The notes under the pieces: model-generated
Told to the model about the DNA's origin: nothing
Seen by the model: only the letters and a program-made list of their open reading frames with translations
Databases searched by the model: none
NCBI RefSeq assembly: GCF_020731145.1
Contig: NZ_JAJFZN010000003.1
Coordinates: 248,001 to 312,000, forward strand
Source of the DNA: Sneathiella sp. HT1-7
GTDB lineage: Bacteria; Pseudomonadota; Alphaproteobacteria; Sneathiellales; Sneathiellaceae
Length of the DNA stretch: 64,000 bases
Reading direction: 5' to 3'
Program-made: the position numbers and the translations under genes
In this document: one piece after another, positions 1 through 64,000 of the stretch
Position numbering within the stretch: the stretch's first letter is position 1
Layout: the number at the start of each line of letters is the position of its first letter

Positions 1-787
1 ATGCAGAGAATTTTGGCTGCATGACAATCGTGCCGCCGATCCACAAGGTGCTCAGCATCGAGTAGGACTGCGCATTTGTGTGAAACATCGGAAGAAAAGC
101 CATGCAGACATCCTCATGCCGAAGCCGCATATGCACGACATTCATCTGCGCTCCCCAGATCGCATTGGCATGAGTCCAAAGGACGGCTTTCGGCCTTGAC
201 GTCGTGCCGGATGTGAATTGCACACCAAGATCCGCGAAAGGGTCAGCGGCGCGTTGCGGGCAGGGGGATGTCTCGGCAAGTAAGGCGCTGAAGGGGATAT
301 GAGGGAGATCAGCAGGCACGTCCGCTGGCGCCCCTGCGTCGTTATTCGTAACGGCCAGAATTTTGATGCCGGGAGCGGAGTCATGCACAAGCTTGGCGAA
401 GGACGGCTGCGTGATAGCGGCGACAATCTGGGCATGATCCGCAAAATAGGTCATGTCCCGGGCGACGGATCTGGTGTTGGTGGAGACAGCAACTGCGCCG
501 ATATGCGCACAAGCGAACCAGGAAATCAGAAATTCCGGGCTGTTGTCCAGGTGAAGCATGACCTTATCGCCCAGAACAACGCCGTTCTTGTGCAGAGCGG
601 CGGCAACTCGTTCCACACGTGCCGCAAAGTTGGCATAGGTGAAAGATTGGGATGCACCATCAAATGGTTCCCAAATTATAAAAGGTTTATCTGGGCAACG
701 CTCAACCCATTGGCGCAGCAGCCAAGGAATATCCCGACCTTCGACCATGGATTTATGGGATTGTGCGATGGTTTCAATAAGACTCAT
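1..787 (-). CDS. AMP-binding acyl-CoA ligase, partial (C-terminal part lies outside the window)
   Basis: The reverse strand reads open from an ATG at 787 to base 1, giving the first 262 residues of an ANL-superfamily acyl-CoA synthetase. The protein starts MSLIETIAQS. The nucleotide-binding P-loop reads FTSGTTSRPKAVLWTHAN near residue 202, and a conserved FLPMFHTNAQ stretch follows. An AGGT ribosome-binding site lies about ten bases before the ATG. The family makes acyl-CoA from a carboxylic acid, ATP and CoA. The overall look is of the crotonobetaine/carnitine-CoA ligase (CaiC-like) branch, but the substrate cannot be told from this half. The C-terminal domain with the catalytic lysine is cut off by the window edge, so integrity is unknown. 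Confidence 0.85.
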   Translation of the reverse strand, partial: MSLIETIAQSHKSMVEGRDIPWLLRQWVERCPDKPFIIWEPFDGASQSFTYANFAARVERVAAALHKNGVVLGDKVMLHLDNSPEFLISWFACAHIGAVAVSTNTRSVARDMTYFADHAQIVAAITQPSFAKLVHDSAPGIKILAVTNNDAGAPADVPADLPHIPFSALLAETSPCPQRAADPFADLGVQFTSGTTSRPKAVLWTHANAIWGAQMNVVHMRLRHEDVCMAFLPMFHTNAQSYSMLSTLWIGGTIVMQPKFSA

Positions 788-884
788 TTCTCAACTACCT
801 TTTTATTTTTTATAAATCATAAAAAGGAAACGGGATGAACGCCAGCTTCTCGTATCCATTCGCTGCCTTTTCCGCATTATGAAA

Positions 885-913
885 TGATCCGAACCGATCG
901 CGGCACCGTATAA
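885..913 (+). promoter_or_regulatory. ECF11 (RpoE)-type promoter of the DUF6134-SDR-NTF2 operon
   Basis: TGATCC at 885-890, then 16 bases, then CGTATAA at 907-913. This fits the -35/-10 pattern of RpoE sigma factors paired with ChrR. The ATG at 944 lies about 31 bases beyond the -10, with a GGGAGA ribosome-binding site between. The same motif and spacing occur at 8114-8142 (minus) and 8163-8191 (plus). Confidence 0.75.
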
Positions 914-943
914 AATGTATATCCATCAAACGGGAGATAACTC

Positions 944-1675
944 ATGACCGATGGTAAATATATTAGACGGTTTAGGCACGCTTTTTTTGATCTGCGAGTA
1001 CTTCTTTTATTAATGATGATGATCGGGATCCACGGCGCGGCGGCATCGTCGGATCGTGCCGTTGATCCGTTAAGCCTGTATGGCGAGAGGCATGAATTTT
1101 CCGTGCATCGTGATGGTGTTCCAGTTGGCAAGCATATGGTCTCTTTCGAGAGAGTGGGGGATGCCTATCGAGTTGATAGTGAATTAAATATTGAAGTTAA
1201 GTTCCTTGGTATCTCTCTTTACCGTTTTGATTACGAGAGTGAGGCTATTTGGTCGGAAGGCAAGCTGACGGCCATTGACATCAGGATAAATGATGATGGC
1301 ACAAACTCAAAAATACGCGGGATGCGTCATGTGGCTGCATTTGTAGTGAATGGCGAAGTTCACGCTACGACATCTCATCCGGAAGTCTATCCGACAAATC
1401 ATTGGCATAAAGGTGTTCTTGATCAATCCCGCCTTTTTAATACGCTGACCGGGAAAATGAACAACGTTACGATCACTGACACAGGTGAGGAAACGGTGCC
1501 CGTTCGCGGCGGCACTGTTCGGGCGACCCGTTATGTCTATGACGGAGAGTTGACGCTGATGTCTTGGTATGATCGCAAAGGGCGTTGGGTTAAAATGGCA
1601 TTCAAGGCTGAAGACAATTCGGATATGGTATATTTTTGCGAAACCTGCCCTGTGGAAGTCGGATTGAACGAATGA
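944..1675 (+). CDS. DUF6134-like exported protein
   Basis: A 243-residue protein of unknown function with a hydrophobic N-terminal segment (about residues 18-34, RVLLLLMMMIGIHGAAA) that looks like a signal peptide. The mature part is a beta-rich domain containing FLGISLYRF, then a W..G.L....I....DDG pattern, and PTNHWHKG. The same landmarks recur in the exported protein at 49792-50421, so the two are probably paralogues of the DUF6134 family. It is the first gene of a three-gene operon under an ECF11-type promoter. Its stop overlaps the ATG of the next gene (ATGA). By context it acts in the periplasm during the RpoE response, perhaps with the lipid-modifying enzymes nearby; no catalytic role can be assigned. 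Confidence 0.8.
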   Translation: MTDGKYIRRFRHAFFDLRVLLLLMMMIGIHGAAASSDRAVDPLSLYGERHEFSVHRDGVPVGKHMVSFERVGDAYRVDSELNIEVKFLGISLYRFDYESEAIWSEGKLTAIDIRINDDGTNSKIRGMRHVAAFVVNGEVHATTSHPEVYPTNHWHKGVLDQSRLFNTLTGKMNNVTITDTGEETVPVRGGTVRATRYVYDGELTLMSWYDRKGRWVKMAFKAEDNSDMVYFCETCPVEVGLNE

Positions 1676-2421
1676 CAAACAATGCCATTTGGATTGTTGG
1701 CGCCAGCAGCGGGATCGGCCGCGAGGTTGCCTTGCAATATGCGGATAAAGGCGTAGAGGTGATAATCAGCGCCCGCAGCAAGGAAAAACTAAATGAGGTT
1801 GTCACGTTTAAACCTGATTTGATTAAATCAGTGCCACTTGACGTAATGGATGAATGTTCGGTCAAGCTTGCAACCTACCAACTCTTTGCGGATGGAGAGG
1901 GACCCAAGACAGTTATTCTGAATGCAGGAGCTTATGCGCCAATGTCTTTCGATCATTTCTCCGCTGATAAGGCCATGGAGGTGATGGATGTAAACTATTC
2001 TGGCGTTGTTCGGCTCATTGAACGAATCCTGCCGCATTACCTTAGTGACGGATCCGGAAAGATTGTGGTTGTCGCCTCGGTCGCCGGGTATCAGGGGTTG
2101 CCGCTATCGCTTGCCTATGGGCCAACCAAAGCAGCGCTGATTAATCTATGTGAAGCCTTGCGGGTGGAATTGATGGGAAGTGGTGTGACGATCCAGCTTG
2201 TCAATCCAGGCTTCGTCAAAACGCCGCTTACTGCCGGAAACAATTTCCCCATGCCCTTCCTGATGGAAGTAGAAGATGCAGCGGCTAGCATGATAAAAGG
2301 GATAGAAGGGAATGCATTTGAGATTACCTTTCCGAGACGCTTTGCCTATATCCTGAAATTCATCCGGATGCTCCCTTACGTGATTTCTCTGCCGCTTATC
2401 CGAAAAGGAACCAGTGGATGA
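1672..2421 (+). CDS. Short-chain dehydrogenase/reductase
   Basis: A 249-residue classical SDR with the cofactor motif GASSGIG near residues 8-14, the NAG motif (LNAGAYAP, about 84), a catalytic Ser in VVASVAGY and YGPTKAAL (Tyr-xxx-Lys) near 148. The start at 1672 is chosen because it overlaps the previous stop as ATGA; an in-frame ATG at 1636 would add twelve residues inside the upstream gene and spoil the Rossmann start. The C-terminus is hydrophobic, suggesting membrane association and a lipid-like substrate. It sits between a DUF6134 gene and an NTF2-like gene, both overlapping it. SDR genes of this type accompany CFA-like and flavoprotein genes in RpoE/ChrR regulons. Confidence 0.9.
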   Translation: MTNNAIWIVGASSGIGREVALQYADKGVEVIISARSKEKLNEVVTFKPDLIKSVPLDVMDECSVKLATYQLFADGEGPKTVILNAGAYAPMSFDHFSADKAMEVMDVNYSGVVRLIERILPHYLSDGSGKIVVVASVAGYQGLPLSLAYGPTKAALINLCEALRVELMGSGVTIQLVNPGFVKTPLTAGNNFPMPFLMEVEDAAASMIKGIEGNAFEITFPRRFAYILKFIRMLPYVISLPLIRKGTSG

Positions 2422-2864
2422 CTGTCCCCAAGACGCATCAGGACCGGCTTGCGGCCTATATCCGTTATTTTGAGACGTTGACGCTGCAAACAATTGATGA
2501 TCTCGACAATTTGACGTCGGAAGGTTTCTCCTTTGAAGACCCGTTCAACCATCTGACCAACCGCCGAGACGTTAAACGCCTGTTCAAACAAATGTTCGAC
2601 GATATGGATCATCCGGCGTTCAAGATCAGCGCAAGCTACTGGGAGGAGGACGGCCAGACGGCGATATTGAAATGGCAATTTGCGGGCGACGCACACAAGA
2701 TTGGCAACCTCAATTTTGAAGGACTATCAGAAATTTATTTCGATGAGGCAGGTTTGATAATCCGCCATGTTGACTATTGGGACGCAGCCTCGCATTTTTA
2801 CGAAAAGGTTCCCCTGCTTGGCGGTGTGTTGCGACTGATCAGGAAGAAACTTCGTCTTTCTTGA
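2418..2864 (+). CDS. NTF2-like (SnoaL/ketosteroid isomerase-type) protein
   Basis: A 148-residue protein with the compact alpha+beta cone pattern of the NTF2 superfamily: an N-terminal helix (RLAAYIRYFETL), FEDPFNHLTNR, TAILKWQFAG, then IIRHVDYWDAASHFYEKVP. The H-D-Y-W stretch is typical of SnoaL-like members. It overlaps the SDR stop by four bases and closes the rightward RpoE-type operon. Its end overlaps by 26 bases the end of the convergent DUF3833 gene. Members of this superfamily act as isomerases, cyclases or binding proteins for hydrophobic ligands. A role in processing an oxidised or unsaturated lipid fits the neighbours but is inference. Confidence 0.85.
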   Translation: MTVPKTHQDRLAAYIRYFETLTLQTIDDLDNLTSEGFSFEDPFNHLTNRRDVKRLFKQMFDDMDHPAFKISASYWEEDGQTAILKWQFAGDAHKIGNLNFEGLSEIYFDEAGLIIRHVDYWDAASHFYEKVPLLGGVLRLIRKKLRLS

Positions 2865-3375
2865 AGAAGAGCGTTACCGTCCCGATGGTGAAGCCCCACC
2901 GTGTCACTGTTGCGCGATTGATGATCACTCCGCCCGGTTGACGATATAGCCAATCATCAAAAGCAACGCGCCAGACATTTTCGCCTACCTTTAAATCCAT
3001 GTCATAACGCCAGTTGAGCGCGTTCCCATAATGCACACCCTCAGCCGTACCGATAACATCGCCAGCAGTCCCTGAATAGTGATGGTCGCCTTCGCGCTGG
3101 ATGGTCCACACGCGCCGGTCCGTTTCGCCATCGCGATAGACGAAATACTCATCCAGTATCAGCGTATCGCCCTCGACCTTTCCATTGATCGTTACTTCAA
3201 ATTGACGGCGGAGATTGCCGAACCGGTCTTCGAAGATGCCCCAGGCCTTCGTCTGGCCCTCGAAATAATCGAAAAGTTCGAGAGGAGGGGTTGCTTCCGC
3301 GAATTGTTCCGCCTTCATCCCACTACATCCTGCTAAAATCGTCAAGGTGATCGCCACCATTAAGCCTTTGATCAT
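2839..3375 (-). CDS. DUF3833 family lipoprotein
   Basis: A 178-residue lipoprotein: MIKGLMVAITLTILAGC gives a signal peptide with lipobox LAGC, so Cys17 is probably lipidated. The mature domain contains LFDYFEGQTKAWGIFEDRFG and LDEYFVYRDGE, hallmarks of DUF3833, a family repeatedly found beside CFA-synthase-like and DUF1365 genes. It is the last gene of the leftward operon and starts 15 bases after the MFS gene. It probably sits at the periplasmic face of a membrane and helps handle modified lipids; this role is inferred from gene neighbourhood only. Confidence 0.88.
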   Translation of the reverse strand: MIKGLMVAITLTILAGCSGMKAEQFAEATPPLELFDYFEGQTKAWGIFEDRFGNLRRQFEVTINGKVEGDTLILDEYFVYRDGETDRRVWTIQREGDHHYSGTAGDVIGTAEGVHYGNALNWRYDMDLKVGENVWRVAFDDWLYRQPGGVIINRATVTRWGFTIGTVTLFFKKDEVSS

Positions 3376-3390
3376 ATTATCCTCACCGGG

Positions 3391-4725
3391 CTAAGCGAGT
3401 GACTGGTTGCGTCGCTGGAGCCGTAAATTAATTGCTTGCTGCTGTTGGGCTGTCAGGGGGTATCCCCACATCAGTGCGACAGCCGCTATCTTTAATACGG
3501 CGGGAAGCCAGCCATAGATCACCGCAAGTCTAAATGGATCGATTTCGGTAGTAGTTGGCGACATACTCGTTTCACCCTGACCCAGGATCAGGAACGCGGC
3601 GGCAACGCCGAGTCCGAGAGACAGCTTCGTCGCCATGCTCCAGAGCGCGAATAGGAAGGAAGAGCGGTCGCGGTGATTGAGATAATTATCCCAGTCGGCG
3701 ATATCGGATTGCATGGCCGGTGGTAGGGCAAGATCGGCGCCAAGGGAAAACCCAGTGATCAGGCAGATGACACCAAAGAAAACAATGTCTCCTGCACCGA
3801 TCATCGGGACGGTCAGAAACGCAAGGCAGGCGACCCCCATGGCGAGACCCCAGCTTCGATGCTTGCTGATGCGGGCGCTCAGCCAAATCCAGAGAGGTAT
3901 GCCGAGAATTCCGGACAGGAAATACACAAACAAGAGATACGAGTTATATGCCTCCGGTAGTTCAAGAACATGGGTTATGAACAACGGGAAGCAGGCGGTG
4001 GCTATGCCGATGGAGAGGCCGCTTAGAAACCAGGCGCTCAACAATCGAAAAAAGAGACGATTTCGGGACAAGCCGGACAGGGAGTTAAGAAGTTTAAGCG
4101 GAGGTTGTTTAACGCGGCCTGTGGGCAGGCTGAGAAGCAACGGAAAAACAATAACGCCGCAGCCAATGACGAAAATAGCGGCGTAGGCAAGCTGTTGCGA
4201 GGCACCATACTCGGCAGTGATGACGAGAAAAATACTGAGAGCCAGAATGCCGGTAAGGCCGGAAAGCTCACGTGCGGCGTTAAGATTGACCCGCGCGTTA
4301 TAGTCCCCGGTGAGTTCCACTGTCCAGGCAAGGTAAGGGATCTGAACGATCGTCCATCCAAGAAGCAACAGCCCATACCAGACAAAAAGATAGAGTTCGC
4401 CCGCCGTATCTGAGGGCGTAAAAAGGGCATAAAGCGCCGAGCCGCAAATAACGGCGCCGATAGTAATCTGGATCTTTTTCCCCATGTGCCAGCGACGGAT
4501 ATAATCAGAGAGCCAGCCAACAACAGGGTCGCTGATCACGTCGCTGATCCTCACCAGCAGGAGAATTATCCCTGTCTGCGCGAGGCCGAGCCCCACTGTT
4601 TCCGCATAGAATGCGGGTAGAAGTACGAACGCCGGAATCAGCGGCATCGCCATCACCGAGCCGGGCAGGGCATAGAATAGTATCGTTTTGTGCAAAAATT
4701 TAGCGGAGTTCGAAGATAACGACAT
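3391..4725 (-). CDS. MFS transporter of the GPH/MFS_2 type
   Basis: A 444-residue polytopic protein with about twelve membrane segments and the signature DVISDPVVGWLSDYIR after the second helix, typical of the glycoside-pentoside-hexuronide (melibiose carrier-like) group. The ATG at 4725 (MSLSSNSAKF) is preferred over an in-frame ATG at 4821, which lies deep in the preceding gene. The chosen start overlaps the CFA-like stop by 26 bases, so the two are translationally coupled. GPH-type transporters with CFA, DUF1365 and flavoprotein genes are a recurring RpoE-regulated set in alphaproteobacteria. The cargo is not known; a lipid or lipid precursor is plausible. Confidence 0.88.
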   Translation of the reverse strand: MSLSSNSAKFLHKTILFYALPGSVMAMPLIPAFVLLPAFYAETVGLGLAQTGIILLLVRISDVISDPVVGWLSDYIRRWHMGKKIQITIGAVICGSALYALFTPSDTAGELYLFVWYGLLLLGWTIVQIPYLAWTVELTGDYNARVNLNAARELSGLTGILALSIFLVITAEYGASQQLAYAAIFVIGCGVIVFPLLLSLPTGRVKQPPLKLLNSLSGLSRNRLFFRLLSAWFLSGLSIGIATACFPLFITHVLELPEAYNSYLLFVYFLSGILGIPLWIWLSARISKHRSWGLAMGVACLAFLTVPMIGAGDIVFFGVICLITGFSLGADLALPPAMQSDIADWDNYLNHRDRSSFLFALWSMATKLSLGLGVAAAFLILGQGETSMSPTTTEIDPFRLAVIYGWLPAVLKIAAVALMWGYPLTAQQQQAINLRLQRRNQSLA

Positions 4726-5944
4726 CAATTGATTTCTGGCGAAAACCGGCTTCGCAATATTGCAGATAAAATTCCCACATGCGCTTGAAACGCGCATCGA
4801 AACCCTGTGTTTCGACCTCATTCCATTTGGCGAGAAATTTTTCTTTCCAGATTTTGAGAGTAGTTGCGTAATCGCCGCCGAATTCCTCCCGGATATGCGC
4901 GGTCAGGCCGTTTCGTGCCGCCGCATCGATAAAGGCGGTTTTCGACGGGAGTTGACCGCCCGGAAAGATATATCGCTGAATGAAATCAGCGGAACTGCGG
5001 TAGGATTGATACCGGCTTTCATCAATGGTGATAACCTGTATTGCCGCTCGTCCGCCAACTTTTAAATTGCGTTTTATGGCAGCAAAGTAGCTATCCCAAT
5101 TTTCTTCCCCTACGGCTTCGAACATCTCAATTGAGACGATGGCGTCGAACTGGCCGTCCTGATCTCGATAATCCCGAAAATGGAAGCTATTCCGGGCGGG
5201 AACCGGTAACTTTTCTGACTTTTCATTCGCATAGGCGAGCTGTTCTTCAGATAGGGTAATACCTTCTACTTTTGCGCTATATTCCTCTGCGGCGAGGCGA
5301 GCAAATCCGCCCCATCCGCAACCAATTTCCAGCACATTCGCATTCTCATCGACGCCAGCAATGTCAGCGATACGGCGATATTTTTCGCGCTGTGCTTCGG
5401 CGAGCGATTGTCCTTCTCGAGTAAAGAGCGCGGCTGAATAGGTCATGGTTTCATCCAGCCAGCTTTGGTAAAATGCGTTGCCAAGATCGTAATGATAGGC
5501 AATGTTTCGTCGGCTTCCGGTCCGGCTGTTGCGCGCGCGCAGATGCTGGAGAAAATTGACAATCCCCGAAAGCCATTTGCCAAACATCGCTGACTTTAGG
5601 TTTTTTTCATTGAGTAAGCCGAGTTCTATGAGTGCGGTTATGTCCGGGCTGGACCAGTCACCCTCCATATAGCTTTCACCGAGGCCGATATCGCCTGATT
5701 TCAGAATACGCTTGGCTGCCCTGATATTATGTAGAAAGACCGTTGCCGCAGGCTCATCTGCGCGTAATGATCCAAATTTGAGTTTTGCTCCGGTCGGCAA
5801 GACAAGGGTCAGGTGACCTACGGCCATTCGTGACAGACTCATTGTCAGGGCTTTGAGCCAAGGGTCGGTCCGTTTGGGAAATGCCGCAATGAGATCCTTC
5901 GGATCACTGGCAATCATGTCAGTTTGCGGGGTGACATCCGTCAT
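4700..5944 (-). CDS. cfa: Cyclopropane-fatty-acyl-phospholipid synthase-like methyltransferase
   Basis: A 414-residue SAM-dependent enzyme of the Cfa family. The N-terminal lipid-binding part (to about 130) precedes IAYHYDLGNAFYQSWLD, the strongly conserved Cfa motif. The SAM loop VLEIGCGWGGFA lies near 205, and IEMFEAVGEENW and YIFPGGQLPS follow. The family transfers a methylene/methyl group from SAM to cis double bonds of phospholipid acyl chains. In ChrR/RpoE regulons, homologues have been linked to cyclopropane and to methylated furan fatty acids. The stop of DUF1365 and the start here are adjacent (no gap). Which product forms cannot be told from sequence. Confidence 0.93.
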   Translation of the reverse strand: MTDVTPQTDMIASDPKDLIAAFPKRTDPWLKALTMSLSRMAVGHLTLVLPTGAKLKFGSLRADEPAATVFLHNIRAAKRILKSGDIGLGESYMEGDWSSPDITALIELGLLNEKNLKSAMFGKWLSGIVNFLQHLRARNSRTGSRRNIAYHYDLGNAFYQSWLDETMTYSAALFTREGQSLAEAQREKYRRIADIAGVDENANVLEIGCGWGGFARLAAEEYSAKVEGITLSEEQLAYANEKSEKLPVPARNSFHFRDYRDQDGQFDAIVSIEMFEAVGEENWDSYFAAIKRNLKVGGRAAIQVITIDESRYQSYRSSADFIQRYIFPGGQLPSKTAFIDAAARNGLTAHIREEFGGDYATTLKIWKEKFLAKWNEVETQGFDARFKRMWEFYLQYCEAGFRQKSIDVVIFELR

Positions 5945-6745
5945 CTACTTCTCCTGATATTTTCCATATATGGAGGGGGTAACCGGTTTCGGGTTCGCTG
6001 CTTTCTTCTTGGGACGCGCCACAAGTTTCATCCCCTTCAGCCAGAGTTTCAGCGCTTCCCAATGGATGCCGACAATGACTTTGAGGCTGTTAAACGGAAA
6101 CTTGAACAACGCACGGCCAAGGGCGCCACGAGTAAGCGGGCTGCGCTGTCCGACGAACGACGCATTCATGACCGCTTTACCTTCATGGAACTGTCGGATG
6201 GAAAGCGCGATTGTCTCTCCGGGAGGTAATACCGAGAATTCATAGCGGCATTCCATCGGCATGAACGGGGAGACGTAGAATTCCTTTGAACAAGCTTGCT
6301 TCACCAACCCTCTTGAATCGGCGGGACCGGCTGGCAGGATGTAGCTGTGCTTCTCTCCAAATGTATTGCTGACCTCATAAACGAGGGTGACGAGATCATC
6401 ATTCGCGTCAAAACAGTAATATGTACTCAGCGGATTGAAGGCGTATCCAAATATACGCGGGATACAGAGTAATCGGACGGATGAAATCTCCGTTGCCAAC
6501 CCTTGTTGTTTTACCTGTTCAAGAATTCGCGCTTTTATATCCGTAGGCGTGCCATCACCAAAGTCCTTCGTGAAAAAAGAGACAAGGTTGCGTTTGTTGA
6601 CGGATAGAAAGGGAATATCTCTCCCCAGATCATCCAGTTCATCAAGATCGATGAGCAGATAAAAGATCCGGTAGTCGAGATGATGTCCCACGGGACTTAA
6701 ACGCCGATGGGTCACTATTCCATTATAAAGGCCGCTTTTTTGCAT
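5945..6745 (-). CDS. DUF1365 family protein
   Basis: A 266-residue protein starting MQKSGLYNGIVTHRRLSP at 6745; the in-frame upstream start at 6829 would lie inside the flavoprotein gene and is rejected. The family signatures VTHRRLSPVGHHLDYRIF, PRIFGYAFNPLSTYYCFD and KEFYVSPFMPMECRYEF are clear. The family has no proven reaction, but it is nearly always encoded between a flavin amine oxidase-like protein and a Cfa-like enzyme, as here. It starts five bases after the flavoprotein stop. It probably takes part in modifying phospholipid acyl chains under RpoE control. Confidence 0.92.
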   Translation of the reverse strand: MQKSGLYNGIVTHRRLSPVGHHLDYRIFYLLIDLDELDDLGRDIPFLSVNKRNLVSFFTKDFGDGTPTDIKARILEQVKQQGLATEISSVRLLCIPRIFGYAFNPLSTYYCFDANDDLVTLVYEVSNTFGEKHSYILPAGPADSRGLVKQACSKEFYVSPFMPMECRYEFSVLPPGETIALSIRQFHEGKAVMNASFVGQRSPLTRGALGRALFKFPFNSLKVIVGIHWEALKLWLKGMKLVARPKKKAANPKPVTPSIYGKYQEK

Positions 6746-6750
6746 CGGGC

Positions 6751-8079
6751 TCAGGCAACTTTCGCAAAGGGCTGTCCGGCTGCGTCTTTCGGCAAGTGAA
6801 TACGCGAACGAGACGGGTCGACATACCATGGCCGCTGGTGACCGCCTAACTCCTCTGCCATCGCAAGGCCGGACTGAATACCATCTTCATGAAAACCGTA
6901 ACCGAAATAACTACCACAGAACCAGAGGTTTTTTTGCCCTTGAAGGTTCCACAGCATTTTCTGCGCGGCGATGGCCGAATTATCGAACAGAGGATGATCG
7001 TAGGGAAAACTCCGGAGGACCGTTCCTTCTTTTGGTTCAAATGCCGGGTTAAGAGTCACAAAATAGTCTTTGTCTGTATGGAGGCCCTGAAGCCGGTTCA
7101 TCCAATAGGTCACAGAAAGCTCCTCTTTAGAGCCACTTTCCTGATTGCCGCCTATATAGTTCCAGCTTGCCCAGGCTTTACGCCGCTTTGGCATAAGGGA
7201 TGGATCAGTATGGAGGATCGCGAGGTTTTTCTCATACTTGAAAGACCCCAGAAGTTTTTTCTGCGCGGGTGTTGGTTCCGCGATCATGGCGAGAGCCTGA
7301 TCTGCGTGAGTGGCAAGCACGACATCGTCAAACTGTTGCACATGTCCGCCCCTGCATTCGACATGAACACCGGATTTCTCGATATGGACTGCGGCGACTG
7401 CACTGTTCAGGCGAATGCTGCCCGAGAGAGTTTCGGCAATCCGGTCGACATATTGGCGACTACCGCCAGTAACAGTCCGCCATTCGGGGCGATCCGAAAT
7501 TTGTAAAAGGCCGTGGTTCTGACAAAAGCGAATAAAGGCCGCGGCGGGGTAGTCCAGCATGTCTTTTGCGGGGGTTGACCAGATTGCCGCTCCCATTGGC
7601 AGCAGGTGATTGTCAATGAAATGACGTCCATAGCTGCCATGCACAAGGAACTTTCTTAACGTCCAATGCTCTGTTTCGGCACGATTCATAAGTGCCGGTG
7701 CTTCGCGATAGAATTTCAGAATGTCGCGGATCATTCCCCAATAGGCAGGCCGGAACAGATTTGATTTCTGGGCAAATAGTGCCGCCAGAGAAGTGCCGGC
7801 ATATTCAAGTTTCCCGTTGTCGAGGGAGGCGCTGAAAGACATTTCTGTCTGCTGAGTGGCAATATTAAGCTGTTCAAAAAAGGCGACGAGGTTAGGGTAG
7901 TTCAATTTGTTATATACAATAAAACCGGTGTCTATGAACTGACCGTCAATTTCAACGGTATTGCTGTGTCCGCCCAGACGATCATCTTTCTCGAACAGGG
8001 TCACGTCGTGATTTTGCGCTAACAGCCAGGCTGCTGACAATCCCGAAATACCGCTACCGATCACCGCAATTTTTTTCAT
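6751..8079 (-). CDS. FAD-dependent amine-oxidase-like protein (Cfa/DUF1365-associated)
   Basis: A 442-residue flavoprotein. The FAD Rossmann motif IAVIGSGISGLSAAW is at residues 4-18 and LFEKDDRLGGHSNTVE follows, with FIDTGFIVYNKLNYPNL typical of this subgroup. The C-terminal FAD-contact region reads WFCGSYFGYGFHEDGIQSG. It resembles carotenoid-desaturase/amine-oxidase-fold enzymes found with DUF1365 and Cfa in RpoE regulons, where one partner introduces unsaturation or oxygen into a methylated acyl chain. It is the promoter-proximal gene of the leftward five-gene operon, with an ECF11-type promoter about 35 bases upstream of its ATG, back to back with that of rpoE. Confidence 0.9.
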   Translation of the reverse strand: MKKIAVIGSGISGLSAAWLLAQNHDVTLFEKDDRLGGHSNTVEIDGQFIDTGFIVYNKLNYPNLVAFFEQLNIATQQTEMSFSASLDNGKLEYAGTSLAALFAQKSNLFRPAYWGMIRDILKFYREAPALMNRAETEHWTLRKFLVHGSYGRHFIDNHLLPMGAAIWSTPAKDMLDYPAAAFIRFCQNHGLLQISDRPEWRTVTGGSRQYVDRIAETLSGSIRLNSAVAAVHIEKSGVHVECRGGHVQQFDDVVLATHADQALAMIAEPTPAQKKLLGSFKYEKNLAILHTDPSLMPKRRKAWASWNYIGGNQESGSKEELSVTYWMNRLQGLHTDKDYFVTLNPAFEPKEGTVLRSFPYDHPLFDNSAIAAQKMLWNLQGQKNLWFCGSYFGYGFHEDGIQSGLAMAEELGGHQRPWYVDPSRSRIHLPKDAAGQPFAKVA

Positions 8080-8113
8080 TTATATATCCGTCGTTTTTTC
8101 GTCGATTTAAATG

Positions 8114-8142
8114 AGATACGCGAAAACTAACAGGATAGATCA
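8114..8142 (-). promoter_or_regulatory. ECF11 (RpoE)-type promoter of the flavoprotein-DUF1365-Cfa operon
   Basis: On the minus strand TGATCT (8137-8142) is followed by 16 bases and CGTATCT (8114-8120). Motif and spacing match the promoters at 885-913 and 8163-8191. The flavoprotein ATG at 8079 lies about 35 bases downstream. The two back-to-back -35 boxes in this divergent region are only about 20 bases apart. Confidence 0.75.
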
Positions 8143-8162
8143 CAAAAAAATTTGACCTAAAA

Positions 8163-8191
8163 TGATCTGGTTATTCAAATCTACCGTAATA
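8163..8191 (+). promoter_or_regulatory. ECF11-type promoter of rpoE-chrR (autoregulatory)
   Basis: TGATCT at 8163-8168, 16 bases, then CGTAATA (8185-8191). The same pattern lies on the opposite strand 20 bases away and upstream of 944. It implies that RpoE activates its own operon, as known for rpoE-chrR in Rhodobacter sphaeroides. Confidence 0.7.
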
Positions 8192-8243
8192 GGGTAGACT
8201 GAAACACGACACATTGTGGATGTCAGGTAAATTAAAGGCAAGC

Positions 8244-8837
8244 ATGACCTCACCGGATGGTATCAGGCAGGACGCAGCAGGATCGCGGGCAATCCCGCAA
8301 GACTTGGATAGGGATCTCATCGCTATTGGGCAGGATCAGGATCCAACGGCGTTCAAGCGGTTGTTCGCGGATCTAGCGCCGCGGCTGAAATATTTCCTGA
8401 TTAAAGGGGGCATGATTGAAAGTGCCGCCGAGGATGTAATGCAGGAAACAATGATGAAGGTTTGGCGTAAAGCTGCACTTTTCGACAGTTCCAAAGCGTC
8501 CGCTTCTACCTGGGTCTACACGATCGCGAGAAACGTCAAGATTGACCGACTGCGCAAGGAACGCCGCCCTGAACCTGACCCGGAAGATCCGTGCTTTGTG
8601 CCGGATGGGCCGGAAACCGGAGAACAGGCGGTCAGTCGGAAACAGGATAGAGAACGCATTCAAAAGGCGATGGCCCTGCTGCCGCCGGAACAGATGACAA
8701 TTATAAAGATGTCTTTTTTTGAAGAAAAATCGCACGGCGAAATCGCCGAGTTATTAGGAGTTCCTCTCGGTACCGTAAAGTCCAGAATACGACTGGCTTT
8801 CGGTAAGATCCGCGCGGAACTGGAGGCTTTGCAATGA
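8244..8837 (+). CDS. rpoE: ECF sigma factor RpoE (ECF11 type)
   Basis: A 197-residue ECF sigma factor. Region 2 contains FADLAPRLKYFLIKGG, EDVMQETMMKVWRKA and TWVYTIARNVKIDRLRK; region 4 contains LPPEQMTIIKMSFFEEKSH and LGVPLGTVKSRIRLAFGKI. The linker RRPEPDPEDP is typical of the RpoE proteins paired with ChrR. I chose the ATG at 8244 because AAAGG lies five bases before it; TTG 8214 and ATG 8220 are in frame but lack a good ribosome-binding site. The stop overlaps chrR by four bases. Its targets are predicted to be its own operon and the two neighbouring lipid-modification operons, which carry the same promoter motif. Confidence 0.93.
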   Translation: MTSPDGIRQDAAGSRAIPQDLDRDLIAIGQDQDPTAFKRLFADLAPRLKYFLIKGGMIESAAEDVMQETMMKVWRKAALFDSSKASASTWVYTIARNVKIDRLRKERRPEPDPEDPCFVPDGPETGEQAVSRKQDRERIQKAMALLPPEQMTIIKMSFFEEKSHGEIAELLGVPLGTVKSRIRLAFGKIRAELEALQ

Positions 8838-9508
8838 GTATACGACATCATATTGGCGATGACACGCTGATGGCATATGTCAACGGAACCCTTGCGGACT
8901 CACTGTCGGTCGTCGTGGCGACGCATCTGGCGATTTGTCCAAAATGCCGTGAAAGTGAGGAGTTGATGGAGGAAATGGCGGGACTCTTTTTAATGGAGAC
9001 AGATACATCCACCCTATCCGCGACAGAAACAGCGATGGCGGATGCAATCCCGGGCAGCACTCTACAAGAGGATATTTCAGAGAAGCAGTCGCGCCGCATG
9101 CACGACTATTCTAATACGGGCGTGCCGATGCCGCTTGCGGAGCGGATGCCTGCGACCCTTGATGATATTCCCTGGCGGACATTGATCCCGGGCATCAGCC
9201 ATTATCCGTTACCCAGAACCGGGTCAGAAAAGAAAAAGGGCACACTCCGACTATTGAAAATTGCCCCGGGCAAGACCATGCCCGAACATAGCCATTCTGG
9301 GCAGGAACTCACACTGATCCTGCGCGGCTCCTATATCGATGACCTTGGTCGCTTTCAGTCTGGCGATATTGCCGATCTGGATAGCGACGTTCATCATCAG
9401 CCTGTCGCCGATACCGCGGAGGATTGCATCTGCCTGATTGCAACTGATGCACCGCTCAAGTTCTCCGGCTTTTTCAGCCGGTTGCTTCAGCCGGTATTCG
9501 GAATCTGA
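8834..9508 (+). CDS. chrR: Anti-sigma factor ChrR (zinc-binding, cupin domain)
   Basis: A 224-residue ChrR. The N-terminal zinc anti-sigma domain has His6 and the H-x3-C-x2-C motif HLAICPKC at His31, Cys35 and Cys38, the same positions as I recall for the R. sphaeroides protein. The C-terminal cupin has PEHSHSGQELTLILRGSY (His152, His154, Glu158) and DVHHQPV (His187/188), the second metal site. Two cysteines (CIC, 198 and 200) sit near the end of the cupin. The N-terminal domain holds RpoE inactive; the cupin is needed to respond to singlet oxygen or organic peroxide. Translational coupling to rpoE keeps the two in balance. Confidence 0.93.
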   Translation: MSIRHHIGDDTLMAYVNGTLADSLSVVVATHLAICPKCRESEELMEEMAGLFLMETDTSTLSATETAMADAIPGSTLQEDISEKQSRRMHDYSNTGVPMPLAERMPATLDDIPWRTLIPGISHYPLPRTGSEKKKGTLRLLKIAPGKTMPEHSHSGQELTLILRGSYIDDLGRFQSGDIADLDSDVHHQPVADTAEDCICLIATDAPLKFSGFFSRLLQPVFGI

Positions 9509-9539
9509 TTTTTTAACTTCCCTCAGCTGCCTGAATACT

Positions 9540-9570
9540 AAACAGCGGCCCCTTAATTGGGTGGCTGTTT
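9540..9570 (+). terminator. Possible terminator after chrR
   Basis: An imperfect hairpin: AAACAGC at 9540-9546 pairs with GCTGTTT at 9564-9570, and an inner CCC/GGG pairing closes over a TTAATT loop. The T-run forms part of the 3' arm, so termination is plausible but weak. Confidence 0.4.
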
Positions 9571-9704
9571 CATGCTGAAATCTATCAGAATTCAACGGTT
9601 CGGCGGTTTTTGGGTTGCATTAGGAAACTCTTAATAGATTCAATTGTACTAATCGATGGAGAAGTACAAGGAACCGGAAAATTTATTTTATTAGGAGTTA
9701 ATAT

Positions 9705-10157
9705 ATGTCTCGAGTTTTATCCCTAGTTGTCGGTATGAGCATGTTCTTGTTTGCGGGCGTTGCCAGTGCTGATGAGAAAAAAGACACTGTTGTTGACATG
9801 ATGGACGGCGCGGTCAGCCATTATGAGTCAGTTGGTCAGGACCAAGCCTTTCAGGATTTCGCTAAAAAAGGCGGAGATTTTAACAAGGGTGAATTCTATG
9901 TTTTCGTTACGGAAATTAATAACGGAAAATTGGTCTTTCACGGCGCTAACGAAAAATTGGTTGGCAAAAATCTTTCAAAGCTGAAGGACACAGACGGCAA
10001 ACATTTCGTTACAGAAATGCGGACTGTAGCCACAGGTCCCGGTGTTGGTTGGGTCGACTATAAATGGACGCATCCTGAAACCAAGAAAATTGCTCAGAAA
10101 CACACCTACGTCAAAAGATCAGGTGATGTTTATTTCGGCATTGGTTACTTCGACTAA
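9705..10157 (+). CDS. Periplasmic single-Cache-domain sensor protein
   Basis: A 150-residue protein with a signal peptide (about 1-22, ending GVASADEK). The rest matches a type-2 single Cache fold: a long helix (VVDMMDGAVSHYESVGQDQAFQDF), FVTEINNGKLVFHGANEKLVGKNL and GWVDYKW..P.T.K...K..YV. Such domains bind small ligands, often carboxylates, usually as the extracellular part of chemoreceptors; here there is no transmembrane anchor or cytoplasmic domain. It lies 78 bases before a methyl-accepting chemotaxis protein gene on the same strand. It may act as a soluble ligand-binding partner of that receptor. AGGAG sits about eight bases before the ATG. Confidence 0.82.
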   Translation: MSRVLSLVVGMSMFLFAGVASADEKKDTVVDMMDGAVSHYESVGQDQAFQDFAKKGGDFNKGEFYVFVTEINNGKLVFHGANEKLVGKNLSKLKDTDGKHFVTEMRTVATGPGVGWVDYKWTHPETKKIAQKHTYVKRSGDVYFGIGYFD

Positions 10158-10167
10158 GTAAACCTCC

Positions 10168-10204
10168 GCGTAGTACGGTCGTCTCAAAAACGGCCGTTCT
10201 ACGC
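10168..10204 (+). other. Long hairpin between the Cache gene and the chemoreceptor gene
   Basis: Two 14-base arms (10168-10181 and 10191-10204) match at 12 of 14 positions over a nine-base loop TCTCAAAAA, with perfect GCGTAG/CTACGC ends. No T-run follows. It could be an attenuator, an RNA-stabilising element protecting the upstream message, or a Rho-assisted terminator. Confidence 0.55.
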
Positions 10205-10235
10205 ACCGTATTGTAAAATGAGAAGGTAGAGGCTC

Positions 10236-12017
10236 ATGAACGTCAAAAATTTAAAGATTTCAACCAAACTATTCATCGCACCGATGATTTTTGTAGCTTC
10301 CCTGATCATATTGGGCGTAGTGGCTTATGTCGGGCTAGATAATTCTCAAGCCAAGATGGCCGACCTGCATAAACAGGACACGCAAAAAATCGGGAAGGCG
10401 ATCGGTTTCCAGCGTGATTTACAAGCGTTTAATGGTGGATTGTTTCGTCTGATTTCAGAAACCACAGCTGGTGTCGATGAAGAAAAGCTCGCTGCAGAAC
10501 GGCAGACAGTTATAGCGACGCTTGGCAAGCTGACGGAATCCTTCAGCGGTGCTGTTGAAAATGGTCAATTCAACGAAACTGAAATGGAGATTCTGGCAAA
10601 GGCACTGAAAGAATTAAAAAGCTATGGTGTTGCCGCTACCGAAGTCGTTGAAATGACGGAACTCGATACCTCCACCGCGGTTATTATGATGGTGGATACA
10701 GACCTGCAGTTTCGGACGATGTACGGTACGCTTACTGATTTGACAACCCTCTGGAATGAAATGGGAGAGGCGTCCCTTGTTGAAGCGACTAACGCAATTA
10801 ATAACACTGAACTCACGTTTGTTGTAATTGCGATTCTGGCCTTGGTTATTTCTTGTGCAGTTACATTTGTCACAATGCGTATGATCACACAGCCAATTGC
10901 TGAAATCATCAATGTTATGGCAAAGCTGGCTGAAGGGGATAGCACCGTCGAAATCGGTTCCCAGGAACAAAAAGATGAAATAGGTGAAATGGCGCGGGCG
11001 GTACAGGTGTTCAAGGACAATGCCCTAGAGCAGCAGCGCCTTGAAGCGGAAGCTAAGCAGGCGGCAGAGGAACGGGTAGAGCGTGAGCGTGCTGAACGTG
11101 AGCGTGAATCCAAGCGGGAAGCGGATGAACGCGCCCGTGAGCAGGCGGAGAACGCCGCCAAGCAGGAACGCGCAGAAAAAATCTCTGGCCTGATCGCGAC
11201 CTTCGAGGGTCGTGTACAGGAAGTCCTGGAGACGGTTATCCATGCGGTTCGTGAATTACAGGCCACGGCGAATTCAATGACACAGACGGCGGGGGCATCG
11301 CAGGAGCTCTCAGAAGCTGTTGCCCTTGCATCCGGTGAGGCCTCTGCGAATGTGCAGACAGTTGCGTCTGCGGCCGAAGAGCTGACCTCTTCTATCAATG
11401 AGATCAGCCGTCAGGTGCAGCAGGCAAACAACGTCTCTGAGCAGGCGGTAACGGAAGCCGCCAGCAGCACGACCTCTGTCTCCAAGCTCGCAGAAACAGC
11501 CCGGAAGATCAGCGAAGTGGTCAATATGATCAATGATATCGCCGGTCAGACGAACCTGCTCGCGTTGAATGCCACGATTGAGGCCGCACGCGCCGGGGAG
11601 GCAGGCAAGGGTTTTGCCGTTGTTGCCTCTGAAGTCAAGAGCCTGGCGACACAGACCGCGCGGGCAACGGAAGAAATCGGTGGGCAGATCAACGATATGC
11701 AGTTCGCGACCGAGGAAGCGGTTTCTGCCATCGGGAATATCGATGGCGTGATCAATACGATCCGCGAAAGCACGGTCAGTATTTCCTCCGCGATAGAAGA
11801 GCAGAGCGCAGCCACCAACGAGATTTCCCGAAATGTTCAGGAAGCCTCTAGCGGTACATCGCAAGTCTCCGCCAAGATCGGCGAAGTCTCCGCCAAGGCG
11901 GGTGAAACGGGCGCGGCCGCTTCTCAGGTACTCTCAGCGTCTACGAAGCTCGAAGAACTCTCCGGCAACCTCCGGCAGGATATTGAGAGCTTCCTCAAAG
12001 AGGTGCGTGCCGCTTAA
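10236..12017 (+). CDS. Methyl-accepting chemotaxis protein
   Basis: A 593-residue transmembrane receptor. TM1 is at about residues 12-33 and TM2 (LTFVVIAILALVISCAVTFV) at about 190-210. The periplasmic region between is predicted helical, as in four-helix-bundle sensors. HAMP follows (PIAEIINVMAKLAEGDSTVEI), then an Arg/Glu-rich coiled coil (about 265-310) and the MCP signalling domain with hairpin tip INDIAGQTNLLALNATIEAA. No CheR-tethering pentapeptide is seen at the C-terminus. It should control CheA through CheW, although no che genes are in the window. It may receive its ligand from the Cache protein upstream. A strong terminator ends the unit. Confidence 0.93.
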   Translation: MNVKNLKISTKLFIAPMIFVASLIILGVVAYVGLDNSQAKMADLHKQDTQKIGKAIGFQRDLQAFNGGLFRLISETTAGVDEEKLAAERQTVIATLGKLTESFSGAVENGQFNETEMEILAKALKELKSYGVAATEVVEMTELDTSTAVIMMVDTDLQFRTMYGTLTDLTTLWNEMGEASLVEATNAINNTELTFVVIAILALVISCAVTFVTMRMITQPIAEIINVMAKLAEGDSTVEIGSQEQKDEIGEMARAVQVFKDNALEQQRLEAEAKQAAEERVERERAERERESKREADERAREQAENAAKQERAEKISGLIATFEGRVQEVLETVIHAVRELQATANSMTQTAGASQELSEAVALASGEASANVQTVASAAEELTSSINEISRQVQQANNVSEQAVTEAASSTTSVSKLAETARKISEVVNMINDIAGQTNLLALNATIEAARAGEAGKGFAVVASEVKSLATQTARATEEIGGQINDMQFATEEAVSAIGNIDGVINTIRESTVSISSAIEEQSAATNEISRNVQEASSGTSQVSAKIGEVSAKAGETGAAASQVLSASTKLEELSGNLRQDIESFLKEVRAA

Positions 12018-12048
12018 TTGCGCAACCTGAAATCGAGAAACTAAATGG

Positions 12049-12082
12049 CGGCCCATGATGATTATTCATCATGGGCCGTTTT
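12049..12082 (+). terminator. Rho-independent terminator after the chemoreceptor gene
   Basis: A perfect 13-bp stem (12049-12061 with 12066-12078, GC-rich at its base) closes a TTAT loop and is followed by TTTT. It ends the Cache-MCP unit and separates it from the glycan locus. Confidence 0.88.
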
Positions 12083-12172
12083 AATGACCAGCAAGGCGAT
12101 CATCTTTGCCGTCCTTTTACCTTGCGGGATGCTCCTGAACGCGCCGTGAGCTGAGCAAAAAGGTAGTTTTTT

Positions 12173-12201
12173 CTGACAAATCCAGGGGAAGGATGTATAA
12201 G
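12173..12201 (+). promoter_or_regulatory. Possible sigma-70-type promoter of the radical SAM operon
   Basis: CTGACA (12173-12178), a 17-base spacer and TATAAG (12196-12201), about 40 bases before the ATG at 12242. One mismatch in the -35 and two in the -10 from the usual consensus. Confidence 0.4.
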
Positions 12202-12241
12202 GTTAACGCCTTTTCATCAAAACCGGATTACTGCAGGACTA

Positions 12242-14263
12242 ATGGCAAACATTCGTATTTATCTCGCCGATCTGACACATAACGGTCTGGTGCTTTCTTC
12301 CAACGTTTTCCCCCTTTCTATTGGCTTGGTTGCCGCCTATCTGCTGGAAAAAAAGCCCGAAGGGGTTGATGTTGAGCTTTTCAAATACCCTGAGGACCTG
12401 AGTGCGGCTATTGACGTCGCCGTGCCGGATGTTATCGGATTTGCCAACTACTCCTGGAACCAGGATATTTCCCGTCAATATGCGCGAGTGATCAAAAAGC
12501 ATTGGCCGGAGACTGTCGTGATCTTCGGCGGTCCGAATTATGGTCTGTCAGAAGGTGAGGTCACGGAGTTCTGGCGCATAAATCCGGATATCGATTTCCA
12601 TGTGGTCCAAGAAGGGGAAGAGGCTTTTGTTCGGTTGCTAGATACCCTGATTGAGACGGACTTCGATGTCGATGCCATCAAGGCCGAGCGCCGCGAAATA
12701 GGCAATGTTCACTACAAGGTGGACGATGAGGTGGTCAAGGGGGCTCCCCTCCCGAGGCTCGATCTGGAGGATGTCCCGTCACCCTACCTGATGGGCTTGA
12801 TGGACAAATTTTTCGATGAAAACCTGGGACCGATGATCCATACGACGCGCGGATGCCCGTTTAAATGCGCGTTTTGCACAGAAGGAAGCAAATATTATAA
12901 CCTCGTCAGCCAGCGCGAAGGGCAGCTTGAGCGCGAGATGCATTATATTTCGGAGCGCGTCCGCGGCCCGCGCGACCTTTATATATCTGACGCTAATTTT
13001 GGCATGTTCAAGCAGGATTATGAAAAGGCGCGGATTATCGCGGACTGTCAGGAAAAGTATAACTACCCGAAGTATGTCCATGTTTCGACGGGTAAAAACC
13101 AGAAAGAACGGGTGGTTGATATCGTCAAATCGTTGAACGGGGCGGTTAGCATGGCGGCATCCCTTCAGTCGACAGATCCAACGGTTCTTGCCAATGTCGC
13201 TCGGTCGAATATCTCCGTTGAAAAACTGTCCGAAGCCGGGAAGATGGCAAACACTACTAATACCGGCACCTATTCTGAGCTTATTTTGGGTCTTCCTGGT
13301 GATTCAGTGACTGCACATACGCAGTCGTTGCGTGATACCGTGGAAATGGGGTTTGATAATATCCGTATGTATCAACTCATTATGCTGCCGCAAACGGCTC
13401 TCAATACGCCGGAAAACCGTCAGAAATATAATATGAAGACCAAATATCGGATTATGCCACGGTCTTTCGGGCGCTATGAAGTTGCGGGGGAAACCTTTAC
13501 CGCCGTCGAGTCTGAAGAAATTCTGGTCTCGAATTCGACCTTGCCCTTCGATGATTATATTGCCTGCCGAGAATTGGATCTGACGATCGAGATTCTGCAC
13601 AATGGCAAGGTGTTCGCTGAAATTCAGGGGCTCTGCAAGGCTTTGGGCCTTTCTTGGTTTGACTTCATTCTGCGGTTCTATGAAAACCGCCGAAATCTAT
13701 CCGATGCCATTACCGCCATGTACGACGATTTCAAATCCGGCACATCGGAAAGACTTTGGGATAATGTCGATAGTCTAGCCGATCATGTTCACAGCCATAT
13801 TGATGAAATGCTGAGTGATGAGCGCGGGACCAATGAAATGTCCACGGGGAAGGCGACATCGTTCTTCCTGTTGCTCGATGACATGAACAGGGTTTTGTTT
13901 GCACTTTTAAAGGACTGGCTTGAGGAGTTGAACCGGCTTGACGATTTGATGGCTAGCTATATTGCCGACCTGGAGCGGTTCAGCTTGTTACGCAAACATC
14001 GTCTGCTCACCATTCTGGAAGAGGAGAGCGACCATTTTTCCTTCGATCTGGTGGCGGCAGAGAAGGAATCTTTTCAGGTTTTACCGCAGCAGATACAGGT
14101 CTCCGACAAGGGACGATATGCCATGACACATCAGCCACATCAACGTGAGATGATAGAGAATTATGCGGACGAATTTGGCGATAGCTTCGATGGGCTTGGA
14201 AAAATGCTGATGAGGTATCCACATATTCACCGACTATTCCGAAAACCCATCGCGGTCCAGTAA
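12242..14263 (+). CDS. B12-binding-domain radical SAM enzyme
   Basis: A 673-residue protein. The N-terminal Rossmann-like region (1-170) has PLSIGLVAAYLLE and IGFANYSWNQD, as in the B12-binding class. The radical SAM motif is TTRGCPFKCAFCTEG (CxxxCxxC) near residues 200-214, followed by YISDANFGMFKQD and a GLPGDS segment. The long C-terminal part (about 400-673) is helical and unassigned. Such enzymes use SAM, and often cobalamin, for methylations or rearrangements on unactivated carbons, and are frequent in O-antigen and lipid loci. It heads a rightward set with two SDR genes. The substrate is probably a sugar nucleotide or lipid. No DxHxxG cobalamin-ligand motif is obvious, so B12 use is uncertain. 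Confidence 0.85.
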   Translation: MANIRIYLADLTHNGLVLSSNVFPLSIGLVAAYLLEKKPEGVDVELFKYPEDLSAAIDVAVPDVIGFANYSWNQDISRQYARVIKKHWPETVVIFGGPNYGLSEGEVTEFWRINPDIDFHVVQEGEEAFVRLLDTLIETDFDVDAIKAERREIGNVHYKVDDEVVKGAPLPRLDLEDVPSPYLMGLMDKFFDENLGPMIHTTRGCPFKCAFCTEGSKYYNLVSQREGQLEREMHYISERVRGPRDLYISDANFGMFKQDYEKARIIADCQEKYNYPKYVHVSTGKNQKERVVDIVKSLNGAVSMAASLQSTDPTVLANVARSNISVEKLSEAGKMANTTNTGTYSELILGLPGDSVTAHTQSLRDTVEMGFDNIRMYQLIMLPQTALNTPENRQKYNMKTKYRIMPRSFGRYEVAGETFTAVESEEILVSNSTLPFDDYIACRELDLTIEILHNGKVFAEIQGLCKALGLSWFDFILRFYENRRNLSDAITAMYDDFKSGTSERLWDNVDSLADHVHSHIDEMLSDERGTNEMSTGKATSFFLLLDDMNRVLFALLKDWLEELNRLDDLMASYIADLERFSLLRKHRLLTILEEESDHFSFDLVAAEKESFQVLPQQIQVSDKGRYAMTHQPHQREMIENYADEFGDSFDGLGKMLMRYPHIHRLFRKPIAVQ

Positions 14264-14272
14264 AGCGAATTT

Positions 14273-14998
14273 ATGCCGACAGTGGGGGAATATTTCAAAA
14301 GCAAGGTCCTGATTACAGGTGGCACGGCCGGGATCGGTCTTGCTACAGCGCGACGATTGCTGCTTGATGGTCATCAGGTTTTTATTTGCGGTCGCAACGC
14401 GGAGAAGTTGGCGACGGCACAACGTGAATTATCAGATATTGTGGCTACCTCGTCGATTGATGGCGCGGTCTGTGATGTTCGTGACTATGACGCTGTCTCC
14501 GGGATGATGGATCAGGCGGCAAACTCGATGGGCGGTCTTGATGCGTTGGTAAATAATGCCGGTGTCGGGCATATTGCCAATATAGAGGCGATGTCCTTAG
14601 ATGACTGGCGCAGCATGATCGACATCAATCTGAATGGTGTGTTCAACTGCTGCAAAACGGCAATCCCCTATCTTAAAAAATCGCCAAAGGGTAACATCAT
14701 AAATCTGGGAAGCCGGGCAGGACGCTATGCGTTTCCAGGAGGGACTGCCTATAATGCGACTAAATTCGGTCTTCAGGGCTTTTCCGAGGCCCTTTTTCTT
14801 GATTTGAGCAAATACGGGATCGGCGTGAGTCTGGTCGCACCCGGTGCGGTGGCAACGGGATTTGCCGGGGTAGAGGATGAGGATTGGCACCTGCTACCGG
14901 ATGACATTGCAAAGGTAATTGGTGACCTGTTGCGCAATGATCAGAGAGCCAATGTCAACTGGATCGAGATCCGCCCAGGTTTACGCGATCTTAGGTGA
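14273..14998 (+). CDS. Short-chain dehydrogenase/reductase
   Basis: A 241-residue SDR: TGGTAGIGLATA at about 16-27, VNNAGVGHIAN near 90, the catalytic Ser in LGSRAGRYAF, and YNATKFGL (Tyr-xxx-Lys). The PGAVATGF loop follows as usual. It begins nine bases after the radical SAM gene and is followed closely by a second SDR, so the three form one unit. It probably oxidises or reduces a hydroxyl of the product of that enzyme or of a sugar nucleotide; the exact substrate is unknown. Confidence 0.88.
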   Translation: MPTVGEYFKSKVLITGGTAGIGLATARRLLLDGHQVFICGRNAEKLATAQRELSDIVATSSIDGAVCDVRDYDAVSGMMDQAANSMGGLDALVNNAGVGHIANIEAMSLDDWRSMIDINLNGVFNCCKTAIPYLKKSPKGNIINLGSRAGRYAFPGGTAYNATKFGLQGFSEALFLDLSKYGIGVSLVAPGAVATGFAGVEDEDWHLLPDDIAKVIGDLLRNDQRANVNWIEIRPGLRDLR

Positions 14999-15006
14999 GG
15001 AACGAA

Positions 15007-15813
15007 ATGAACGCTAAACGGCATCAGGACAAAGTCGCCTTGGTCACCGGCGGTGCGCAAGGGATTGGTGCGGGTATAGTCAAGGTTCTGGTCGAGCGCG
15101 GCGCGCGAGTCGCCATTGTCGATAAAGATGCCGAGACAGCCGCCGCCTATGCCGCGACATTTTCCAACTCAGATCAGCATGTCATCAGTATCCAGGCTGA
15201 TATATCTACGGTGGAGGGGTGTCGTTCAGCCGTAAATGACGTGATTGCTAGCTTCGGCGCGCTGGATGTGCTTATCAATAATGCGGCGCCAGGTCGGAAC
15301 AAGGCGCAAATCGGAAGACTTCACGGTCCAGACTGGCCAGCGCATGCCGAGGTTGTCCTGCAAGCGACTGCGTGGTTGGCGGAGGCGGCTTTGCCGCATC
15401 TTCGCAAGGCGTCGATGCCCGCCATTGTTAATATCTCCTCTGTCACGGCAACCGCTGTTGCCCCTGAGCAATGCAGTTGGCCCTATCATGTCTCGAAGGC
15501 TGGGTTAGAGCAGATGACGCGCTATTTGGCATGTCAATTTGGGGCAGAAGGTATCCGGGTGAATGCGGTCGCGCCCGGCCTTGTTGACCGTGATGGCGGC
15601 ATGAAGATCAGCGATAACCCTGAGAACAGGAAAATCATTGAGGCGATTGTCCCCCTCAAGCGTGCGGCGAGTGCTGCGGAAATTGGCACGATTGTCTCTT
15701 TCCTCTGTTCAGAAGATGCGTCCTACCTCACCGGGCAGGTGTTGATCGCTGATGGGGGCATGGGCGTTCGGGAGAATTTCGGGGCGAGCCTGCGGGCCCG
15801 TCAAGCTGACTGA
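15007..15813 (+). CDS. Short-chain dehydrogenase/reductase
   Basis: A 268-residue SDR with TGGAQGIGAG, VDKD at the end of beta-2 (suggesting NAD preference), INNAAPGR, catalytic Ser in NISSVTATA and YHVSKAGL. It ends in the usual C-terminal signature YLTGQVLIADGGMG. The ATG at 15007 is chosen because AGG lies six bases before it; a GTG at 14995 is in frame but overlaps the previous gene and adds only four residues. It is the last gene of the rightward radical SAM unit and converges on the membrane protein gene ending at 15831. Glucose/ribitol dehydrogenase-like; substrate unknown. Confidence 0.88.
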   Translation: MNAKRHQDKVALVTGGAQGIGAGIVKVLVERGARVAIVDKDAETAAAYAATFSNSDQHVISIQADISTVEGCRSAVNDVIASFGALDVLINNAAPGRNKAQIGRLHGPDWPAHAEVVLQATAWLAEAALPHLRKASMPAIVNISSVTATAVAPEQCSWPYHVSKAGLEQMTRYLACQFGAEGIRVNAVAPGLVDRDGGMKISDNPENRKIIEAIVPLKRAASAAEIGTIVSFLCSEDASYLTGQVLIADGGMGVRENFGASLRARQAD

Positions 15814-15830
15814 CTACTCTATAGCTACCC

Positions 15831-17876
15831 TTATTTGATTTTCCTTGCATAAAGCCAGAAATCTGATTTTCCATCGATCCGGTATCCCGCTTCTTTCACC
15901 AGACGTTTTTGCCAGTCGCCGACGGCGGCCGGAATACCGAGAGGGTTTAGTATATCGACTCTGTCGATAAGAATAAGATCGGGTGCTTTCGCCTTGATTT
16001 CATCTCGCAAAGAAGCTTGAAATGCTGGCGTGCGCGCATAAGCAAATGGATCTGCTCGACTTAAGGAAGGCTCAATACCTGATAGCGTCGCTAAGGTGAG
16101 TGGGGCAGCACTGATCCAGATTGTATCGCCATTCTCGCTGCGGCTCTTTAATTCTGCTACTTGCCCGCCGACATAGTCGCAGACTTCCTTTGGCGCGGTG
16201 AAACCATTCAGGCAGGTCTCCACCGGTTTCAAAGTCCATGTCTGTTTGAGGTTTTTTACGAATAAAGTCGACTGTTCCAGCTGTGACGGCGCGAGAACAC
16301 CGATTACAAACAACAACAAAAGAGCTTTTCCGAGTAAGGTTTTTTTCGTCATCATTGGCAGGATAAGCAGCAGATAGAGAAGATAGGGAATCCACATGTT
16401 CTGCGCATAGAACCGATTGGTGACATAAGGCATAAAGGCTATAATCATGCCGACGATGGCGATGGACTGGAGCTCACTTCTGGATAAAACACGATCTTCA
16501 CGGGAGCGGCGAAGCCAGCCGATGAAGAGATAGAAAACATGCGCCATGATGATGAAAAAGGGCGCGTACCAGTAGAATTCCTTGCCGCCATAGCCTGCCG
16601 CAAAGAGATTGAGCAGGGACGACATATCGGCGAGATCAAATTGTCCATTCACGCCCGCTTTAATTGCGAGGTATGCGGTGCAGAGAAAGGCTGCAAGAAA
16701 GAGTATGCCGCCGACAATAACGATAAGGTAGCCGTTTCTCATTGACCGGATAAAAAGCGCGAAACCAAGACCAAGCGAGACGACCAGCCCGGTTTCCAGA
16801 TTATATGACGCCGCAATGGCACTTAAAATTCCTGCTACTATCCACCAAAGAATAGCCGGACCACATGCCATCAAGGGCACGAACAATAGGATGAAGGGGA
16901 TAAAAACAAAACGCAGCGTTGCCTGGTTCGGCACCTGCAATGTGGGGGAGGCCGATGACAGCGTCGGCGCCATAATAAAAACAACGAGCAGGAAAGAGAG
17001 CAGGGCAAGCGGTATTTGCCGGGTTCCAAATCGCTGAATGAGTATGACCAGCAACATTAGGGTGAAGACGATATTGATAGCCTGGAGAAACTTTATTGTT
17101 CCGCCAAACCCGTCAAAGAGCGGCATCGTGTTGGCGTAAGCAATCAACCTATTCAGATAAATCCCGTATTCAGGCAGGGCAGAAGTCGAAGTTGTGGGGA
17201 AAATATTGGCGAGTAATCCACCGCCAATGACACCTGTCCAATGATGGTCAAGTCCCCATAGATAATCTCTCTGAACGATAAAGGTCGCTTTCAGGGGCAG
17301 CAAAAAATAAAGGAAGAAAATAATCAGTGTGAAAAGAATAAGGAACCATACTCCGCGTTTTGATTCAGTGCTGCGGAGCAAAATGGCGAATAATATCAAA
17401 GTGCCCAGAACAGCCCAAAAGGCCCGTTTTTCGGTAATACTTCCGAGATAATTGAAAAAAACCGGAAGGGTTACAGAAAGGATCATTAATGCGACAATTG
17501 TCTGTATGGCGAGTCGGTTTTTTTTCCGAAATTCCGAAAAATATGAAAAGGCTGGATCCTGGATGCTTATCGCTCCTATTAGTGCCGCGAGGAAAAGAAC
17601 AAGCGCGTAGAGCATGTATATGCGCCGCTGGAATGCCGTGTTTTCGAAATCATACAGCATAGCATGTTCTGCAGTGTAGATTGGCAGTGGGCCGGAGAAC
17701 AGGCTGGATGTCCAGGCAACTAAGGCACAGGCAAACAACGCATAAAACATAAAGAAAATACGACGTTGATTGAGAGCCTCAGTGAAGCGCAGAGGAGCGT
17801 AGAAAACCGGCTGCACGACGATCAGGAAGAAGGCCGAAGTCTCGTAATTTTCAAAAAAACGTTTGATCCTGTCCAT
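15831..17876 (-). CDS. Large polytopic membrane protein, GT-C glycosyltransferase-like
   Basis: A 681-residue protein with about twelve or more hydrophobic segments and a soluble C-terminal domain of about 130 residues (from near 550) containing SRSENGDTIWISAAP and KAPDLILIDRVDIL. The layout of many membrane helices, periplasmic loops and a terminal domain resembles GT-C glycosyltransferases and O-antigen/arabinosyl transferases, but I see no diagnostic motif beyond an acidic DHHW-type loop (WGLDHHWTGVIGGG). It is 21 bases downstream of the GT2 gene and in the same operon as gmhA and an epimerase. A role in moving a lipid-linked sugar in the periplasm is plausible, not proven. Confidence 0.75.
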   Translation of the reverse strand: MDRIKRFFENYETSAFFLIVVQPVFYAPLRFTEALNQRRIFFMFYALFACALVAWTSSLFSGPLPIYTAEHAMLYDFENTAFQRRIYMLYALVLFLAALIGAISIQDPAFSYFSEFRKKNRLAIQTIVALMILSVTLPVFFNYLGSITEKRAFWAVLGTLILFAILLRSTESKRGVWFLILFTLIIFFLYFLLPLKATFIVQRDYLWGLDHHWTGVIGGGLLANIFPTTSTSALPEYGIYLNRLIAYANTMPLFDGFGGTIKFLQAINIVFTLMLLVILIQRFGTRQIPLALLSFLLVVFIMAPTLSSASPTLQVPNQATLRFVFIPFILLFVPLMACGPAILWWIVAGILSAIAASYNLETGLVVSLGLGFALFIRSMRNGYLIVIVGGILFLAAFLCTAYLAIKAGVNGQFDLADMSSLLNLFAAGYGGKEFYWYAPFFIIMAHVFYLFIGWLRRSREDRVLSRSELQSIAIVGMIIAFMPYVTNRFYAQNMWIPYLLYLLLILPMMTKKTLLGKALLLLFVIGVLAPSQLEQSTLFVKNLKQTWTLKPVETCLNGFTAPKEVCDYVGGQVAELKSRSENGDTIWISAAPLTLATLSGIEPSLSRADPFAYARTPAFQASLRDEIKAKAPDLILIDRVDILNPLGIPAAVGDWQKRLVKEAGYRIDGKSDFWLYARKIK

Positions 17877-17897
17877 GCCCGCCCCTTCGCCGACGAC

Positions 17898-18638
17898 CTA
17901 ACGGCCGAAGTTGATTTTAATCCGGTTAAGTGGTTTTTTTTCTGGCCGGTCAGGCTTCAGGTTCAATTCAACGACCAGCATCAAAAAGACTTTTACCACC
18001 TCAACCAGATTACGGAGAGTCACTGTTCCTCGGGTGGGTTCATCCGCTTGCAGGTAGATGGGCACTTCGGCAAACTCGACCCCCTTGGTCAAAAGCTTGA
18101 CATTCATTTCAGAAATAATTGAGAAGCGGTTGGAGATAAGCTTGAGATCTTTGACTCTCGCGGTCGGCCACACACCGGGTCCGTTCAGGTAACTCACTGA
18201 CGTACCGAAGAATATGTTATGCAATATCTGATAGGTAGCGGAGATGATCTGCCTCAGATTAGGCCGGGCTTCTTTATTAATCGGGACGGTTAGCACCATC
18301 TCCGCAGCGTCTTTGAAATGCAGCATCAGGCTGAGTGAGGACGTGCTGATGTCATTGTCACCGGGTACGATAATGAACTGTGGCATTCGCGCCTTGTGAA
18401 CACCATCAACGATGGATCGGCCGAGTCCCATATTGGTCGAGTGATATATAGGTTCGATCCGGGAATCCACGGCAGCAAGAGAGCTCAGGATGTCTCTGGA
18501 ATCATCCGTACTGCCATCATCAATGGCAATAATCTCATAGTTATCAATTTCATGGAGGCGTGTGACGCTGCGGATCGTTTCCACTGTATCTGCAATGGCA
18601 CTACCCTCATTAAAAGCCGGAACAATAAAACTGATCAT
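17898..18638 (-). CDS. GT2 family glycosyltransferase
   Basis: A 246-residue GT-A fold enzyme. The start FIVPAFNEGSAIADTVETI, then IIAIDDGSTDDSRDIL (nucleotide-binding acidic motif) and FIIVPGDNDIS (DxD-like metal site) are clear. It resembles dolichol/polyprenol-phosphate sugar transferases but lacks C-terminal membrane helices beyond a hydrophobic stretch (VVKVFLMLVVEL). It probably transfers a nucleotide-activated sugar to polyprenyl phosphate or a glycan acceptor on the cytoplasmic face. It lies between gmhA (34 bases upstream) and the polytopic protein, which may use the lipid-linked sugar. Confidence 0.9.
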   Translation of the reverse strand: MISFIVPAFNEGSAIADTVETIRSVTRLHEIDNYEIIAIDDGSTDDSRDILSSLAAVDSRIEPIYHSTNMGLGRSIVDGVHKARMPQFIIVPGDNDISTSSLSLMLHFKDAAEMVLTVPINKEARPNLRQIISATYQILHNIFFGTSVSYLNGPGVWPTARVKDLKLISNRFSIISEMNVKLLTKGVEFAEVPIYLQADEPTRGTVTLRNLVEVVKVFLMLVVELNLKPDRPEKKPLNRIKINFGR

Positions 18639-18672
18639 TTTTTTATCATTTTCAGTTAGTTATCCCGAATTC

Positions 18673-19245
18673 TCAAAGGGTTACTTCGCGGGCACGCTCG
18701 GCAAGCCATTGCATTGCATAATGCATGACGACCAGCTGGCTATCTTCGGAAACTTGCATGTCGTCGATTGCAAAATGGATTGGATAATCGGCAAGTTCCT
18801 TGGCCTTTCCACCGCTATAACCGAGAATGGCAAAGCTGGTTAATCCGTTGTCTTTTGCATATTCAAGCGCGCGAAGGATATTCGGAGAGTTACCGCTACC
18901 TGAAAGAACAACGAGCGCGTCACCGGCGTTGGCATAGACGCCAAGTTGCTTGGCGAAAATCTCGGCATACCCCTCGTCGTTGGCGAGGCAGGTCAGGATT
19001 GCAGTATTCGCGGGCAGGGCATGGGCGCGCAGTCCTTTGCCTGTTTTGCGGTCGATCCCGTAAATCATGTCATTAGCGATATGGACTGCATTGCCGGCGC
19101 TACCACCATTGCCGCAGAGAAAGAGCTGCCTTTTATCTTTCCATGCTGCCAGAAGATGATCGCAGAGCGTATTAATGTTTGCCGGATCTGCAGCAACAAG
19201 GGCACTGCTTAAGCGGGTACTGTAATCAGAGAAAGAGAGGCTCAT
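18673..19245 (-). CDS. gmhA: SIS-domain phosphoheptose isomerase-like protein
   Basis: A 190-residue SIS-domain protein with LFLCGNGGSAGNAVHIANDM (about 42-61) and VVLSGSGNSPNILRAL (about 112-127), the two phosphosugar-binding loops of GmhA. C-terminal MQVSEDSQLVVMHYAMQW carries the conserved acidic/His region. GmhA converts sedoheptulose 7-phosphate to D-glycero-D-manno-heptose 7-phosphate. With the kinase/nucleotidyltransferase at 30665-32161 and the HddC-like enzyme at 29808-30650 it gives most of an activated-heptose route. Length fits the family. No GmhB phosphatase is seen in the window. Confidence 0.88.
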   Translation of the reverse strand: MSLSFSDYSTRLSSALVAADPANINTLCDHLLAAWKDKRQLFLCGNGGSAGNAVHIANDMIYGIDRKTGKGLRAHALPANTAILTCLANDEGYAEIFAKQLGVYANAGDALVVLSGSGNSPNILRALEYAKDNGLTSFAILGYSGGKAKELADYPIHFAIDDMQVSEDSQLVVMHYAMQWLAERAREVTL

Positions 19246-19269
19246 AAAATCTATTCTTTATTGAGGCGC

Positions 19270-20211
19270 TTAAGCGCTTTTAGCCATATTCTCCATCCAG
19301 CGGAGATTGTACCAGCGATCTTCATCGCGCAGGTCCCGGCGCTGATAGGAAGCGATAACCTCTGTGATGGCATCGTTTACGGATTTTTCCGGTTTGAAAC
19401 CCGCGGCAAGGATGCGATCGGAATTCACTCTGTAGGACCGGGGATCGTTCGACGGGGTTACTTCAATCTCGCAAGGAATTTTCGCCGCGATCCGCTCCGC
19501 AATCTCGATGATTTTCAAATTTTCAAAACCAGCATTATAGACGCCGGTGACTTCCGGATGGTCGAGGAGGAAAATATAGAGCCGGGCAATATCATCTATA
19601 TGAATGTTGGGGCGAACCTGTTCCCCACCGAACACCGTGATCTTGCCATTCACCAACGCCTGCATGGTCAGCATATTAACAGAGACATCCAGCCGCATCC
19701 GGGGGGATACTCCGCAGACGGTGGCCGGACGAACAATTTGCACGCACATCTGATCGGCGTAACTTAGCATCACCCGCTCGGCAACCATTTTGGTTTTGTT
19801 ATATTCGGATATCGGCAGCAGAGTGAGGTCTTCCGTAACCTGCTCTTCCTCTTTTACGCCATATACGCTTCCAGATGAGGCATAGATAAAACGCTTAATC
19901 CCGGCACGGGCGGCATTGTCCGCAAGCTGCATGGTAGCAAGGGCGCTGATTTCCCAAGTTAATTTTGGGTCGAGATCACCGCAGGGGTCGTTGGCAACTG
20001 ACGCGAGATGAATAATAGCATCGATACCGTCAAGCAACGCCGTATCGAAGAAGCGGACATCCCCCTGAACGACGGTGAGGGCCTCATGCGCGGGCAGGAA
20101 ACTGCCAAACCACTGGATATCGTAAGCCACTACTTCATGGCCTTCCGCAAGAAGTTTCGGAACCAGTACCGATCCCTTATATCCGCAGGCCCCCGTTACC
20201 AATAGACGCAT
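19270..20211 (-). CDS. NAD-dependent nucleotide-sugar epimerase/dehydratase (extended SDR)
   Basis: A 313-residue extended SDR starting MRLLVTGACGYKGSVLVPKL at 20211; a longer in-frame start at 20307 would give an atypical arginine-rich leader and is rejected. The GxxGxxG motif is at about 7-12, the catalytic Ser/Thr region is YASSGSVYG and the catalytic pair is in SEYNKTKMVAE (Tyr-xxx-Lys). NIHIDDIARLYIF and VYNAGFENLKI are typical of UDP-glucose epimerase-like enzymes. It is the first gene of the leftward epimerase-gmhA-GT2-GT-C unit and could make the sugar donor used by the GT2. Substrate not determinable. Confidence 0.88.
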   Translation of the reverse strand: MRLLVTGACGYKGSVLVPKLLAEGHEVVAYDIQWFGSFLPAHEALTVVQGDVRFFDTALLDGIDAIIHLASVANDPCGDLDPKLTWEISALATMQLADNAARAGIKRFIYASSGSVYGVKEEEQVTEDLTLLPISEYNKTKMVAERVMLSYADQMCVQIVRPATVCGVSPRMRLDVSVNMLTMQALVNGKITVFGGEQVRPNIHIDDIARLYIFLLDHPEVTGVYNAGFENLKIIEIAERIAAKIPCEIEVTPSNDPRSYRVNSDRILAAGFKPEKSVNDAITEVIASYQRRDLRDEDRWYNLRWMENMAKSA

Positions 20212-20319
20212 AAATCTAACCCTTCGAAGATCCTGACATGGCGGCAATAATCGCCGTTGCCGGTCTTTCTTTCCCCTACTTGTCAAAAGTTTCAAACTGT
20301 GTAACACAGGTCATAGTTA

Positions 20320-21240
20320 ATGCAAATCGGAATGTCGGTTCCCCGTTGGAGCAGAGTGGCTGGCGGAGGGTTCTGGCCTGTCAGGGATCCGGTTCGCGAT
20401 GCAGATAGGCTTGTTGGTGTGACGACTCCGAAAACAGTATTTATTGCGGCAATTTCAAGTGACATCGGCAGGGAATTGGCGACGTTCTATCTTGCGGCAG
20501 GATACCAGGTGATCGGCACATACCGCCAGCCCGAACATCTTGGCGAACTGGCTGATCGAGACGATGTTTTTCTGATCGCCTGCGACATCGCGAAGGAGAA
20601 AGAAGTCCTTGATGTATTGGCTTTTCTCGCGGAGCGGGGCCTTTTTTGGGATGAATATGTCTCCGCTGTTGGATTATTGGAGCCAATCGGTCATTTCGTC
20701 GACCTCCCGGCCAGCAGCTGGCGTCAATCCATCATGATCAATTCATTGCACCAGTTGGAATTGCTCCATCATCTCTATCCTTATCGCCGACCAACTGGGT
20801 CTGCAAAGGTGGCTTTCCTTGTGGGGGGAGCTATAAACCGCGCCTTTGCCAACTATTCCGCATACTCACTCGGTAAGGTGATGCTGGTGAAGTTCTGCGA
20901 GCTTATCAGCGATGAAACACCGGACCTACATTGCGTCGCCCTTGGGACAGGTTGGGTTGCCAGCAAGATACATGACCAGACGCTTGCAGCGGGTGAAGCC
21001 GCGGGCGATAACTTGGTAGCAACCCGATCCTTCGTTGAAACGCGGGAGCAGGGGACACCTATTTCTGATATCTATGCTCTGATCAAATGGTGCTTCGCAC
21101 ATCCTGAAACAGCGGGGCGAAATTTTTCTGTTGTTCATGACGATTGGAGAGACGGCGGGGGAGAACTTGTCAAGGCCCTTCGGGAAGATAATGACATGTT
21201 CCGATTGCGCCGCTCTGGCAATCAGCATAAAAGCGAGTGA
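20320..21240 (+). CDS. SDR-family oxidoreductase, divergent
   Basis: A 306-residue protein with a short-chain dehydrogenase core: VFIAAISSDIGRELATFYL (cofactor loop with SSDIGR), VSAVGLLEPIG, and YSAYSLGKVMLVKF, where Tyr-xxx-Lys is in YSLGK. The core begins only near residue 38, so the first 33 residues may be non-coding; GTG at about 20419 (VTTPKTVFIA) is an alternative start. It begins a rightward trio with the TPP enzyme (18-base gap) and an FkbM methyltransferase. Together they could build and tailor a ketose-derived or branched sugar. Confidence 0.75.
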   Translation: MQIGMSVPRWSRVAGGGFWPVRDPVRDADRLVGVTTPKTVFIAAISSDIGRELATFYLAAGYQVIGTYRQPEHLGELADRDDVFLIACDIAKEKEVLDVLAFLAERGLFWDEYVSAVGLLEPIGHFVDLPASSWRQSIMINSLHQLELLHHLYPYRRPTGSAKVAFLVGGAINRAFANYSAYSLGKVMLVKFCELISDETPDLHCVALGTGWVASKIHDQTLAAGEAAGDNLVATRSFVETREQGTPISDIYALIKWCFAHPETAGRNFSVVHDDWRDGGGELVKALREDNDMFRLRRSGNQHKSE

Positions 21241-21258
21241 AAAATTGAGACGGGATCG

Positions 21259-23025
21259 ATGAAACTATCTTCTTATGTCATAGATTTTCTCGCCAACAAG
21301 GGCGTGACGCAGGTGTTCGGCATGTCAGGCGGCGCAGCGGTGCATCTTTTGGATTCTGTCTCCAAGAATCCTGCCATCGACTTTACCTGCTCTCAACATG
21401 AGCAGAGCGCGGCGATTTCAGCGGATGGCTATGCAAGGCTGACCGGGAAACTCGGCGTGGCGATCACGACAAGCGGACCCGGCGCAACGAACCTGCTGAC
21501 CGGTACCTGCTGTTCCTTCTATGACAGTGTACCGACATTGATGCTGACGGGACAGGTGGCATCGCATCGGTTGAAAGGCAATCTCGACATCCGCCAGCGC
21601 GGATTTCAGGAGACTGACGTCGTTTCCATTTTCGAGACCGTGACGAAATATGCGGTACAGCTCAAGAAGCCAGAGGATATTCGCTACTGCTTGGAAAAAG
21701 CCTATCATATGGCGTTTGAAGGGCGTCCCGGCACTGTATTGATTGATATCCCGGATGATTTTCAACGCGCCGAGATCGACCCAGAGACCCTAGTAGGCTT
21801 TACACCAGATCCACCGCCAAAACCTGATCTGGACGCGCCCGTTTATAAAATCATGGAGCGGTTTTTTGCCGCCGAACGTCCGGCGGTTATTCTGGGTGGT
21901 GGTTTAAAAACCCCTGAGTGCGGCCATGATATTGCGGCTCTTTGCGAAAAACTGGGCGCGCCGGTGCTTTCCAGCTGGGCCGCCGTTGACTTGTTACCCC
22001 ATAACCATCCTTTCAAGATCGGTAGCTTCGGTGTTTATGCGCCGCGCATTGGGAATTATGTGGTGCAGAATGCAGATTTTCTGTTGTGCTTGGGTTCGCG
22101 TCTTTCTCAGAATTTAACAGGTGGCATACTTCCGTCATTTGCACGCGCGGCGGAAATCGCGATGATCGATATCAGCGCCGGTGAGATGGATAAATTTGAT
22201 GGATTTGGTATTTCGGTCAAACACCGAGTCGCCGCTCGCATGGAAGACGCTCTGCCGATTATCGATAGCTATGCAGAGAAGAACCACCCTGACTTTGAGC
22301 AATGGCATGGCTATATCGCGCAATGGAAGGCCCGTTTTGGCGGTGAAAATTATGATCCGGTGCCAAATCCGGGCACTGTCAATGCCTACCAATTTATCGA
22401 TGCGCTATCTGAGTTCGTGCCTGAAAAAGAAGCGATTTTTGCCGATACCGGTGGCAATTTAACCTGGACCTGTAATGCCTTTCAGTTCAAGCGCGGTCAG
22501 CGCCTTCACAGCGCCTGGAACAATACGCCGATGGGGTATTCACTGCCGGCGGCAATCGGAGCTGCGGCGGCGGAGCCGGATGAAGCTTTCACCTGCCTGA
22601 TCGGGGACGGGGGACTGATGGTCTGCCTTCCGGAACTTGCAACCGTCGTCAAGCATCAGATGAAGCTCAGGATTTTTCTTTTTAATAATCATGGTCACGG
22701 GATTCAGAAACAAACGCTGGAGACATGGCTCGGTGCCAATTATGTCGGGGTGCATGAACCTTCCGGTCTTGCCTTTACTAACTTTCCTGCCGTTGCCAGC
22801 TCCATGGGGCTGAAGACAATCACGATAGACGATCCGGCAAAAATGCAGGCGCAGCTTCAGGAAGTATATGCGGAAGCAGGACCTGTTTTCGTCAATGTTG
22901 AGATTAATCCGGAGCAACGGCTCTATCCGGTGCTAAAGTTCGGAGCCGCACTTGAAGATCAGCTTCCGGCTCTGGATGATGAAGTTCTGGAAGAAGAGAT
23001 GGTCATTCCGAAATATAATGGATAA
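21259..23025 (+). CDS. Thiamine-diphosphate-dependent enzyme, acetolactate synthase-like
   Basis: A 588-residue, three-domain TPP enzyme. The N-terminal Pyr domain has SQHEQSAAISADGYAR with the catalytic Glu in HEQ near residue 48, and TSGPGATNLLTG. The C-terminal PP domain has LIGDGGLMVCLPEL and FNNHGHGIQK, the GDG-(x)n-NN cofactor motif. It resembles the large subunit of acetolactate synthase, but no regulatory subunit is nearby and the locus is a glycan cluster. Related enzymes in such loci attach a two-carbon acetyl unit to keto-sugars (YerE type) or act on other 2-oxo acids. The exact reaction is not known. It is flanked by an SDR and an FkbM methyltransferase. Confidence 0.88.
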   Translation: MKLSSYVIDFLANKGVTQVFGMSGGAAVHLLDSVSKNPAIDFTCSQHEQSAAISADGYARLTGKLGVAITTSGPGATNLLTGTCCSFYDSVPTLMLTGQVASHRLKGNLDIRQRGFQETDVVSIFETVTKYAVQLKKPEDIRYCLEKAYHMAFEGRPGTVLIDIPDDFQRAEIDPETLVGFTPDPPPKPDLDAPVYKIMERFFAAERPAVILGGGLKTPECGHDIAALCEKLGAPVLSSWAAVDLLPHNHPFKIGSFGVYAPRIGNYVVQNADFLLCLGSRLSQNLTGGILPSFARAAEIAMIDISAGEMDKFDGFGISVKHRVAARMEDALPIIDSYAEKNHPDFEQWHGYIAQWKARFGGENYDPVPNPGTVNAYQFIDALSEFVPEKEAIFADTGGNLTWTCNAFQFKRGQRLHSAWNNTPMGYSLPAAIGAAAAEPDEAFTCLIGDGGLMVCLPELATVVKHQMKLRIFLFNNHGHGIQKQTLETWLGANYVGVHEPSGLAFTNFPAVASSMGLKTITIDDPAKMQAQLQEVYAEAGPVFVNVEINPEQRLYPVLKFGAALEDQLPALDDEVLEEEMVIPKYNG

Positions 23026-23067
23026 AGATGGCACACTCTAACTATTCGAATAACGGGAAAGCATGTG

Positions 23068-23928
23068 ATGAACTTAGCGGAAAATAATCTATTCGAAGCC
23101 TTGCAGACAACATCCGCGCTGCATGCACGCACTAGTCCACTGTATAAATTTCTCGACGCGTGTTGCCTTGAATTTATCAAAAATTCTGCCTTTACGTCAG
23201 AGGAAGGAGGGCCTGTTCCTTTCGGGCCTTTTGGAATTCTGGTGATGCCCTATCAGAAAATGGGGGCAATCGACTCTCTCGATCTTTTCGGGCTAGACGA
23301 ACTGATTTTGTTCAGTTTCTATCATGCAAATAAGGATCGCTATAAAACGACCGTTGATATCGGCGCAAATCTGGGTTTGCATTCGATCCTGATGGCGAAG
23401 CTTGGCTTCGCGGTCACTAGCTATGAGCCGGACGACAGGCATTTTGACTGGCTGAAAGGCCGGCTGGAAGTGAATGGAGTTACCGGGAACGTGACCCCGG
23501 TCAAGGCGGCTGTTTCCGATACCAACGGGCAGGCGGAGTTTATCCGGGTTGAGGGAAATACAACAGGTAGCCACCTGGCGGGCGCAAAGAGCAATCCCTA
23601 TGGCGATCTCACGAAATATATGGTCGAGGTCAAAGCCGCTTCAGATGTTTTCAAGGGGGCGGACTTTGCGAAAATCGATGCGGAAGGCCATGAGACGGTT
23701 ATCCTGAAAGCCATTCCGGCTGAGTACTGGAAAAAACTTGACGCCGTTGTCGAGGTCGGTACACCAGAAAACGCGGACGAATTATATAGCTACTTCAGCA
23801 GTCTCGGTGTGAGCCTCTTCTCCCAGAAGAAGGGATGGCAGAAAGTAGAAACTCTAGGGGATGTTCCGACCTCCTACAAGGAAGGTAGCCTGTTTATTTC
23901 CAGTAGATCAAACATGTTCTGGGGATAG
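23068..23928 (+). CDS. FkbM-family SAM methyltransferase
   Basis: A 286-residue methyltransferase with SAM motif I VDIGANLGLHSILMAK near residues 95-110, SYEPDDRHFDWLKGRL (acidic loop after beta-2) and FAKIDAEGHETVIL, the FkbM C-terminal signature. FkbM enzymes mostly O-methylate sugars or polyketides. GTG at 23065 and ATG at 23068 are both possible starts with GGGAAA before them. It is last in the rightward trio and converges on the small membrane protein ending at 23944. It probably O-methylates the sugar built by this locus. Confidence 0.88.
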   Translation: MNLAENNLFEALQTTSALHARTSPLYKFLDACCLEFIKNSAFTSEEGGPVPFGPFGILVMPYQKMGAIDSLDLFGLDELILFSFYHANKDRYKTTVDIGANLGLHSILMAKLGFAVTSYEPDDRHFDWLKGRLEVNGVTGNVTPVKAAVSDTNGQAEFIRVEGNTTGSHLAGAKSNPYGDLTKYMVEVKAASDVFKGADFAKIDAEGHETVILKAIPAEYWKKLDAVVEVGTPENADELYSYFSSLGVSLFSQKKGWQKVETLGDVPTSYKEGSLFISSRSNMFWG

Positions 23929-23943
23929 GCGTTCACGGCGGAC

Positions 23944-24441
23944 TTAAGCATCAAACTGGCTTCGACGGTTTAATAATAGACGTTTGAGGGTTGTAAAAAA
24001 ATGCGCGGCTTTTTCCAGCTTTCCGGAATTTAGGTGATGCCGTCCGTTTTTCAGGATAACAGCGCCACCTTTTTCAAGGCGTTTCAGTCGAATACGGATC
24101 AGTCGGTCATCGTTATAGATTAATTTGAGCTTATCGATATCGACTGAGCCGCCTTCTGCCTCAATCTCTCGAAGCATACGGATGCGTAAGGAAGACTCTA
24201 CGGCTTGTACAAGGTTGAGATAAATAAACCACCACATCAGGGCGATCCCGAGCGCGATGACCATCGCAAAAATATCGATGGGTGTCATGACAGACACGAG
24301 GACCAGCGGTAGCCCGATTAGTGTGATTACAAAGCTCGTCATATACCCGAGCAACCGTTTGCCGCTTGTCCGTGCGATCAGCAGATCACAAATAACCGCG
24401 ATGGTGAGAACACTGACTATGGTGGTAAATATTGTGATCAT
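23944..24441 (-). CDS. Small membrane protein with a cytosolic winged-helix-like C-terminus (unknown function)
   Basis: A 165-residue protein I do not recognise. Three hydrophobic segments (about 4-20, 31-53, 56-78) are followed by a basic cytosolic part of about 85 residues (RIRMLREIEAEGGSV, LIYNDDRLIRIRLKRLEKGGAVILKNGRHHL) that looks like a small winged helix: recognition-like helix, then a short hairpin with GGAVILKNGRH. The neighbour at 24445-24948 has the same layout, so the two may be diverged paralogues acting together. It is last in the operon after the LPG-synthase-type membrane protein, three bases after its neighbour. Confidence 0.7.
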   Translation of the reverse strand: MITIFTTIVSVLTIAVICDLLIARTSGKRLLGYMTSFVITLIGLPLVLVSVMTPIDIFAMVIALGIALMWWFIYLNLVQAVESSLRIRMLREIEAEGGSVDIDKLKLIYNDDRLIRIRLKRLEKGGAVILKNGRHHLNSGKLEKAAHFFTTLKRLLLNRRSQFDA

Positions 24442-24444
24442 GAT

Positions 24445-24948
24445 CTAGCCGGTTTCCCGTTCAATACGCAAAAGCCGCGTGTAGAGCGAGATTATCCGAA
24501 CAATCCATTGTGATCTGATGGTCAGGGCGATAACGCCGTCCTGTTCGACAACATCGCCTGTAATTTGTAATGCCTCCAGCCGAGACCCAACAAACGGATG
24601 CGCTTTGATAAATTTGTCCAAGTCTTCTTCAGTTAGTCCTTCCGGCCTGGCCGACATCAAAGCTTTTACAATGGCGAGGGTTGGGGAGTCATTGACAACG
24701 CCGATCAGGATAAGGCAGTAAATTGCGACAAAGCTTTCGATGAACACCACCGCGATAACGAGATGTTCAAAAGTGAGGTCGATGCCGATCAAAAGAAACA
24801 GGCAAATCATCACGAGAAGGCTGCCGTTCAGCAGCAGAATGGCCATTTGATAAATGCCTTTGCCATGGCGTCGCCGACTGGAAAGGACATGCAGGCACAG
24901 CCCGGCCATTATCGACAAGAGCAGCAGGAAAAAGACATTCTGATACAT
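24445..24948 (-). CDS. Small membrane protein with cytosolic domain, companion of the previous gene (unknown function)
   Basis: A 167-residue protein with three hydrophobic segments (about 4-20, 34-55, 64-87) and a cytosolic C-terminal part (ALMSARPEGLTEEDLDKFIKAH..GSRLEALQITGDVVEQDGVIALT) that fits a winged-helix pattern: helix, helix, short beta hairpin. The layout mirrors the 165-residue protein immediately downstream. It starts two bases after the LPG-synthase-type gene. A membrane accessory or regulatory function for that transporter/flippase-like protein is a guess from position. Confidence 0.7.
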   Translation of the reverse strand: MYQNVFFLLLLSIMAGLCLHVLSSRRRHGKGIYQMAILLLNGSLLVMICLFLLIGIDLTFEHLVIAVVFIESFVAIYCLILIGVVNDSPTLAIVKALMSARPEGLTEEDLDKFIKAHPFVGSRLEALQITGDVVEQDGVIALTIRSQWIVRIISLYTRLLRIERETG

Positions 24949-24950
24949 GG

Positions 24951-25964
24951 CTAGGCGCCGCCCTGATGTAGTTTGTCCTTCTCGCGGGTAACAGCATTTA
25001 CGGTATCGCGATATAGCAGGAAGGGGATCACGCCAAATACTGCGGTGAGCAAAGTCAATGTCCGCATCAACAGAAAGACGGAACTATAGGCCGTGTTTGT
25101 GGTTTGATCCTCCAGCAGATGGGCGACTTGACCAAATGCCGCTTCACCAATTCCGAGGCCACCGGGAGAAATGGGAATGGCGTTGGCAAATAACCCTGCG
25201 ACACCTGAGACAATATAGCCGATCCAGGAAAGGCCGGTGATATCCATCGCACCGCCGAGAAGGTGCAGGGATTCCAGGACCAGCACATATTGAAATACGG
25301 AGAGCGCGATGGCGGCGACAAGGTCCATCTTGCGGTTCCAGTATCTTTCAAGCGCCCCGACGACGGTTTCGAATATACGCATCAGAATACGCTCTAACGG
25401 TCCCGGCATGAGCCGTATTATCGCTATAAATAACCTCTTAAACTTAACGGCGGCGAAAAGACAACAGAACGCAAGCGCCAAACTTGTGACAACAATTAGT
25501 CCGATCCAGAACTGAAATTGCGACGGGATCAGAGCCAAAACAGCAAGTGAAATCACGAGCAAGCCGACAAGGCCGGTCAGGCGATCGACGAGGCTGCTCA
25601 TCATGATCGCGCCGAGCTTGTCCTTGTGCAGACGATAGGCGAGGCCGCCGCGCACAAAATCCCCGCCATAGGCTCCGGGCAGGAAGACGTTAAAGAACTG
25701 ACCGATAAAAGTGAAGTTCAGGGATTGCAGATAGCCGATTTCCGTGTGCAGGGCGCGCATCAGGATCTGCCACCTAAGCGCGCCGATAAAGACAGTGAAC
25801 AGTAGACAGGTAAAGGCAAAGAGAACAACCCCCGGCGCGGAGAGTGCATTTGCAAGTAGGCTGAAATCGATAAAGTCGAAATGGATCAGGGCGATGATAC
25901 AGCCAATTCCTATCGCGATTTTAAGAATTGTAAAAAGCAATCTGCCCGTTTCCTTTTCCGCCAA
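24951..25964 (-). CDS. LPG-synthase-type transmembrane protein (UPF0104/AglD-like)
   Basis: A 337-residue integral membrane protein with about eight membrane segments. Diagnostic features are FTFIGQFFNVFLPGAYGGDFVRG (about residues 85-106), MMSSLVDRLTGLVGL and ANAIPISPGGLGIGEAAFG near the end, all typical of the flippase-like domain shared with MprF and AglD. The start is TTG with GGGGCT upstream; it begins nine bases after the E1 beta stop. The fold is linked to lipid flipping in MprF and to lipid-linked glycan handling in archaeal AglD. Here it probably moves or modifies a lipid-linked sugar. Confidence 0.88.
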   Translation of the reverse strand: MAEKETGRLLFTILKIAIGIGCIIALIHFDFIDFSLLANALSAPGVVLFAFTCLLFTVFIGALRWQILMRALHTEIGYLQSLNFTFIGQFFNVFLPGAYGGDFVRGGLAYRLHKDKLGAIMMSSLVDRLTGLVGLLVISLAVLALIPSQFQFWIGLIVVTSLALAFCCLFAAVKFKRLFIAIIRLMPGPLERILMRIFETVVGALERYWNRKMDLVAAIALSVFQYVLVLESLHLLGGAMDITGLSWIGYIVSGVAGLFANAIPISPGGLGIGEAAFGQVAHLLEDQTTNTAYSSVFLLMRTLTLLTAVFGVIPFLLYRDTVNAVTREKDKLHQGGA

Positions 25965-25973
25965 AGCGAGCCC

Positions 25974-27023
25974 CTAAAACGGGCCGGTAAACCAGTTGCC
26001 TGGCACATCATGCGCGGCATTCCGGGCGTTCAAAATTGGCTCGGTCGAGATTTCACGTTCTGTCATCTCCCCAATTCTGGCAGCGATATGTTCGGCCCGA
26101 ATATGATAATCCTTTGTGAGTGCCGGACTGGTCGACTCCGAATAATCCGGTGCCGTTAAGCGAGCCGGGGGGAGTGTCAGGTCCCTGAAGCAGGTCTCCG
26201 TGATATGTGCCATGATCTCGGCCGCAATGCCGAAGCTCTTGAAACCTGTGTCCAGCACCAGCAGCTTACCTGTCTTCTTCACTGATTTCTCGATCTTTGG
26301 CCAATCGATGGGCGAGATGCTTCTGAGGTCAATCAGATCACATGAAATGCCTTGCTCTTTCAGGACATCGACGGCATGCAGCGCCTCAATCGTCATATAG
26401 GAGACGGAAACGACGGTCACCGCGTCTCCTTCCCGCAGAAGGTTAGCCTCGCCGAGCGGAATGGGCCTGTTGGTATCGGCAGCCTCCGTCTGGGCGTTAT
26501 GGAGCCAGCGATGCTCAAGGAAAATAACCGGGTTGGGATCGAATATGCTGGAAAGGAGCAAGCCCTTCGCGTCCGATGCAAGCGCCGGCATGACAACTTT
26601 TAAACCTGGAATATGGGCAAACCAGGATTGCAGGTTTTGGGAGTGGGTCGGCCCCTGGCCCCAGCCGCGTCCCAGGATCATCCGTATGGTGATCGGGACA
26701 CTACGCTTGCCGCCAAACATGAAGTGCCATTTGGCTGCGTTATTGACCAGCTGGTCCATGGAAAGAAGCGCAAAATCAAGCCTTTGGTGGGTTAGAACAG
26801 GCTTGAAGCCGCCAAGAGCGGCGCCAATCGCGATGCCTGTCATGGCATTCTCTGATGTTGGCATATCAAAGACACGTTTCTCGCCGTATTTTTCCTGTAG
26901 ATCCAGGGTTGTCCCGAAAACGCCCTTGGGGTCCGGAACGCCGAGGCCAAAAACTAGAACGCTGGGGTCCTCTGCCAGCGCCTGATCAAGACCATCACGA
27001 ATTTCATTGGCAAAGCTGCGCAT
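25974..27023 (-). CDS. TPP-dependent E1 beta subunit (2-oxoacid dehydrogenase/transketolase-like)
   Basis: A 349-residue E1 beta-like protein: PTSENAMTGIAIGAALGG (the Glu of the Pyr domain that activates TPP), FDFALLSMDQLVNNAAKW style core (LDFALLSMDQLVNNAAK), and GPTHSQNLQSWFAHIPGLKVV with the conserved His. It pairs with the E1 alpha gene two bases upstream. No lipoyl E2 or E3 gene is present, so it is unlikely to be a classical dehydrogenase complex. Such orphan pairs recur in O-antigen and capsule loci, where they may join or cleave two-carbon ketol units of sugars. The last 20 residues (HDVPGNWFTGPF) are unusual. Confidence 0.87.
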   Translation of the reverse strand: MRSFANEIRDGLDQALAEDPSVLVFGLGVPDPKGVFGTTLDLQEKYGEKRVFDMPTSENAMTGIAIGAALGGFKPVLTHQRLDFALLSMDQLVNNAAKWHFMFGGKRSVPITIRMILGRGWGQGPTHSQNLQSWFAHIPGLKVVMPALASDAKGLLLSSIFDPNPVIFLEHRWLHNAQTEAADTNRPIPLGEANLLREGDAVTVVSVSYMTIEALHAVDVLKEQGISCDLIDLRSISPIDWPKIEKSVKKTGKLLVLDTGFKSFGIAAEIMAHITETCFRDLTLPPARLTAPDYSESTSPALTKDYHIRAEHIAARIGEMTEREISTEPILNARNAAHDVPGNWFTGPF

Positions 27024-27025
27024 GG

Positions 27026-28015
27026 TTATTGCATGCCTCCCGTCATATGATCAGCGAAGACATGCATCGCGGCCTCTTCCGCGGGCGGAAAATCGGACGA
27101 ACGCGCAAAGTCAAACGCGGCGTTCACTTCCGCGTCAATTTCTTGCTGCATGGCATCAATATCCGCCTGTTTCAAACTACCTTTAGATAGGGCCTTGGTT
27201 TCGAAAAGCGAGATAGGATCACGTGCGGTCCATTCCTCGATCATCGGATCAGGGCGATAGCCGAGATCATCGTCAAAATTTGGACCGCAATGTTCTCGCC
27301 AGCGGAATGTTGAGAATTCAAGGAAGGCGGGTCCGCCGCCCGTCCGAATTTTCGTTATTGCGTCAGACATGATTGCATGAACCGCCGCAACGTCATTACC
27401 GTCTCCCGATGCCGTATGAATACCGTAGCCAGCGATCTTTTCATGGATTTCCCGCGCAGTAGGCTGGCGGACTTCGAGCGGGGAATAGACGGAGTAGAAA
27501 TTGTTTTCGCAGATAAACAGTACCGGCAGGTTTTTCAGGGTCGCAAAGTTGAGGGCCTCGTGAAACACGCCAGTCTCGACAACGGCATCACCCAGGAAAA
27601 TGCAGGCGATATCATCTCCGCCCTTCATCATCAGGCTGTAGCCAAGGCCGACACCTACGGGCACCGTGCCGCCGACAATCGCCGTTGAGCCCATAAAGCC
27701 GACGGTCTCGTCGATTAGATGCATGGAGCCGCCCTTGCCACGGGCACAGCCGGTCACTCGACCGTAGATCTCGGCGATCATCGCGTTTAGGTTTCCACCT
27801 TTCGCGATATAATGCGCATGAGCCCGATGACCGCTGACGGTGAGGTCGCTGTGCCGCAGAAGCGCGCCAGCGGCGGCAGAGACAGCTTCCTGTCCGCTGG
27901 AAAGATGGGTCGGGCAGCGCATTTCCTGTTCGCGATAGCGCGCGGCGATAGTTTCCTCGACCGTGCGAATGCGGCGCATACCGCGGGCCAGTGATTTGGT
28001 CAGCTCTGGTGTCAT
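27026..28015 (-). CDS. TPP-dependent E1 alpha subunit (2-oxoacid dehydrogenase/transketolase-like)
   Basis: A 329-residue E1 alpha-like protein with THLSSGQEAVSAAAGALL, SGHRAHAHYIAKGG, KGGSMHLIDETVGFMGSTAI and CIFLGDAVVETGVFHEALNF...CENNFYSVYSPLEVRQP. The TPP/metal motif reads GDA rather than the usual GDG; the ENN asparagine is kept. The ATG at 28015 overlaps the methyltransferase stop (ATGA); an in-frame start at 28072 is inside that gene. The CENN..YSVYSPL..RQP form is characteristic of the E1-type enzymes in surface-polysaccharide loci rather than of pyruvate dehydrogenase. It forms the PP domain partner of the E1 beta downstream. Confidence 0.87.
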   Translation of the reverse strand: MTPELTKSLARGMRRIRTVEETIAARYREQEMRCPTHLSSGQEAVSAAAGALLRHSDLTVSGHRAHAHYIAKGGNLNAMIAEIYGRVTGCARGKGGSMHLIDETVGFMGSTAIVGGTVPVGVGLGYSLMMKGGDDIACIFLGDAVVETGVFHEALNFATLKNLPVLFICENNFYSVYSPLEVRQPTAREIHEKIAGYGIHTASGDGNDVAAVHAIMSDAITKIRTGGGPAFLEFSTFRWREHCGPNFDDDLGYRPDPMIEEWTARDPISLFETKALSKGSLKQADIDAMQQEIDAEVNAAFDFARSSDFPPAEEAAMHVFADHMTGGMQ

Positions 28016-28671
28016 GGGATAAACCAGTAGTAATCGCCCGTGTAGCCGATCTCTTTGAAAAAGGCTTTCCACTCATCGACATGTAGGATTGTCTTGGCCG
28101 TCAGGTTCCAGGCTTGCATGCGTTCATATTCCTCATCCGTGCGATAGGCATCGACCGTGATGAAGGATTTACCGCGTGAGACACGCTCAATTTCCAGCAA
28201 TGCTTTGCCGCAATCCTCTTTTTCGAGATTGTGAACCGTGTTGACGGAGATCACGACATCGAAGCTGTTGTCATCAAAGGGTAGGTCTCGTGCGTCGGCG
28301 ACGGACACAAAATCACGGACGCTTTCGATACTGTTCTTAATCGCATAATCCGAAATATCGACCCCGCGCACCGTGATGCCAGGGATGAGCTCCCTCAGGT
28401 CATGGAGCATGAAACCCTTCGCAGAACCCACGTCGAGAAGGCTGGAAGTTCCGGTAAGACCGAAATACTCCTGAAAAGTCGGTATGACAGGCTGCCAGAA
28501 CCGAGAATTATAGGAAAACCCGCCATAGCCGTGGCGCCGGTCTCCGTCAAAAAACGCCTCCCCGAACTGTCGGGCGACGGCGCGATCTTCTTCGGTCTTT
28601 TCATTTCCCCGCTGTGTCAAATCCCGCTTTGTCTTCGGGTAGTTTACCAGCAGATCGATTTCCTGTCCCAT
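28012..28671 (-). CDS. Class I SAM-dependent methyltransferase
   Basis: A 219-residue enzyme with SLLDVGSAKGFMLHDL (SAM motif I, about 78-93), VRGVDISDYAI (acidic end of beta-2), ADARDLPFDDNSFDVVISVNTVHNLE and a C-terminal YTGDYYWFIP. It is 39 bases downstream of the SDR gene and overlaps the E1 alpha start by four bases, so it belongs to the same sugar operon. Methylation of a sugar nucleotide carbon or hydroxyl is the likely job. Sugar-locus methyltransferases of this size are common; the target atom is unknown. Confidence 0.87.
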   Translation of the reverse strand: MGQEIDLLVNYPKTKRDLTQRGNEKTEEDRAVARQFGEAFFDGDRRHGYGGFSYNSRFWQPVIPTFQEYFGLTGTSSLLDVGSAKGFMLHDLRELIPGITVRGVDISDYAIKNSIESVRDFVSVADARDLPFDDNSFDVVISVNTVHNLEKEDCGKALLEIERVSRGKSFITVDAYRTDEEYERMQAWNLTAKTILHVDEWKAFFKEIGYTGDYYWFIP

Positions 28672-28710
28672 TGTTGACCTAGTTTCCTTATCTATTCAGT
28701 TCGGAGAATG

Positions 28711-29703
28711 TCATGGTTTGTGAATGTAGGATTGCGGCTGTTGTTTTAGCGCTTCCAGATTGTTCCGCACCCAATCGACGGTTTGGGAAATTCCTTGGTC
28801 GAGTGAGATTTCATCAGACCAATTTAAAGTTTTTCGAAGCTTGCCGTCATCGAGACTATAGGTTTGATCTTTGCCTTGACGTTCACCAACCACCTCGATC
28901 ATATCCGCAGGGTCTGCACCGAGAACTGCGCATGTCTTTTCCACAAGGCCGCGGATACTGATCAGTTCCGGAGTTGAGATGTGGTAGCACTCACCCAACT
29001 CACCCTTCAGCGCAATTTTAAGCGTCGCACTTGAAACATCCTCGATATGAATGAAGGAACGCTCCGAATGTCCGCCACCATGAAGCTGAAGCTTCTGACC
29101 GGTGAGCGCATAAAGGATCGTGCGCGGAATAATGCGATAGAGCTGCTGGCCGGGGCCATAAACATTGGCCGCCCGGGTATAGGTGACCGGAAAGTCGTAG
29201 GTCTTGAAAAAGCTGTTGAGGCTCATATCCGCCGCAGCGCGGGAGACGGCATAAGGCGTGCTCGGGTTCAGGACGTGATCTTCCCGGACAAAGCCAGAGG
29301 TGCTGCCATACACCTCCGGTGTCGAGATATGGACGTATTTTTCGAGAATATCCAGTTTGCGAAGGGCGTCATGCAGCAATACCGTGGAAAGCGCGTTAGT
29401 ACGAAACCAGTCCCCGGGGTTTGCCCAGCTTTCTCCGACCATGCTTTGTGACGCGAAATTCACCACATGGGTGATATTTTCCGCCACGACAAGATCAATG
29501 ATCTTGTCGAGATCATTGTTCAGATCAAGTTGGTGGAACTGGAAATTATCTTTCTCGCTTATCCATTTATAGGGAAGAAAAGCGTCATGGGGCTCGGCAG
29601 ATCGGCTCGCGCCGTGCACAACGTATCCAGATTTCAATAAATGGGCGACGAAGCTCGCGCCGGAGAAGGAATTGCTGCCAAGGACTAAAAAATTCTGGGT
29701 CAT
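28711..29703 (-). CDS. Extended SDR, nucleotide-sugar 4,6-dehydratase-like
   Basis: A 330-residue extended SDR with LVLGSNSFSGASFVAHLL, VNFASQSMVGESWANP, HISTPEVYGSTSGFV and TPYAVSRAAADMSL. In classical dehydratases the last two read STDEVYG and YxxxK; here the Glu is kept, the Asp is Pro, and the catalytic Lys is Arg. TRAANVYGPGQQLYRIIPRT is as in GDP-mannose or dTDP-glucose 4,6-dehydratases. It probably makes a 4-keto-6-deoxy sugar or acts as an epimerase. It follows the HddC-like nucleotidyltransferase after a 104-base gap and starts a run of tightly spaced genes. The Arg for Lys change appears to be a subfamily trait but should be checked. Confidence 0.86.
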   Translation of the reverse strand: MTQNFLVLGSNSFSGASFVAHLLKSGYVVHGASRSAEPHDAFLPYKWISEKDNFQFHQLDLNNDLDKIIDLVVAENITHVVNFASQSMVGESWANPGDWFRTNALSTVLLHDALRKLDILEKYVHISTPEVYGSTSGFVREDHVLNPSTPYAVSRAAADMSLNSFFKTYDFPVTYTRAANVYGPGQQLYRIIPRTILYALTGQKLQLHGGGHSERSFIHIEDVSSATLKIALKGELGECYHISTPELISIRGLVEKTCAVLGADPADMIEVVGERQGKDQTYSLDDGKLRKTLNWSDEISLDQGISQTVDWVRNNLEALKQQPQSYIHKP

Positions 29704-29807
29704 GAAAAATTACCGGTCAGTCTGGCGTGGTTCCTGTGAATACGCGGGGCATTAAAAATCATCTATTAACTACATCTTTGAGGGAGGGACGTCCATTTCT
29801 TTTGCCC

Positions 29808-30650
29808 CTAATTAGTTGTCATCAGGTCTATTGTCTTTGTATCGAGTGAGGCTAATGCCAAACAGGCCTGAAACTGGCGGAGATAGTTTTGACGGGTCTC
29901 ATCCGCAGACCAATAGGATGGAACCGAAGAGATAAGTGACATTGCTTGCGTCTTATCCCGAATTTCCCTCTGCGCCTCAGCCAACGCCGTTACATTGCCG
30001 ATATCCCGATGATAAAGATCATTATGGAAGCTGTTCATGCGCCCGATGAAATGCGGCAGTATCTCGGTGCTGAAGTCCGTAATCGAAGGACTTGCCGCCA
30101 TAATTTTATCAATAGCCGCAAGTTCCATTATATAGACTGCCCCGTTGGCGAGGCGGCCGATATCCGCTTTTGGTTTCTCAATGAAATCAATGACCCTTTT
30201 TTCTTTGTTGAGGGTCACGATGCCACAGCTCTGTGGATCATCCGTCTCAAATGTCATCATGGTGAGTGCACAGTCTTTCGGTCGGTCTTTGAATGAATTC
30301 CTAAAATCACCGACATCAAAGAGTGTTAGGTTGTCTGCATGCGCCAAAAGTAGAGCTTCGCTGGAAATTTCATCCCTGAAAGTCTTCAAGGTGCCCGCCG
30401 TTCCTAATAATTCCGGTTCTTCCAAAAATTGCACGTGTTGTGCATATGGGCTTGTCGACACATATTCGCGAACAATTGGCGCAAGATAATGCAGATTAAT
30501 GAAAATTCGTTCAATTCCACCTGCTATCAGCATTTCGAGCCAGAGCCCTAGCAACGGACGGCCATGAATGGGCATAAGGCATTTTGGCAGCTCTGACGTC
30601 AGCGGTTGCAGGCGGGTGCCGAGGCCGGCGGCAAGTAAGAGAGCTTCCAT
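29808..30650 (-). CDS. Sugar-phosphate nucleotidyltransferase (HddC-like)
   Basis: A 280-residue nucleotidyltransferase with the N-terminal signature LLLAAGLGTRLQPLTSELPK (residues 4-23), LLLAHADNLTLFD (metal-binding Asp), and VIDFIEKPKAD. It resembles mannose-1-phosphate guanylyltransferase and the heptose-1-phosphate guanylyltransferase HddC. The neighbour is a heptose kinase/nucleotidyltransferase, and gmhA is in the same locus, so GDP- or other NDP-heptose is the favoured product. The C-terminal 60 residues (after the catalytic domain) are helical and unassigned. It starts 14 bases after the kinase gene. Confidence 0.87.
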   Translation of the reverse strand: MEALLLAAGLGTRLQPLTSELPKCLMPIHGRPLLGLWLEMLIAGGIERIFINLHYLAPIVREYVSTSPYAQHVQFLEEPELLGTAGTLKTFRDEISSEALLLAHADNLTLFDVGDFRNSFKDRPKDCALTMMTFETDDPQSCGIVTLNKEKRVIDFIEKPKADIGRLANGAVYIMELAAIDKIMAASPSITDFSTEILPHFIGRMNSFHNDLYHRDIGNVTALAEAQREIRDKTQAMSLISSVPSYWSADETRQNYLRQFQACLALASLDTKTIDLMTTN

Positions 30651-30664
30651 CTTAACGCCTCCTG

Positions 30665-32161
30665 TTAGAGTACACCAAGCTCGTGGCGGATTTCATCGAT
30701 GCTGAGTGGTCGGTTGCCGACCGTCGCCACCTGGCATCCTGAAGCGACCGATCCGATATAGGCAGCTTCCCATATGGACGCGCCACAGGCCAGCGCGAGA
30801 GAGGCGGAGACCAGCATGGCGTCACCTGCACCCGCAGGGTCTTTTGGCGACGCGCACAATGCCGGAAGACGGTCTGTCATCCATGCGCTTTTATCCGGGT
30901 GGGTCGTCTGAATTAATGTCCCTTCCGCACCGAGGGTGAGGAGAATATGCTCCGGGTCGCATTTCCTCGCGAGCGCTTCTGCGACGGCGACCAGCCCGAT
31001 ATCATGGTTCTGGATGGCGAGCCTTGCCTCAACCTCAGTTGGCTTGAGCAGCAGCATTTTCTCAAACCGGGCGATGTTGCCGATCTGAGAAGAAGTTTGG
31101 CTATCTGCCACCATCGGAATTTGGCGTTCCCGGCAATAGGCCGCGATGCGATTAACCAGGCTTTGCGGTAAAACTCCGTAGTTGAAGTCAGAGAAAACCA
31201 GAAGATCCAGATTAGCGGCAAGGCGTGTGAAATGATCGAAAATTTCGTCTTGCAGGCTCTGCTCGATCGCGTGCTGTTTAAGTTTAGAGACCCTGAGGAG
31301 CGTCTTGCCCGCACTCCTAAAACGTTGTTTGAGTGTGGTCGAACGGCTTGGGTCACGAGCAAGTATGACCTCGACCCCATAGTCCTCCAACTTTTTCTGG
31401 CCATCCGTTGCTTCATGGTCGTCGCCGCAAACGGTGAGATAACTGGTTTTTGCGCCAAGTCCCCGTGCATGGCTTGCGACGATTCCGGCACCGCCAATAA
31501 ATTTCTGCTCTAGCACAGGTGTGACAACAATGGTCGGATCTTCTCTTGAGAGGCCAAGCACATCGCAAGTAATATATTCATCGATGATTAAATCGCCGAT
31601 TACCAGCACATTCAGGTTATCGAATCGGTCGAGAATAGCGGAGAAATCTTCACTCCTTATATTGTGCCTATTCAGATAGTTCGCGGAGGACTTTAAATTA
31701 AAATTTGAGGTTGGCCTCTCACTCTCCGCCTGAATGAGGTCAATTGAGGAAAAGACCGCGTCACCTGAACTGAACAGCAGCTTGCCGCCATAAGCTGCCA
31801 ATGCGTCGCGCTCAGGATTATGCAATTCCTGATGCTCTTTGCCCTTAACGATAAGGTCCGGGCGGATAGTATCAATAGCATCGGCAAGGTCATCTTCAAG
31901 AATAAAGGCATAATCCACGTAGCTGATTGCGGCAATATTTTCTAGCCGAAGATGCGCAGGCACCAGCACGCCCAGCCGGTCGTCTGCATTGACCGCAACG
32001 ACAAGGATATCGCAGCAATCGGTTGCGAATTTCAACAGTCGGAGATGGCCAGGATGGACTACATTGAAGTTGCCGCTCACCATGCCGATTTTCTTATTAG
32101 CGCCACGTTCCGCGCATTGGGCGGAGATTCGGGAGGCATGGTCTTTCAGGGTTGCTGTCAT
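30665..32161 (-). CDS. Bifunctional nucleotidyltransferase-PfkB kinase, HldE-like with inverted domain order
   Basis: A 498-residue fusion. Residues about 22-150 form a cytidylyltransferase-like domain (MVSGNFNVVHPGHLRLLKFA, with the HxGH motif), and residues about 185-498 a PfkB/ribokinase-like kinase (KFIGGAGIVASHARGLGAK, and the catalytic DPAGAGDAML). E. coli HldE has the kinase first and the adenylyltransferase second; here the order is reversed. The start at 32161 has GGAG five bases before it; an in-frame start at 32251 is inside the upstream gene. Expected activities are phosphorylation of heptose 7-phosphate at C1 and nucleotidyl transfer, but substrates are not proven. Confidence 0.85.
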   Translation of the reverse strand: MTATLKDHASRISAQCAERGANKKIGMVSGNFNVVHPGHLRLLKFATDCCDILVVAVNADDRLGVLVPAHLRLENIAAISYVDYAFILEDDLADAIDTIRPDLIVKGKEHQELHNPERDALAAYGGKLLFSSGDAVFSSIDLIQAESERPTSNFNLKSSANYLNRHNIRSEDFSAILDRFDNLNVLVIGDLIIDEYITCDVLGLSREDPTIVVTPVLEQKFIGGAGIVASHARGLGAKTSYLTVCGDDHEATDGQKKLEDYGVEVILARDPSRSTTLKQRFRSAGKTLLRVSKLKQHAIEQSLQDEIFDHFTRLAANLDLLVFSDFNYGVLPQSLVNRIAAYCRERQIPMVADSQTSSQIGNIARFEKMLLLKPTEVEARLAIQNHDIGLVAVAEALARKCDPEHILLTLGAEGTLIQTTHPDKSAWMTDRLPALCASPKDPAGAGDAMLVSASLALACGASIWEAAYIGSVASGCQVATVGNRPLSIDEIRHELGVL

Positions 32162-32162
32162 T

Positions 32163-33212
32163 TCACTCCCCAAGGGATGGATTGATTTCCAATAGGGGGC
32201 GCATGACGCGGCCCGCTTCCAAGTCATCCAATGCGGCGTTGACATTGTCAAGGCTGTAGCGTTTGGTGATCATATTTTTGAGTGGCAAATTCTGGTCCAC
32301 TGCCATTTGATAAAAGCGCGGTAAGTCTTGGTCTGGTCGGGTTCCGCCACCCCAGCTACCGTGAATATGCTTGCCGTTAACCAATTCGAATGGATCTATG
32401 GAAATTTTCTGGCCCGCGGCGGGATGAGATGCAAATACGCAGTGTCCGCCATTGCGCCGCACGGCATTAAAGGCAAGCTCGATGGTTGCAGTATGTCCTG
32501 CGGCATCGAGGGCGTAATCCGCCCCCATCCCGTCCGTTAGTGCAACGACTTGCTCCAGAATATCGGCATCGCCACCGTTGAGCGCATGGCTCGCACCGAG
32601 TTTTAACGCGGCTTCAAGCTTTTCTTCATTGACATCGATCGCAATGAGCTTTTTTGGGTTACAGCAATGGGCGTACATGAGTGAGACAGCGCCAATACCG
32701 CCGATACCAATGATGACAACCATATCATCCGGAGTGATGTTGATTTCATTGAGTGCAAGACCGGCACCTGTCGGAATGGCGCATCCAAAAAGTACACCAA
32801 GATCCATGGGGAGTCCGGCAGGGAGAGGTACAAGACGGTTCTCCGCCACAATAGCTCGTTCGTTAAATGTAGTAATACCTCCGGAATTAATGACCTGGTC
32901 GCGCCAGCTATAAAGTGCGCCCGAAGCTTCCATTCCCTCGCCGCGAATCCAACCGAGAATAACTTTGTCGCCGACGGCTATCTTGCGGACACCTTCGCCC
33001 GTGGCCCTCACAACTCCCGTCGCCTCATGACCGAGTAGATGTGGTAAATACTTGTCTTCCCCGCGTTTTCCACGAACCTCCATAAGCTGGCTGTGGCAGA
33101 CTCCGCTGTAGGCGATTTCGACTTCGACTTGGCCGGGGAGGAGGGCGGGGAGTTCAATTCCGTCAATAAGACGCAAGGGTTTTCCGGTTTCGAAAAGAAC
33201 AGCGGCCTTCAT
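32163..33212 (-). CDS. Zinc-dependent alcohol dehydrogenase (MDR family)
   Basis: A 349-residue medium-chain dehydrogenase. Catalytic zinc ligands are in YSGVCHSQ (Cys) and LLGHEATGVV (His-Glu), with a third Cys in LFGCAIPTGAG. The cofactor loop is VIIGIGGIGAVSLMYA and the acidic AIDVNEEKL after beta-2 suggests NAD. The four-cysteine structural zinc lobe is absent: GWIRGEGMEASGALYSWRDQ has none. ATG 33212 (MKAAVLFETGKPL) is the typical start; TTG 33242 is an in-frame alternative. It heads the leftward sugar operon and stops one base before the HldE-like gene. It may oxidise a sugar alcohol or polyol. Confidence 0.88.
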   Translation of the reverse strand: MKAAVLFETGKPLRLIDGIELPALLPGQVEVEIAYSGVCHSQLMEVRGKRGEDKYLPHLLGHEATGVVRATGEGVRKIAVGDKVILGWIRGEGMEASGALYSWRDQVINSGGITTFNERAIVAENRLVPLPAGLPMDLGVLFGCAIPTGAGLALNEINITPDDMVVIIGIGGIGAVSLMYAHCCNPKKLIAIDVNEEKLEAALKLGASHALNGGDADILEQVVALTDGMGADYALDAAGHTATIELAFNAVRRNGGHCVFASHPAAGQKISIDPFELVNGKHIHGSWGGGTRPDQDLPRFYQMAVDQNLPLKNMITKRYSLDNVNAALDDLEAGRVMRPLLEINPSLGE

Positions 33213-33456
33213 ATCGACTGATTTTACACCTTCTAGTTTCAACCAAAAATGTTCCGTTGGTGGGGCGGTGCTGACAATATCAGCAGATTGCTAAGAATGA
33301 TACCTTGACTATACGCTAGCAGAAAATGTGAGTGATATAAAAAAGTCAGTTTCGTACTGGCAATTCAATCTCAGGGATTGTAAATCATTTCAGCAGCCGG
33401 TTGGCCCGGCCGGAGAATCGGGCATTGGGTATGTAGTCTTTGGAAGGACGAGAGCG

Positions 33457-33864
33457 ATGAAACAGTTTTTTAAATTAGCGATGGTGACCGCACTGGCAAT
33501 TTTGGTCAGCGGGTGCTTTGGGCGTGTTCAGCCTGTTTATAATGCCGAAGCTAATCCGGTTCCGGTCAAGCTTCAGGAAACATCCTTGGAAAATATTGGT
33601 ACAATCATCCAGACTGCCGCCATTAACCGTGGTTGGGTTGTCAACGAAGTTACGCCGGGCAAGATGAAGGCAACCTTGCACAACCGCACACATGTTGCAG
33701 TCATTGACATCACCTACTCCAAGAAAGACTATTCGATCAATTATGTTTCCAGCGTTGATTTGCTGTATGATGGATCGAAAATTCACCGGAGCTATAATAA
33801 ATGGATCCGGACCTTGCAGAACGATATCAACAAGAGTCTGAACGTCGCCGCCCTTCAGGCGTAA
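33457..33864 (+). CDS. Small lipoprotein at the head of the aryl polyene operon
   Basis: A 135-residue lipoprotein: MKQFFKLAMVTALAILVSGC is a signal peptide with lipobox VSGC. The mature part (IGTIIQTAAINRGWVV, VAVIDITYSKKDYSINYVSSVDLLYDG) is a small alpha/beta domain I do not recognise. The ATG at 33457 has AAGGA about ten bases before it; a longer start at 33328 would bury the signal peptide. It precedes apeC by nine bases on the same strand, so it is probably cotranscribed with the cluster. It may help place the aryl polyene lipid in the envelope; function is unknown. Confidence 0.75.
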   Translation: MKQFFKLAMVTALAILVSGCFGRVQPVYNAEANPVPVKLQETSLENIGTIIQTAAINRGWVVNEVTPGKMKATLHNRTHVAVIDITYSKKDYSINYVSSVDLLYDGSKIHRSYNKWIRTLQNDINKSLNVAALQA

Positions 33865-33873
33865 GGAAGGTTG

Positions 33874-34608
33874 ATGGAGGCGGGGATTCCTTTTGCGGTT
33901 CAGCGCTGGTCTGCTTGGGCACCGTCCCTCGATAGTCCAGAGGCATGGCGACTATGGGCTGACGACGATGTCGGCTTGCCAGTCGAGGAGGCCACGCCGG
34001 ATGTGCGTGACCTCCCGGCAGGACTGCGTCGACGACTTTCCCGGTTGGGTAAAGTTGCATTACGTGTCGCTATGGATGTCGAGGTAGAAGAGGCTCCCCG
34101 TGTTGTTTTCAGCTCTCGCAACGGCAATGTAACGCAAATGTTGTCGTTGCTGAAAAGCCTGGCGGTGGAGGAGCCTATTTCCCCCACCGGTTTTGGTATG
34201 TCGGTGCATAACTCTCTTGCCGGTATGTTGTCCATTGTCAGTAAAAACCGAGCGGCGCAGACAGCGATTGCCGCTGGTGAGGAAAGCCTGTGTCTGGGCC
34301 TAATAGAGGCATTGACATGTCTTAAGGAAGACCCGATCTCACCGGTATTGCTGTTGCATGCTGATGAAACACTCCCTGATTTCTATTCGCCCTTCCAGGA
34401 TGCTGATGTGCCCGTCTGTGCACTGGCGCTGCTCATCAGTAAAGCGAAGGACGGTGGAGAGGCATATTCCCTCGGATTTTCCGGTACAGAGACACGGCCT
34501 GCGCCGGGGGATCCGCTCACAAGTTTTATTCGGTTTCTACTGCGTGGGGAAACTGATTGGAACTGGTCCGGCCCGGAGGGTGACTGGTCGTGTCGCCGCC
34601 ATGCTTGA
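33874..34608 (+). CDS. apeC: ApeC-like ketosynthase chain-length factor (Ketoacyl-synt_2)
   Basis: A 244-residue half-length ketosynthase-like protein. It carries the KS-fold core FGMSVHNSLAGMLSIVSKN and AIAAGEESLCLGLIEALTCL, but no TACxS nucleophile Cys, so it cannot condense acyl groups itself. In aryl polyene (APE) systems ApeC pairs with the true ketosynthase ApeO as a chain-length factor. The ATG at 33874 follows AAGGAAGG; the stop overlaps apeD by eight bases. It is the first of the cluster genes and the order after it matches E. coli apeC-apeR. Confidence 0.85.
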   Translation: MEAGIPFAVQRWSAWAPSLDSPEAWRLWADDDVGLPVEEATPDVRDLPAGLRRRLSRLGKVALRVAMDVEVEEAPRVVFSSRNGNVTQMLSLLKSLAVEEPISPTGFGMSVHNSLAGMLSIVSKNRAAQTAIAAGEESLCLGLIEALTCLKEDPISPVLLLHADETLPDFYSPFQDADVPVCALALLISKAKDGGEAYSLGFSGTETRPAPGDPLTSFIRFLLRGETDWNWSGPEGDWSCRRHA

Positions 34609-35374
34609 CCGGTTAAATTATGTCTGGCGGTTGATCGGGACGGGCCTCGCCTTTGCCTTCTTTGGTCTTGGCGGCATATTTATGACAATTTTTATTTTTG
34701 CGCCCATTGCCTTTTTTACCAAGGATGAAACGTCGCGCATTCGCCGTGTACGTAAAACCATTTATTACGCCTTTCGGGTTTTCGTTTATCTGCTTCGGGT
34801 CGGTGGCATTATTGACTCCCGCTTCCATGATACTGAAAGAATTAAGGATGTGCGCGGGGCTCTTATCGTCGCCAATCATCCATCATTGCTCGATACGGTC
34901 TTTCTGATGTCGCGGATGCCCAATGTGCAATGTATCGTCAAGCATGAGCTCTGGAACAATACCTATCTTGGCGGCGTGATGCGTGCGGCGGGATATATCC
35001 GCAATGATGGTGATGCGGAAATGATGCTGGCTCAGTGTGAGAAGGCCCTGAAGAACGGACAGAACATTCTGGTCTTCCCCGAAGGCACCCGGTCAGTGCC
35101 GGGGCAGGCGCTTAAATTCCAGCGCGGAGTCGCCAATATTGCAACGCATTTCAGCGCCCCAATCCAGCTAGTGACAATAATATGCAAACCGTCAACCTTA
35201 ACGAAAGGAAGTCCCTGGTATGCTATCCCTCCGCGCCAGGCTCGTTTTGATATTACCTTTGACGAACAACTGGACATGACCGACTATCTGAGGCATGAAC
35301 CAAGGTCATTAAAGGTACGCAAGCTCACGCGTGAGTTGGAGCAGTATTATGTTGGAAAACTTTGCAATGAATGA
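34601..35374 (+). CDS. apeD: ApeD-like 1-acylglycerol-3-phosphate acyltransferase-type protein
   Basis: A 257-residue PlsC-family acyltransferase. Two N-terminal hydrophobic stretches (about 10-45) precede the catalytic motif IVANHPSLLDTVFL (HX4D) near 90 and FPEGTRSVPGQALKFQRG near 160. The ATG at 34601 overlaps the apeC stop; a longer start at 34358 would run through apeC and is rejected. In APE clusters this enzyme is proposed to attach the polyene acyl chain to a glycerol-type anchor. It probably acts on the cytoplasmic face of the inner membrane. Confidence 0.88.
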   Translation: MLDRLNYVWRLIGTGLAFAFFGLGGIFMTIFIFAPIAFFTKDETSRIRRVRKTIYYAFRVFVYLLRVGGIIDSRFHDTERIKDVRGALIVANHPSLLDTVFLMSRMPNVQCIVKHELWNNTYLGGVMRAAGYIRNDGDAEMMLAQCEKALKNGQNILVFPEGTRSVPGQALKFQRGVANIATHFSAPIQLVTIICKPSTLTKGSPWYAIPPRQARFDITFDEQLDMTDYLRHEPRSLKVRKLTRELEQYYVGKLCNE

Positions 35375-35636
35375 TTTTGAATTTGAAATTAAGAAGCTGG
35401 TGATCAAGACCTTGAACCTTGAGGATATTACGCCCGAGGAGATTGACAGTGAGGAGCGCCTGTTCGTGGATGGGTTGGGGCTCGATTCAATCGATGCATT
35501 GGAACTCGGTGTTGCCATACAGAAAACCTACGGCATTAAAATTAATAACAAAACTGATGATTTGAAGGAGCATTTCGCTTCTGTGCGCAATCTCGCGCGC
35601 TTCATTACATCCGAAAGGAAGGTAGTAGGGGCATGA
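35367..35636 (+). CDS. apeE: ApeE-like acyl carrier protein
   Basis: An 89-residue acyl carrier protein with the phosphopantetheine site GLGLDSIDALELGV (Ser in DSI). The preferred start is the ATG at 35367 (MNDFEFEIKKL), overlapping the apeD stop; upstream in-frame ATGs at 35331 and 35349 are possible. It overlaps apeF by four bases. In APE synthesis ApeE and ApeF are the two carriers: one loads the aryl starter, the other carries malonyl and the growing chain. Which does which cannot be read from sequence. Confidence 0.9.
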   Translation: MNDFEFEIKKLVIKTLNLEDITPEEIDSEERLFVDGLGLDSIDALELGVAIQKTYGIKINNKTDDLKEHFASVRNLARFITSERKVVGA

Positions 35637-35878
35637 ACCGCGACGAGATATATGAAAAACTTCGCGAATATCTTGAAGATATGTTCGAAGTTCCGCCGGA
35701 CCTCATTTCCGAAGACGCTCAGCTTTATGAAGATCTGGATCTTGATAGCATCGATGCGGTGGATCTGGTCGTCAAGCTGCAGGATCTGACGGGAAAGAAA
35801 ATTCCACCTGATGAATTCCGGACTGTGCGCTCGGTAGGTGATGTGGTGGATCGGGTTCATGCCCTCTTGGCGGCTTAA
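35633..35878 (+). CDS. apeF: ApeF-like acyl carrier protein
   Basis: An 81-residue acyl carrier protein with DLDSIDAVDLVVKLQ, the Ser for phosphopantetheine at about 43, and an acidic helix II as usual. It is translationally coupled to apeE by a four-base overlap and to apeG by an overlap of about 20 bases. A tandem ACP pair of this kind is a constant feature of aryl polyene clusters. Confidence 0.9.
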   Translation: MNRDEIYEKLREYLEDMFEVPPDLISEDAQLYEDLDLDSIDAVDLVVKLQDLTGKKIPPDEFRTVRSVGDVVDRVHALLAA

Positions 35879-36437
35879 AGCAGGGCCGCTGGACCTTCTG
35901 CTCGTCCTGATCAGTATTGCCTATCCCTTTATCGTCTATTTCGGACTGATGAAATTTTCCCCGTTGGTTGTCGGACTGGCGCTTGTCGCTTTTCTAATTC
36001 TGCGCCTTTTGTTAAACAAAAGCCGGCAGACACGCAAATCGGAAGCCTGGATATATCTGCTCGTGCTGGGCGCGGTTGTTGCTCTGCTGGCGATCAATGA
36101 AATGCTCGCTATCAAGGCTTATCCCGTGCTGATCAGTCTTTCCTTCGCGGCGGTCTTTGCTTATTCCCTGATTTACCCACCGCCAATAATCGAACGGTTT
36201 GCACGGATGATGGAAGGCGAGCTTGATGCTCAGGCGATGAATTATACGCGTCATGTGACGGAGGCCTGGGTCATTTTCTTTCTCGTTAATGCCTCCATTT
36301 CGCTCTGGACGGCGCTACACGCCGATCTGGCCTTATGGACCCTTTACAATGGATTTATTTCATATTTGTTGATTGGCCTGATGTTCGGGGGAGAATATAT
36401 TCTCCGGTTGTTTGTGAAACGCAAAAAAGTGAGTTAA
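35859..36437 (+). CDS. apeG: ApeG-like integral membrane protein (COG4648 type)
   Basis: A 192-residue protein with about six hydrophobic segments (PLDLLLVLISIAYPFIVYFG, VVGLALVAFLILRLLL, WIYLLVLGAVVALLAI, YPVLISLSFAAVFAYSLIY and two more). ERFARMMEGELDAQAMNYTRHVTEAW in the middle is a typical loop of the COG4648 family seen in aryl polyene and xanthomonadin clusters. Start at 35859 (MPSWRLKAG) is the likeliest; 35838 is also in frame. Function is not known; it may assist transfer or export of the lipid. Confidence 0.82.
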   Translation: MPSWRLKAGPLDLLLVLISIAYPFIVYFGLMKFSPLVVGLALVAFLILRLLLNKSRQTRKSEAWIYLLVLGAVVALLAINEMLAIKAYPVLISLSFAAVFAYSLIYPPPIIERFARMMEGELDAQAMNYTRHVTEAWVIFFLVNASISLWTALHADLALWTLYNGFISYLLIGLMFGGEYILRLFVKRKKVS

Positions 36438-37826
36438 TTGGTGTTTACCCCGCTATCGAAATTGCTATCCTCCAGCCATGACAGAGAAACACTCGTCGCG
36501 ACCACGCCGGACGGCGTGAAGACTTTCAATGACTTAAGCCATGAAGTTGCGGATATTTGCGTCCGATTAAAGGAACAGAATATACGTAAGCTGGTGCTGG
36601 CCACCACAAGCAGCTATGCCTTCGCAACCGGATTCTTGGCGGCGCTGCATGCCGATTGCCGTATCGTTGTGCCGCCCAATGCCTTGCCGGGAATGCTAGC
36701 ACATTTTGTGGGCAAGGACTGTCCGCTTCTTTCCGATATTGAGGGGGCAGGGGGTGATCATCAGATTTTGATTGATGGCTCAAAAGGGGCGATCACTGAC
36801 TTCAAGGAGCTTGACCCTGATCGCTCATATCTTGATTTTTATACGTCTGGTTCCACGGGCACTCCAAAAAGGGTGCCCAAGACGCTTTCGCAGATTGAGA
36901 ATGAACTGGTAGTTCTGGATGAGAGATGGGGACGTGAACTGGAAGGCGCGGCAACACTTGGGACCGTTAGCCATCAGCATATCTTTGGCCTTTACTTCAA
37001 GCTCCTCCTCCCGCTGTGTGAGGGGCGGTTGTTTTTTTCGCAAACCTTTGAGATCTGGGAGGAGTTGCTCGCCGTCGCGCCTCCTGCTGCCTGTTTTGTC
37101 TCCAGTCCGGCGCATCTGACACGTATTCCACCGTTTGATCCATTGCCCGCAGAAGAAATGGCACCGGTAATATTCACGGCCGGTGGCCCCTTGCCGTTTG
37201 AGGCCGCTGAAGATGCACGCGCAAAGTTTGGCCCGCTTCCGACGGAGGTATTCGGCAGCACCGAAACCGGCGGTGTCGCCCATCGTCAGCAGGAACAACA
37301 GCGCACGCCCTTCACGCCGCTTCCAGGCATGCAGACACGGATTGATGCGCAAGGGCTGCTCAGTGTAAAATCAAATTATACCGATGGTAAAGATTGGGAT
37401 ACGACTAATGACATAGTTGAACGGCTTGATGACGGAAGTTTTATCTTGATGGGACGGGCTAATCAGTTCGTTAAAATTGAAGGAAAGCGCATTTCCCTTG
37501 CTGAAGTCGAGAAATATCTGGCCCAATCGGATTTAGTCGCGGAAACAGCAGTCTTTATCCTTAAAGAAGAGCAGGAAACTCTTGTCGCAGTGGTCGAGTT
37601 AAGCCCGGCTGGCTGGCAGCGCCATCAAGAAATCGGTGCTTTTCGTTTGGGGCGCGCCTTGCGGCGGGATCTTTCGCCTAACCTGGAGAATGCGGCGCTG
37701 CCGAAGCGCTGGCGTTTTGTTAAGCGGATACCCATTAATGCTCAAGGTAAACGTCAGCAACCGGCTTTGAACGAACTATTTGCCGGTCCCGGCAGGTCGG
37801 AACTAAACTATCCTGATCATGACTGA
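36438..37826 (+). CDS. apeH: ApeH-like aryl/acyl-ACP ligase (AMP-binding)
   Basis: A 462-residue ANL-superfamily ligase. The P-loop is LDFYTSGSTGTPKRVPKT near residues 133-150, the second motif FGSTETGGVAHRQQ, and the catalytic Lys near the end is in PINAQGKRQQPAL. In APE pathways ApeH activates an aromatic acid such as 4-hydroxybenzoate and loads it on an ACP. The start is TTG 36438 or GTG 36441, with GTGAG before it; the adjacent start codons make the exact N-terminus uncertain. It is shorter than typical acyl-CoA synthetases, as expected for this group. Confidence 0.88.
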   Translation: MVFTPLSKLLSSSHDRETLVATTPDGVKTFNDLSHEVADICVRLKEQNIRKLVLATTSSYAFATGFLAALHADCRIVVPPNALPGMLAHFVGKDCPLLSDIEGAGGDHQILIDGSKGAITDFKELDPDRSYLDFYTSGSTGTPKRVPKTLSQIENELVVLDERWGRELEGAATLGTVSHQHIFGLYFKLLLPLCEGRLFFSQTFEIWEELLAVAPPAACFVSSPAHLTRIPPFDPLPAEEMAPVIFTAGGPLPFEAAEDARAKFGPLPTEVFGSTETGGVAHRQQEQQRTPFTPLPGMQTRIDAQGLLSVKSNYTDGKDWDTTNDIVERLDDGSFILMGRANQFVKIEGKRISLAEVEKYLAQSDLVAETAVFILKEEQETLVAVVELSPAGWQRHQEIGAFRLGRALRRDLSPNLENAALPKRWRFVKRIPINAQGKRQQPALNELFAGPGRSELNYPDHD

Positions 37827-38199
37827 AAACGCTGAAATAAAATGGTCAAATATCCGCCACTTTCCTGAAATTCGCAGTCAACAGCGAGACGGGGACATCA
37901 TTGAGATTGAACTTTTTGTGGATGCGGGCCTTTTTCAGTTTCAGGGGCATTTCCCGAATGAGCCGGTGTTGCCTGGCGTGGCGCAAATTGACTGGGCTGC
38001 ACAGCTTGGCCGGGAGCATTTTGGTTTTAACGGGCCATTCACGCGCATGGGCCAGCTTAAATTTTCAAGATTGATCGTTGCGGATAGTCTTCTCTTTCTC
38101 CGCCTGGAATGGAACCGGGAAAAGCGGCGTCTTATTTTCTCCTACCGGGATGGGGATGAGACCTGCTCATCAGGGTATTTTGAACTGACGGCACCATGA
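37819..38199 (+). CDS. apeI: ApeI-like hotdog dehydratase (His-bearing half)
   Basis: A 126-residue hotdog-fold protein with FQGHFPNEPVLPGVAQIDWAAQ style motif (GHFPNEPVLPGVAQIDWAAQ, about residues 38-57). The catalytic His of FabA/FabZ (GHFP) is present, but the acidic residue of FabZ (IIEAMAQ) is Asp (QIDWAAQ). The second dehydratase-like gene, apeP at 46126, has the Glu but no GHFP His. In APE systems ApeI and ApeP are reported to form a heterodimeric dehydratase. It overlaps apeH by eight bases. Confidence 0.87.
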   Translation: MTENAEIKWSNIRHFPEIRSQQRDGDIIEIELFVDAGLFQFQGHFPNEPVLPGVAQIDWAAQLGREHFGFNGPFTRMGQLKFSRLIVADSLLFLRLEWNREKRRLIFSYRDGDETCSSGYFELTAP

Positions 38200-39896
38200 A
38201 TTTTTCCCTCGCGGCCATTGTGCCGAGCTATAATCATTATCGCCATATCGACAAGGTAATCGGGGCGCTGAAGGGACAAGGGCTTCGCGTTTTTATTATC
38301 GATGATGGCTGCGAGGAGCCGGCAAAATCCGAGTTGGAGAAATTTCATGACCCGGAAGAGGGGGTGACGCTCCATAGTCAGCCACAGAACAGCGGCAAGG
38401 GGGCGGCCGTGATGGCTGGATTTCGTCTCGCCGCAGCGGAGGGCTTCACTCACGCCTTACAGATTGACGCGGATGGACAACATGATGTCGACGCTCTCCC
38501 GGCACTGATTGACCTCGCGGTGGTACATCCCGAGGCGTTGATCAGTGGTCAGCCGATTTATGATGAAACAATACCGGCCTCCCGAAAATTTGCCCGCTGG
38601 ATCACCCATGTCTGGGTCTGGGTTGAAACGCTATCGACAACGATTACGGATAGTATGTGTGGATATCGGATATATCCGCTGAATGCGACGATTGACGTCA
38701 TCGATAGTGAGCCAGTCGGCCATTATATGGATTTTGATACCGAGATCATGGTGCGAATATATTGGCGCGGCACTCCGGTCCGGATGTTGCCAATCCATGT
38801 GACCTATCCTGAGGACAATATCTCTAATTTCCGTCTTGGTGCAGATAACTGGCTGATTACCAAGATGCATACGCGGCTCGTTCTCGGGATGCTCACTCAG
38901 GTGCCCAAGATTTTGCGCAATCGGAGAGGCGATATACAAGAGCCGCGACATTGGGGAAGTATAGGTGAGCGAGGGGCGGCGCTTGGCCTGAAGATACTCT
39001 TTTCCTTATATCGTATTGCCGGGCGTCGGTTCTGCTGGTACGCGATGCAGCCCGTGCTTCTCTATTTTTTTGTGACCGGGCGGGAACAGCGCGAAGCGTC
39101 GCGCGGCTTTTGGCGTCGAGTATACGTGGCGCAGGGCGAGGTGCGAGAGCCGAACATTTGGCAACTCTGGCGGCATTATCGTTCCTTTGGGGCGATGGCA
39201 CTCGATAAACTGGCAGCCTGGATCGGTCATATCCGCCTCAACGATATTGTTGAAGAAGACCTCGGCATGTTGGACAAGTTAGCGGAACGGAAGTCTGGCG
39301 TTATGGTGGTGACATCGCATCTTGGCAATGTGGATATTCTTCGTGCCGTCGGTGCGGCACGCGGCATTAAAAACATCACAGTCTTCGCTCATACGCGCAA
39401 CGCCGTCCGCTTTAACGAGATATTGAGCGAGGCTAATCCAGCCGCAACAGTTGATATTATGGAAGTGCAGGATATAGGTCCTGCCACGCTTATCCTTCTT
39501 GAGGAGAAGCTTGCGGCAGGCAACTGGATTGTGATTGCAGGTGACCGAATTCCATTAGAAGGCGGCAAGCGTATTCGGAACATTGATTTTCTGGGTGAAC
39601 CGGCGCCTTTTTCAGAGGGAGCGTGGATCATAGCGGCATTGCTCGGCAGTCCGGTCTATTCGCTTCATTGTCTTCGCGACGAGAAAAAATACCGTATTCT
39701 GTTCGAAAAGATTACAGATCGGGTCAAGCGCGGGCGTCCACCGCACGATGGTCTGGCGGAACCAATGCAGGGTTATGCGAAAATCTTGCAGGAAAATTGC
39801 CTAAAGTATCCGGAGCAATGGTATAATTTCTATGATTTCTGGGCCGCGCCAGAAAAGAAACCCTTACCGGTTAAGAGTAACAAGGAAACAACATGA
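38196..39896 (+). CDS. apeJ: ApeJ-like fused GT2 glycosyltransferase and lipid acyltransferase
   Basis: A 566-residue two-domain protein. The N-terminal GT2 domain (1-230) has AAIVPSYNHYRHIDKVI, FIIDDGCEE and QIDADGQHD (DxD-like). The C-terminal part (about 300-555) is an HtrB/LpxL-type acyltransferase with VVTSHLGNVDILRAVG (HX4D near 374) and IAGDRIPLEGGKRIRN. In APE clusters this fusion is proposed to link a sugar and an acyl chain to the polyene. It is membrane-associated at the inner face. Length and order match the family; it overlaps apeI and apeK by four bases each. Confidence 0.88.
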   Translation: MNFSLAAIVPSYNHYRHIDKVIGALKGQGLRVFIIDDGCEEPAKSELEKFHDPEEGVTLHSQPQNSGKGAAVMAGFRLAAAEGFTHALQIDADGQHDVDALPALIDLAVVHPEALISGQPIYDETIPASRKFARWITHVWVWVETLSTTITDSMCGYRIYPLNATIDVIDSEPVGHYMDFDTEIMVRIYWRGTPVRMLPIHVTYPEDNISNFRLGADNWLITKMHTRLVLGMLTQVPKILRNRRGDIQEPRHWGSIGERGAALGLKILFSLYRIAGRRFCWYAMQPVLLYFFVTGREQREASRGFWRRVYVAQGEVREPNIWQLWRHYRSFGAMALDKLAAWIGHIRLNDIVEEDLGMLDKLAERKSGVMVVTSHLGNVDILRAVGAARGIKNITVFAHTRNAVRFNEILSEANPAATVDIMEVQDIGPATLILLEEKLAAGNWIVIAGDRIPLEGGKRIRNIDFLGEPAPFSEGAWIIAALLGSPVYSLHCLRDEKKYRILFEKITDRVKRGRPPHDGLAEPMQGYAKILQENCLKYPEQWYNFYDFWAAPEKKPLPVKSNKETT

Positions 39897-40303
39897 TATC
39901 GGCGGATATTACTCTGAAATGTCAATTTTATGATCTTGATCCGATGGGAATTGTCTGGCATGGCAATTATGCCCGATACTTTGAGCAGGCCCGATGTGCC
40001 CTCCTAGACAAGATGGACTATAATTATGAGCAGATGAGCGAGAGCGGCTTCGCCTGGCCAATTGTCGATATGCGCATCAAATATATCCGATCGATCCGGT
40101 TTGGTCAGGAAGTGCGGGTCGCCGCTGACCTTGCGGAATATGAAAATCGGCTGAAAATCAATTACCAGATCACGGATGTAGACACGGGTGAGCGGCTGAC
40201 ACGGGGATTTACAATTCAGGTGGCGATTGATAAGAACTCCGAGGAAATGCTGTTTCAGTCACCACCCATTCTATTTCGAAAAGTTGAAGCTCTGCTGTGC
40301 TAA
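39893..40303 (+). CDS. apeK: ApeK-like thioesterase (4HBT family)
   Basis: A 136-residue hotdog thioesterase. The 4-hydroxybenzoyl-CoA thioesterase active site is FYDLDPMGIVWHGNYARYFE, with the catalytic Asp in DPMG. The rest (FGQEVRVAADLAEYENRLKI) matches the fold. It overlaps apeJ by four bases and the GTG start of apeL by seven. It may release stalled or finished acyl chains from ACP. Confidence 0.88.
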   Translation: MISADITLKCQFYDLDPMGIVWHGNYARYFEQARCALLDKMDYNYEQMSESGFAWPIVDMRIKYIRSIRFGQEVRVAADLAEYENRLKINYQITDVDTGERLTRGFTIQVAIDKNSEEMLFQSPPILFRKVEALLC

Positions 40304-40905
40304 AATCAATCCGCCTGTTCATATGCGCCATGATTATTTTGGCTGCGTTTCCGGTCCGGTCGGCTCCGCTGATCCTGGGCGAGGGGGAGGCGGTGATGGG
40401 CCGGTTTGTTCAGGCTCGGTACTTGCGCGATTTCGACAGACCGATTCTATCGGAGGGGGAATTTTTCCTCCTGCCGAAATCGGCGTTGATCTGGCAGACG
40501 GAAAAGCCATTTTTCAGTCGCATGGTCATCGATGAAGATGGGCTCAGTCAGGGCTTGAAAGGCGCTGAGGTAACACGCCTCAGCTTCAAGCAGTTTCCTG
40601 GGTTTAAATTGTTGCGCGATACGCTTGAAAACAGCTTGAGTGGAAACTGGACACCGCTTGAGGAAATGGCAGGAACGAAGCTCCTTCCCGCGGATGAGAA
40701 ATATACGTTGCGCTTTTCTCCAAAAACCAGTGGCCTGACACTCCCCTTTGCCTATCTCAATTTCGAGATTGGTGACTTTCTGGAAACGGTAGAGATTGTG
40801 AAAAGCAACGGTGATCGCGATGTAATTACCTTCTCGGATCAAAAAGTGGCACCAGTGGCGGACGTCAGCGCAGCAGCTGATGCCGCCAAGGAAAAGCAGC
40901 CGTGA
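40297..40905 (+). CDS. apeL: ApeL-like outer-membrane lipoprotein carrier (LolA fold)
   Basis: A 202-residue secreted protein. Residues 1-22 (MLKSIRLFICAMIILAAFPVRSA) form a signal peptide. The following LolA-like domain has GEAVMGRFVQARYLRDFDRPILSEGEFFL and SALIWQTEKPF, the beta-rich pattern of LolA/LppC proteins. It starts at a GTG overlapping the apeK stop. In APE systems it is thought to carry the hydrophobic polyene across the periplasm to the outer membrane. The tail (ADVSAAADAAKEKQP) is low complexity. Confidence 0.85.
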   Translation: MLKSIRLFICAMIILAAFPVRSAPLILGEGEAVMGRFVQARYLRDFDRPILSEGEFFLLPKSALIWQTEKPFFSRMVIDEDGLSQGLKGAEVTRLSFKQFPGFKLLRDTLENSLSGNWTPLEEMAGTKLLPADEKYTLRFSPKTSGLTLPFAYLNFEIGDFLETVEIVKSNGDRDVITFSDQKVAPVADVSAAADAAKEKQP

Positions 40906-43226
40906 ATCGCGCTGGCCTCATGATCTATCTCGCTTTGCTGTGCAGTGCTATGGCGATTATCGGCTGGCGACTGCAAGATGGCCTTCCGCTTGATACCAAT
41001 ATCGTTGCAATGCTTCCCCAATCGGAAGAGGCGGAGTGGGTCGCCCGGGCCGAAGCCGCGGAAAGATCACAAGGTTCGAACCAGTTGATTGTCCTCGTCG
41101 GTCATCCCGACTTTGAAACTGCGCGGACTGCTGCGCTTGATCTCGGCAAGACGCTTGAAGAGAAGCGCATCGTTAATTTGACGCAGGACCAGCCGGACCA
41201 GTCGACATTGGTAAGCCTTAATGAACTCCTTTTTCCGCATCGTACGGGCTTGCTTGGCGAAGGGGATCGGCGCTTACTATCTGCCGGACAGGAGCAGGTT
41301 CTCGTCGATCGAGCGCTGGTGCAAATACTGTCCCCGCTTTCTCTTGCTGACGCAGAGATGATCCGGCGCGACCCTTTTTTACTTCTGCCCAATTATATCG
41401 CCGCCAGCACGGAAAATACCTCTAAACTCCAAAGCCGCGCCAATGTTCTCGCGGTTGAGGAAAATGAAAAATGGTTTGTTCTGGTCCGAGGGGAACTCGC
41501 CGGAAATCCGTTTGACAAGGGGTTTCAGTCCCGCGCGCGTAAGGTTTTTGATGAGGCGGAAGACAAACTCGAAAAGCGCCACGGAGATATCCAGATACTG
41601 AAAACTGGTGCTGTTTTCTATGGGGAGCATGCCTATCGGCAGGCCGAAGATGAGGCCGGATTTATCGGAATGATTTCTTTGCTTGGCATCATTATTCTAA
41701 ATTTTCTTGTTTTCCGGAGTTTTCAACCTCTCGCGCTCAGCCTCCTGGCCATCGCCTCGGGAATTGCAGGGGGGCTAGCCGTTACGCTTCTTTTTTTCGG
41801 AACTTTGCAGCTACTGGCTCTGGTCTTCGGCGCGGGGCTGATAGGAATTTCAGTGGATTATGCATTTCACTATTTCTGTGAACGCTTTAATCAGGCGTCA
41901 TCTGCGCCAGCAGCGCGGGCACGGGCCATTCGCTCCGGCCTGACGCTGGGGCTAGTCAGCTCGGTTCTCGGTTTTATCACTCTCGCCCTCACACCTTTTC
42001 CGGGACTTCAACAGATTGCCCTGTTTTCCGCATCCGGCCTGACGATGGCCTATCTAACGGTGCTGTATGTCTTTCCCTACCTTGATCGCGCGACGCCCTT
42101 TCGTCATGGAGAGAAATATCTCAATTTCTCAATGCTCCTTCATGATTTTTGGTGGAAAGACGCCACCCGAAAATGGCGATGGTTGTTCGTTTTCCTTCTA
42201 ATTATCGCAGGGGGGCTTGGCGCAATGCGCATAACGGTGGATGATGATGTTCGCCGATTACAGTCCTTGCCGCAGGACCTTCAGGCCGAAGAGCAAGCCA
42301 TCCGCATTCTTGCCGGAATTGAAAATCAGACCCACCGGTTTTTTGTACGTGGATCTAATCCTGATGAGGTGTTGCAGTCAGAAGAAGCGCTTGCGCTGGA
42401 TCTGGAGGCATTGCGGGCAAGCGGGATTATCGGAAGCTATCGGATGATTTCCCAGTTTGTGCCCTCCAAGGCGCGTCAGCTTGAAAATCAGGCCTTGGTA
42501 GATGAGTTGTTAATGCCTCATCTTGCCGAACATATGCAAACGATCGGGTTATCGAGGTTGTCTCCCTATCAACAGGGGGAGGGTGTTCTGACTATTGATC
42601 AGTTCACAGATGCCAACCTGCCGGGACTGTTTTCGCATCTTCGTGTTTATAAAACTCCCGGAATTGTCGTACATGCCGTATCGCTTTCCGGGGTGAACGA
42701 TACGGCTCCCCTCGCAAAGCTTGCCGAGAAGTCTGAAAATGTTGCCCTGATCAGTCAGGCGGACAGTCTCAGTAAGACCTTCGGTGCGTATCGCGTTCGT
42801 GCACTTATCATGCTTGCGGTCGCCTATGCCGTTGTTTGGGTTTTCCTGTCTTTACGGTATGGTATCCTTGGTGCGATCAAAGTCATGATCCCGTCCATGG
42901 GGGCTGTGATTCTTGCCCCGTGCCTGATCGCTCTGATGGGGGAGCCTTTTACGTTTTTCAACGCAATGTCTCTCATGCTGATATTCGCCATCGGCCTTGA
43001 TTATGCCCTCTTTAACCGAGAGGCGTCGGGGAAACGGCAACGCCGCGCCATGCTGGCCAATGGCCTGTCGACAATTTCGACCTTGCTGGCGTTCGGACTT
43101 CTGACGTTGAGCGATACTTTTGCCATTCATGCCTTCGGGATTACAATCCTCGTCGGTATTACATTAACCTATATTTTGGCGCCACGTGCTGCCGATCTTG
43201 AAAACCCCATGACGGAGCCTTTGTAA
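40902..43226 (+). CDS. apeM: ApeM-like MMPL/RND exporter
   Basis: A 774-residue transporter with two repeats, each a large periplasmic loop followed by about five or six membrane helices. Recognisable segments are VFGAGLIGISVDYAFHYFCERF (the conserved Asp in the membrane, about 315) and MLIFAIGLDYALFNREASGKRQ (the second, about 698). MMPL proteins use proton motive force to extract lipids from the inner membrane. Here it should export the aryl polyene lipid with help from ApeL and ApeN. It overlaps apeL by four bases and precedes the flavoprotein gene by one base. Confidence 0.9.
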   Translation: MNRAGLMIYLALLCSAMAIIGWRLQDGLPLDTNIVAMLPQSEEAEWVARAEAAERSQGSNQLIVLVGHPDFETARTAALDLGKTLEEKRIVNLTQDQPDQSTLVSLNELLFPHRTGLLGEGDRRLLSAGQEQVLVDRALVQILSPLSLADAEMIRRDPFLLLPNYIAASTENTSKLQSRANVLAVEENEKWFVLVRGELAGNPFDKGFQSRARKVFDEAEDKLEKRHGDIQILKTGAVFYGEHAYRQAEDEAGFIGMISLLGIIILNFLVFRSFQPLALSLLAIASGIAGGLAVTLLFFGTLQLLALVFGAGLIGISVDYAFHYFCERFNQASSAPAARARAIRSGLTLGLVSSVLGFITLALTPFPGLQQIALFSASGLTMAYLTVLYVFPYLDRATPFRHGEKYLNFSMLLHDFWWKDATRKWRWLFVFLLIIAGGLGAMRITVDDDVRRLQSLPQDLQAEEQAIRILAGIENQTHRFFVRGSNPDEVLQSEEALALDLEALRASGIIGSYRMISQFVPSKARQLENQALVDELLMPHLAEHMQTIGLSRLSPYQQGEGVLTIDQFTDANLPGLFSHLRVYKTPGIVVHAVSLSGVNDTAPLAKLAEKSENVALISQADSLSKTFGAYRVRALIMLAVAYAVVWVFLSLRYGILGAIKVMIPSMGAVILAPCLIALMGEPFTFFNAMSLMLIFAIGLDYALFNREASGKRQRRAMLANGLSTISTLLAFGLLTLSDTFAIHAFGITILVGITLTYILAPRAADLENPMTEPL

Positions 43227-43227
43227 A

Positions 43228-44460
43228 ATGACAGTAAGTTCCGATCATTTCGACGTTATTGTTATCGGTGCAGGTCCGGCGGGGGCGCTTGCGTCAATAC
43301 GTCTCGCGCAAGAGGGACTGAATGTCGCGATGCTGGAGAAAAGCAGCTTTCCCCGCTTTGTCATTGGCGAGAGTTTACTCCCTCAGTCCATGGTGTTTAT
43401 GGAGAAAGCGGGTTTGCTGTCGCGGTTGGCGGCGGCAGGATTCCAGCATAAAGATGGCGCAAATTTTTCTGATGATACTCGGTTCAGCTCAATCAAATTT
43501 TCTGAAAAATCCGGCGAAGGGCCGGGGAACACTTATCAAGTGGAGCGGGAAAAATTTGATTCGCTTCTGGCGGACGCTGCCGTTGACGCAGGGGTAGATC
43601 TTCGTTTTCATCAAGATGTGACGGCTGTCGAATTTAATGAGGCGGGCACCGTGATCGTGGGGAAGGGGGCGGAGGGCGCCTTTCGACATACAGCGCGTTT
43701 TCTTGTGGATGCAAGCGGATATGGAAGGGTATTGCCGCGTTTGATGAAATTGGATGCTCCATCAGATTTTCCCGTGCGTCATGCGCTTTTCACTCATGTA
43801 GAAGACCAGCTGGCAACGCGTGATTTCGATCGCAACAAGATCCTGATTACGGTCCATCCACACTGCCGCGATATCTGGTTCTGGTTAATTCCGTTCGCAA
43901 ACGGTAAATCCTCCGTGGGGGCAATTGTGCCACCGGAGGAACTCAGGAAATATCCGGGAACGCCTTCTGAAAAACTTTGGGCGATCATCAATGAAACGAA
44001 AGAGCTAAAAGACCTTCTCAGGGATGCCCGGGAACTGCGACCTGTTGGAGAGATGTCGGGATACTCGACAAAAGTTTCCCGCCTTGCCGGACCGCAATTT
44101 GCCCTTCTTGGCAATGCCGGGGAGTTTCTCGATCCGGTGTTTTCTTCCGGCGTCACGGTGGCCTTCAAATCAGCGGACCTCCTGATTGAACCATTGATGC
44201 GCCAGTTAAATGGAGAAAATGTGGATTGGGAGGCGGACTTCGCGCAGCCGCTTCAAGTCGGGGTGGACTGCTTTCGTGCCTTTGTGGAGGCATGGTACAG
44301 CGGCGAGTTGCAGGACGTAATTTTTAACCCGCCGAGAGATGACAACCCGATCAAGCAGATGATTGTTTCTATCCTGGCGGGCTATGCCTGGGATGAGAAA
44401 AATCCTTTTGTATTGCAGGGGCCACGATATCTGGACATGGTGGCACAGCAATGCGCGTAG
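43228..44460 (+). CDS. FAD-dependent oxidoreductase, halogenase-like (WxWxIP motif)
   Basis: A 410-residue flavoprotein. FAD motif VIVIGAGPAGALASIRLA is at 10-27; FPRFVIGESLLPQSMVF follows; Lys75 in GFQHKDGANF aligns with the catalytic Lys of flavin-dependent halogenases, and W217-F-W219-L-I221-P222 is the WxWxIP motif that blocks normal monooxygenase chemistry. FAD-binding halogenases use FADH2, oxygen and halide to chlorinate or brominate phenols. The E. coli ape cluster lacks this gene; xanthomonadin pigments, a related family, are brominated. It lies between apeM (one-base gap) and apeN (overlaps by ten bases), so it is an integral part of the operon. Geranylgeranyl-reductase-type oxidation is the main alternative. 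Confidence 0.82.
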   Translation: MTVSSDHFDVIVIGAGPAGALASIRLAQEGLNVAMLEKSSFPRFVIGESLLPQSMVFMEKAGLLSRLAAAGFQHKDGANFSDDTRFSSIKFSEKSGEGPGNTYQVEREKFDSLLADAAVDAGVDLRFHQDVTAVEFNEAGTVIVGKGAEGAFRHTARFLVDASGYGRVLPRLMKLDAPSDFPVRHALFTHVEDQLATRDFDRNKILITVHPHCRDIWFWLIPFANGKSSVGAIVPPEELRKYPGTPSEKLWAIINETKELKDLLRDARELRPVGEMSGYSTKVSRLAGPQFALLGNAGEFLDPVFSSGVTVAFKSADLLIEPLMRQLNGENVDWEADFAQPLQVGVDCFRAFVEAWYSGELQDVIFNPPRDDNPIKQMIVSILAGYAWDEKNPFVLQGPRYLDMVAQQCA

Positions 44461-44951
44461 CCGTTTTTCTTCTTCTCCTGATCGGAGTTTCCGCCTGTGC
44501 AACCGCACCGGAACATGCGACGGACTTCGCGCCATGGAAGTTACCGGAGGAACAGCCGCGGGAAGTCGTCCAGGTTTTGAATGGACGCCATAGTGATAAT
44601 TCTTTCTCTTTACAGGTTCGGATGAGCCTGACGGAAGAAAAAATGCAAATTGCTGGATTGGATTCGTTCGGTCGTCGTGCGTTTGATATTCTCTGGGATG
44701 AGAACGGTGTAAGGGCTGGCAAAGCGGACTGGGTGTCCGATGACCTTGATGCCATTGATATCCTTAAAGTAATCGTCGCAGCCTACTGGCCGGAGAATGA
44801 CCCGATGCAGGTGCGGGTGGCAGATCGGGCAGAGCAGTTAGAAATCACCTATCAGAGTGGTCGCAAGAATGCCTGGAATGAAACCGTGCAAATCCGCGAC
44901 CCGGCGGCGAATTATGAATTGACTATTGTTTCCTATGAGTTGACCGAATGA
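44451..44951 (+). CDS. apeN: ApeN-like DUF3261 lipoprotein
   Basis: A 166-residue lipoprotein with signal peptide and lipobox MRVAVFLLLLIGVSAC, so Cys16 is probably lipidated. The mature domain (FSLQVRMSLTEEKMQIAGLDSFGRRAFDILWDENG) is DUF3261, a family found in APE and xanthomonadin clusters. It overlaps the flavoprotein gene by ten bases and apeO by four. It probably assists insertion of the polyene lipid at the outer membrane. Confidence 0.87.
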   Translation: MRVAVFLLLLIGVSACATAPEHATDFAPWKLPEEQPREVVQVLNGRHSDNSFSLQVRMSLTEEKMQIAGLDSFGRRAFDILWDENGVRAGKADWVSDDLDAIDILKVIVAAYWPENDPMQVRVADRAEQLEITYQSGRKNAWNETVQIRDPAANYELTIVSYELTE

Positions 44952-46129
44952 CGGAACGCTACTATCTCAACGCCCTTGGTATGATCAACGCGCTTGGCGT
45001 TGGTAAGGCGGCAGTGGGCGCGGGATTGTTCGCGGGCGATACTTCGGGAATGCAACCGCAGGAAGGGTATCTTTTTGATCAGAAGGTGATGGCGGGCGCG
45101 GTTGCACAAGCCTTGCCGGAAATCACAGGTGACCTTGCCGGCTATGACAGCCGTAATAACCGAATGTTACTCGTAGCAATGCAGGAGATAGAAGGCGATA
45201 TCCGTACGGCCATTGATAAATACGGACCGGACCGGGTTGCCGTCATTCTTGGCACAAGTACTTCCGGGATCAGCGATAATGAACCCGGCATCGCCGAGAA
45301 AGTAAAGAGCGGGAGTTTCCCCGAGGGATTTGACTACAATCGTCAGGATAATGCCTCTCTTGCCTTATTCGCGCGATCCTACTTCGGTTTGTCAGGACTT
45401 GCCATGACGATTTCAACGGCCTGTACTTCCAGTGCCAAGACGCTTGCTTCAGCCCGGCGGATGATGGCGGCGGGCCTTTGCGATGCGGCGATTGTAGGCG
45501 GGGCAGATACGCTTTGCCGCCTGACAATGAACGGCTTTGCGTCCCTCGATCTGCTCTCTCCGGAGCTTTGCAATCCATTCAGCCAAAATCGCAATGGTAT
45601 CAATATCGGAGAGGGGGCCGCCGTGTTCCTGATGAGCAGGGAACCATCGTCTGTCCGCATCGCCGGGATCGGTGAGACTTCCGATGCCTACCATATGAGT
45701 ACGCCGGACCCTGAAGGTCTGGGTGCCCTAAATGCCATGCATCAGGCACTCGATCAAAGCGGTTTTACACCCGAGGATATTGCCTATCTCAATCTTCATG
45801 GGACAGCGACCGAACTCAATGACAGTGTTGAGGCGAAAGCGGTGTACGAGTTGCTAGGAGCGGTGCCCTGCAGCTCAACCAAGCCGCTGACGGGTCATAC
45901 GCTCGGCGCAGCAGGAAGTACGGAACTCGGCTTTCTGTGGCTCGCGCTAAAGTCAGAGGCGGGAATGTTGCCACCGCATATCTGGGATGAAGTGGTAGAC
46001 CCTGAACTGCCACCACTAAAGCTTGTGCCCACAGGGATGGCGGGGTCCGATGCACGCGCGATGATGACAAACTCCTTTGCTTTTGGCGGGAACAATATTA
46101 GCGTAATCCTCAGTAAAGAGGGGGAATGA
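44948..46129 (+). CDS. apeO: ApeO-like beta-ketoacyl synthase
   Basis: A 393-residue ketosynthase with a full Cys-His-His triad: TISTACTSSAKTLASARRM (nucleophile Cys, about 160), NLHGTATELND (His, about 284) and STKPLTGHTLGAAGSTE (Lys and His, about 310-320). NSFAFGGNNISVIL at the end is typical of FabF-type enzymes. In APE systems ApeO pairs with the CLF-like ApeC to elongate the polyene. It overlaps apeN and apeP by four bases. The likely reaction is repeated condensation of malonyl units onto the aryl-ACP starter. Confidence 0.92.
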   Translation: MTERYYLNALGMINALGVGKAAVGAGLFAGDTSGMQPQEGYLFDQKVMAGAVAQALPEITGDLAGYDSRNNRMLLVAMQEIEGDIRTAIDKYGPDRVAVILGTSTSGISDNEPGIAEKVKSGSFPEGFDYNRQDNASLALFARSYFGLSGLAMTISTACTSSAKTLASARRMMAAGLCDAAIVGGADTLCRLTMNGFASLDLLSPELCNPFSQNRNGINIGEGAAVFLMSREPSSVRIAGIGETSDAYHMSTPDPEGLGALNAMHQALDQSGFTPEDIAYLNLHGTATELNDSVEAKAVYELLGAVPCSSTKPLTGHTLGAAGSTELGFLWLALKSEAGMLPPHIWDEVVDPELPPLKLVPTGMAGSDARAMMTNSFAFGGNNISVILSKEGE

Positions 46130-46548
46130 TGCAAGCCTGCCCTTACGACATTACAGAAATTCTTTATCATGCGCCGCCGATGATCCTGATTGACGGGGTG
46201 GCTGCTTATAATGAAACCGCCGTTGAGTCTGTGGTGAAGATTACGGCAGAAAGCCCGTTTGTTGAAAAGGGCGCTGTGCCCGCTTATGTCGGAATTGAGT
46301 ATATGGCTCAAACCATTGCCGCCTATAGTGGGATCAAGGCGCGTAATGCCGGTGAAGGCGTCAAGATCGGTTATCTCGTTAGCTCCAGAAATATGACATT
46401 GAACTGCTCTGACTTTTTGATAGGAGACAGGCTGAATGTAAAAGTTGAGCTGGTATATGACGAAACGCCGATGGCGGTCTTTGATGGAACGATCTACCGG
46501 GCGGAAGAGCTTGTCGCTAAAGCTCGGCTTAATGTATACCAACCTTAA
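46126..46548 (+). CDS. apeP: ApeP-like hotdog dehydratase (Glu-bearing half)
   Basis: A 140-residue hotdog-fold protein with HAPPMILIDGVAAYNE and VPAYVGIEYMAQTIAAYSG. The Glu in GIEYMAQ fits the acidic catalytic residue of FabZ (IIEAMAQ), but the His of GHFP has no counterpart: the matching stretch reads SPFVEKGAVP. ApeI at 37819 has the complementary His. It probably works only as a heterodimer with ApeI, dehydrating 3-hydroxyacyl-ACP to give the conjugated double bonds. A four-base overlap couples it to apeO; it may start at ATG 46126 or 46129. Confidence 0.87.
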   Translation: MMQACPYDITEILYHAPPMILIDGVAAYNETAVESVVKITAESPFVEKGAVPAYVGIEYMAQTIAAYSGIKARNAGEGVKIGYLVSSRNMTLNCSDFLIGDRLNVKVELVYDETPMAVFDGTIYRAEELVAKARLNVYQP

Positions 46549-46568
46549 AAATAATCGCGTGAAAATGA

Positions 46569-47294
46569 ATGCAAAATAGAATTCTAGTTACAGGGGCAAG
46601 CGGCGGGATAGGCCGTGCCGTTGCGCTGCGGCTCGCACAGGATGGCTTTGATATTGTCGCCCATTGCGGCCGCAATCGTGATGCCGGGTTGGGAACAGTT
46701 GAGTTGATTGAGGCAGCGGGCGGACAGGCTCGATTGGTTCAGTTCGATATTGCCGATCGAGATCAATGTCGGGATATACTGGAAGCTGATGTTGAAGAAT
46801 TCGGTGCTTTTTATGGTGCGGTATTGAACGCAGGAATTACCCGGGATACTGCCTTTCCGGCCATGACCGATGACGACTGGGATGCCGTTATTCACACTAA
46901 CCTTGATAGTTTTTACAATGTGCTAAAACCCATTACCATGCCGATGGTATCAGCCCGAAAGGGCGGGCGAATTGTGGTTATGTCCTCGGTTTCAGGGGAG
47001 ATGGGTAATCGCGGGCAGGTGAATTACAGTGCGTCGAAGTCTGGTCTGATCGGGGCGGCGAAATCGCTCGCGCTGGAACTTGCAAAACGGAAAATCACGG
47101 TCAACTGCGTGGCGCCGGGCTTGATTGAATCGGCGATGACAGATGACCTGCCGCTCGATGAAATTATGAAAATGATCCCGCTACGTCGCCTTGGCGATGT
47201 GGATGAGGTAGCGGCGACGGTCTCGTTTTTATGCTCTGATGGCGCCGCCTATATCACGCGGCAGGTAATCTCTGTAAACGGAGGGATGGCGTAA
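46569..47294 (+). CDS. apeQ: ApeQ-like 3-oxoacyl-ACP reductase (FabG type)
   Basis: A 241-residue SDR of FabG type: VTGASGGIGRAVALRLAQDG, LNAGITRDTAFPAMTDDDWD, MSSVSGEMGNRGQVNYSASKSG (catalytic Ser and Tyr-xxx-Lys) and the C-terminal YITRQVISVNGGMA. It reduces the 3-keto group on each elongation round, using NADPH. It starts 20 bases after apeP and its stop shares one base with the apeR start (TAATG), coupling the two. Confidence 0.92.
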   Translation: MQNRILVTGASGGIGRAVALRLAQDGFDIVAHCGRNRDAGLGTVELIEAAGGQARLVQFDIADRDQCRDILEADVEEFGAFYGAVLNAGITRDTAFPAMTDDDWDAVIHTNLDSFYNVLKPITMPMVSARKGGRIVVMSSVSGEMGNRGQVNYSASKSGLIGAAKSLALELAKRKITVNCVAPGLIESAMTDDLPLDEIMKMIPLRRLGDVDEVAATVSFLCSDGAAYITRQVISVNGGMA

Positions 47295-48535
47295 TGCAGC
47301 GCGTTGTTGTTACAGGCATGGGCGGCGTAACCTCACTGGGGGAAGAGTGGAATACGATTTCAGAAAAAATGCGTGCGGGAGAAACCGGTATTCAGCGCAT
47401 GGAAAGCTGGGATTTTTATGATGGCCTGAATACCCGTCTCGCCGGACCGGTGGAAGGGTTCAATATTGACAAGAGATATTCGAGAAAAGCGCTTCGCAGT
47501 ATGGGGCCCGTCTCAAAAATGGCCGTTTATGCGACGGAGCAGGCGCTGGAGATGGCGGGCCTTCTGGAAGACCCAGTGATTAAATCCGGGAAGATGGGGG
47601 TGGCCTATGGTTCCTCCTTCGGCAGTACGAAGCCGGTCATCGCCTTTACAGATTTGATAAGGGATGGTCACTCGCGTGATCTGACTGCCACCAGCTATGT
47701 CAAGATGATGAGCCATACGACAGCGGTCAATATTGGTGTTTTCTTTGGCCTTGCGGGGCGTGTCATTCCGACCTCTAGCGCCTGTACCTCTGGTAGCCAA
47801 GGTATCGGCTATGCCTATGAAGCGATTAAATATGGAATGCAGGATCTTATGGTTGCTGGCGGGGCGGAGGAGCTTTGTCCAACCATGGCGGCGGTATTCG
47901 ATACGCTTTATGCCACCAGTATCAAGAACGATACCCCGCATTTATCTCCGCGCCCGTTTGATAAAGATCGGGACGGCCTTGTGATCGGGGAAGGGGCGGC
48001 AACGCTGGTTCTGGAATCCTATGATCATGCTGTGGCGCGCGGTGCTCCGATACTGGCTGAAATCGTTGGCTTTTCCACTAATTCAGATGGTCGTCATATC
48101 ACCAACCCCACTCAGGCAACAATGGAAGTTGCGATGCAGGGCGCGCTTGATAATGCGGGGCTGATTGCCTCGGATATCGACTTTATCAGCGGGCATGGCA
48201 CCGCGACAGAGCAGGGGGATATCGCCGAAACTCATGCAACTGATAAAGTGATGGGATCAAATATTCCTATCCATTCCCTCAAAAGCTATTTTGGTCATAG
48301 CCTGGGTGCATGCGGCGCAATCGAGGCCTGGCTCGGCATTGAAATGATGCGGGAGGGATGGTTCGCCCCGACAGTCAACCTCGACAACGTCGATGACGCC
48401 TGCGCCGAGATTGATTATGTCACTGGAGAGGGGCGGAACGTTGCCGTCCGTCACCTGATGAGCAATAATTTTGCCTTTGGCGGCATTAACAGTTCACTCA
48501 TCTTTCGGAACGCTGCCGAAAGCGGGTCTAGTTAA
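47294..48535 (+). CDS. apeR: ApeR-like beta-ketoacyl synthase
   Basis: A 413-residue ketosynthase with the full triad: IPTSSACTSGSQGIGYAYEA (Cys, about 162), SGHGTATEQGD (His, about 300) and IHSLKSYFGHSLGACGAIE (Lys and His, about 335-345). It ends with MSNNFAFGGINSSLIF. It is the second complete ketosynthase of the cluster and in E. coli works as a homodimer. It ends the long operon, converging on the PilZ gene by eight bases. Confidence 0.92.
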   Translation: MQRVVVTGMGGVTSLGEEWNTISEKMRAGETGIQRMESWDFYDGLNTRLAGPVEGFNIDKRYSRKALRSMGPVSKMAVYATEQALEMAGLLEDPVIKSGKMGVAYGSSFGSTKPVIAFTDLIRDGHSRDLTATSYVKMMSHTTAVNIGVFFGLAGRVIPTSSACTSGSQGIGYAYEAIKYGMQDLMVAGGAEELCPTMAAVFDTLYATSIKNDTPHLSPRPFDKDRDGLVIGEGAATLVLESYDHAVARGAPILAEIVGFSTNSDGRHITNPTQATMEVAMQGALDNAGLIASDIDFISGHGTATEQGDIAETHATDKVMGSNIPIHSLKSYFGHSLGACGAIEAWLGIEMMREGWFAPTVNLDNVDDACAEIDYVTGEGRNVAVRHLMSNNFAFGGINSSLIFRNAAESGSS

Positions 48536-48992
48536 TCGGATTGGGATCGAGGGAAATACCTGGTAGGGCGCCGTTTACTGTATTGAAAATAAACTCCGGC
48601 GGATCGACGAACCTGAGTCCCACAACATGGCCGTTTTGCCAGACAAGATTGCAGTTGAACGCCCCGAAACGCGGGACTTCCAGAATAACGTCACTGGTTG
48701 GCCGGAAGTCCTGTTTCGTCTGAAAACGCGCGCCGCTAACTGACATGTCCCGCACCACACCCGGAACAGTCTGTTCGTTGCCCATCAGTCGGGCCCCCCA
48801 AAGCAAGGACAGTTTGCCATTCCACATGACTGTCTTGCGTCTGAACTTCCGCTTGTCTAGTCCGGAAGCGCCTGCATCATTCTGTTCCGAAATCGTTCCA
48901 CCCAATCTGACTGTTGTTTGTTTAATTAGTATAAACGAGAAGCAAGTAAATCGAAAAGATATTAATATGAAATGAACAGATACCCTTAACAA
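48528..48992 (-). CDS. PilZ-domain protein
   Basis: A protein of up to 154 residues with a PilZ domain in its C-terminal 100 residues: KRKFRRKTVMWNGKLSLLWG (RxxxR part) and VVRDMSVSGARFQT (D/NxSxxG part). These motifs bind cyclic di-GMP. The N-terminal stretch is odd (hydrophobic, ISFRFTCFSFILIK) and may not be translated; a TTG near 48906 before GGTISEQ is a possible true start. It lies alone on the minus strand, head to tail with the lipoprotein gene upstream. It may link c-di-GMP to envelope or motility functions. No partner is obvious. Confidence 0.8.
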   Translation of the reverse strand: MLRVSVHFILISFRFTCFSFILIKQTTVRLGGTISEQNDAGASGLDKRKFRRKTVMWNGKLSLLWGARLMGNEQTVPGVVRDMSVSGARFQTKQDFRPTSDVILEVPRFGAFNCNLVWQNGHVVGLRFVDPPEFIFNTVNGALPGISLDPNPIN

Positions 48993-49032
48993 AAGGTGAA
49001 ATATAGCCGCCTACAAGGGAATCTTCATATGC

Positions 49033-49698
49033 TCAATTCGCGCCAAAGGATTCGTTGCTGGCTTCAATAAGCCGAATGCCATATCGCTTGAGGATTTTAA
49101 TGGGGCGCTCTTCCGAATTCGGCGTACATTGCTGCTTATTAAAAACTGTCCGGCCAGGAGTGAAGGATATTTTTGCTACTGGTAAAGCTAATTCGATTTC
49201 TCCTTTAATGTTTGGATATGAAGCAATTAATTGTTTCGCTTGCTTCAGCGCGTCTTCTGCGTTGGCCAGCTTATCCATGAGAATCAGACTGACTTTACCC
49301 GGGGCAAGATCGAAAACATATGTCCCCTTGGCAAAGCATGTGGTGGTCATCGATCGAAAGCCGGTTGTCCATTTTGACATAACGGCATATTTGCCGGCGG
49401 GAACAGGTTTCAGGAAGAAATCCGGCGTGCCTTCCTGAAGCTTTGACGTCCCGAAGCTGGATACCGTATCGCATAAACCGCCACAAATAAGGAAGTTCGC
49501 CCTGACATCTGTAAATTTTCGCTCGGTCAAATCAACCTGCCCAAAAATAATCCCTGCTTTCTGGCGAGACGGCTTTTGTTTGATGATAAGGAGGTTCTGG
49601 TCACTTGTTAGATTGAAAGTGTAATCAGTATCTAATTTTGAAGCTGTACACGCTGCGAGAAATAAAATCAGGCATGCAGAAATGAAAGTGCGAAACAT
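49033..49698 (-). CDS. Lipoprotein of unknown function
   Basis: A 221-residue lipoprotein: MFRTFISACLILFLAAC gives a signal peptide with lipobox LAAC. The mature part has paired cysteines in LICGGLCDTV and further ones at TTTCFAKG and QQCTPN, so disulfides are likely. FLKPVPAGKYAVMSKWTTGF and YVFDLAPGKVSLILMDKL resemble DUF2846-like carbohydrate-type beta sandwiches, but I do not assign a family. ATG 49698 (with GGA seven bases before) is chosen over TTG 49713. It is 93 bases downstream of the DUF6134 gene and has its own unknown promoter. Confidence 0.72.
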   Translation of the reverse strand: MFRTFISACLILFLAACTASKLDTDYTFNLTSDQNLLIIKQKPSRQKAGIIFGQVDLTERKFTDVRANFLICGGLCDTVSSFGTSKLQEGTPDFFLKPVPAGKYAVMSKWTTGFRSMTTTCFAKGTYVFDLAPGKVSLILMDKLANAEDALKQAKQLIASYPNIKGEIELALPVAKISFTPGRTVFNKQQCTPNSEERPIKILKRYGIRLIEASNESFGAN

Positions 49699-49791
49699 GG
49701 AATATCCAACCAAAACACGAAATGAGTGACTTTTATTCTAAGAGATGACTAGTTTGAATGGCAACCGAATTTCAGGTGCTGGCCGCGTTTT

Positions 49792-50421
49792 CTAATCCAG
49801 AATTACCATCACCTGACGGCCGGAGACGTCATATTCACCTTTGACAAATTCCTTGTTTTCATCGAACCAGAGCTTCGCTTTCCAGTCGCCGGTGAATGTG
49901 AACTTATCAGCCTTGATGTCCTTGCCGTTGACCTTGACCGTGTCATTTGTCTTGGCGATTTTGACGTTTAGAAGCTTAAAATCGACGATATTGAAAAGAA
50001 GTGTATTGTCGGTAATGCTGTAATGCCAAGGGGAGGTCGGAAATGCATTGAGAGGAAGGGTTAGGTCTTTGCCGTTGTAGGCAGCGCTATAATCCTTGGC
50101 CCCTCGGTTGAGGGAAATTTCATGGGCTGTACCGTTGTCGTCGGTTTTCCCTTCCATTTTCTGGAGTTCTCCGCTGGACCAGGTTTCCTTCAAATCCTGG
50201 TTGAACCCATATACTTCCATCCCCAGAAAAGAGACCGAGGCGTTGGCGCGCATTTCCTCAATCTCGCCCTTTTCGTTGCGTATTGTTGTCAAATGGACTT
50301 GGCCAACCTTATCATCTTTGAGATATACAGAGGCAAACTGATTTTTCTGAACTTTCTCGGCGAGCGCTAAACCAGGCGATATAGTGACGAGTACCAAGAG
50401 AGTTAATACAGTGCGTAACAT
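49792..50421 (-). CDS. DUF6134-like exported protein (second copy)
   Basis: A 209-residue exported protein with signal peptide MLRTVLTLLVLVTISPGLALA. It shares FLGMEVYGF, ETWSSGELQKMEGKTDDNGT and FPTSPWHYS with the protein encoded at 944-1675 (FLGISLYRF, AIWSEGKLTA, YPTNHWHKG), so the two are probably paralogues. It ends in ASGRQVMVILD-type hydrophobic tail (VSGRQVMVILD). Unlike the 944 gene it has a sigma-70-like promoter (50448-50477) and no ECF11 box. Function unknown; beta-rich periplasmic fold expected. Confidence 0.8.
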   Translation of the reverse strand: MLRTVLTLLVLVTISPGLALAEKVQKNQFASVYLKDDKVGQVHLTTIRNEKGEIEEMRANASVSFLGMEVYGFNQDLKETWSSGELQKMEGKTDDNGTAHEISLNRGAKDYSAAYNGKDLTLPLNAFPTSPWHYSITDNTLLFNIVDFKLLNVKIAKTNDTVKVNGKDIKADKFTFTGDWKAKLWFDENKEFVKGEYDVSGRQVMVILD

Positions 50422-50447
50422 TATGCTTCTCCTAAAATCATAACAGT

Positions 50448-50477
50448 ATTATATAGTCCGACGAAAATATTTTCCAA
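50448..50477 (-). promoter_or_regulatory. Possible sigma-70 promoter of the second DUF6134 gene
   Basis: On the minus strand TTGGAA (50472-50477), 18-base spacer, TATAAT (50448-50453), a perfect -10, about 27 bases before the ATG at 50421. The AT-rich surroundings support a promoter. Confidence 0.5.
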
Positions 50478-50718
50478 ATAATCGTTGAATATTATTACCC
50501 ATGTACCAAGAGGTTCATTTTCTATTAGGCCGGATAACGAAAATACACTTTTTTTCCTCCTGTTTGGTGCCTTTTATTGGGTCGTGACCTAGACTCTGTG
50601 CGAGGGGAACATTAGGTTACAGATAACATATTAAGATGCAAAGAACGAGCTTTGACCTATGCCCGGGGCGCACTACCCGGCTTTTCCGAGATAATGAGCC
50701 TTGTTGTCCAATCGTCGA

Positions 50719-52524
50719 ATGAACATTTTTCTGCTGCTCCTTTTGGGGCTGGTATTGTCTATGGCGGTTGCGATGCCTTTGCGTGCCGCAGAGGCGGCGC
50801 CTGCTACGGAAACTGCAGAGCCGGATTTAAACTATGATGTCAAAATAAATGGCGCGCCGACGGATTCCGTCTTGGAACTGATGGAGCAATCCTCTCGTCT
50901 TGAGCAACTTGAAGACAAGCTTCCGCCGAGTTTTGCAGCTTTGCGCCGCCGCGCGGAAACAGATGTAGAGGGTTTTAAAAAAGTTCTCCGATCGGAGGGA
51001 TATTACGCCAATGAAGTAGTGCTGAAGATTGATAATAAACAGCAGCCCATCGCTATCACCTTTGACATCACGCCGGGTCCTCTTTTCCGGATCACTAAGT
51101 TTGATATTCATTTTGCAAAGGGAAAAGATATCCCCGCCGCGCCGACCTTATCTGCAATTGATATAGAGATCGGGATGGCTGCGCGATCAGAGCCTGTGGT
51201 TAACGCGGGGACGCAGATAATTGTGGATCTTGCCAATCGCGGGTTTCCCAATGCGACTGTTGCAAAACAGGACGCCATCGTCGATTTTGCGACTGACGGT
51301 ATGGAGGTGACGCTGACCATTGACGCGGGACCCCGCCTTTACATGGGGGAGCTCAGGCTTGAAGGGCTGGAAGAAGTTGAGGAAGCCTATATCCGGCGTC
51401 TTGCTGAATGGCAGCCGGGTAAACTCTATGATACCCGTGTTCTTGATAGTCTGAGGCGGCGCTACCTGCGGAGCGGTCTTTTTGATAGCGTTCGTTTGAA
51501 GACCCGTGAAAAAGAGCAGCCTGACAGTACTGTTCCGATCACTCTTGTTTTTGTCGAGCGGGATCGACGATCTGTTGGTGTTGGGGCGAGTTTTTCAACC
51601 AGTGAAGGCTTCGGCACACAGTATTACTGGGAAAATCGCAATTACTTCGGCGAGGGGGAGAAACTACGGGCAGATCTAACGATTGCAGAAATTCGTCGTG
51701 AGTTAAAGCTCACCTTCGTGAAGCCCAATTTCACTAAAATTGACCAGAATTTGAATGCAAATTTCGACATTCGCAATGAAAATACCGATGCTTATGACGA
51801 AGATGCGGTTTCTGCCTATATCGGGTTGGATAGGCGCTGGCGAAAGAAATGGGTGGTCGGCGCCGGTGTTTCTGCCGAGTACGCAAAAATCGATGACAGT
51901 GGTGTGACCGAGAATTACGCGCTTGTCGGGTTGCCGCTGACGGCCCGATATGATTCCACGAATGATCTTTTGGATCCGACAAAAGGCCGGCGTTTCGCGG
52001 CTTCCCTCGTGCCGTATCTCGGGCTCAATGACGATACGCCCGATTTCATCAGGTTCGAGATGGATGGCTCCACCTATTATTCTGTCCTTGAAGAAGATCG
52101 TCTGGTTTTGGCCGCTCGCGGAAAGGTTGGTTTGATGGCGGGAGATAGTGCTGGGTCTATTCCGGCAAATAAGCGGTTTTATGCGGGTGGCGGCGGGTCT
52201 GTCCGGGGCTATAAATACCAGACGGTCGGCCCTCTCGATGCCAGTAATGATCCCATTGGCGGGCGGTCACTTCTGGAGGTCGGTTTTGAGGCACGTACGC
52301 GTATCACAGACAGTATTGGCCTTGTCCCTTTTATCGAGGGTGGCAACGTCTATGAGAGTATGGCGCCCGATTTTTCCGGTGAATTTCTCTGGGGTGCTGG
52401 TCTTGGATTTCGCTATTACACAGCAATCGGCCCAATCCGCTTCGATGTCGCTGTTCCCCTAAATCGTCGCAAGAATGTGGATGATGCCTATCAGTTCTAT
52501 ATCAGTATCGGTCAGGCCTTTTAA
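50719..52524 (+). CDS. tamA: TamA-like outer-membrane assembly protein (Omp85 family)
   Basis: A 601-residue Omp85 protein. A signal peptide (about 1-23) precedes three POTRA-like domains (about 40-300; e.g. ITPGPLFRITKFDIHF, IDAGPRLYMGELRLEG) and a C-terminal barrel with GGGGSVRGYKYQTVGP (the VRGY motif) and a terminal YISIGQAF ending in an aromatic residue, as needed for BAM recognition. TamA inserts autotransporters and other outer-membrane proteins together with TamB. ATG 50719 is taken as start; TTG 50701 is a possible alternative adding six residues. Its stop overlaps tamB by one base. Confidence 0.92.
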   Translation: MNIFLLLLLGLVLSMAVAMPLRAAEAAPATETAEPDLNYDVKINGAPTDSVLELMEQSSRLEQLEDKLPPSFAALRRRAETDVEGFKKVLRSEGYYANEVVLKIDNKQQPIAITFDITPGPLFRITKFDIHFAKGKDIPAAPTLSAIDIEIGMAARSEPVVNAGTQIIVDLANRGFPNATVAKQDAIVDFATDGMEVTLTIDAGPRLYMGELRLEGLEEVEEAYIRRLAEWQPGKLYDTRVLDSLRRRYLRSGLFDSVRLKTREKEQPDSTVPITLVFVERDRRSVGVGASFSTSEGFGTQYYWENRNYFGEGEKLRADLTIAEIRRELKLTFVKPNFTKIDQNLNANFDIRNENTDAYDEDAVSAYIGLDRRWRKKWVVGAGVSAEYAKIDDSGVTENYALVGLPLTARYDSTNDLLDPTKGRRFAASLVPYLGLNDDTPDFIRFEMDGSTYYSVLEEDRLVLAARGKVGLMAGDSAGSIPANKRFYAGGGGSVRGYKYQTVGPLDASNDPIGGRSLLEVGFEARTRITDSIGLVPFIEGGNVYESMAPDFSGEFLWGAGLGFRYYTAIGPIRFDVAVPLNRRKNVDDAYQFYISIGQAF

Positions 52525-55500
52525 TGACACGCAAGAAGCTTATCGCGGCGATTATCTGCGCGCCATTCCTGATCCTGCTGATTATCATTACGGGCGGGTA
52601 CGCATTTTTGCAAATGGACAGCGGCCGTGCGTTGCTGGTCTCCCAAATCGAGGAAGCCGCCTCGACTCCCGGTGAGCTTGAGCTGAAACTTGGGCCATTA
52701 GACGGCAATATTTTTGGGGATTTTTCTCTGCAACAGATCCGCCTTCGGGATGCAATGGGCGAATGGCTGAGCATAGAAGATATCGCTGTCTCCTGGTCAC
52801 CGCTTGACCTTATATCCGGCACGCTGTCCATTCACGTAGTCACTGCTAAAACCCTTTCCGTGGATCGTCAGCCGGATTTGCCGTCCTCTGAAGAAGAAAA
52901 CAAGGCCTCTGCAGGAATACCGTCCTTACCTATTGATATCAGGCTGTCGCGGTTCGAGATACTGGAGATAAATATCGCAGAACCTGTTGTTGGTCAGGCG
53001 GCAGATCTCGCTCTCTTGATGAATTTAAATGCCAAGACCGACGATGTTATTCGCAGTGAGGTTAAACTGACGGAGTTGAACGGTCCGGGCGCTCTCCTGA
53101 CGGGTGGTGTGGATTTTGATCCGGTTCGTGAGACATTGGCAATCGAAGCGAAGCTGGACGAGCCCGAAGGGGGCCTTATATCCCGCTTTTTGGTGTTGCC
53201 CGGTTATCCGGCGATCAAGATGGATCTGGTCGGTAATGGCGTTCTTAACGCGTGGCGCGGGCAGTTCAGCGCGAGTGCAGGCAAGCTTTTCGATGCTGAT
53301 TTTGCCATCGCAACGCAAGGGGCAGAGAAAATTAACATCGAACTGAAAGGAGGAGGTGCTCTGGATCAGTCTCTCGCGGCCGATATTCCGCTTATCGACG
53401 ACTCGCGGATTTCAGTCACGGCCTCGTTGATCTTAGATACGGAAAGTACCGAAGTAACTCTCTCTTCCGCCAATATTGAAAACGCCGTCCTGCAGCTGCG
53501 GGCGAGCGGTAAGGTTGACCCGTCAAATGAGGCCATCAATCTGGCAGTAAAAACTGCGTTGCGTGATACTGCGCCTGTGAATGACCTGATTGCGCCTGCC
53601 GCCATTCGTGATGGTACGCTCGATCTCGATATACACGGGACCTTTGATAATCTGACGGCCAATGCGATTTTGAAAGCTACCGATCTTGATATCGACAATA
53701 GTCTTGCCGCGCGGTCGGTGACGGGTACATTCACCTCTGAACTTGATCTTACGGCACTAACGACTGTGCCGGTTACTGGCTCTGCCGCGCTTGGCAGTCT
53801 CTCTAAGCTTCCGGATGAAGTTGTCGGTCTCGTTGGTGAAAATCTCGATATCGATTTTGAGATGGATTATGGCGTTAAGAGTGAAAAACTCACCCTTCGT
53901 TCATTGCGCCTTCTTGGTACGCATATTAGTGCGCAGAGTCAGGGCGAGATTAGTTTCGCTGATCTCGGCGCGAGTGCGGATATATCGATAAAACTAGACG
54001 AACTTTCCCGTATCGCACCGATGAAAGGGGAGCTTCTAGCCGATCTCACCCTATCAAGCGGGGACGTCAGCAAGTCTCTGACCGGTCAACTCAACGCGCA
54101 TACGGTTAATCTCGATATGGGCGATGCAAACCTGACCTCGCTGCTAGGGACCGGGCCGACACTTGCGCTTTCGCTGGACCTTGATCTAGTCGGGGAGCTG
54201 CTTTCCCTCTCTGACATCAAGCTTGCGACTGAAGCAGGGGATGTCCGGGGGCACGCAAGCCTGCCACTCGCCTTTGACACTATCAATGCGGATTTAACGG
54301 CAAGCCTGCCCAGTCTTGCAAATCTCAGTGATCTTGCCGGTATCCCACTTTCCGGAAACGCGGAACTAACGGCGTTGTTATCGGGATCGCCTGATGATCC
54401 GTCTATCAACGGCGATGTCAAGATCGGCGATCTTCAGCTCGATGGCACATTAATAGGGGTAGTTGACGCGAGTTATAATGCATCGGCGCTGGCAACCTCG
54501 CCTGTCGGAGGTTTTTCGGCGCAGCTTCGCCATGCGCAAGTAACGGCGGATGCGTTTGCCAAGTTCGCCATGCTTGACTATAGCCGGTTGGAACTCTCTG
54601 ATATTGTCCTTACAGAACAGAAGAACAAGATCACCGGCAACCTCACGGTACCTTTTGATGGAACGCCACTTAAAGGAACTATGACAGGGAAAATTCCGAA
54701 TCTTGCCCCGATCGCTGAGTTGATGGAAGAGACCGCCTCAGGCTCTATCGAATTCACGGCGACGCTTGCGGATGCTGGCGGAACGCAATCCGTCAAGGCG
54801 ACGATGGAGGCAAATAGTCTTAACGTTGCGGCGGCAGATATCGGCATTGCAAAAGTCACTGCCGGCCTTGACGTTATTGATGCCCTAGGCACACCGAGCC
54901 TGAAGGTCAATGCGAAAGCGGATGACATTCTGGCGGCGGGGCAACAATTAAAGGAACTTACGGCTACTGCATCAGGTGATTTATCGAATATCGACTATCG
55001 ATTTGGCCTTCTGCGTGGTCAAGAACCGGAATTGAAACTTTCCGGAAGCGGTACATTTGCCTTCACCGAAGCAATGACGAAGCTGCGGCTGGTGACGTTG
55101 GATGGCGCTTTCGCGGACCGGAAAATCGAGCTGACCAAACCCCTTTATCTCGAACAGGAGGGGGGAAATATTAATCTTGATGATTTCGCGCTTACTTTCG
55201 GGGCAGGATCACTCCGTGGATCGGGAAAATTATCAAATGAGACTGCTCGTATGGATTTGGCGTTCAACGATTTGCCGGTTGATCTTGTCGAGCTTATTGA
55301 TCCGGCGTATGCCGTCTCCGGGGGATTGGATGGAGACGTGACGCTGCGGGCGACGAAGGGAACACCGGCAACGGGAAACCTTTCCATCAAGGCCAAGGAT
55401 ATCAAGCTGGAGGATGAAGATTATGGAGAATTACCCACGTTCGAGAATAATCTGACGGCAAAATTGAGCGATGGGCAGCTTACCTTTCAGGGAAATGTTA

Positions 55501-56882
55501 AAGGGCTGGAAGCAACCAGTATTGATGTTTCCGGACAGCTTCCGTTTGATATTTCCTTGGATACCCGAAATATTCTTGTTGATGAAAAAAAACCGGTTAA
55601 ATTAGATATAAATATAAATAGCGATATCAATAAGATATGGCCACTTCTTGCACTGGATACACAGGACATGAAGGGTCAATTGGCTACCAATGCGACTATT
55701 AACGGCACCATTTCAGCCCCCGTTATTGCCGGGCAGGCACGCATTAGCAACGGCTATTTCGAAGATGTTGAGCAGGGCACCATTCTTAAGGATATCACCC
55801 TGAATGCGAATATAACTGATGCGGATACGCTCAAAATTGAGTTCAACGCGTCGGATAGTCAGGGCGGAAAAGTAACCTCCTCGGGTACTGTAGACTTTGC
55901 CAAGCTGACAGAGCCGGAACTTGATCTGAATATAGTTCTTTCCAATCTTCTGGCGATTAATCGTGATGAGATTTCGGCCATTACCGATGCCAATATCGAC
56001 ATAAGGGGCAACCTTCAGCATCTGACCGTGGAAGGCGAAGCGACTACTCGAGAGGTAGAACTCAATATCGGCGGTTCGGTTGCGCCAAATGTTGTGGAGC
56101 TGAAATATGAGACGATCAATAAACCCGGCGAAAAGCCCAGGGAAAAGGTAAAAGAGGCCGAACCGTCCAAAATCTCACTTGATTTCGATCTCGATATGCC
56201 CAGCCGGGTGTTCATTCGGGGTCGCGGTCTTGATTCCGAATGGAAGGGCAATTTCACGATCCGGGGTACGGCGGATAAACCGGTTATCGAAGGGTATATT
56301 AGCCCGGTGCGGGGGCAATTCACATTCGCGGGCAAGAGTTTTGAACTAACTGAAGGAGAAATTTCTTTGGTTGGCGGGGAAACCATTAACCCGGAACTCT
56401 CGCTAAAAGCAACATACACTGGATCGAATGTAACGGCGATTGTGACGATATCCGGGACGGCCACAAATCCGGAAATTAGTTTTTCATCTCCTGACGGACT
56501 GCCGCAGGACGAGGTGCTGGCTCAGGTCCTGTTTGGTAAATCCTCAGGTAAACTATCGGCGATCGAAGCGGTGCAACTGGCAGAGACGGTAGCCGCTCTC
56601 TCGGGTAAGCTGGGCAGCGGCGGCGGTATTACGGGCTTTGTGCGGGATACCCTCGGTGTAGATGTTGTCAGCGCCAGCACTAACGAGCAAACCGGCGAAT
56701 CCGAAGTAAGTGTCGGAAAATATGTCTCGGATAATATCTATGTTGGGGTAGATCAGGGAACTCAATCCGGCGGCACGCGTGCCAAGGTGCAGATTGAGCT
56801 GACCCCCAATATCTCTGTAGAAAGCGAGATGGGGCAATCGACAGACAGCAGTGTTGGTATTTTCTGGAAATGGGATTACTAG
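52524..56882 (+). CDS. tamB: TamB-like translocation and assembly module protein
   Basis: A 1452-residue protein with an N-terminal signal anchor (AAIICAPFLILLIIITGGYAF, about 8-28) and a very long stretch of beta-rich repeats, followed by the TamB (DUF490) C-terminal domain with FTIRGTADKPVIEGYISPVRG, FTFAGKSFELTEGEISL and a final EMGQSTDSSVGIFWKWDY. TamB spans the periplasm, probably as a lipid-conducting groove, and partners with TamA at the outer membrane. The one-base overlap with tamA shows a single operon. Length and end are full, with no frame break. Confidence 0.93.
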   Translation: MTRKKLIAAIICAPFLILLIIITGGYAFLQMDSGRALLVSQIEEAASTPGELELKLGPLDGNIFGDFSLQQIRLRDAMGEWLSIEDIAVSWSPLDLISGTLSIHVVTAKTLSVDRQPDLPSSEEENKASAGIPSLPIDIRLSRFEILEINIAEPVVGQAADLALLMNLNAKTDDVIRSEVKLTELNGPGALLTGGVDFDPVRETLAIEAKLDEPEGGLISRFLVLPGYPAIKMDLVGNGVLNAWRGQFSASAGKLFDADFAIATQGAEKINIELKGGGALDQSLAADIPLIDDSRISVTASLILDTESTEVTLSSANIENAVLQLRASGKVDPSNEAINLAVKTALRDTAPVNDLIAPAAIRDGTLDLDIHGTFDNLTANAILKATDLDIDNSLAARSVTGTFTSELDLTALTTVPVTGSAALGSLSKLPDEVVGLVGENLDIDFEMDYGVKSEKLTLRSLRLLGTHISAQSQGEISFADLGASADISIKLDELSRIAPMKGELLADLTLSSGDVSKSLTGQLNAHTVNLDMGDANLTSLLGTGPTLALSLDLDLVGELLSLSDIKLATEAGDVRGHASLPLAFDTINADLTASLPSLANLSDLAGIPLSGNAELTALLSGSPDDPSINGDVKIGDLQLDGTLIGVVDASYNASALATSPVGGFSAQLRHAQVTADAFAKFAMLDYSRLELSDIVLTEQKNKITGNLTVPFDGTPLKGTMTGKIPNLAPIAELMEETASGSIEFTATLADAGGTQSVKATMEANSLNVAAADIGIAKVTAGLDVIDALGTPSLKVNAKADDILAAGQQLKELTATASGDLSNIDYRFGLLRGQEPELKLSGSGTFAFTEAMTKLRLVTLDGAFADRKIELTKPLYLEQEGGNINLDDFALTFGAGSLRGSGKLSNETARMDLAFNDLPVDLVELIDPAYAVSGGLDGDVTLRATKGTPATGNLSIKAKDIKLEDEDYGELPTFENNLTAKLSDGQLTFQGNVKGLEATSIDVSGQLPFDISLDTRNILVDEKKPVKLDININSDINKIWPLLALDTQDMKGQLATNATINGTISAPVIAGQARISNGYFEDVEQGTILKDITLNANITDADTLKIEFNASDSQGGKVTSSGTVDFAKLTEPELDLNIVLSNLLAINRDEISAITDANIDIRGNLQHLTVEGEATTREVELNIGGSVAPNVVELKYETINKPGEKPREKVKEAEPSKISLDFDLDMPSRVFIRGRGLDSEWKGNFTIRGTADKPVIEGYISPVRGQFTFAGKSFELTEGEISLVGGETINPELSLKATYTGSNVTAIVTISGTATNPEISFSSPDGLPQDEVLAQVLFGKSSGKLSAIEAVQLAETVAALSGKLGSGGGITGFVRDTLGVDVVSASTNEQTGESEVSVGKYVSDNIYVGVDQGTQSGGTRAKVQIELTPNISVESEMGQSTDSSVGIFWKWDY

Positions 56883-56967
56883 GAGTTGCCGCTTTTTTTC
56901 TAGGTATCTTTTCGCCGCTTGCTATGATGACGAAAAAGAAGAAAAGCTAACAGAAAAGAGGGGCCTT

Positions 56968-57759
56968 ATGAGCTATGAATTCATTTCCGTCACGGCGGAG
57001 AACCATATCACCCGGATTACTTTTGAGCGGCCAGAGGTGATGAACGCGATCCATAAGCCGATGCATGATGAAATGCAACGTGCGTTGGATGAGTTTGCGG
57101 CGAATGATGACCAGTATATATGCGTCCTGAAGGGGCGGGGGGAACGGGCCTTCTGTGCAGGCAGTGATTTGAAGGCAATCGCCGCGAGCACGGATCCGAA
57201 GGCGCGTGAGTATCCCAAAAACGGCTATGCGGGCCTGATCGAGCGGTTTGATTTGAACAAGCCCATCATTGCTGCGGTCGATGGTGTAGCGCTCGGTGGC
57301 GGATTCGAGATTGCGCTTGCCTGCGACATTATCATCGCGACGGAAAATTCCCGCTTTGGCCTGCCTGAGCCGTTAGTTGGCGCAGTCGCGCTCGGTGGCG
57401 GGCTCCACCGTCTTGCCCGGCAGATAGGCCTGAAAAAAGCGATGGGGATGATCCTGAGTTCCGATAGCGTCGATGCCGAAACAGGGGATCGCCTTGGCTT
57501 CGTGAACGAGGTGGTGGCGCCCTACGCGATGGAGGAGGCGATTGAGCGGTGGTGCGGCCTTATCCTGCGCGGCAGCCCGCATGCGATCCGCGCCTCCAAG
57601 GAGACAGTGATGCGCAGCGTGGATGAACCCTCCCTTGAAGAGGCAATCAAGAACCAGAAAGATTATCCCGCGTTCAAGGAATGGTATCAGTCCGATGACC
57701 GGATAGAGGGGCCGCGCGCTTTCTCCGAAAAACGTAAACCCGACTGGAAAGGCCGCTAA
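56968..57759 (+). CDS. Enoyl-CoA hydratase/carnitinyl-CoA dehydratase-like (crotonase family)
   Basis: A 263-residue crotonase-fold protein with RGERAFCAGSDLKAIAA (oxyanion-hole Gly region near 65), AAVDGVALGGGFEIALACDI (about 100-119) and SRFGLPEPLVGAVALGGGLHRL with the catalytic Glu in PEP. It resembles CaiD and enoyl-CoA hydratases. The ATG at 56968 has GAGGGG before it; an earlier in-frame start at 56851 is inside tamB. It is probably independent of tamAB. Substrate is an acyl-CoA; the partial acyl-CoA ligase at the start of the window is of a matching type but far away. Confidence 0.9.
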   Translation: MSYEFISVTAENHITRITFERPEVMNAIHKPMHDEMQRALDEFAANDDQYICVLKGRGERAFCAGSDLKAIAASTDPKAREYPKNGYAGLIERFDLNKPIIAAVDGVALGGGFEIALACDIIIATENSRFGLPEPLVGAVALGGGLHRLARQIGLKKAMGMILSSDSVDAETGDRLGFVNEVVAPYAMEEAIERWCGLILRGSPHAIRASKETVMRSVDEPSLEEAIKNQKDYPAFKEWYQSDDRIEGPRAFSEKRKPDWKGR

Positions 57760-57780
57760 GCCCTCGCCCGCGCCGGATCG

Positions 57781-58191
57781 TCAGCCGGTTATCCGCTCCC
57801 ACAAAAGGTGATGCTCATAGGTGTTGCCCGAAGATGTTGTTTCCGGCTTGGTTTTAAGGAGAACGTTTTCGCCCTGCAGAACCACGGTACGGATCAACGG
57901 GTTCCCGATCCAGTAAGGCACTGTCGCAATGTCGACATCGTGAATGACCTGATCACCCTCAAGGCGGAAATTACCCCCATAGGCGAGGCAGATATCGGGG
58001 CTGGCCGCCGTTTCCCGTGGCTGATCCGCGAAATCGGTGCGCATCAGGAAGCCACTCATCCGGCCTTCGGGGCTATAGATAATCTGGCCTTTCGCATCTT
58101 CGCCCATCGGGTAGCCGACGGGCTCCCCATTCTTGAGGCTTGTCCAGCTTTTCAGGCGCCAGGTACCGATCAGATCGTCACGGGTAATCAT
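57781..58191 (-). CDS. Lipocalin-like protein (Lipocalin_5 type)
   Basis: A 136-residue protein starting MITRDDLIGTWRLKSWTSLK, with GQIIYSPEGRMSGFLMRTD and the C-terminal YEHHLLWERITG. These match the Lipocalin_5 family of single-domain beta barrels. The ATG at 58191 follows AAAGGAAA; a longer frame to 58395 opens across the divergent gene and is rejected. It is convergent with the crotonase gene and divergent from the VOC gene. Small ligands such as fatty acids are likely, but no ligand is known. Confidence 0.8.
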   Translation of the reverse strand: MITRDDLIGTWRLKSWTSLKNGEPVGYPMGEDAKGQIIYSPEGRMSGFLMRTDFADQPRETAASPDICLAYGGNFRLEGDQVIHDVDIATVPYWIGNPLIRTVVLQGENVLLKTKPETTSSGNTYEHHLLWERITG

Positions 58192-58287
58192 TGGAAATTT
58201 CCTTTTCTTGTTATTATGCTGGCAACCTAGCAGTTTGGCGGGCGTGGCAAAAGATGTAATATCACGTCTAATCAACGGGAGGGCGAC

Positions 58288-58698
58288 ATGTTCAAAATCA
58301 AGCATATCGATCATCTGGTCCTGAGGGTCAAGGATATCGAGAAGATGATGGATTTCTATATCAAGGCGCTTGGCTGTACGATGGAGAAAACACAAGAAGC
58401 AATCGGGCTTTATCAGCTTCGCGCGGGATCATCGCTGATCGATCTGGTGACGGTCGAGGGGACGCTGGGGCAGATGGGGGGCGCGGCACCGGGGAAAGAG
58501 GCACGCAATCTCGATCATTTCTGCCTCTCCATCGAGAATTTTGATGAGGAAGAAATTCGCGCCCACCTGAACGCCCATGGCATCGATCCGGGCGAGCTCA
58601 AAAGTCGCTACGGCGCGGACGGGCAGGGACCGTCCTTCTATATGAGTGATCCGGAGGGGAATGTGGTAGAGCTCAAAGGGCCGCCCGAGGCACTCTAA
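58288..58698 (+). CDS. VOC/glyoxalase family protein
   Basis: A 136-residue vicinal-oxygen-chelate protein: KIKHIDHLVLRVKDIEKMMD, with the first metal His in IDHLVL, RNLDHFCLSIENFD (second His), and FYMSDPEGNVVELKGPP with the conserved Glu at the C-terminus. It belongs with glyoxalase/bleomycin-resistance-type proteins of virulence-associated or dioxygenase-like type. It starts 97 bases from the divergent lipocalin gene and is 19 bases before the DUF2238 gene. Ligand unknown. Confidence 0.88.
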   Translation: MFKIKHIDHLVLRVKDIEKMMDFYIKALGCTMEKTQEAIGLYQLRAGSSLIDLVTVEGTLGQMGGAAPGKEARNLDHFCLSIENFDEEEIRAHLNAHGIDPGELKSRYGADGQGPSFYMSDPEGNVVELKGPPEAL

Positions 58699-58717
58699 CA
58701 GCAAGAGGAGGGGGAAT

Positions 58718-59311
58718 ATGCGGTATCTCTGGCTCGGCATTTATTTTGCCGTTTTGATCTGGTCGGCGATTGAGCCGAAAGGCTATTTCATCTGGTTTCT
58801 AGAGGTTGTACCGGCATTGATCGGGCTAGTTATCCTTGCCCTGACATACCAGAAATTTCCTTTAACGCCGTTGCTTTACACGCTCATTCTCATTCATTGC
58901 ATTATTCTGATGGTGGGCGGGCATTACACCTATGCCGAGGTGCCGCTGTTCGACACCATCAAACCCTGGTTCGGGTTTGAGCGGAACAATTACGACCGCG
59001 TCGGCCATCTGGCGCAAGGCTTCGTGCCCGCCATCATCGCGCGGGAGGTCCTGATCCGGCTGGAGATTGTGAGGGGGGCGAACTGGCGGAATTTTATCAT
59101 CGTCTCCATCTGCCTCGCCTTCAGTGCCTTTTATGAATTGATCGAATGGGCCGTCGCGATCCTCACCGGCGCCGCCGCCGATGACTTCCTCGCCACCCAA
59201 GGCGATATCTGGGACACTCAAAGCGATATGGCGCTGGCCCTTTTCGGCGCGATCCTAGCGCTGCTGTTGCTGTCAAGGCTGCATGACCAGCAGTTGAAGA
59301 GGGTGGGATGA
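58718..59311 (+). CDS. DUF2238 (YjdF-type) membrane protein
   Basis: A 197-residue polytopic protein with about six hydrophobic segments. RVGHLAQGFVPAIIAREVLIR, AFYELIEWAVAILTG and ATQGDIWDTQSDMALALFGAI match the DUF2238 family, known for conserved His/Glu/Asp residues near the membrane. Function in the family is unknown. It starts 19 bases after the VOC gene. The adjacent AT-rich SEFIR gene begins about 80 bases further on, so this is the last gene of native composition before the island. Confidence 0.87.
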   Translation: MRYLWLGIYFAVLIWSAIEPKGYFIWFLEVVPALIGLVILALTYQKFPLTPLLYTLILIHCIILMVGGHYTYAEVPLFDTIKPWFGFERNNYDRVGHLAQGFVPAIIAREVLIRLEIVRGANWRNFIIVSICLAFSAFYELIEWAVAILTGAAADDFLATQGDIWDTQSDMALALFGAILALLLLSRLHDQQLKRVG

Positions 59312-59389
59312 TTTGCTAGGTTTGCCATGTTGAGCTTCAACTAATAATAATGTACTTTTAACAACCGTTCTTTTTTGGTTCCGAATTTC

Positions 59390-60825
59390 ATGGCAGCCCC
59401 AAAATTATTCATATCATATAGTTGGTCAAGCATAGAGCATGAGCAATTCGTACTAGATTTGGCGACCGAACTAGTGGAATCCGGCATCGACGTAATTCTG
59501 GACAAGTGGGACCTAAAAGAAGGCCATGATGCGGTGGCATTTATGGAAAAAATGGTTACTGATAAATCTATAAAAAAGGTTGCCATAATTTCTGACAGCA
59601 CATACGCAGAAAAAGCGGATGGAAGGGCTGGAGGTGTAGGTACTGAAACGCAAATTATTTCTAAAGAAGTATATGACAAGCAAAATCAAGACAAATTTGT
59701 TGTTATAGTTACGGAGAAAGATGGCGATGGCAATCCACTTATTCCTACTTATTATAAATCGAGAATATTTATAGATTTAAGTGAGTCGGATATTTATGCG
59801 GAGAACTTCGAAAAACTATTACGCTGGGTTTTTGATAAGCCATTACACGTCAAGCCAGAGTTGGGAACGAAACCTAAATTTCTCGATGAACCAGAAGATT
59901 TATCACTAGGAACGACTGTTGCATTTCGTCGCGCGGTTTCTGCCATTAAAGATAACAAGCCTTTCGCTTTAGGTGCATTGGATGAATATTTTACGATATT
60001 CTCGGCAAATTTAGAAAATTTTAGGCTAACAAATGTTCAGGGAGAGTTTGACGACGCTGTTGTGGATAATATCGAAAGTTTTATCCCTTATCGCAATGAA
60101 TTAATCCAAGTTCTCCTGACAATTGCTCACTATTGTCCTGCTGAAGAGTATATAAAAAAGTTTATCGTTTTTTCGAATTGTTAATTCCCTATCTAAGTGT
60201 TCCTAAAGATGTCGGATCTTGGAAAGAATGGGATTTTGATAATTTCAAATTCATCATCCATGAAATGTTTTTGTATACGATAGCAATTTTCATCAAAACT
60301 GAAAATTATACGTTGGCAAATTACCTTTTAGCTAACGAGTATTATGTTTCGTATCATTCGAACCACGGAAGTTCAGTAATGGTTAAGTTTACTGAATTTC
60401 GGAACTATCTAGAATCTCTAAAATACCGAAATAAAAGACTAAAATTGAATAGAATATCGGTTCATGCTGATTTATTGCGTGAACGATCTAGCGGTACAGG
60501 AATAGAGTTCAATGATCTTATGCAGGCCGATTTTGTGTTGCTATTGCGAGGCGATCATGATGCTTCTGATAGTTATGATGGATGGTGGCCGGAGACTTTA
60601 GTTTATTGTGTAAGATTACGAGGTCCATTTGAAATATTCTCTAGGGCGAAATCGAAATCATATTTCGCATTAATAAAACCGATGCTGGGCATAAATAACA
60701 TTGAGGAATTGAGAGCGCAGCTAGAGGAATATAAAAACGGCAGCATAAAATTGCCAAGCTGGAGTTATTTGAGACTTGAACCTGCGCAGTTACTTGGTTT
60801 AGAAAAACTTGAGACGATAGCCTAA
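59390..60825 (+). pseudogene. SEFIR-domain protein, frameshifted (possible phage-defence gene)
   Basis: A gene of about 479 residues if intact, broken at a T6 run (60168-60173). The first part (59390-60184, 264 residues) has an N-terminal SEFIR/TIR-like domain: KLFISYSWSSIEHEQFVLDL, ILDKWDLKEGHDAVAFMEKM and VGTETQIISKEVY. The second part (60178-60825) continues in the +1 frame. One added T would join them as IVFFELLIPYL. SEFIR proteins occur as single-gene antiphage systems, probably through NAD depletion; the C-terminal part would be the sensor. The gene is visibly AT-rich beside its GC-richer neighbours, suggesting transfer. The break may be real decay, a sequencing error in the homopolymer, or slippage. 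Confidence 0.85.
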
Positions 60826-60829
60826 AAAA

Positions 60830-61321
60830 CTACCCCAATCGCCCAAAAGCGTCCGCATAAACAACCGGGGCGACTTCTGCTTTCTCGTCGCCGAGTTCCA
60901 GCGCCATAAAATAGTCGCCCGCGTAGATGCAGTCGAACGGCGCGGCAGTTTCGACATTAAATCCTAAGCGGGTGTAGTAGGCGGGGTCGCCGAGGACGAA
61001 GATCAGCGTTTTACCCTTGCTGCGGGCCTCCTTAATCGCGCGCCTTATCAGCGCGCCGCCGATGCCCTCTCCCTGCCGCTTCGGGGTGACGGAAACGGGC
61101 GCGAGCGCGAGGGCGTTTTTCGGGGATTTAAGGCGGGAGAGGGCAATATGGCCGATAATCTCTCCGTCCTCCCCCTCCATTACCAGCGAGAGCCAAAGAT
61201 CCCCGTCCTGCCGGAGGGCATCAACAAGGTTTGCCTCGTCTTCCTGCCCGAAGGCGGCGGTGATAAGGGCGTGGATGGCGGGGGCATCGTCGGGCCGTTC
61301 CTGTCGCAGGGGGAGGCTCAC
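60830..61321 (-). CDS. GNAT family N-acetyltransferase (YhbS-like)
   Basis: A 163-residue acetyltransferase. LAPVSVTPKRQGEGIGGALIRRAI carries the acetyl-CoA-binding Q/RxxGxG/A motif, preceded by IIGHIALSRL and followed by FVLGDPAYYTRLGF. The form is that of YhbS-type GNATs. It ends five bases after the SEFIR gene (convergent) and overlaps lysE-like by four bases at its start. It probably acetylates a small amine; target unknown. Confidence 0.88.
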   Translation of the reverse strand: MSLPLRQERPDDAPAIHALITAAFGQEDEANLVDALRQDGDLWLSLVMEGEDGEIIGHIALSRLKSPKNALALAPVSVTPKRQGEGIGGALIRRAIKEARSKGKTLIFVLGDPAYYTRLGFNVETAAPFDCIYAGDYFMALELGDEKAEVAPVVYADAFGRLG

Positions 61322-61950
61322 GGGCTAAGCGGGTTGCGCGCGTCAGAGAGCAACTTGCCGCCGATGGCGATAAAGCAGGCGCCGGCTGTCCGCTCGATCC
61401 AGTGGCGGGCTTTGGCAAAACGGTTCATCACCGGTTTTGAGGACATGAACAGGCTGACGATTGTGTACCAGAGGAGGGAGCTTGTAAAAACCAGCGCGAT
61501 CATCAGGAGGAGGAGCCAGCTCGGTGTCTCCGCCGTGACCGCCGTTGCGAAGACGCTGGTAAACAGAACAACAGCCTTCGGGTTGGTGAGCGTCACCATA
61601 AATCCGAACAGGAGCGCGTTGCCTGCGGGCTTGCGCTCTGCGGTCGTCATCTCCATCGCGTCGGGCTTCACGAACAGGAGCCGGATGCCGAGATAGATGA
61701 GGTAGCCCGCGCCCGCAACGCGCACCGCCCAGGCGAGCCATTCATATTGGGTGAGAATGGCCGAAAGACCGAGAAGACTCAGGCTCGCATACATCAGAAG
61801 CCCGATAGAAACACCAAGGGAGGTCAGCAGCCCGCTTCTTGTGCCGCCCGTCATGGAGGATCGGACAACGCCGATAAAATCCGGCCCGGGCAGCATCAGC
61901 GCCGGAATAAAAATGCCAAAAACGGAAAGCAAAATCAAAGTCGTATCCAT
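61318..61950 (-). CDS. LysE family amino-acid exporter
   Basis: A 210-residue membrane protein with about six hydrophobic segments and the LysE/RhtB signature ALMLPGPDFIGVVRSSMTGG near the N-terminus, plus GYLIYLGIRLLF and GFMVTLTNPKAVVLFTSVF. It should export amino acids or related compounds across the inner membrane. It overlaps the GNAT gene by four bases and starts ten bases from the alpha/beta hydrolase stop, so the three leftward genes are one operon. Confidence 0.9.
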   Translation of the reverse strand: MDTTLILLSVFGIFIPALMLPGPDFIGVVRSSMTGGTRSGLLTSLGVSIGLLMYASLSLLGLSAILTQYEWLAWAVRVAGAGYLIYLGIRLLFVKPDAMEMTTAERKPAGNALLFGFMVTLTNPKAVVLFTSVFATAVTAETPSWLLLLMIALVFTSSLLWYTIVSLFMSSKPVMNRFAKARHWIERTAGACFIAIGGKLLSDARNPLSP

Positions 61951-61960
61951 ATCAGTCTTC

Positions 61961-62821
61961 TTATAGGCCCATTAGTTTAAGTTGCACGCGGGTGAGCGGA
62001 TCATCGGCCTTATGCAGCCGGTCCGTGATATCGAAATGATTATCGGTGCCAAGCTCGAAATATTCGCATGGAAGGCCCGCGGCTCGGCATTTCTCGGCAA
62101 ATTCCTTTGATTGCTGATGAAAAGAGGCGCTCTCCCCTCCGCCAACCGCGCATAGCACAGGGCATTGGGCGGTGAGGGGGAGATATTGCGGACTGTTGGC
62201 CGCCGCCTCCGCCTCGGTGAGGCGGATGTCGGCCTGCAACTCGGTATGGCGATGAGGCTCAATATCAAAGAGGCCGCTTAACGGTGTCGCACCTTTCAGG
62301 ATATCGGCAGGGAGTTCCATGGCCTGCCAATCCGTTGCCATCATCATCCCGGTAAGATGCCCGCCCGCCGAGTGGCCGGAAAGATAGATTTTGTCCGGGG
62401 CGCCATTGTAGTCGGCGATATTTTTGTAAACCCACGCGAGGGCCGCTCGCATTTGCTGGACGATATCCGTAATGGTGACCACGGGGCAGAGATCATAATT
62501 GGGAAGGACGACCGTCGCGCCGGCCGCGACAAAGGGCTCGGCAATTTCGCTATAGGTGCTTTTATCCTGCGCCCGCCAATACCCGCCATGAATAAAGACA
62601 AGAACGGGCGCGCCGGGGTTGGATGCAGGGAAAATATCCACGCATTGCAAATCTGTGTTGCCGTAGGAGATATCATACTCTCCGGACAGCTTTTCACGAG
62701 CCTTGGCACTCCGACCTGCGGCATCCTCGAAATAGCGCATCATATCCGGGACCGTATGGCGCGGCAGATACTCGATGTTCAGCTGGTCAATCTCTTGTTC
62801 CGTTATACTTTCTTTCACCAT
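61961..62821 (-). CDS. Alpha/beta hydrolase, kynurenine formamidase/esterase-like
   Basis: A 286-residue hydrolase with VFIHGGYWRAQDKSTY (HGGYW oxyanion-hole motif of the HSL-type group), YLSGHSAGGHLTGMMM (nucleophile Ser in GHSAG) and a late His in TDNHFDITD. This trio resembles arylformamidase of the KynB/AFMID-like family. It could deformylate N-formylkynurenine or hydrolyse another small ester. It begins the leftward hydrolase-LysE-GNAT operon, in front of which lies the divergent TAXI gene. Confidence 0.87.
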   Translation of the reverse strand: MVKESITEQEIDQLNIEYLPRHTVPDMMRYFEDAAGRSAKAREKLSGEYDISYGNTDLQCVDIFPASNPGAPVLVFIHGGYWRAQDKSTYSEIAEPFVAAGATVVLPNYDLCPVVTITDIVQQMRAALAWVYKNIADYNGAPDKIYLSGHSAGGHLTGMMMATDWQAMELPADILKGATPLSGLFDIEPHRHTELQADIRLTEAEAAANSPQYLPLTAQCPVLCAVGGGESASFHQQSKEFAEKCRAAGLPCEYFELGTDNHFDITDRLHKADDPLTRVQLKLMGL

Positions 62822-62968
62822 GCCGTATTTTTACCCTGATCTTATTTTGAGTTGTTTACCGCTCATTAATTTGCAGATGCTACCATTTGCTGAGAATTGG
62901 AGCATTTGACGTCGATGGTTTGTGAAAATAAAGCACAAAACCCGCGGTAATTAAAGGATCAGGGAACT

Positions 62969-63988
62969 ATGCGGTTCAAATTTACGCATATTGCTGTCTT
63001 GTGTGTGGCGTTATTCGTGCCCGTTAACACAGCAATCGCGGAAGAAGTAAGTCTGTTCCGGATCGGTACTGGCGGCGTCGGGGGAACCTATTATCCTGTC
63101 GGCAAGACAATTGCCCGGATGCTTTCAAATCCTTTGGGTAAAGAGGACTGTACGCCCGATCCTTGTGGCGTTCCCTATCTTCTGTCTCTTGCCCAGACTG
63201 CAAACGGATCTGTTTCAAATATTGAAGATATTCAGTCAGGCAAGATCGAAAGCGGCCTGGCACAGTCCGATATTGTTTATTGGGCGCGAACGGGCACCGG
63301 CATTTTCGATGAAACCGGCCCATTTCAGGATATCACGGCGATTGCCAGCCTGTATCGGGAGGATATTCATCTGGTTGCCCGTAAGGATGCCGACATCAGA
63401 AGCGTCAGTGACTTGCGCGGTAAACGTGTGTCCCTGGACGATCCTGGATCCGGAACGCTCGTCGATGCAAGGCTGATCCTCGATGCCTTCGGCGTCCGGG
63501 AAAGTGAATTTGAAGCTCAATATATCAAGGCGGCGGATGCCATTAAGAAAATGCGCGCCGGACAACTGGACGCCTTCTTTCTTGTGGCGGGCAGCCCATC
63601 GAAAGCGATTGCAGAGCTCAGCGAAGAAGGTCTGATCACCCTCGTACCGATTGACGGACCGACAGCAACGATGCTGTCTCGGGAAAATACCTTTTTCTCT
63701 ACATCGGTCATAAAGGCAGGGAGCTATAAAGGCGTCGATATGGTGCGCACATTATGTGTGACGGCCCTCTGGATCGTCGATAGACGGCAGAGTGAAGAGG
63801 AAGTTTATGAGATTACCAAAACATTCTGGCGTAATCTGCCAGCAATCAAGAAAATGAACCTTCATCCGAAGCTATCCAAAATCTCAATGGGAACAACCTT
63901 TGCGTCAATGAGTGTTGCGCTGCATCCGGGCGCACAGAAATACTATCGCGAAATTCGGGAGAATGTCGCCGATACCAGGACGAACTAG
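62969..63988 (+). CDS. TAXI family TRAP transporter solute-binding protein
   Basis: A 339-residue periplasmic binding protein with signal peptide (about 1-24, ending NTAIAEE). TAXI features: RIGTGGVGGTYYPVGKTIARML (about 31-52), NIEDIQSGKIESGLAQSDIVYWA, LRGKRVSLDDPGSGTLVDARLIL and AFFLVAGSPSKAI. These proteins feed tripartite TRAP transporters that import carboxylates such as glutamate. The membrane fusion gene dctQM is expected downstream but lies outside the window; the short tail after the stop shows nothing. AAGGATCAGGG precedes the ATG. Confidence 0.92.
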   Translation: MRFKFTHIAVLCVALFVPVNTAIAEEVSLFRIGTGGVGGTYYPVGKTIARMLSNPLGKEDCTPDPCGVPYLLSLAQTANGSVSNIEDIQSGKIESGLAQSDIVYWARTGTGIFDETGPFQDITAIASLYREDIHLVARKDADIRSVSDLRGKRVSLDDPGSGTLVDARLILDAFGVRESEFEAQYIKAADAIKKMRAGQLDAFFLVAGSPSKAIAELSEEGLITLVPIDGPTATMLSRENTFFSTSVIKAGSYKGVDMVRTLCVTALWIVDRRQSEEEVYEITKTFWRNLPAIKKMNLHPKLSKISMGTTFASMSVALHPGAQKYYREIRENVADTRTN

Positions 63989-64000
63989 GTACAGATTGAA

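Follow-up and report, generated by a model that had tools for sequence, protein, structure and literature searches.

The window, by which we mean the whole 64,000-nucleotide stretch of Sneathiella sp. HT1-7 DNA that was analysed, carries at 43228-44460 on the plus strand an intact open reading frame of 410 aa, assigned from the frame itself, its motifs and its alignment as a flavin-dependent halogenase-like protein (hereafter FLV). The gene sits within an operon at 33328-48535 whose genes all lie on the plus strand, in the order A-C-D-E-F-G-H-I-J-K-L-M-FLV-N-O-P-Q-R (ape gene names follow PMC8253772). The genes expected of an aryl polyene cluster are present and in order, namely the core ApeC, ApeE, ApeF, ApeH, ApeI, ApeO, ApeP, ApeQ and ApeR together with the transport genes ApeL, ApeM and ApeN.

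The operon opens with an ApeA-like lipoprotein gene (33328-33864), recognised by its position and, with our own profile, by its resemblance to the leading gene in ape clusters elsewhere, with no Pfam match. It is followed directly by ApeC, a chain-length-factor-like ketosynthase (33871-34608; Pfam PF13723, 1.9e-53), the ApeB methyltransferase not lying between the two, and by the acyltransferase ApeD (34358-35374; PF01553, 2.7e-21 from residue 155), whose true start probably lies downstream of its first ATG, given the overlap with ApeC. Next come two acyl carrier proteins, ApeE and ApeF (35331-35878; PP-binding, 9.5e-10 and 1.1e-12), which are candidate carriers of the halogenation substrate, then ApeG (35838-36437), named by position and with a weak IspA-like match under the cut-off, and the AMP ligase ApeH (36438-37826; AMP-binding, 5.7e-17), probably the ligase for the aryl starter. 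The dehydratase ApeI, the glycosyltransferase/acyltransferase ApeJ and the thioesterase ApeK (37819-40303) lead to the LolA-like carrier ApeL (40297-40905; NCBIfam LolA2_flexi, 1.4e-9, under its cut-off).

The first-pass annotation had called this an APE operon and held the flavoprotein gene to be coupled to apeM and apeN, and on both counts it was right. The MMPL/RND-type exporter ApeM (40902-43226; Pfam MMPL, 1.5e-7; name again per PMC8253772) has its stop 1 base short of the FLV start, while apeN, encoding a DUF3261 LolB-like protein (44451-44951; PF11659, 1e-15), begins inside FLV and overlaps its end by 10 bases; the ketosynthase ApeO, the dehydratase ApeP, the ketoreductase ApeQ and the ketosynthase ApeR follow at 44948-48535. 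No ammonia-lyase or ApeB-type methyltransferase match was obtained among the genes of the operon, and no UbiC-family chorismate lyase was found in the genome with a search whose E. coli control was positive. The genome encodes two flavin reductase domains, both on other contigs, and has no second close FLV homolog.

Orthologs with 72-90% identity to FLV occur in five records, four from Sneathiella and one from an uncultured alphaproteobacterium. They are under purifying selection, with dN of 0.05-0.20 against dS of 0.84-1.98, the upper dS values being close to saturation. A further genome of the same genus (G222, locus L142) has the same operon, but its flavoprotein is 48% identical, compared with the 72-90% of the Sneathiella records, which suggests that the operon was acquired separately within the genus.

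Halogenase motifs and residue 296

FLV contains a GxGxxG nucleotide-binding motif (GAGPAG, 14-19), Lys75, the WxWxIP motif that the first-pass annotation had placed at 217-222 and that reads WFWLIP there, GNA at 295-297, and FLDPVFSSG at 300-308, which matches Fx.Px.Sx.G, a published flavin-dependent halogenase motif (PMC7336383). The halogenase marks are real, and chance is excluded by control reading frames: among 1302 non-family frames of at least 300 aa from the loci with operon layouts, WxWxIP occurred in none, Fx2Px2SxG in 5, the Lys pattern in 1 and all three together in none. At the same loci WxWxIP and Fx2Px2SxG were each found in 71/71 family frames and all three marks in 70/71, the Lys pattern being applied more loosely to the family than to the controls. 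In the alignment columns of WxWxIP, the two Trp and the Ile are present in 126/126 family rows and the Pro in 125/126; the WTWQVP seen in many Bacteroidota-side rows lies at a different site and does not correspond to the motif position.

The alignment comprised 138 sequences: 66 from FLV's own clade, 48 from a flexirubin-side group that includes PDB 3nix, 12 of xanthomonadin type, 7 other solved halogenases and 5 QhpG monooxygenases. The catalytic position of Lys75, claimed by the first-pass annotation and named there as the point on which an alignment could overturn it, withstood this comparison. Lys occupies the column in all 7 other solved halogenases and in 0/5 QhpG rows, as well as in 65/65 rows with a letter in the own clade (one further row has a gap), 48/48 on the flexirubin side and 12/12 of xanthomonadin type; F300 and S306 are likewise missing from 5/5 QhpG rows. 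Two family assignments were rejected, the geranylgeranyl reductase family (TIGR02032; 116.5 bits, curated cut-off 158.8) and the QhpG monooxygenase (NF049967; 107.5 bits, cut-off 240), from whose rows the key residues of FLV also differ. Database records name homologs either 'tryptophan 7-halogenase' (H14) or 'NAD(P)/FAD-dependent oxidoreductase'.

Placement among the flavin-dependent halogenases is supported by both fold and tree, the structure-model alignment covering the window protein and 11 of 12 ortholog and relative loci (L002 was left out). In a single FastTree run, read as unrooted and with reference rows entered as aligned segments, FLV falls among characterised enzymes of this kind, with its clade closest to Bmp2, an ACP-dependent brominase (support 0.905); an unfinished IQ-TREE tree, without supports, gave the same groups.

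Residue 296 we take to be the second FAD motif position, GD elsewhere and GN here. The Asp of the GD motif holds the ribityl chain of FAD. The position is Asn in 114/114 rows of the own clade (66/66) and the flexirubin-side group (48/48), and Asp in the 24 rows of the xanthomonadin type (12/12), the other solved halogenases (7/7) and QhpG (5/5). Judged by the Asp, a trait common to the 7 other solved rows rather than one taken from a published group definition, FLV falls outside the PltA/Bmp2/Mpy16 group proper and is filed as its sister clade. Asn296 is neither for nor against halogenation; what it does, as a feature of the aligned sequences, is to set the own clade, together with its sister on the flexirubin side, apart as a subfamily.

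The fixation of Asn296 could nevertheless be read as a halogenase fold whose chemistry has been lost or altered, for example a reductase, an isomerase or an oxidant-handling polyene flavoprotein in which FAD binding is modified. Such a change would fit three observations: among NCBIfam models, geranylgeranyl reductase scores second; 3nix, the nearest solved structure, carries only the name 'flavoprotein/dehydrogenase'; and in the parts of the literature searched no halogenated product of any clade member was found. With the chemistry gone, however, Lys75 would be expected to have been lost somewhere, yet it is Lys in 125/125 lettered rows of both sister clades and the xanthomonadin type combined, and we consider this explanation unlikely.

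The group labels used here derive from the surroundings of the genes. 'Flexirubin-side' reflects gene context, with an ape-type ketoreductase or ketosynthase (at least 190 bits) near 20/22 such loci and absent at L161 and L010, and 'xanthomonadin-type' reflects gene order together with the Azoarcus table in PMC3949708, not Xanthomonas or Azoarcus sequences. The record of L010 (CP034120.1) is titled Glaciecola amylolytica, a name that looks wrong; genomes of its class also turn up in the phylum to which the Avrilella dinanensis genome belongs.

Distribution of the flavoprotein among ape clusters

The first-pass annotation took the flavoprotein to be special to this operon, a view that a survey of other genomes did not sustain. 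Among 397 evenly drawn Pseudomonadota genomes, covering 232 genera and with 391 of good quality, a close homolog (E at most 1e-60) is present in 52, our own included, and another 8 contain one that is distant (E at most 1e-40). ApeP exceeded its cut-off in 79 genomes of what is, from identical settings and totals, presumably the same sample, and 51 of these also carry a close flavoprotein homolog, within 20 kb of ApeP in 51/51; the gene is thus a widespread ape gene. One genome (G993) has the flavoprotein without ApeP, and 28 have ApeP without the flavoprotein. Twelve of the 28 belong to family f172, probably Enterobacteriaceae, in which 0/12 ApeP genomes and none of the 7 clusters with a gene layout contain the flavoprotein, so that the contrast drawn earlier with the E. 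coli cluster stands at the gene level. Outside this enterobacterial family, 51/67 sampled ApeP genomes carry it. Wider sampling found the flavoprotein in 7/289 Alphaproteobacteria (own genome included), in 46/296 genomes of the class of G293 and in 12/198 of the phylum of G292.

Gene layouts were counted by hand for 56 clusters with a close homolog, 51 from the Pseudomonadota sample and 5 from the Alphaproteobacteria sample. The flavoprotein directly follows apeM in 48/56; in 6, all of genus g314, it stands at a divergent operon start, with apeA beside it in 5; the remaining 2 are G780, without a detected apeM, and G993. That the gene adjoins the exporter and LolB-like genes in these 48 clusters, and not the starter genes, could be taken to mean that FLV is a true halogenase of something other than the aryl head group, such as the polyene chain, free hydroxybenzoate or a lipid carrier. 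Against this, the nearest characterised relative, Bmp2, acts on an ACP-bound aromatic (PMC5577590), and we give such substrates only a slight chance.

We rejected, on co-occurrence, a model in which the flavoprotein and the ApeB methyltransferase would replace one another at a single ring position. The two lie side by side in the 6 clusters of genus g314 (G916, G831, G991, G803, G931 and G888), 4 clusters (G1057, G878, G1043 and G926) have ApeB but not the flavoprotein, and several have neither, the absence of ApeB being scored from upstream stretches that covered 40 of the 56 clusters.

At loci without a close homolog, tblastn revealed no remnant in 19/20. The other locus, L273, encodes a 523-aa relative (22% identity) at 11715-13283, a member of another flavoprotein type, 523-524 aa long, that is also found at L280, L281, L283, L285, L286 and L288, between chain-length-factor-like and ApeG-like genes of divergent aryl polyene-like clusters in genus g292. 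Its motifs are WIWIIP, WVWVIP or WVWIIP and FADPFYSPG or FSDPFYSPG, and FxxKxG was present in none of the six examined.

The flavoprotein is dispensable because it is cleanly absent from the operon of G1051, where 9 bases separate the apeM and apeN reading frames, and present at the same place in the congeneric G969 and G827; this holds whether the state of G1051 is a loss or a gain. Such a clean absence from one of three congeneric operons may fit a tailoring step. In a Neisseria-like genome of 2.0 Mb (G901, locus L133), the flavoprotein at 9201-10426 is split into two reading frames, with most of the operon still recognisable.

Proposed role in head-group tailoring

FLV is, in our view, probably a halogenase of the single-component, FADH2-dependent kind, whose task would be to modify the phenolic head group of an aryl polyene; this view rests on Lys75 and on the linkage to ape operons. 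A free flavin reductase would supply FADH2, O2 would form the C4a-hydroperoxide on the flavin, and chloride or bromide, which cannot be told apart from sequence, would attack it to give HOX, to be positioned by Lys75 or converted there into a haloamine. Halogenation of the ring would follow, most likely at a position ortho to the phenol OH, either with the aryl acyl group still bound to one of the ape acyl carrier proteins, in the way that Bmp2 handles ACP-bound pyrrole, or alternatively on the finished aryl polyene. The same C4a-hydroperoxide could instead hydroxylate the aryl head group, with no halide involved, making FLV an aromatic hydroxylase comparable to p-hydroxybenzoate hydroxylase, an outcome we hold to be improbable.

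Published work on related pigments bears on the halogenase reading from both sides. In its favour, halogenation is a known head-group change in xanthomonadin (PMC8253772), alterochromides are no longer brominated once altN is deleted (PMC5577590), and the pigment made by Lysobacter, where the halogenase gene of the Xanthomonas clusters is missing, is non-brominated (PMC3691225). Against it, arcuflavin (C41H52O4) is reported to carry no bromine, despite the 'halogenase' in the table of its cluster (PMC3949708), and two published accounts of the Acinetobacter baumannii ape cluster, in the passages searched, mention neither a halogenase nor a flavoprotein, in a species that has a homolog of 46% identity.

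As a halogenase FLV would be ordinary in kind, with the clade-specific residue and a broad prediction as what is added. A 'halogenase' gene beside aryl polyene ketosynthases is already in print (PMC3691225, Figure 5 legend; PMC3949708, table). Among the open main texts searched, as far as they were available, we found no statement assigning a halogenase to the apeM-apeN slot or reporting a test of its product, and the available part of a halogenase-mining preprint (PMC12871659) mentions neither polyenes, xanthomonadin nor flexirubin. If a working halogenase is what this slot encodes, halogenated pigments would be expected from roughly two thirds of the sampled ApeP-positive Pseudomonadota (51/79) and may then be common, the same gene sitting in the ape operons of many bacteria. 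Tentatively, we also raise the possibility that the Asn296 sister clades are an undescribed halogenase subfamily for aryl polyene and flexirubin-type pigments, and that most carriers outside the enterobacterial family make halogenated membrane pigments, missed as E. coli-type clusters without the gene are among the best studied.

Comparison with known systems

AltN of the alterochromide cluster, needed for bromination of the aryl polyene chain (PMC5577590), is likened to FLV by description, not by sequence. Among 59 genomes of genus g292, 13 gave some match, 2 of which (G956 and G1173) are the ape-type gene, and none was identifiable as AltN.

The xanthomonadin-type flavoproteins, called 'halogenase' in work on Xanthomonas and Azoarcus, resemble FLV in lying within aryl polyene clusters and in having the Lys and WxWxIP in 12/12 rows each. 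They differ in gene order, in Asp296 and in sequence (32-35% identity in the eight distant-match genomes, 30% in Azospirillum), and 10/12 rows form a branch of their own (support 0.87 or less) that lies outside the characterised halogenases, with two elsewhere. The analogy with brominated xanthomonadins that had been drawn for this locus is therefore loose and not supported, since the flavoprotein of that type is a separate and more distant branch and since arcuflavin is non-brominated.

The halogenases PltA, Mpy16 and ChlB4 (26-27% identity to FLV) form a separate group whose tree position is weakly supported (0.32). Bmp2 (5bva, 5bul), a brominase acting on pyrrolyl-ACP, is 25-26% identical and differs from FLV in its aromatic substrate and in having Asp rather than Asn at position 296. 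The closest solved structure is 3nix from Cytophaga hutchinsonii, released in 2010 under a title that names it only as a flavoprotein/dehydrogenase; it belongs to the sister clade, in another phylum, and if the reading of FLV as a head-group halogenase is true, a function would be suggested for 3nix as well.
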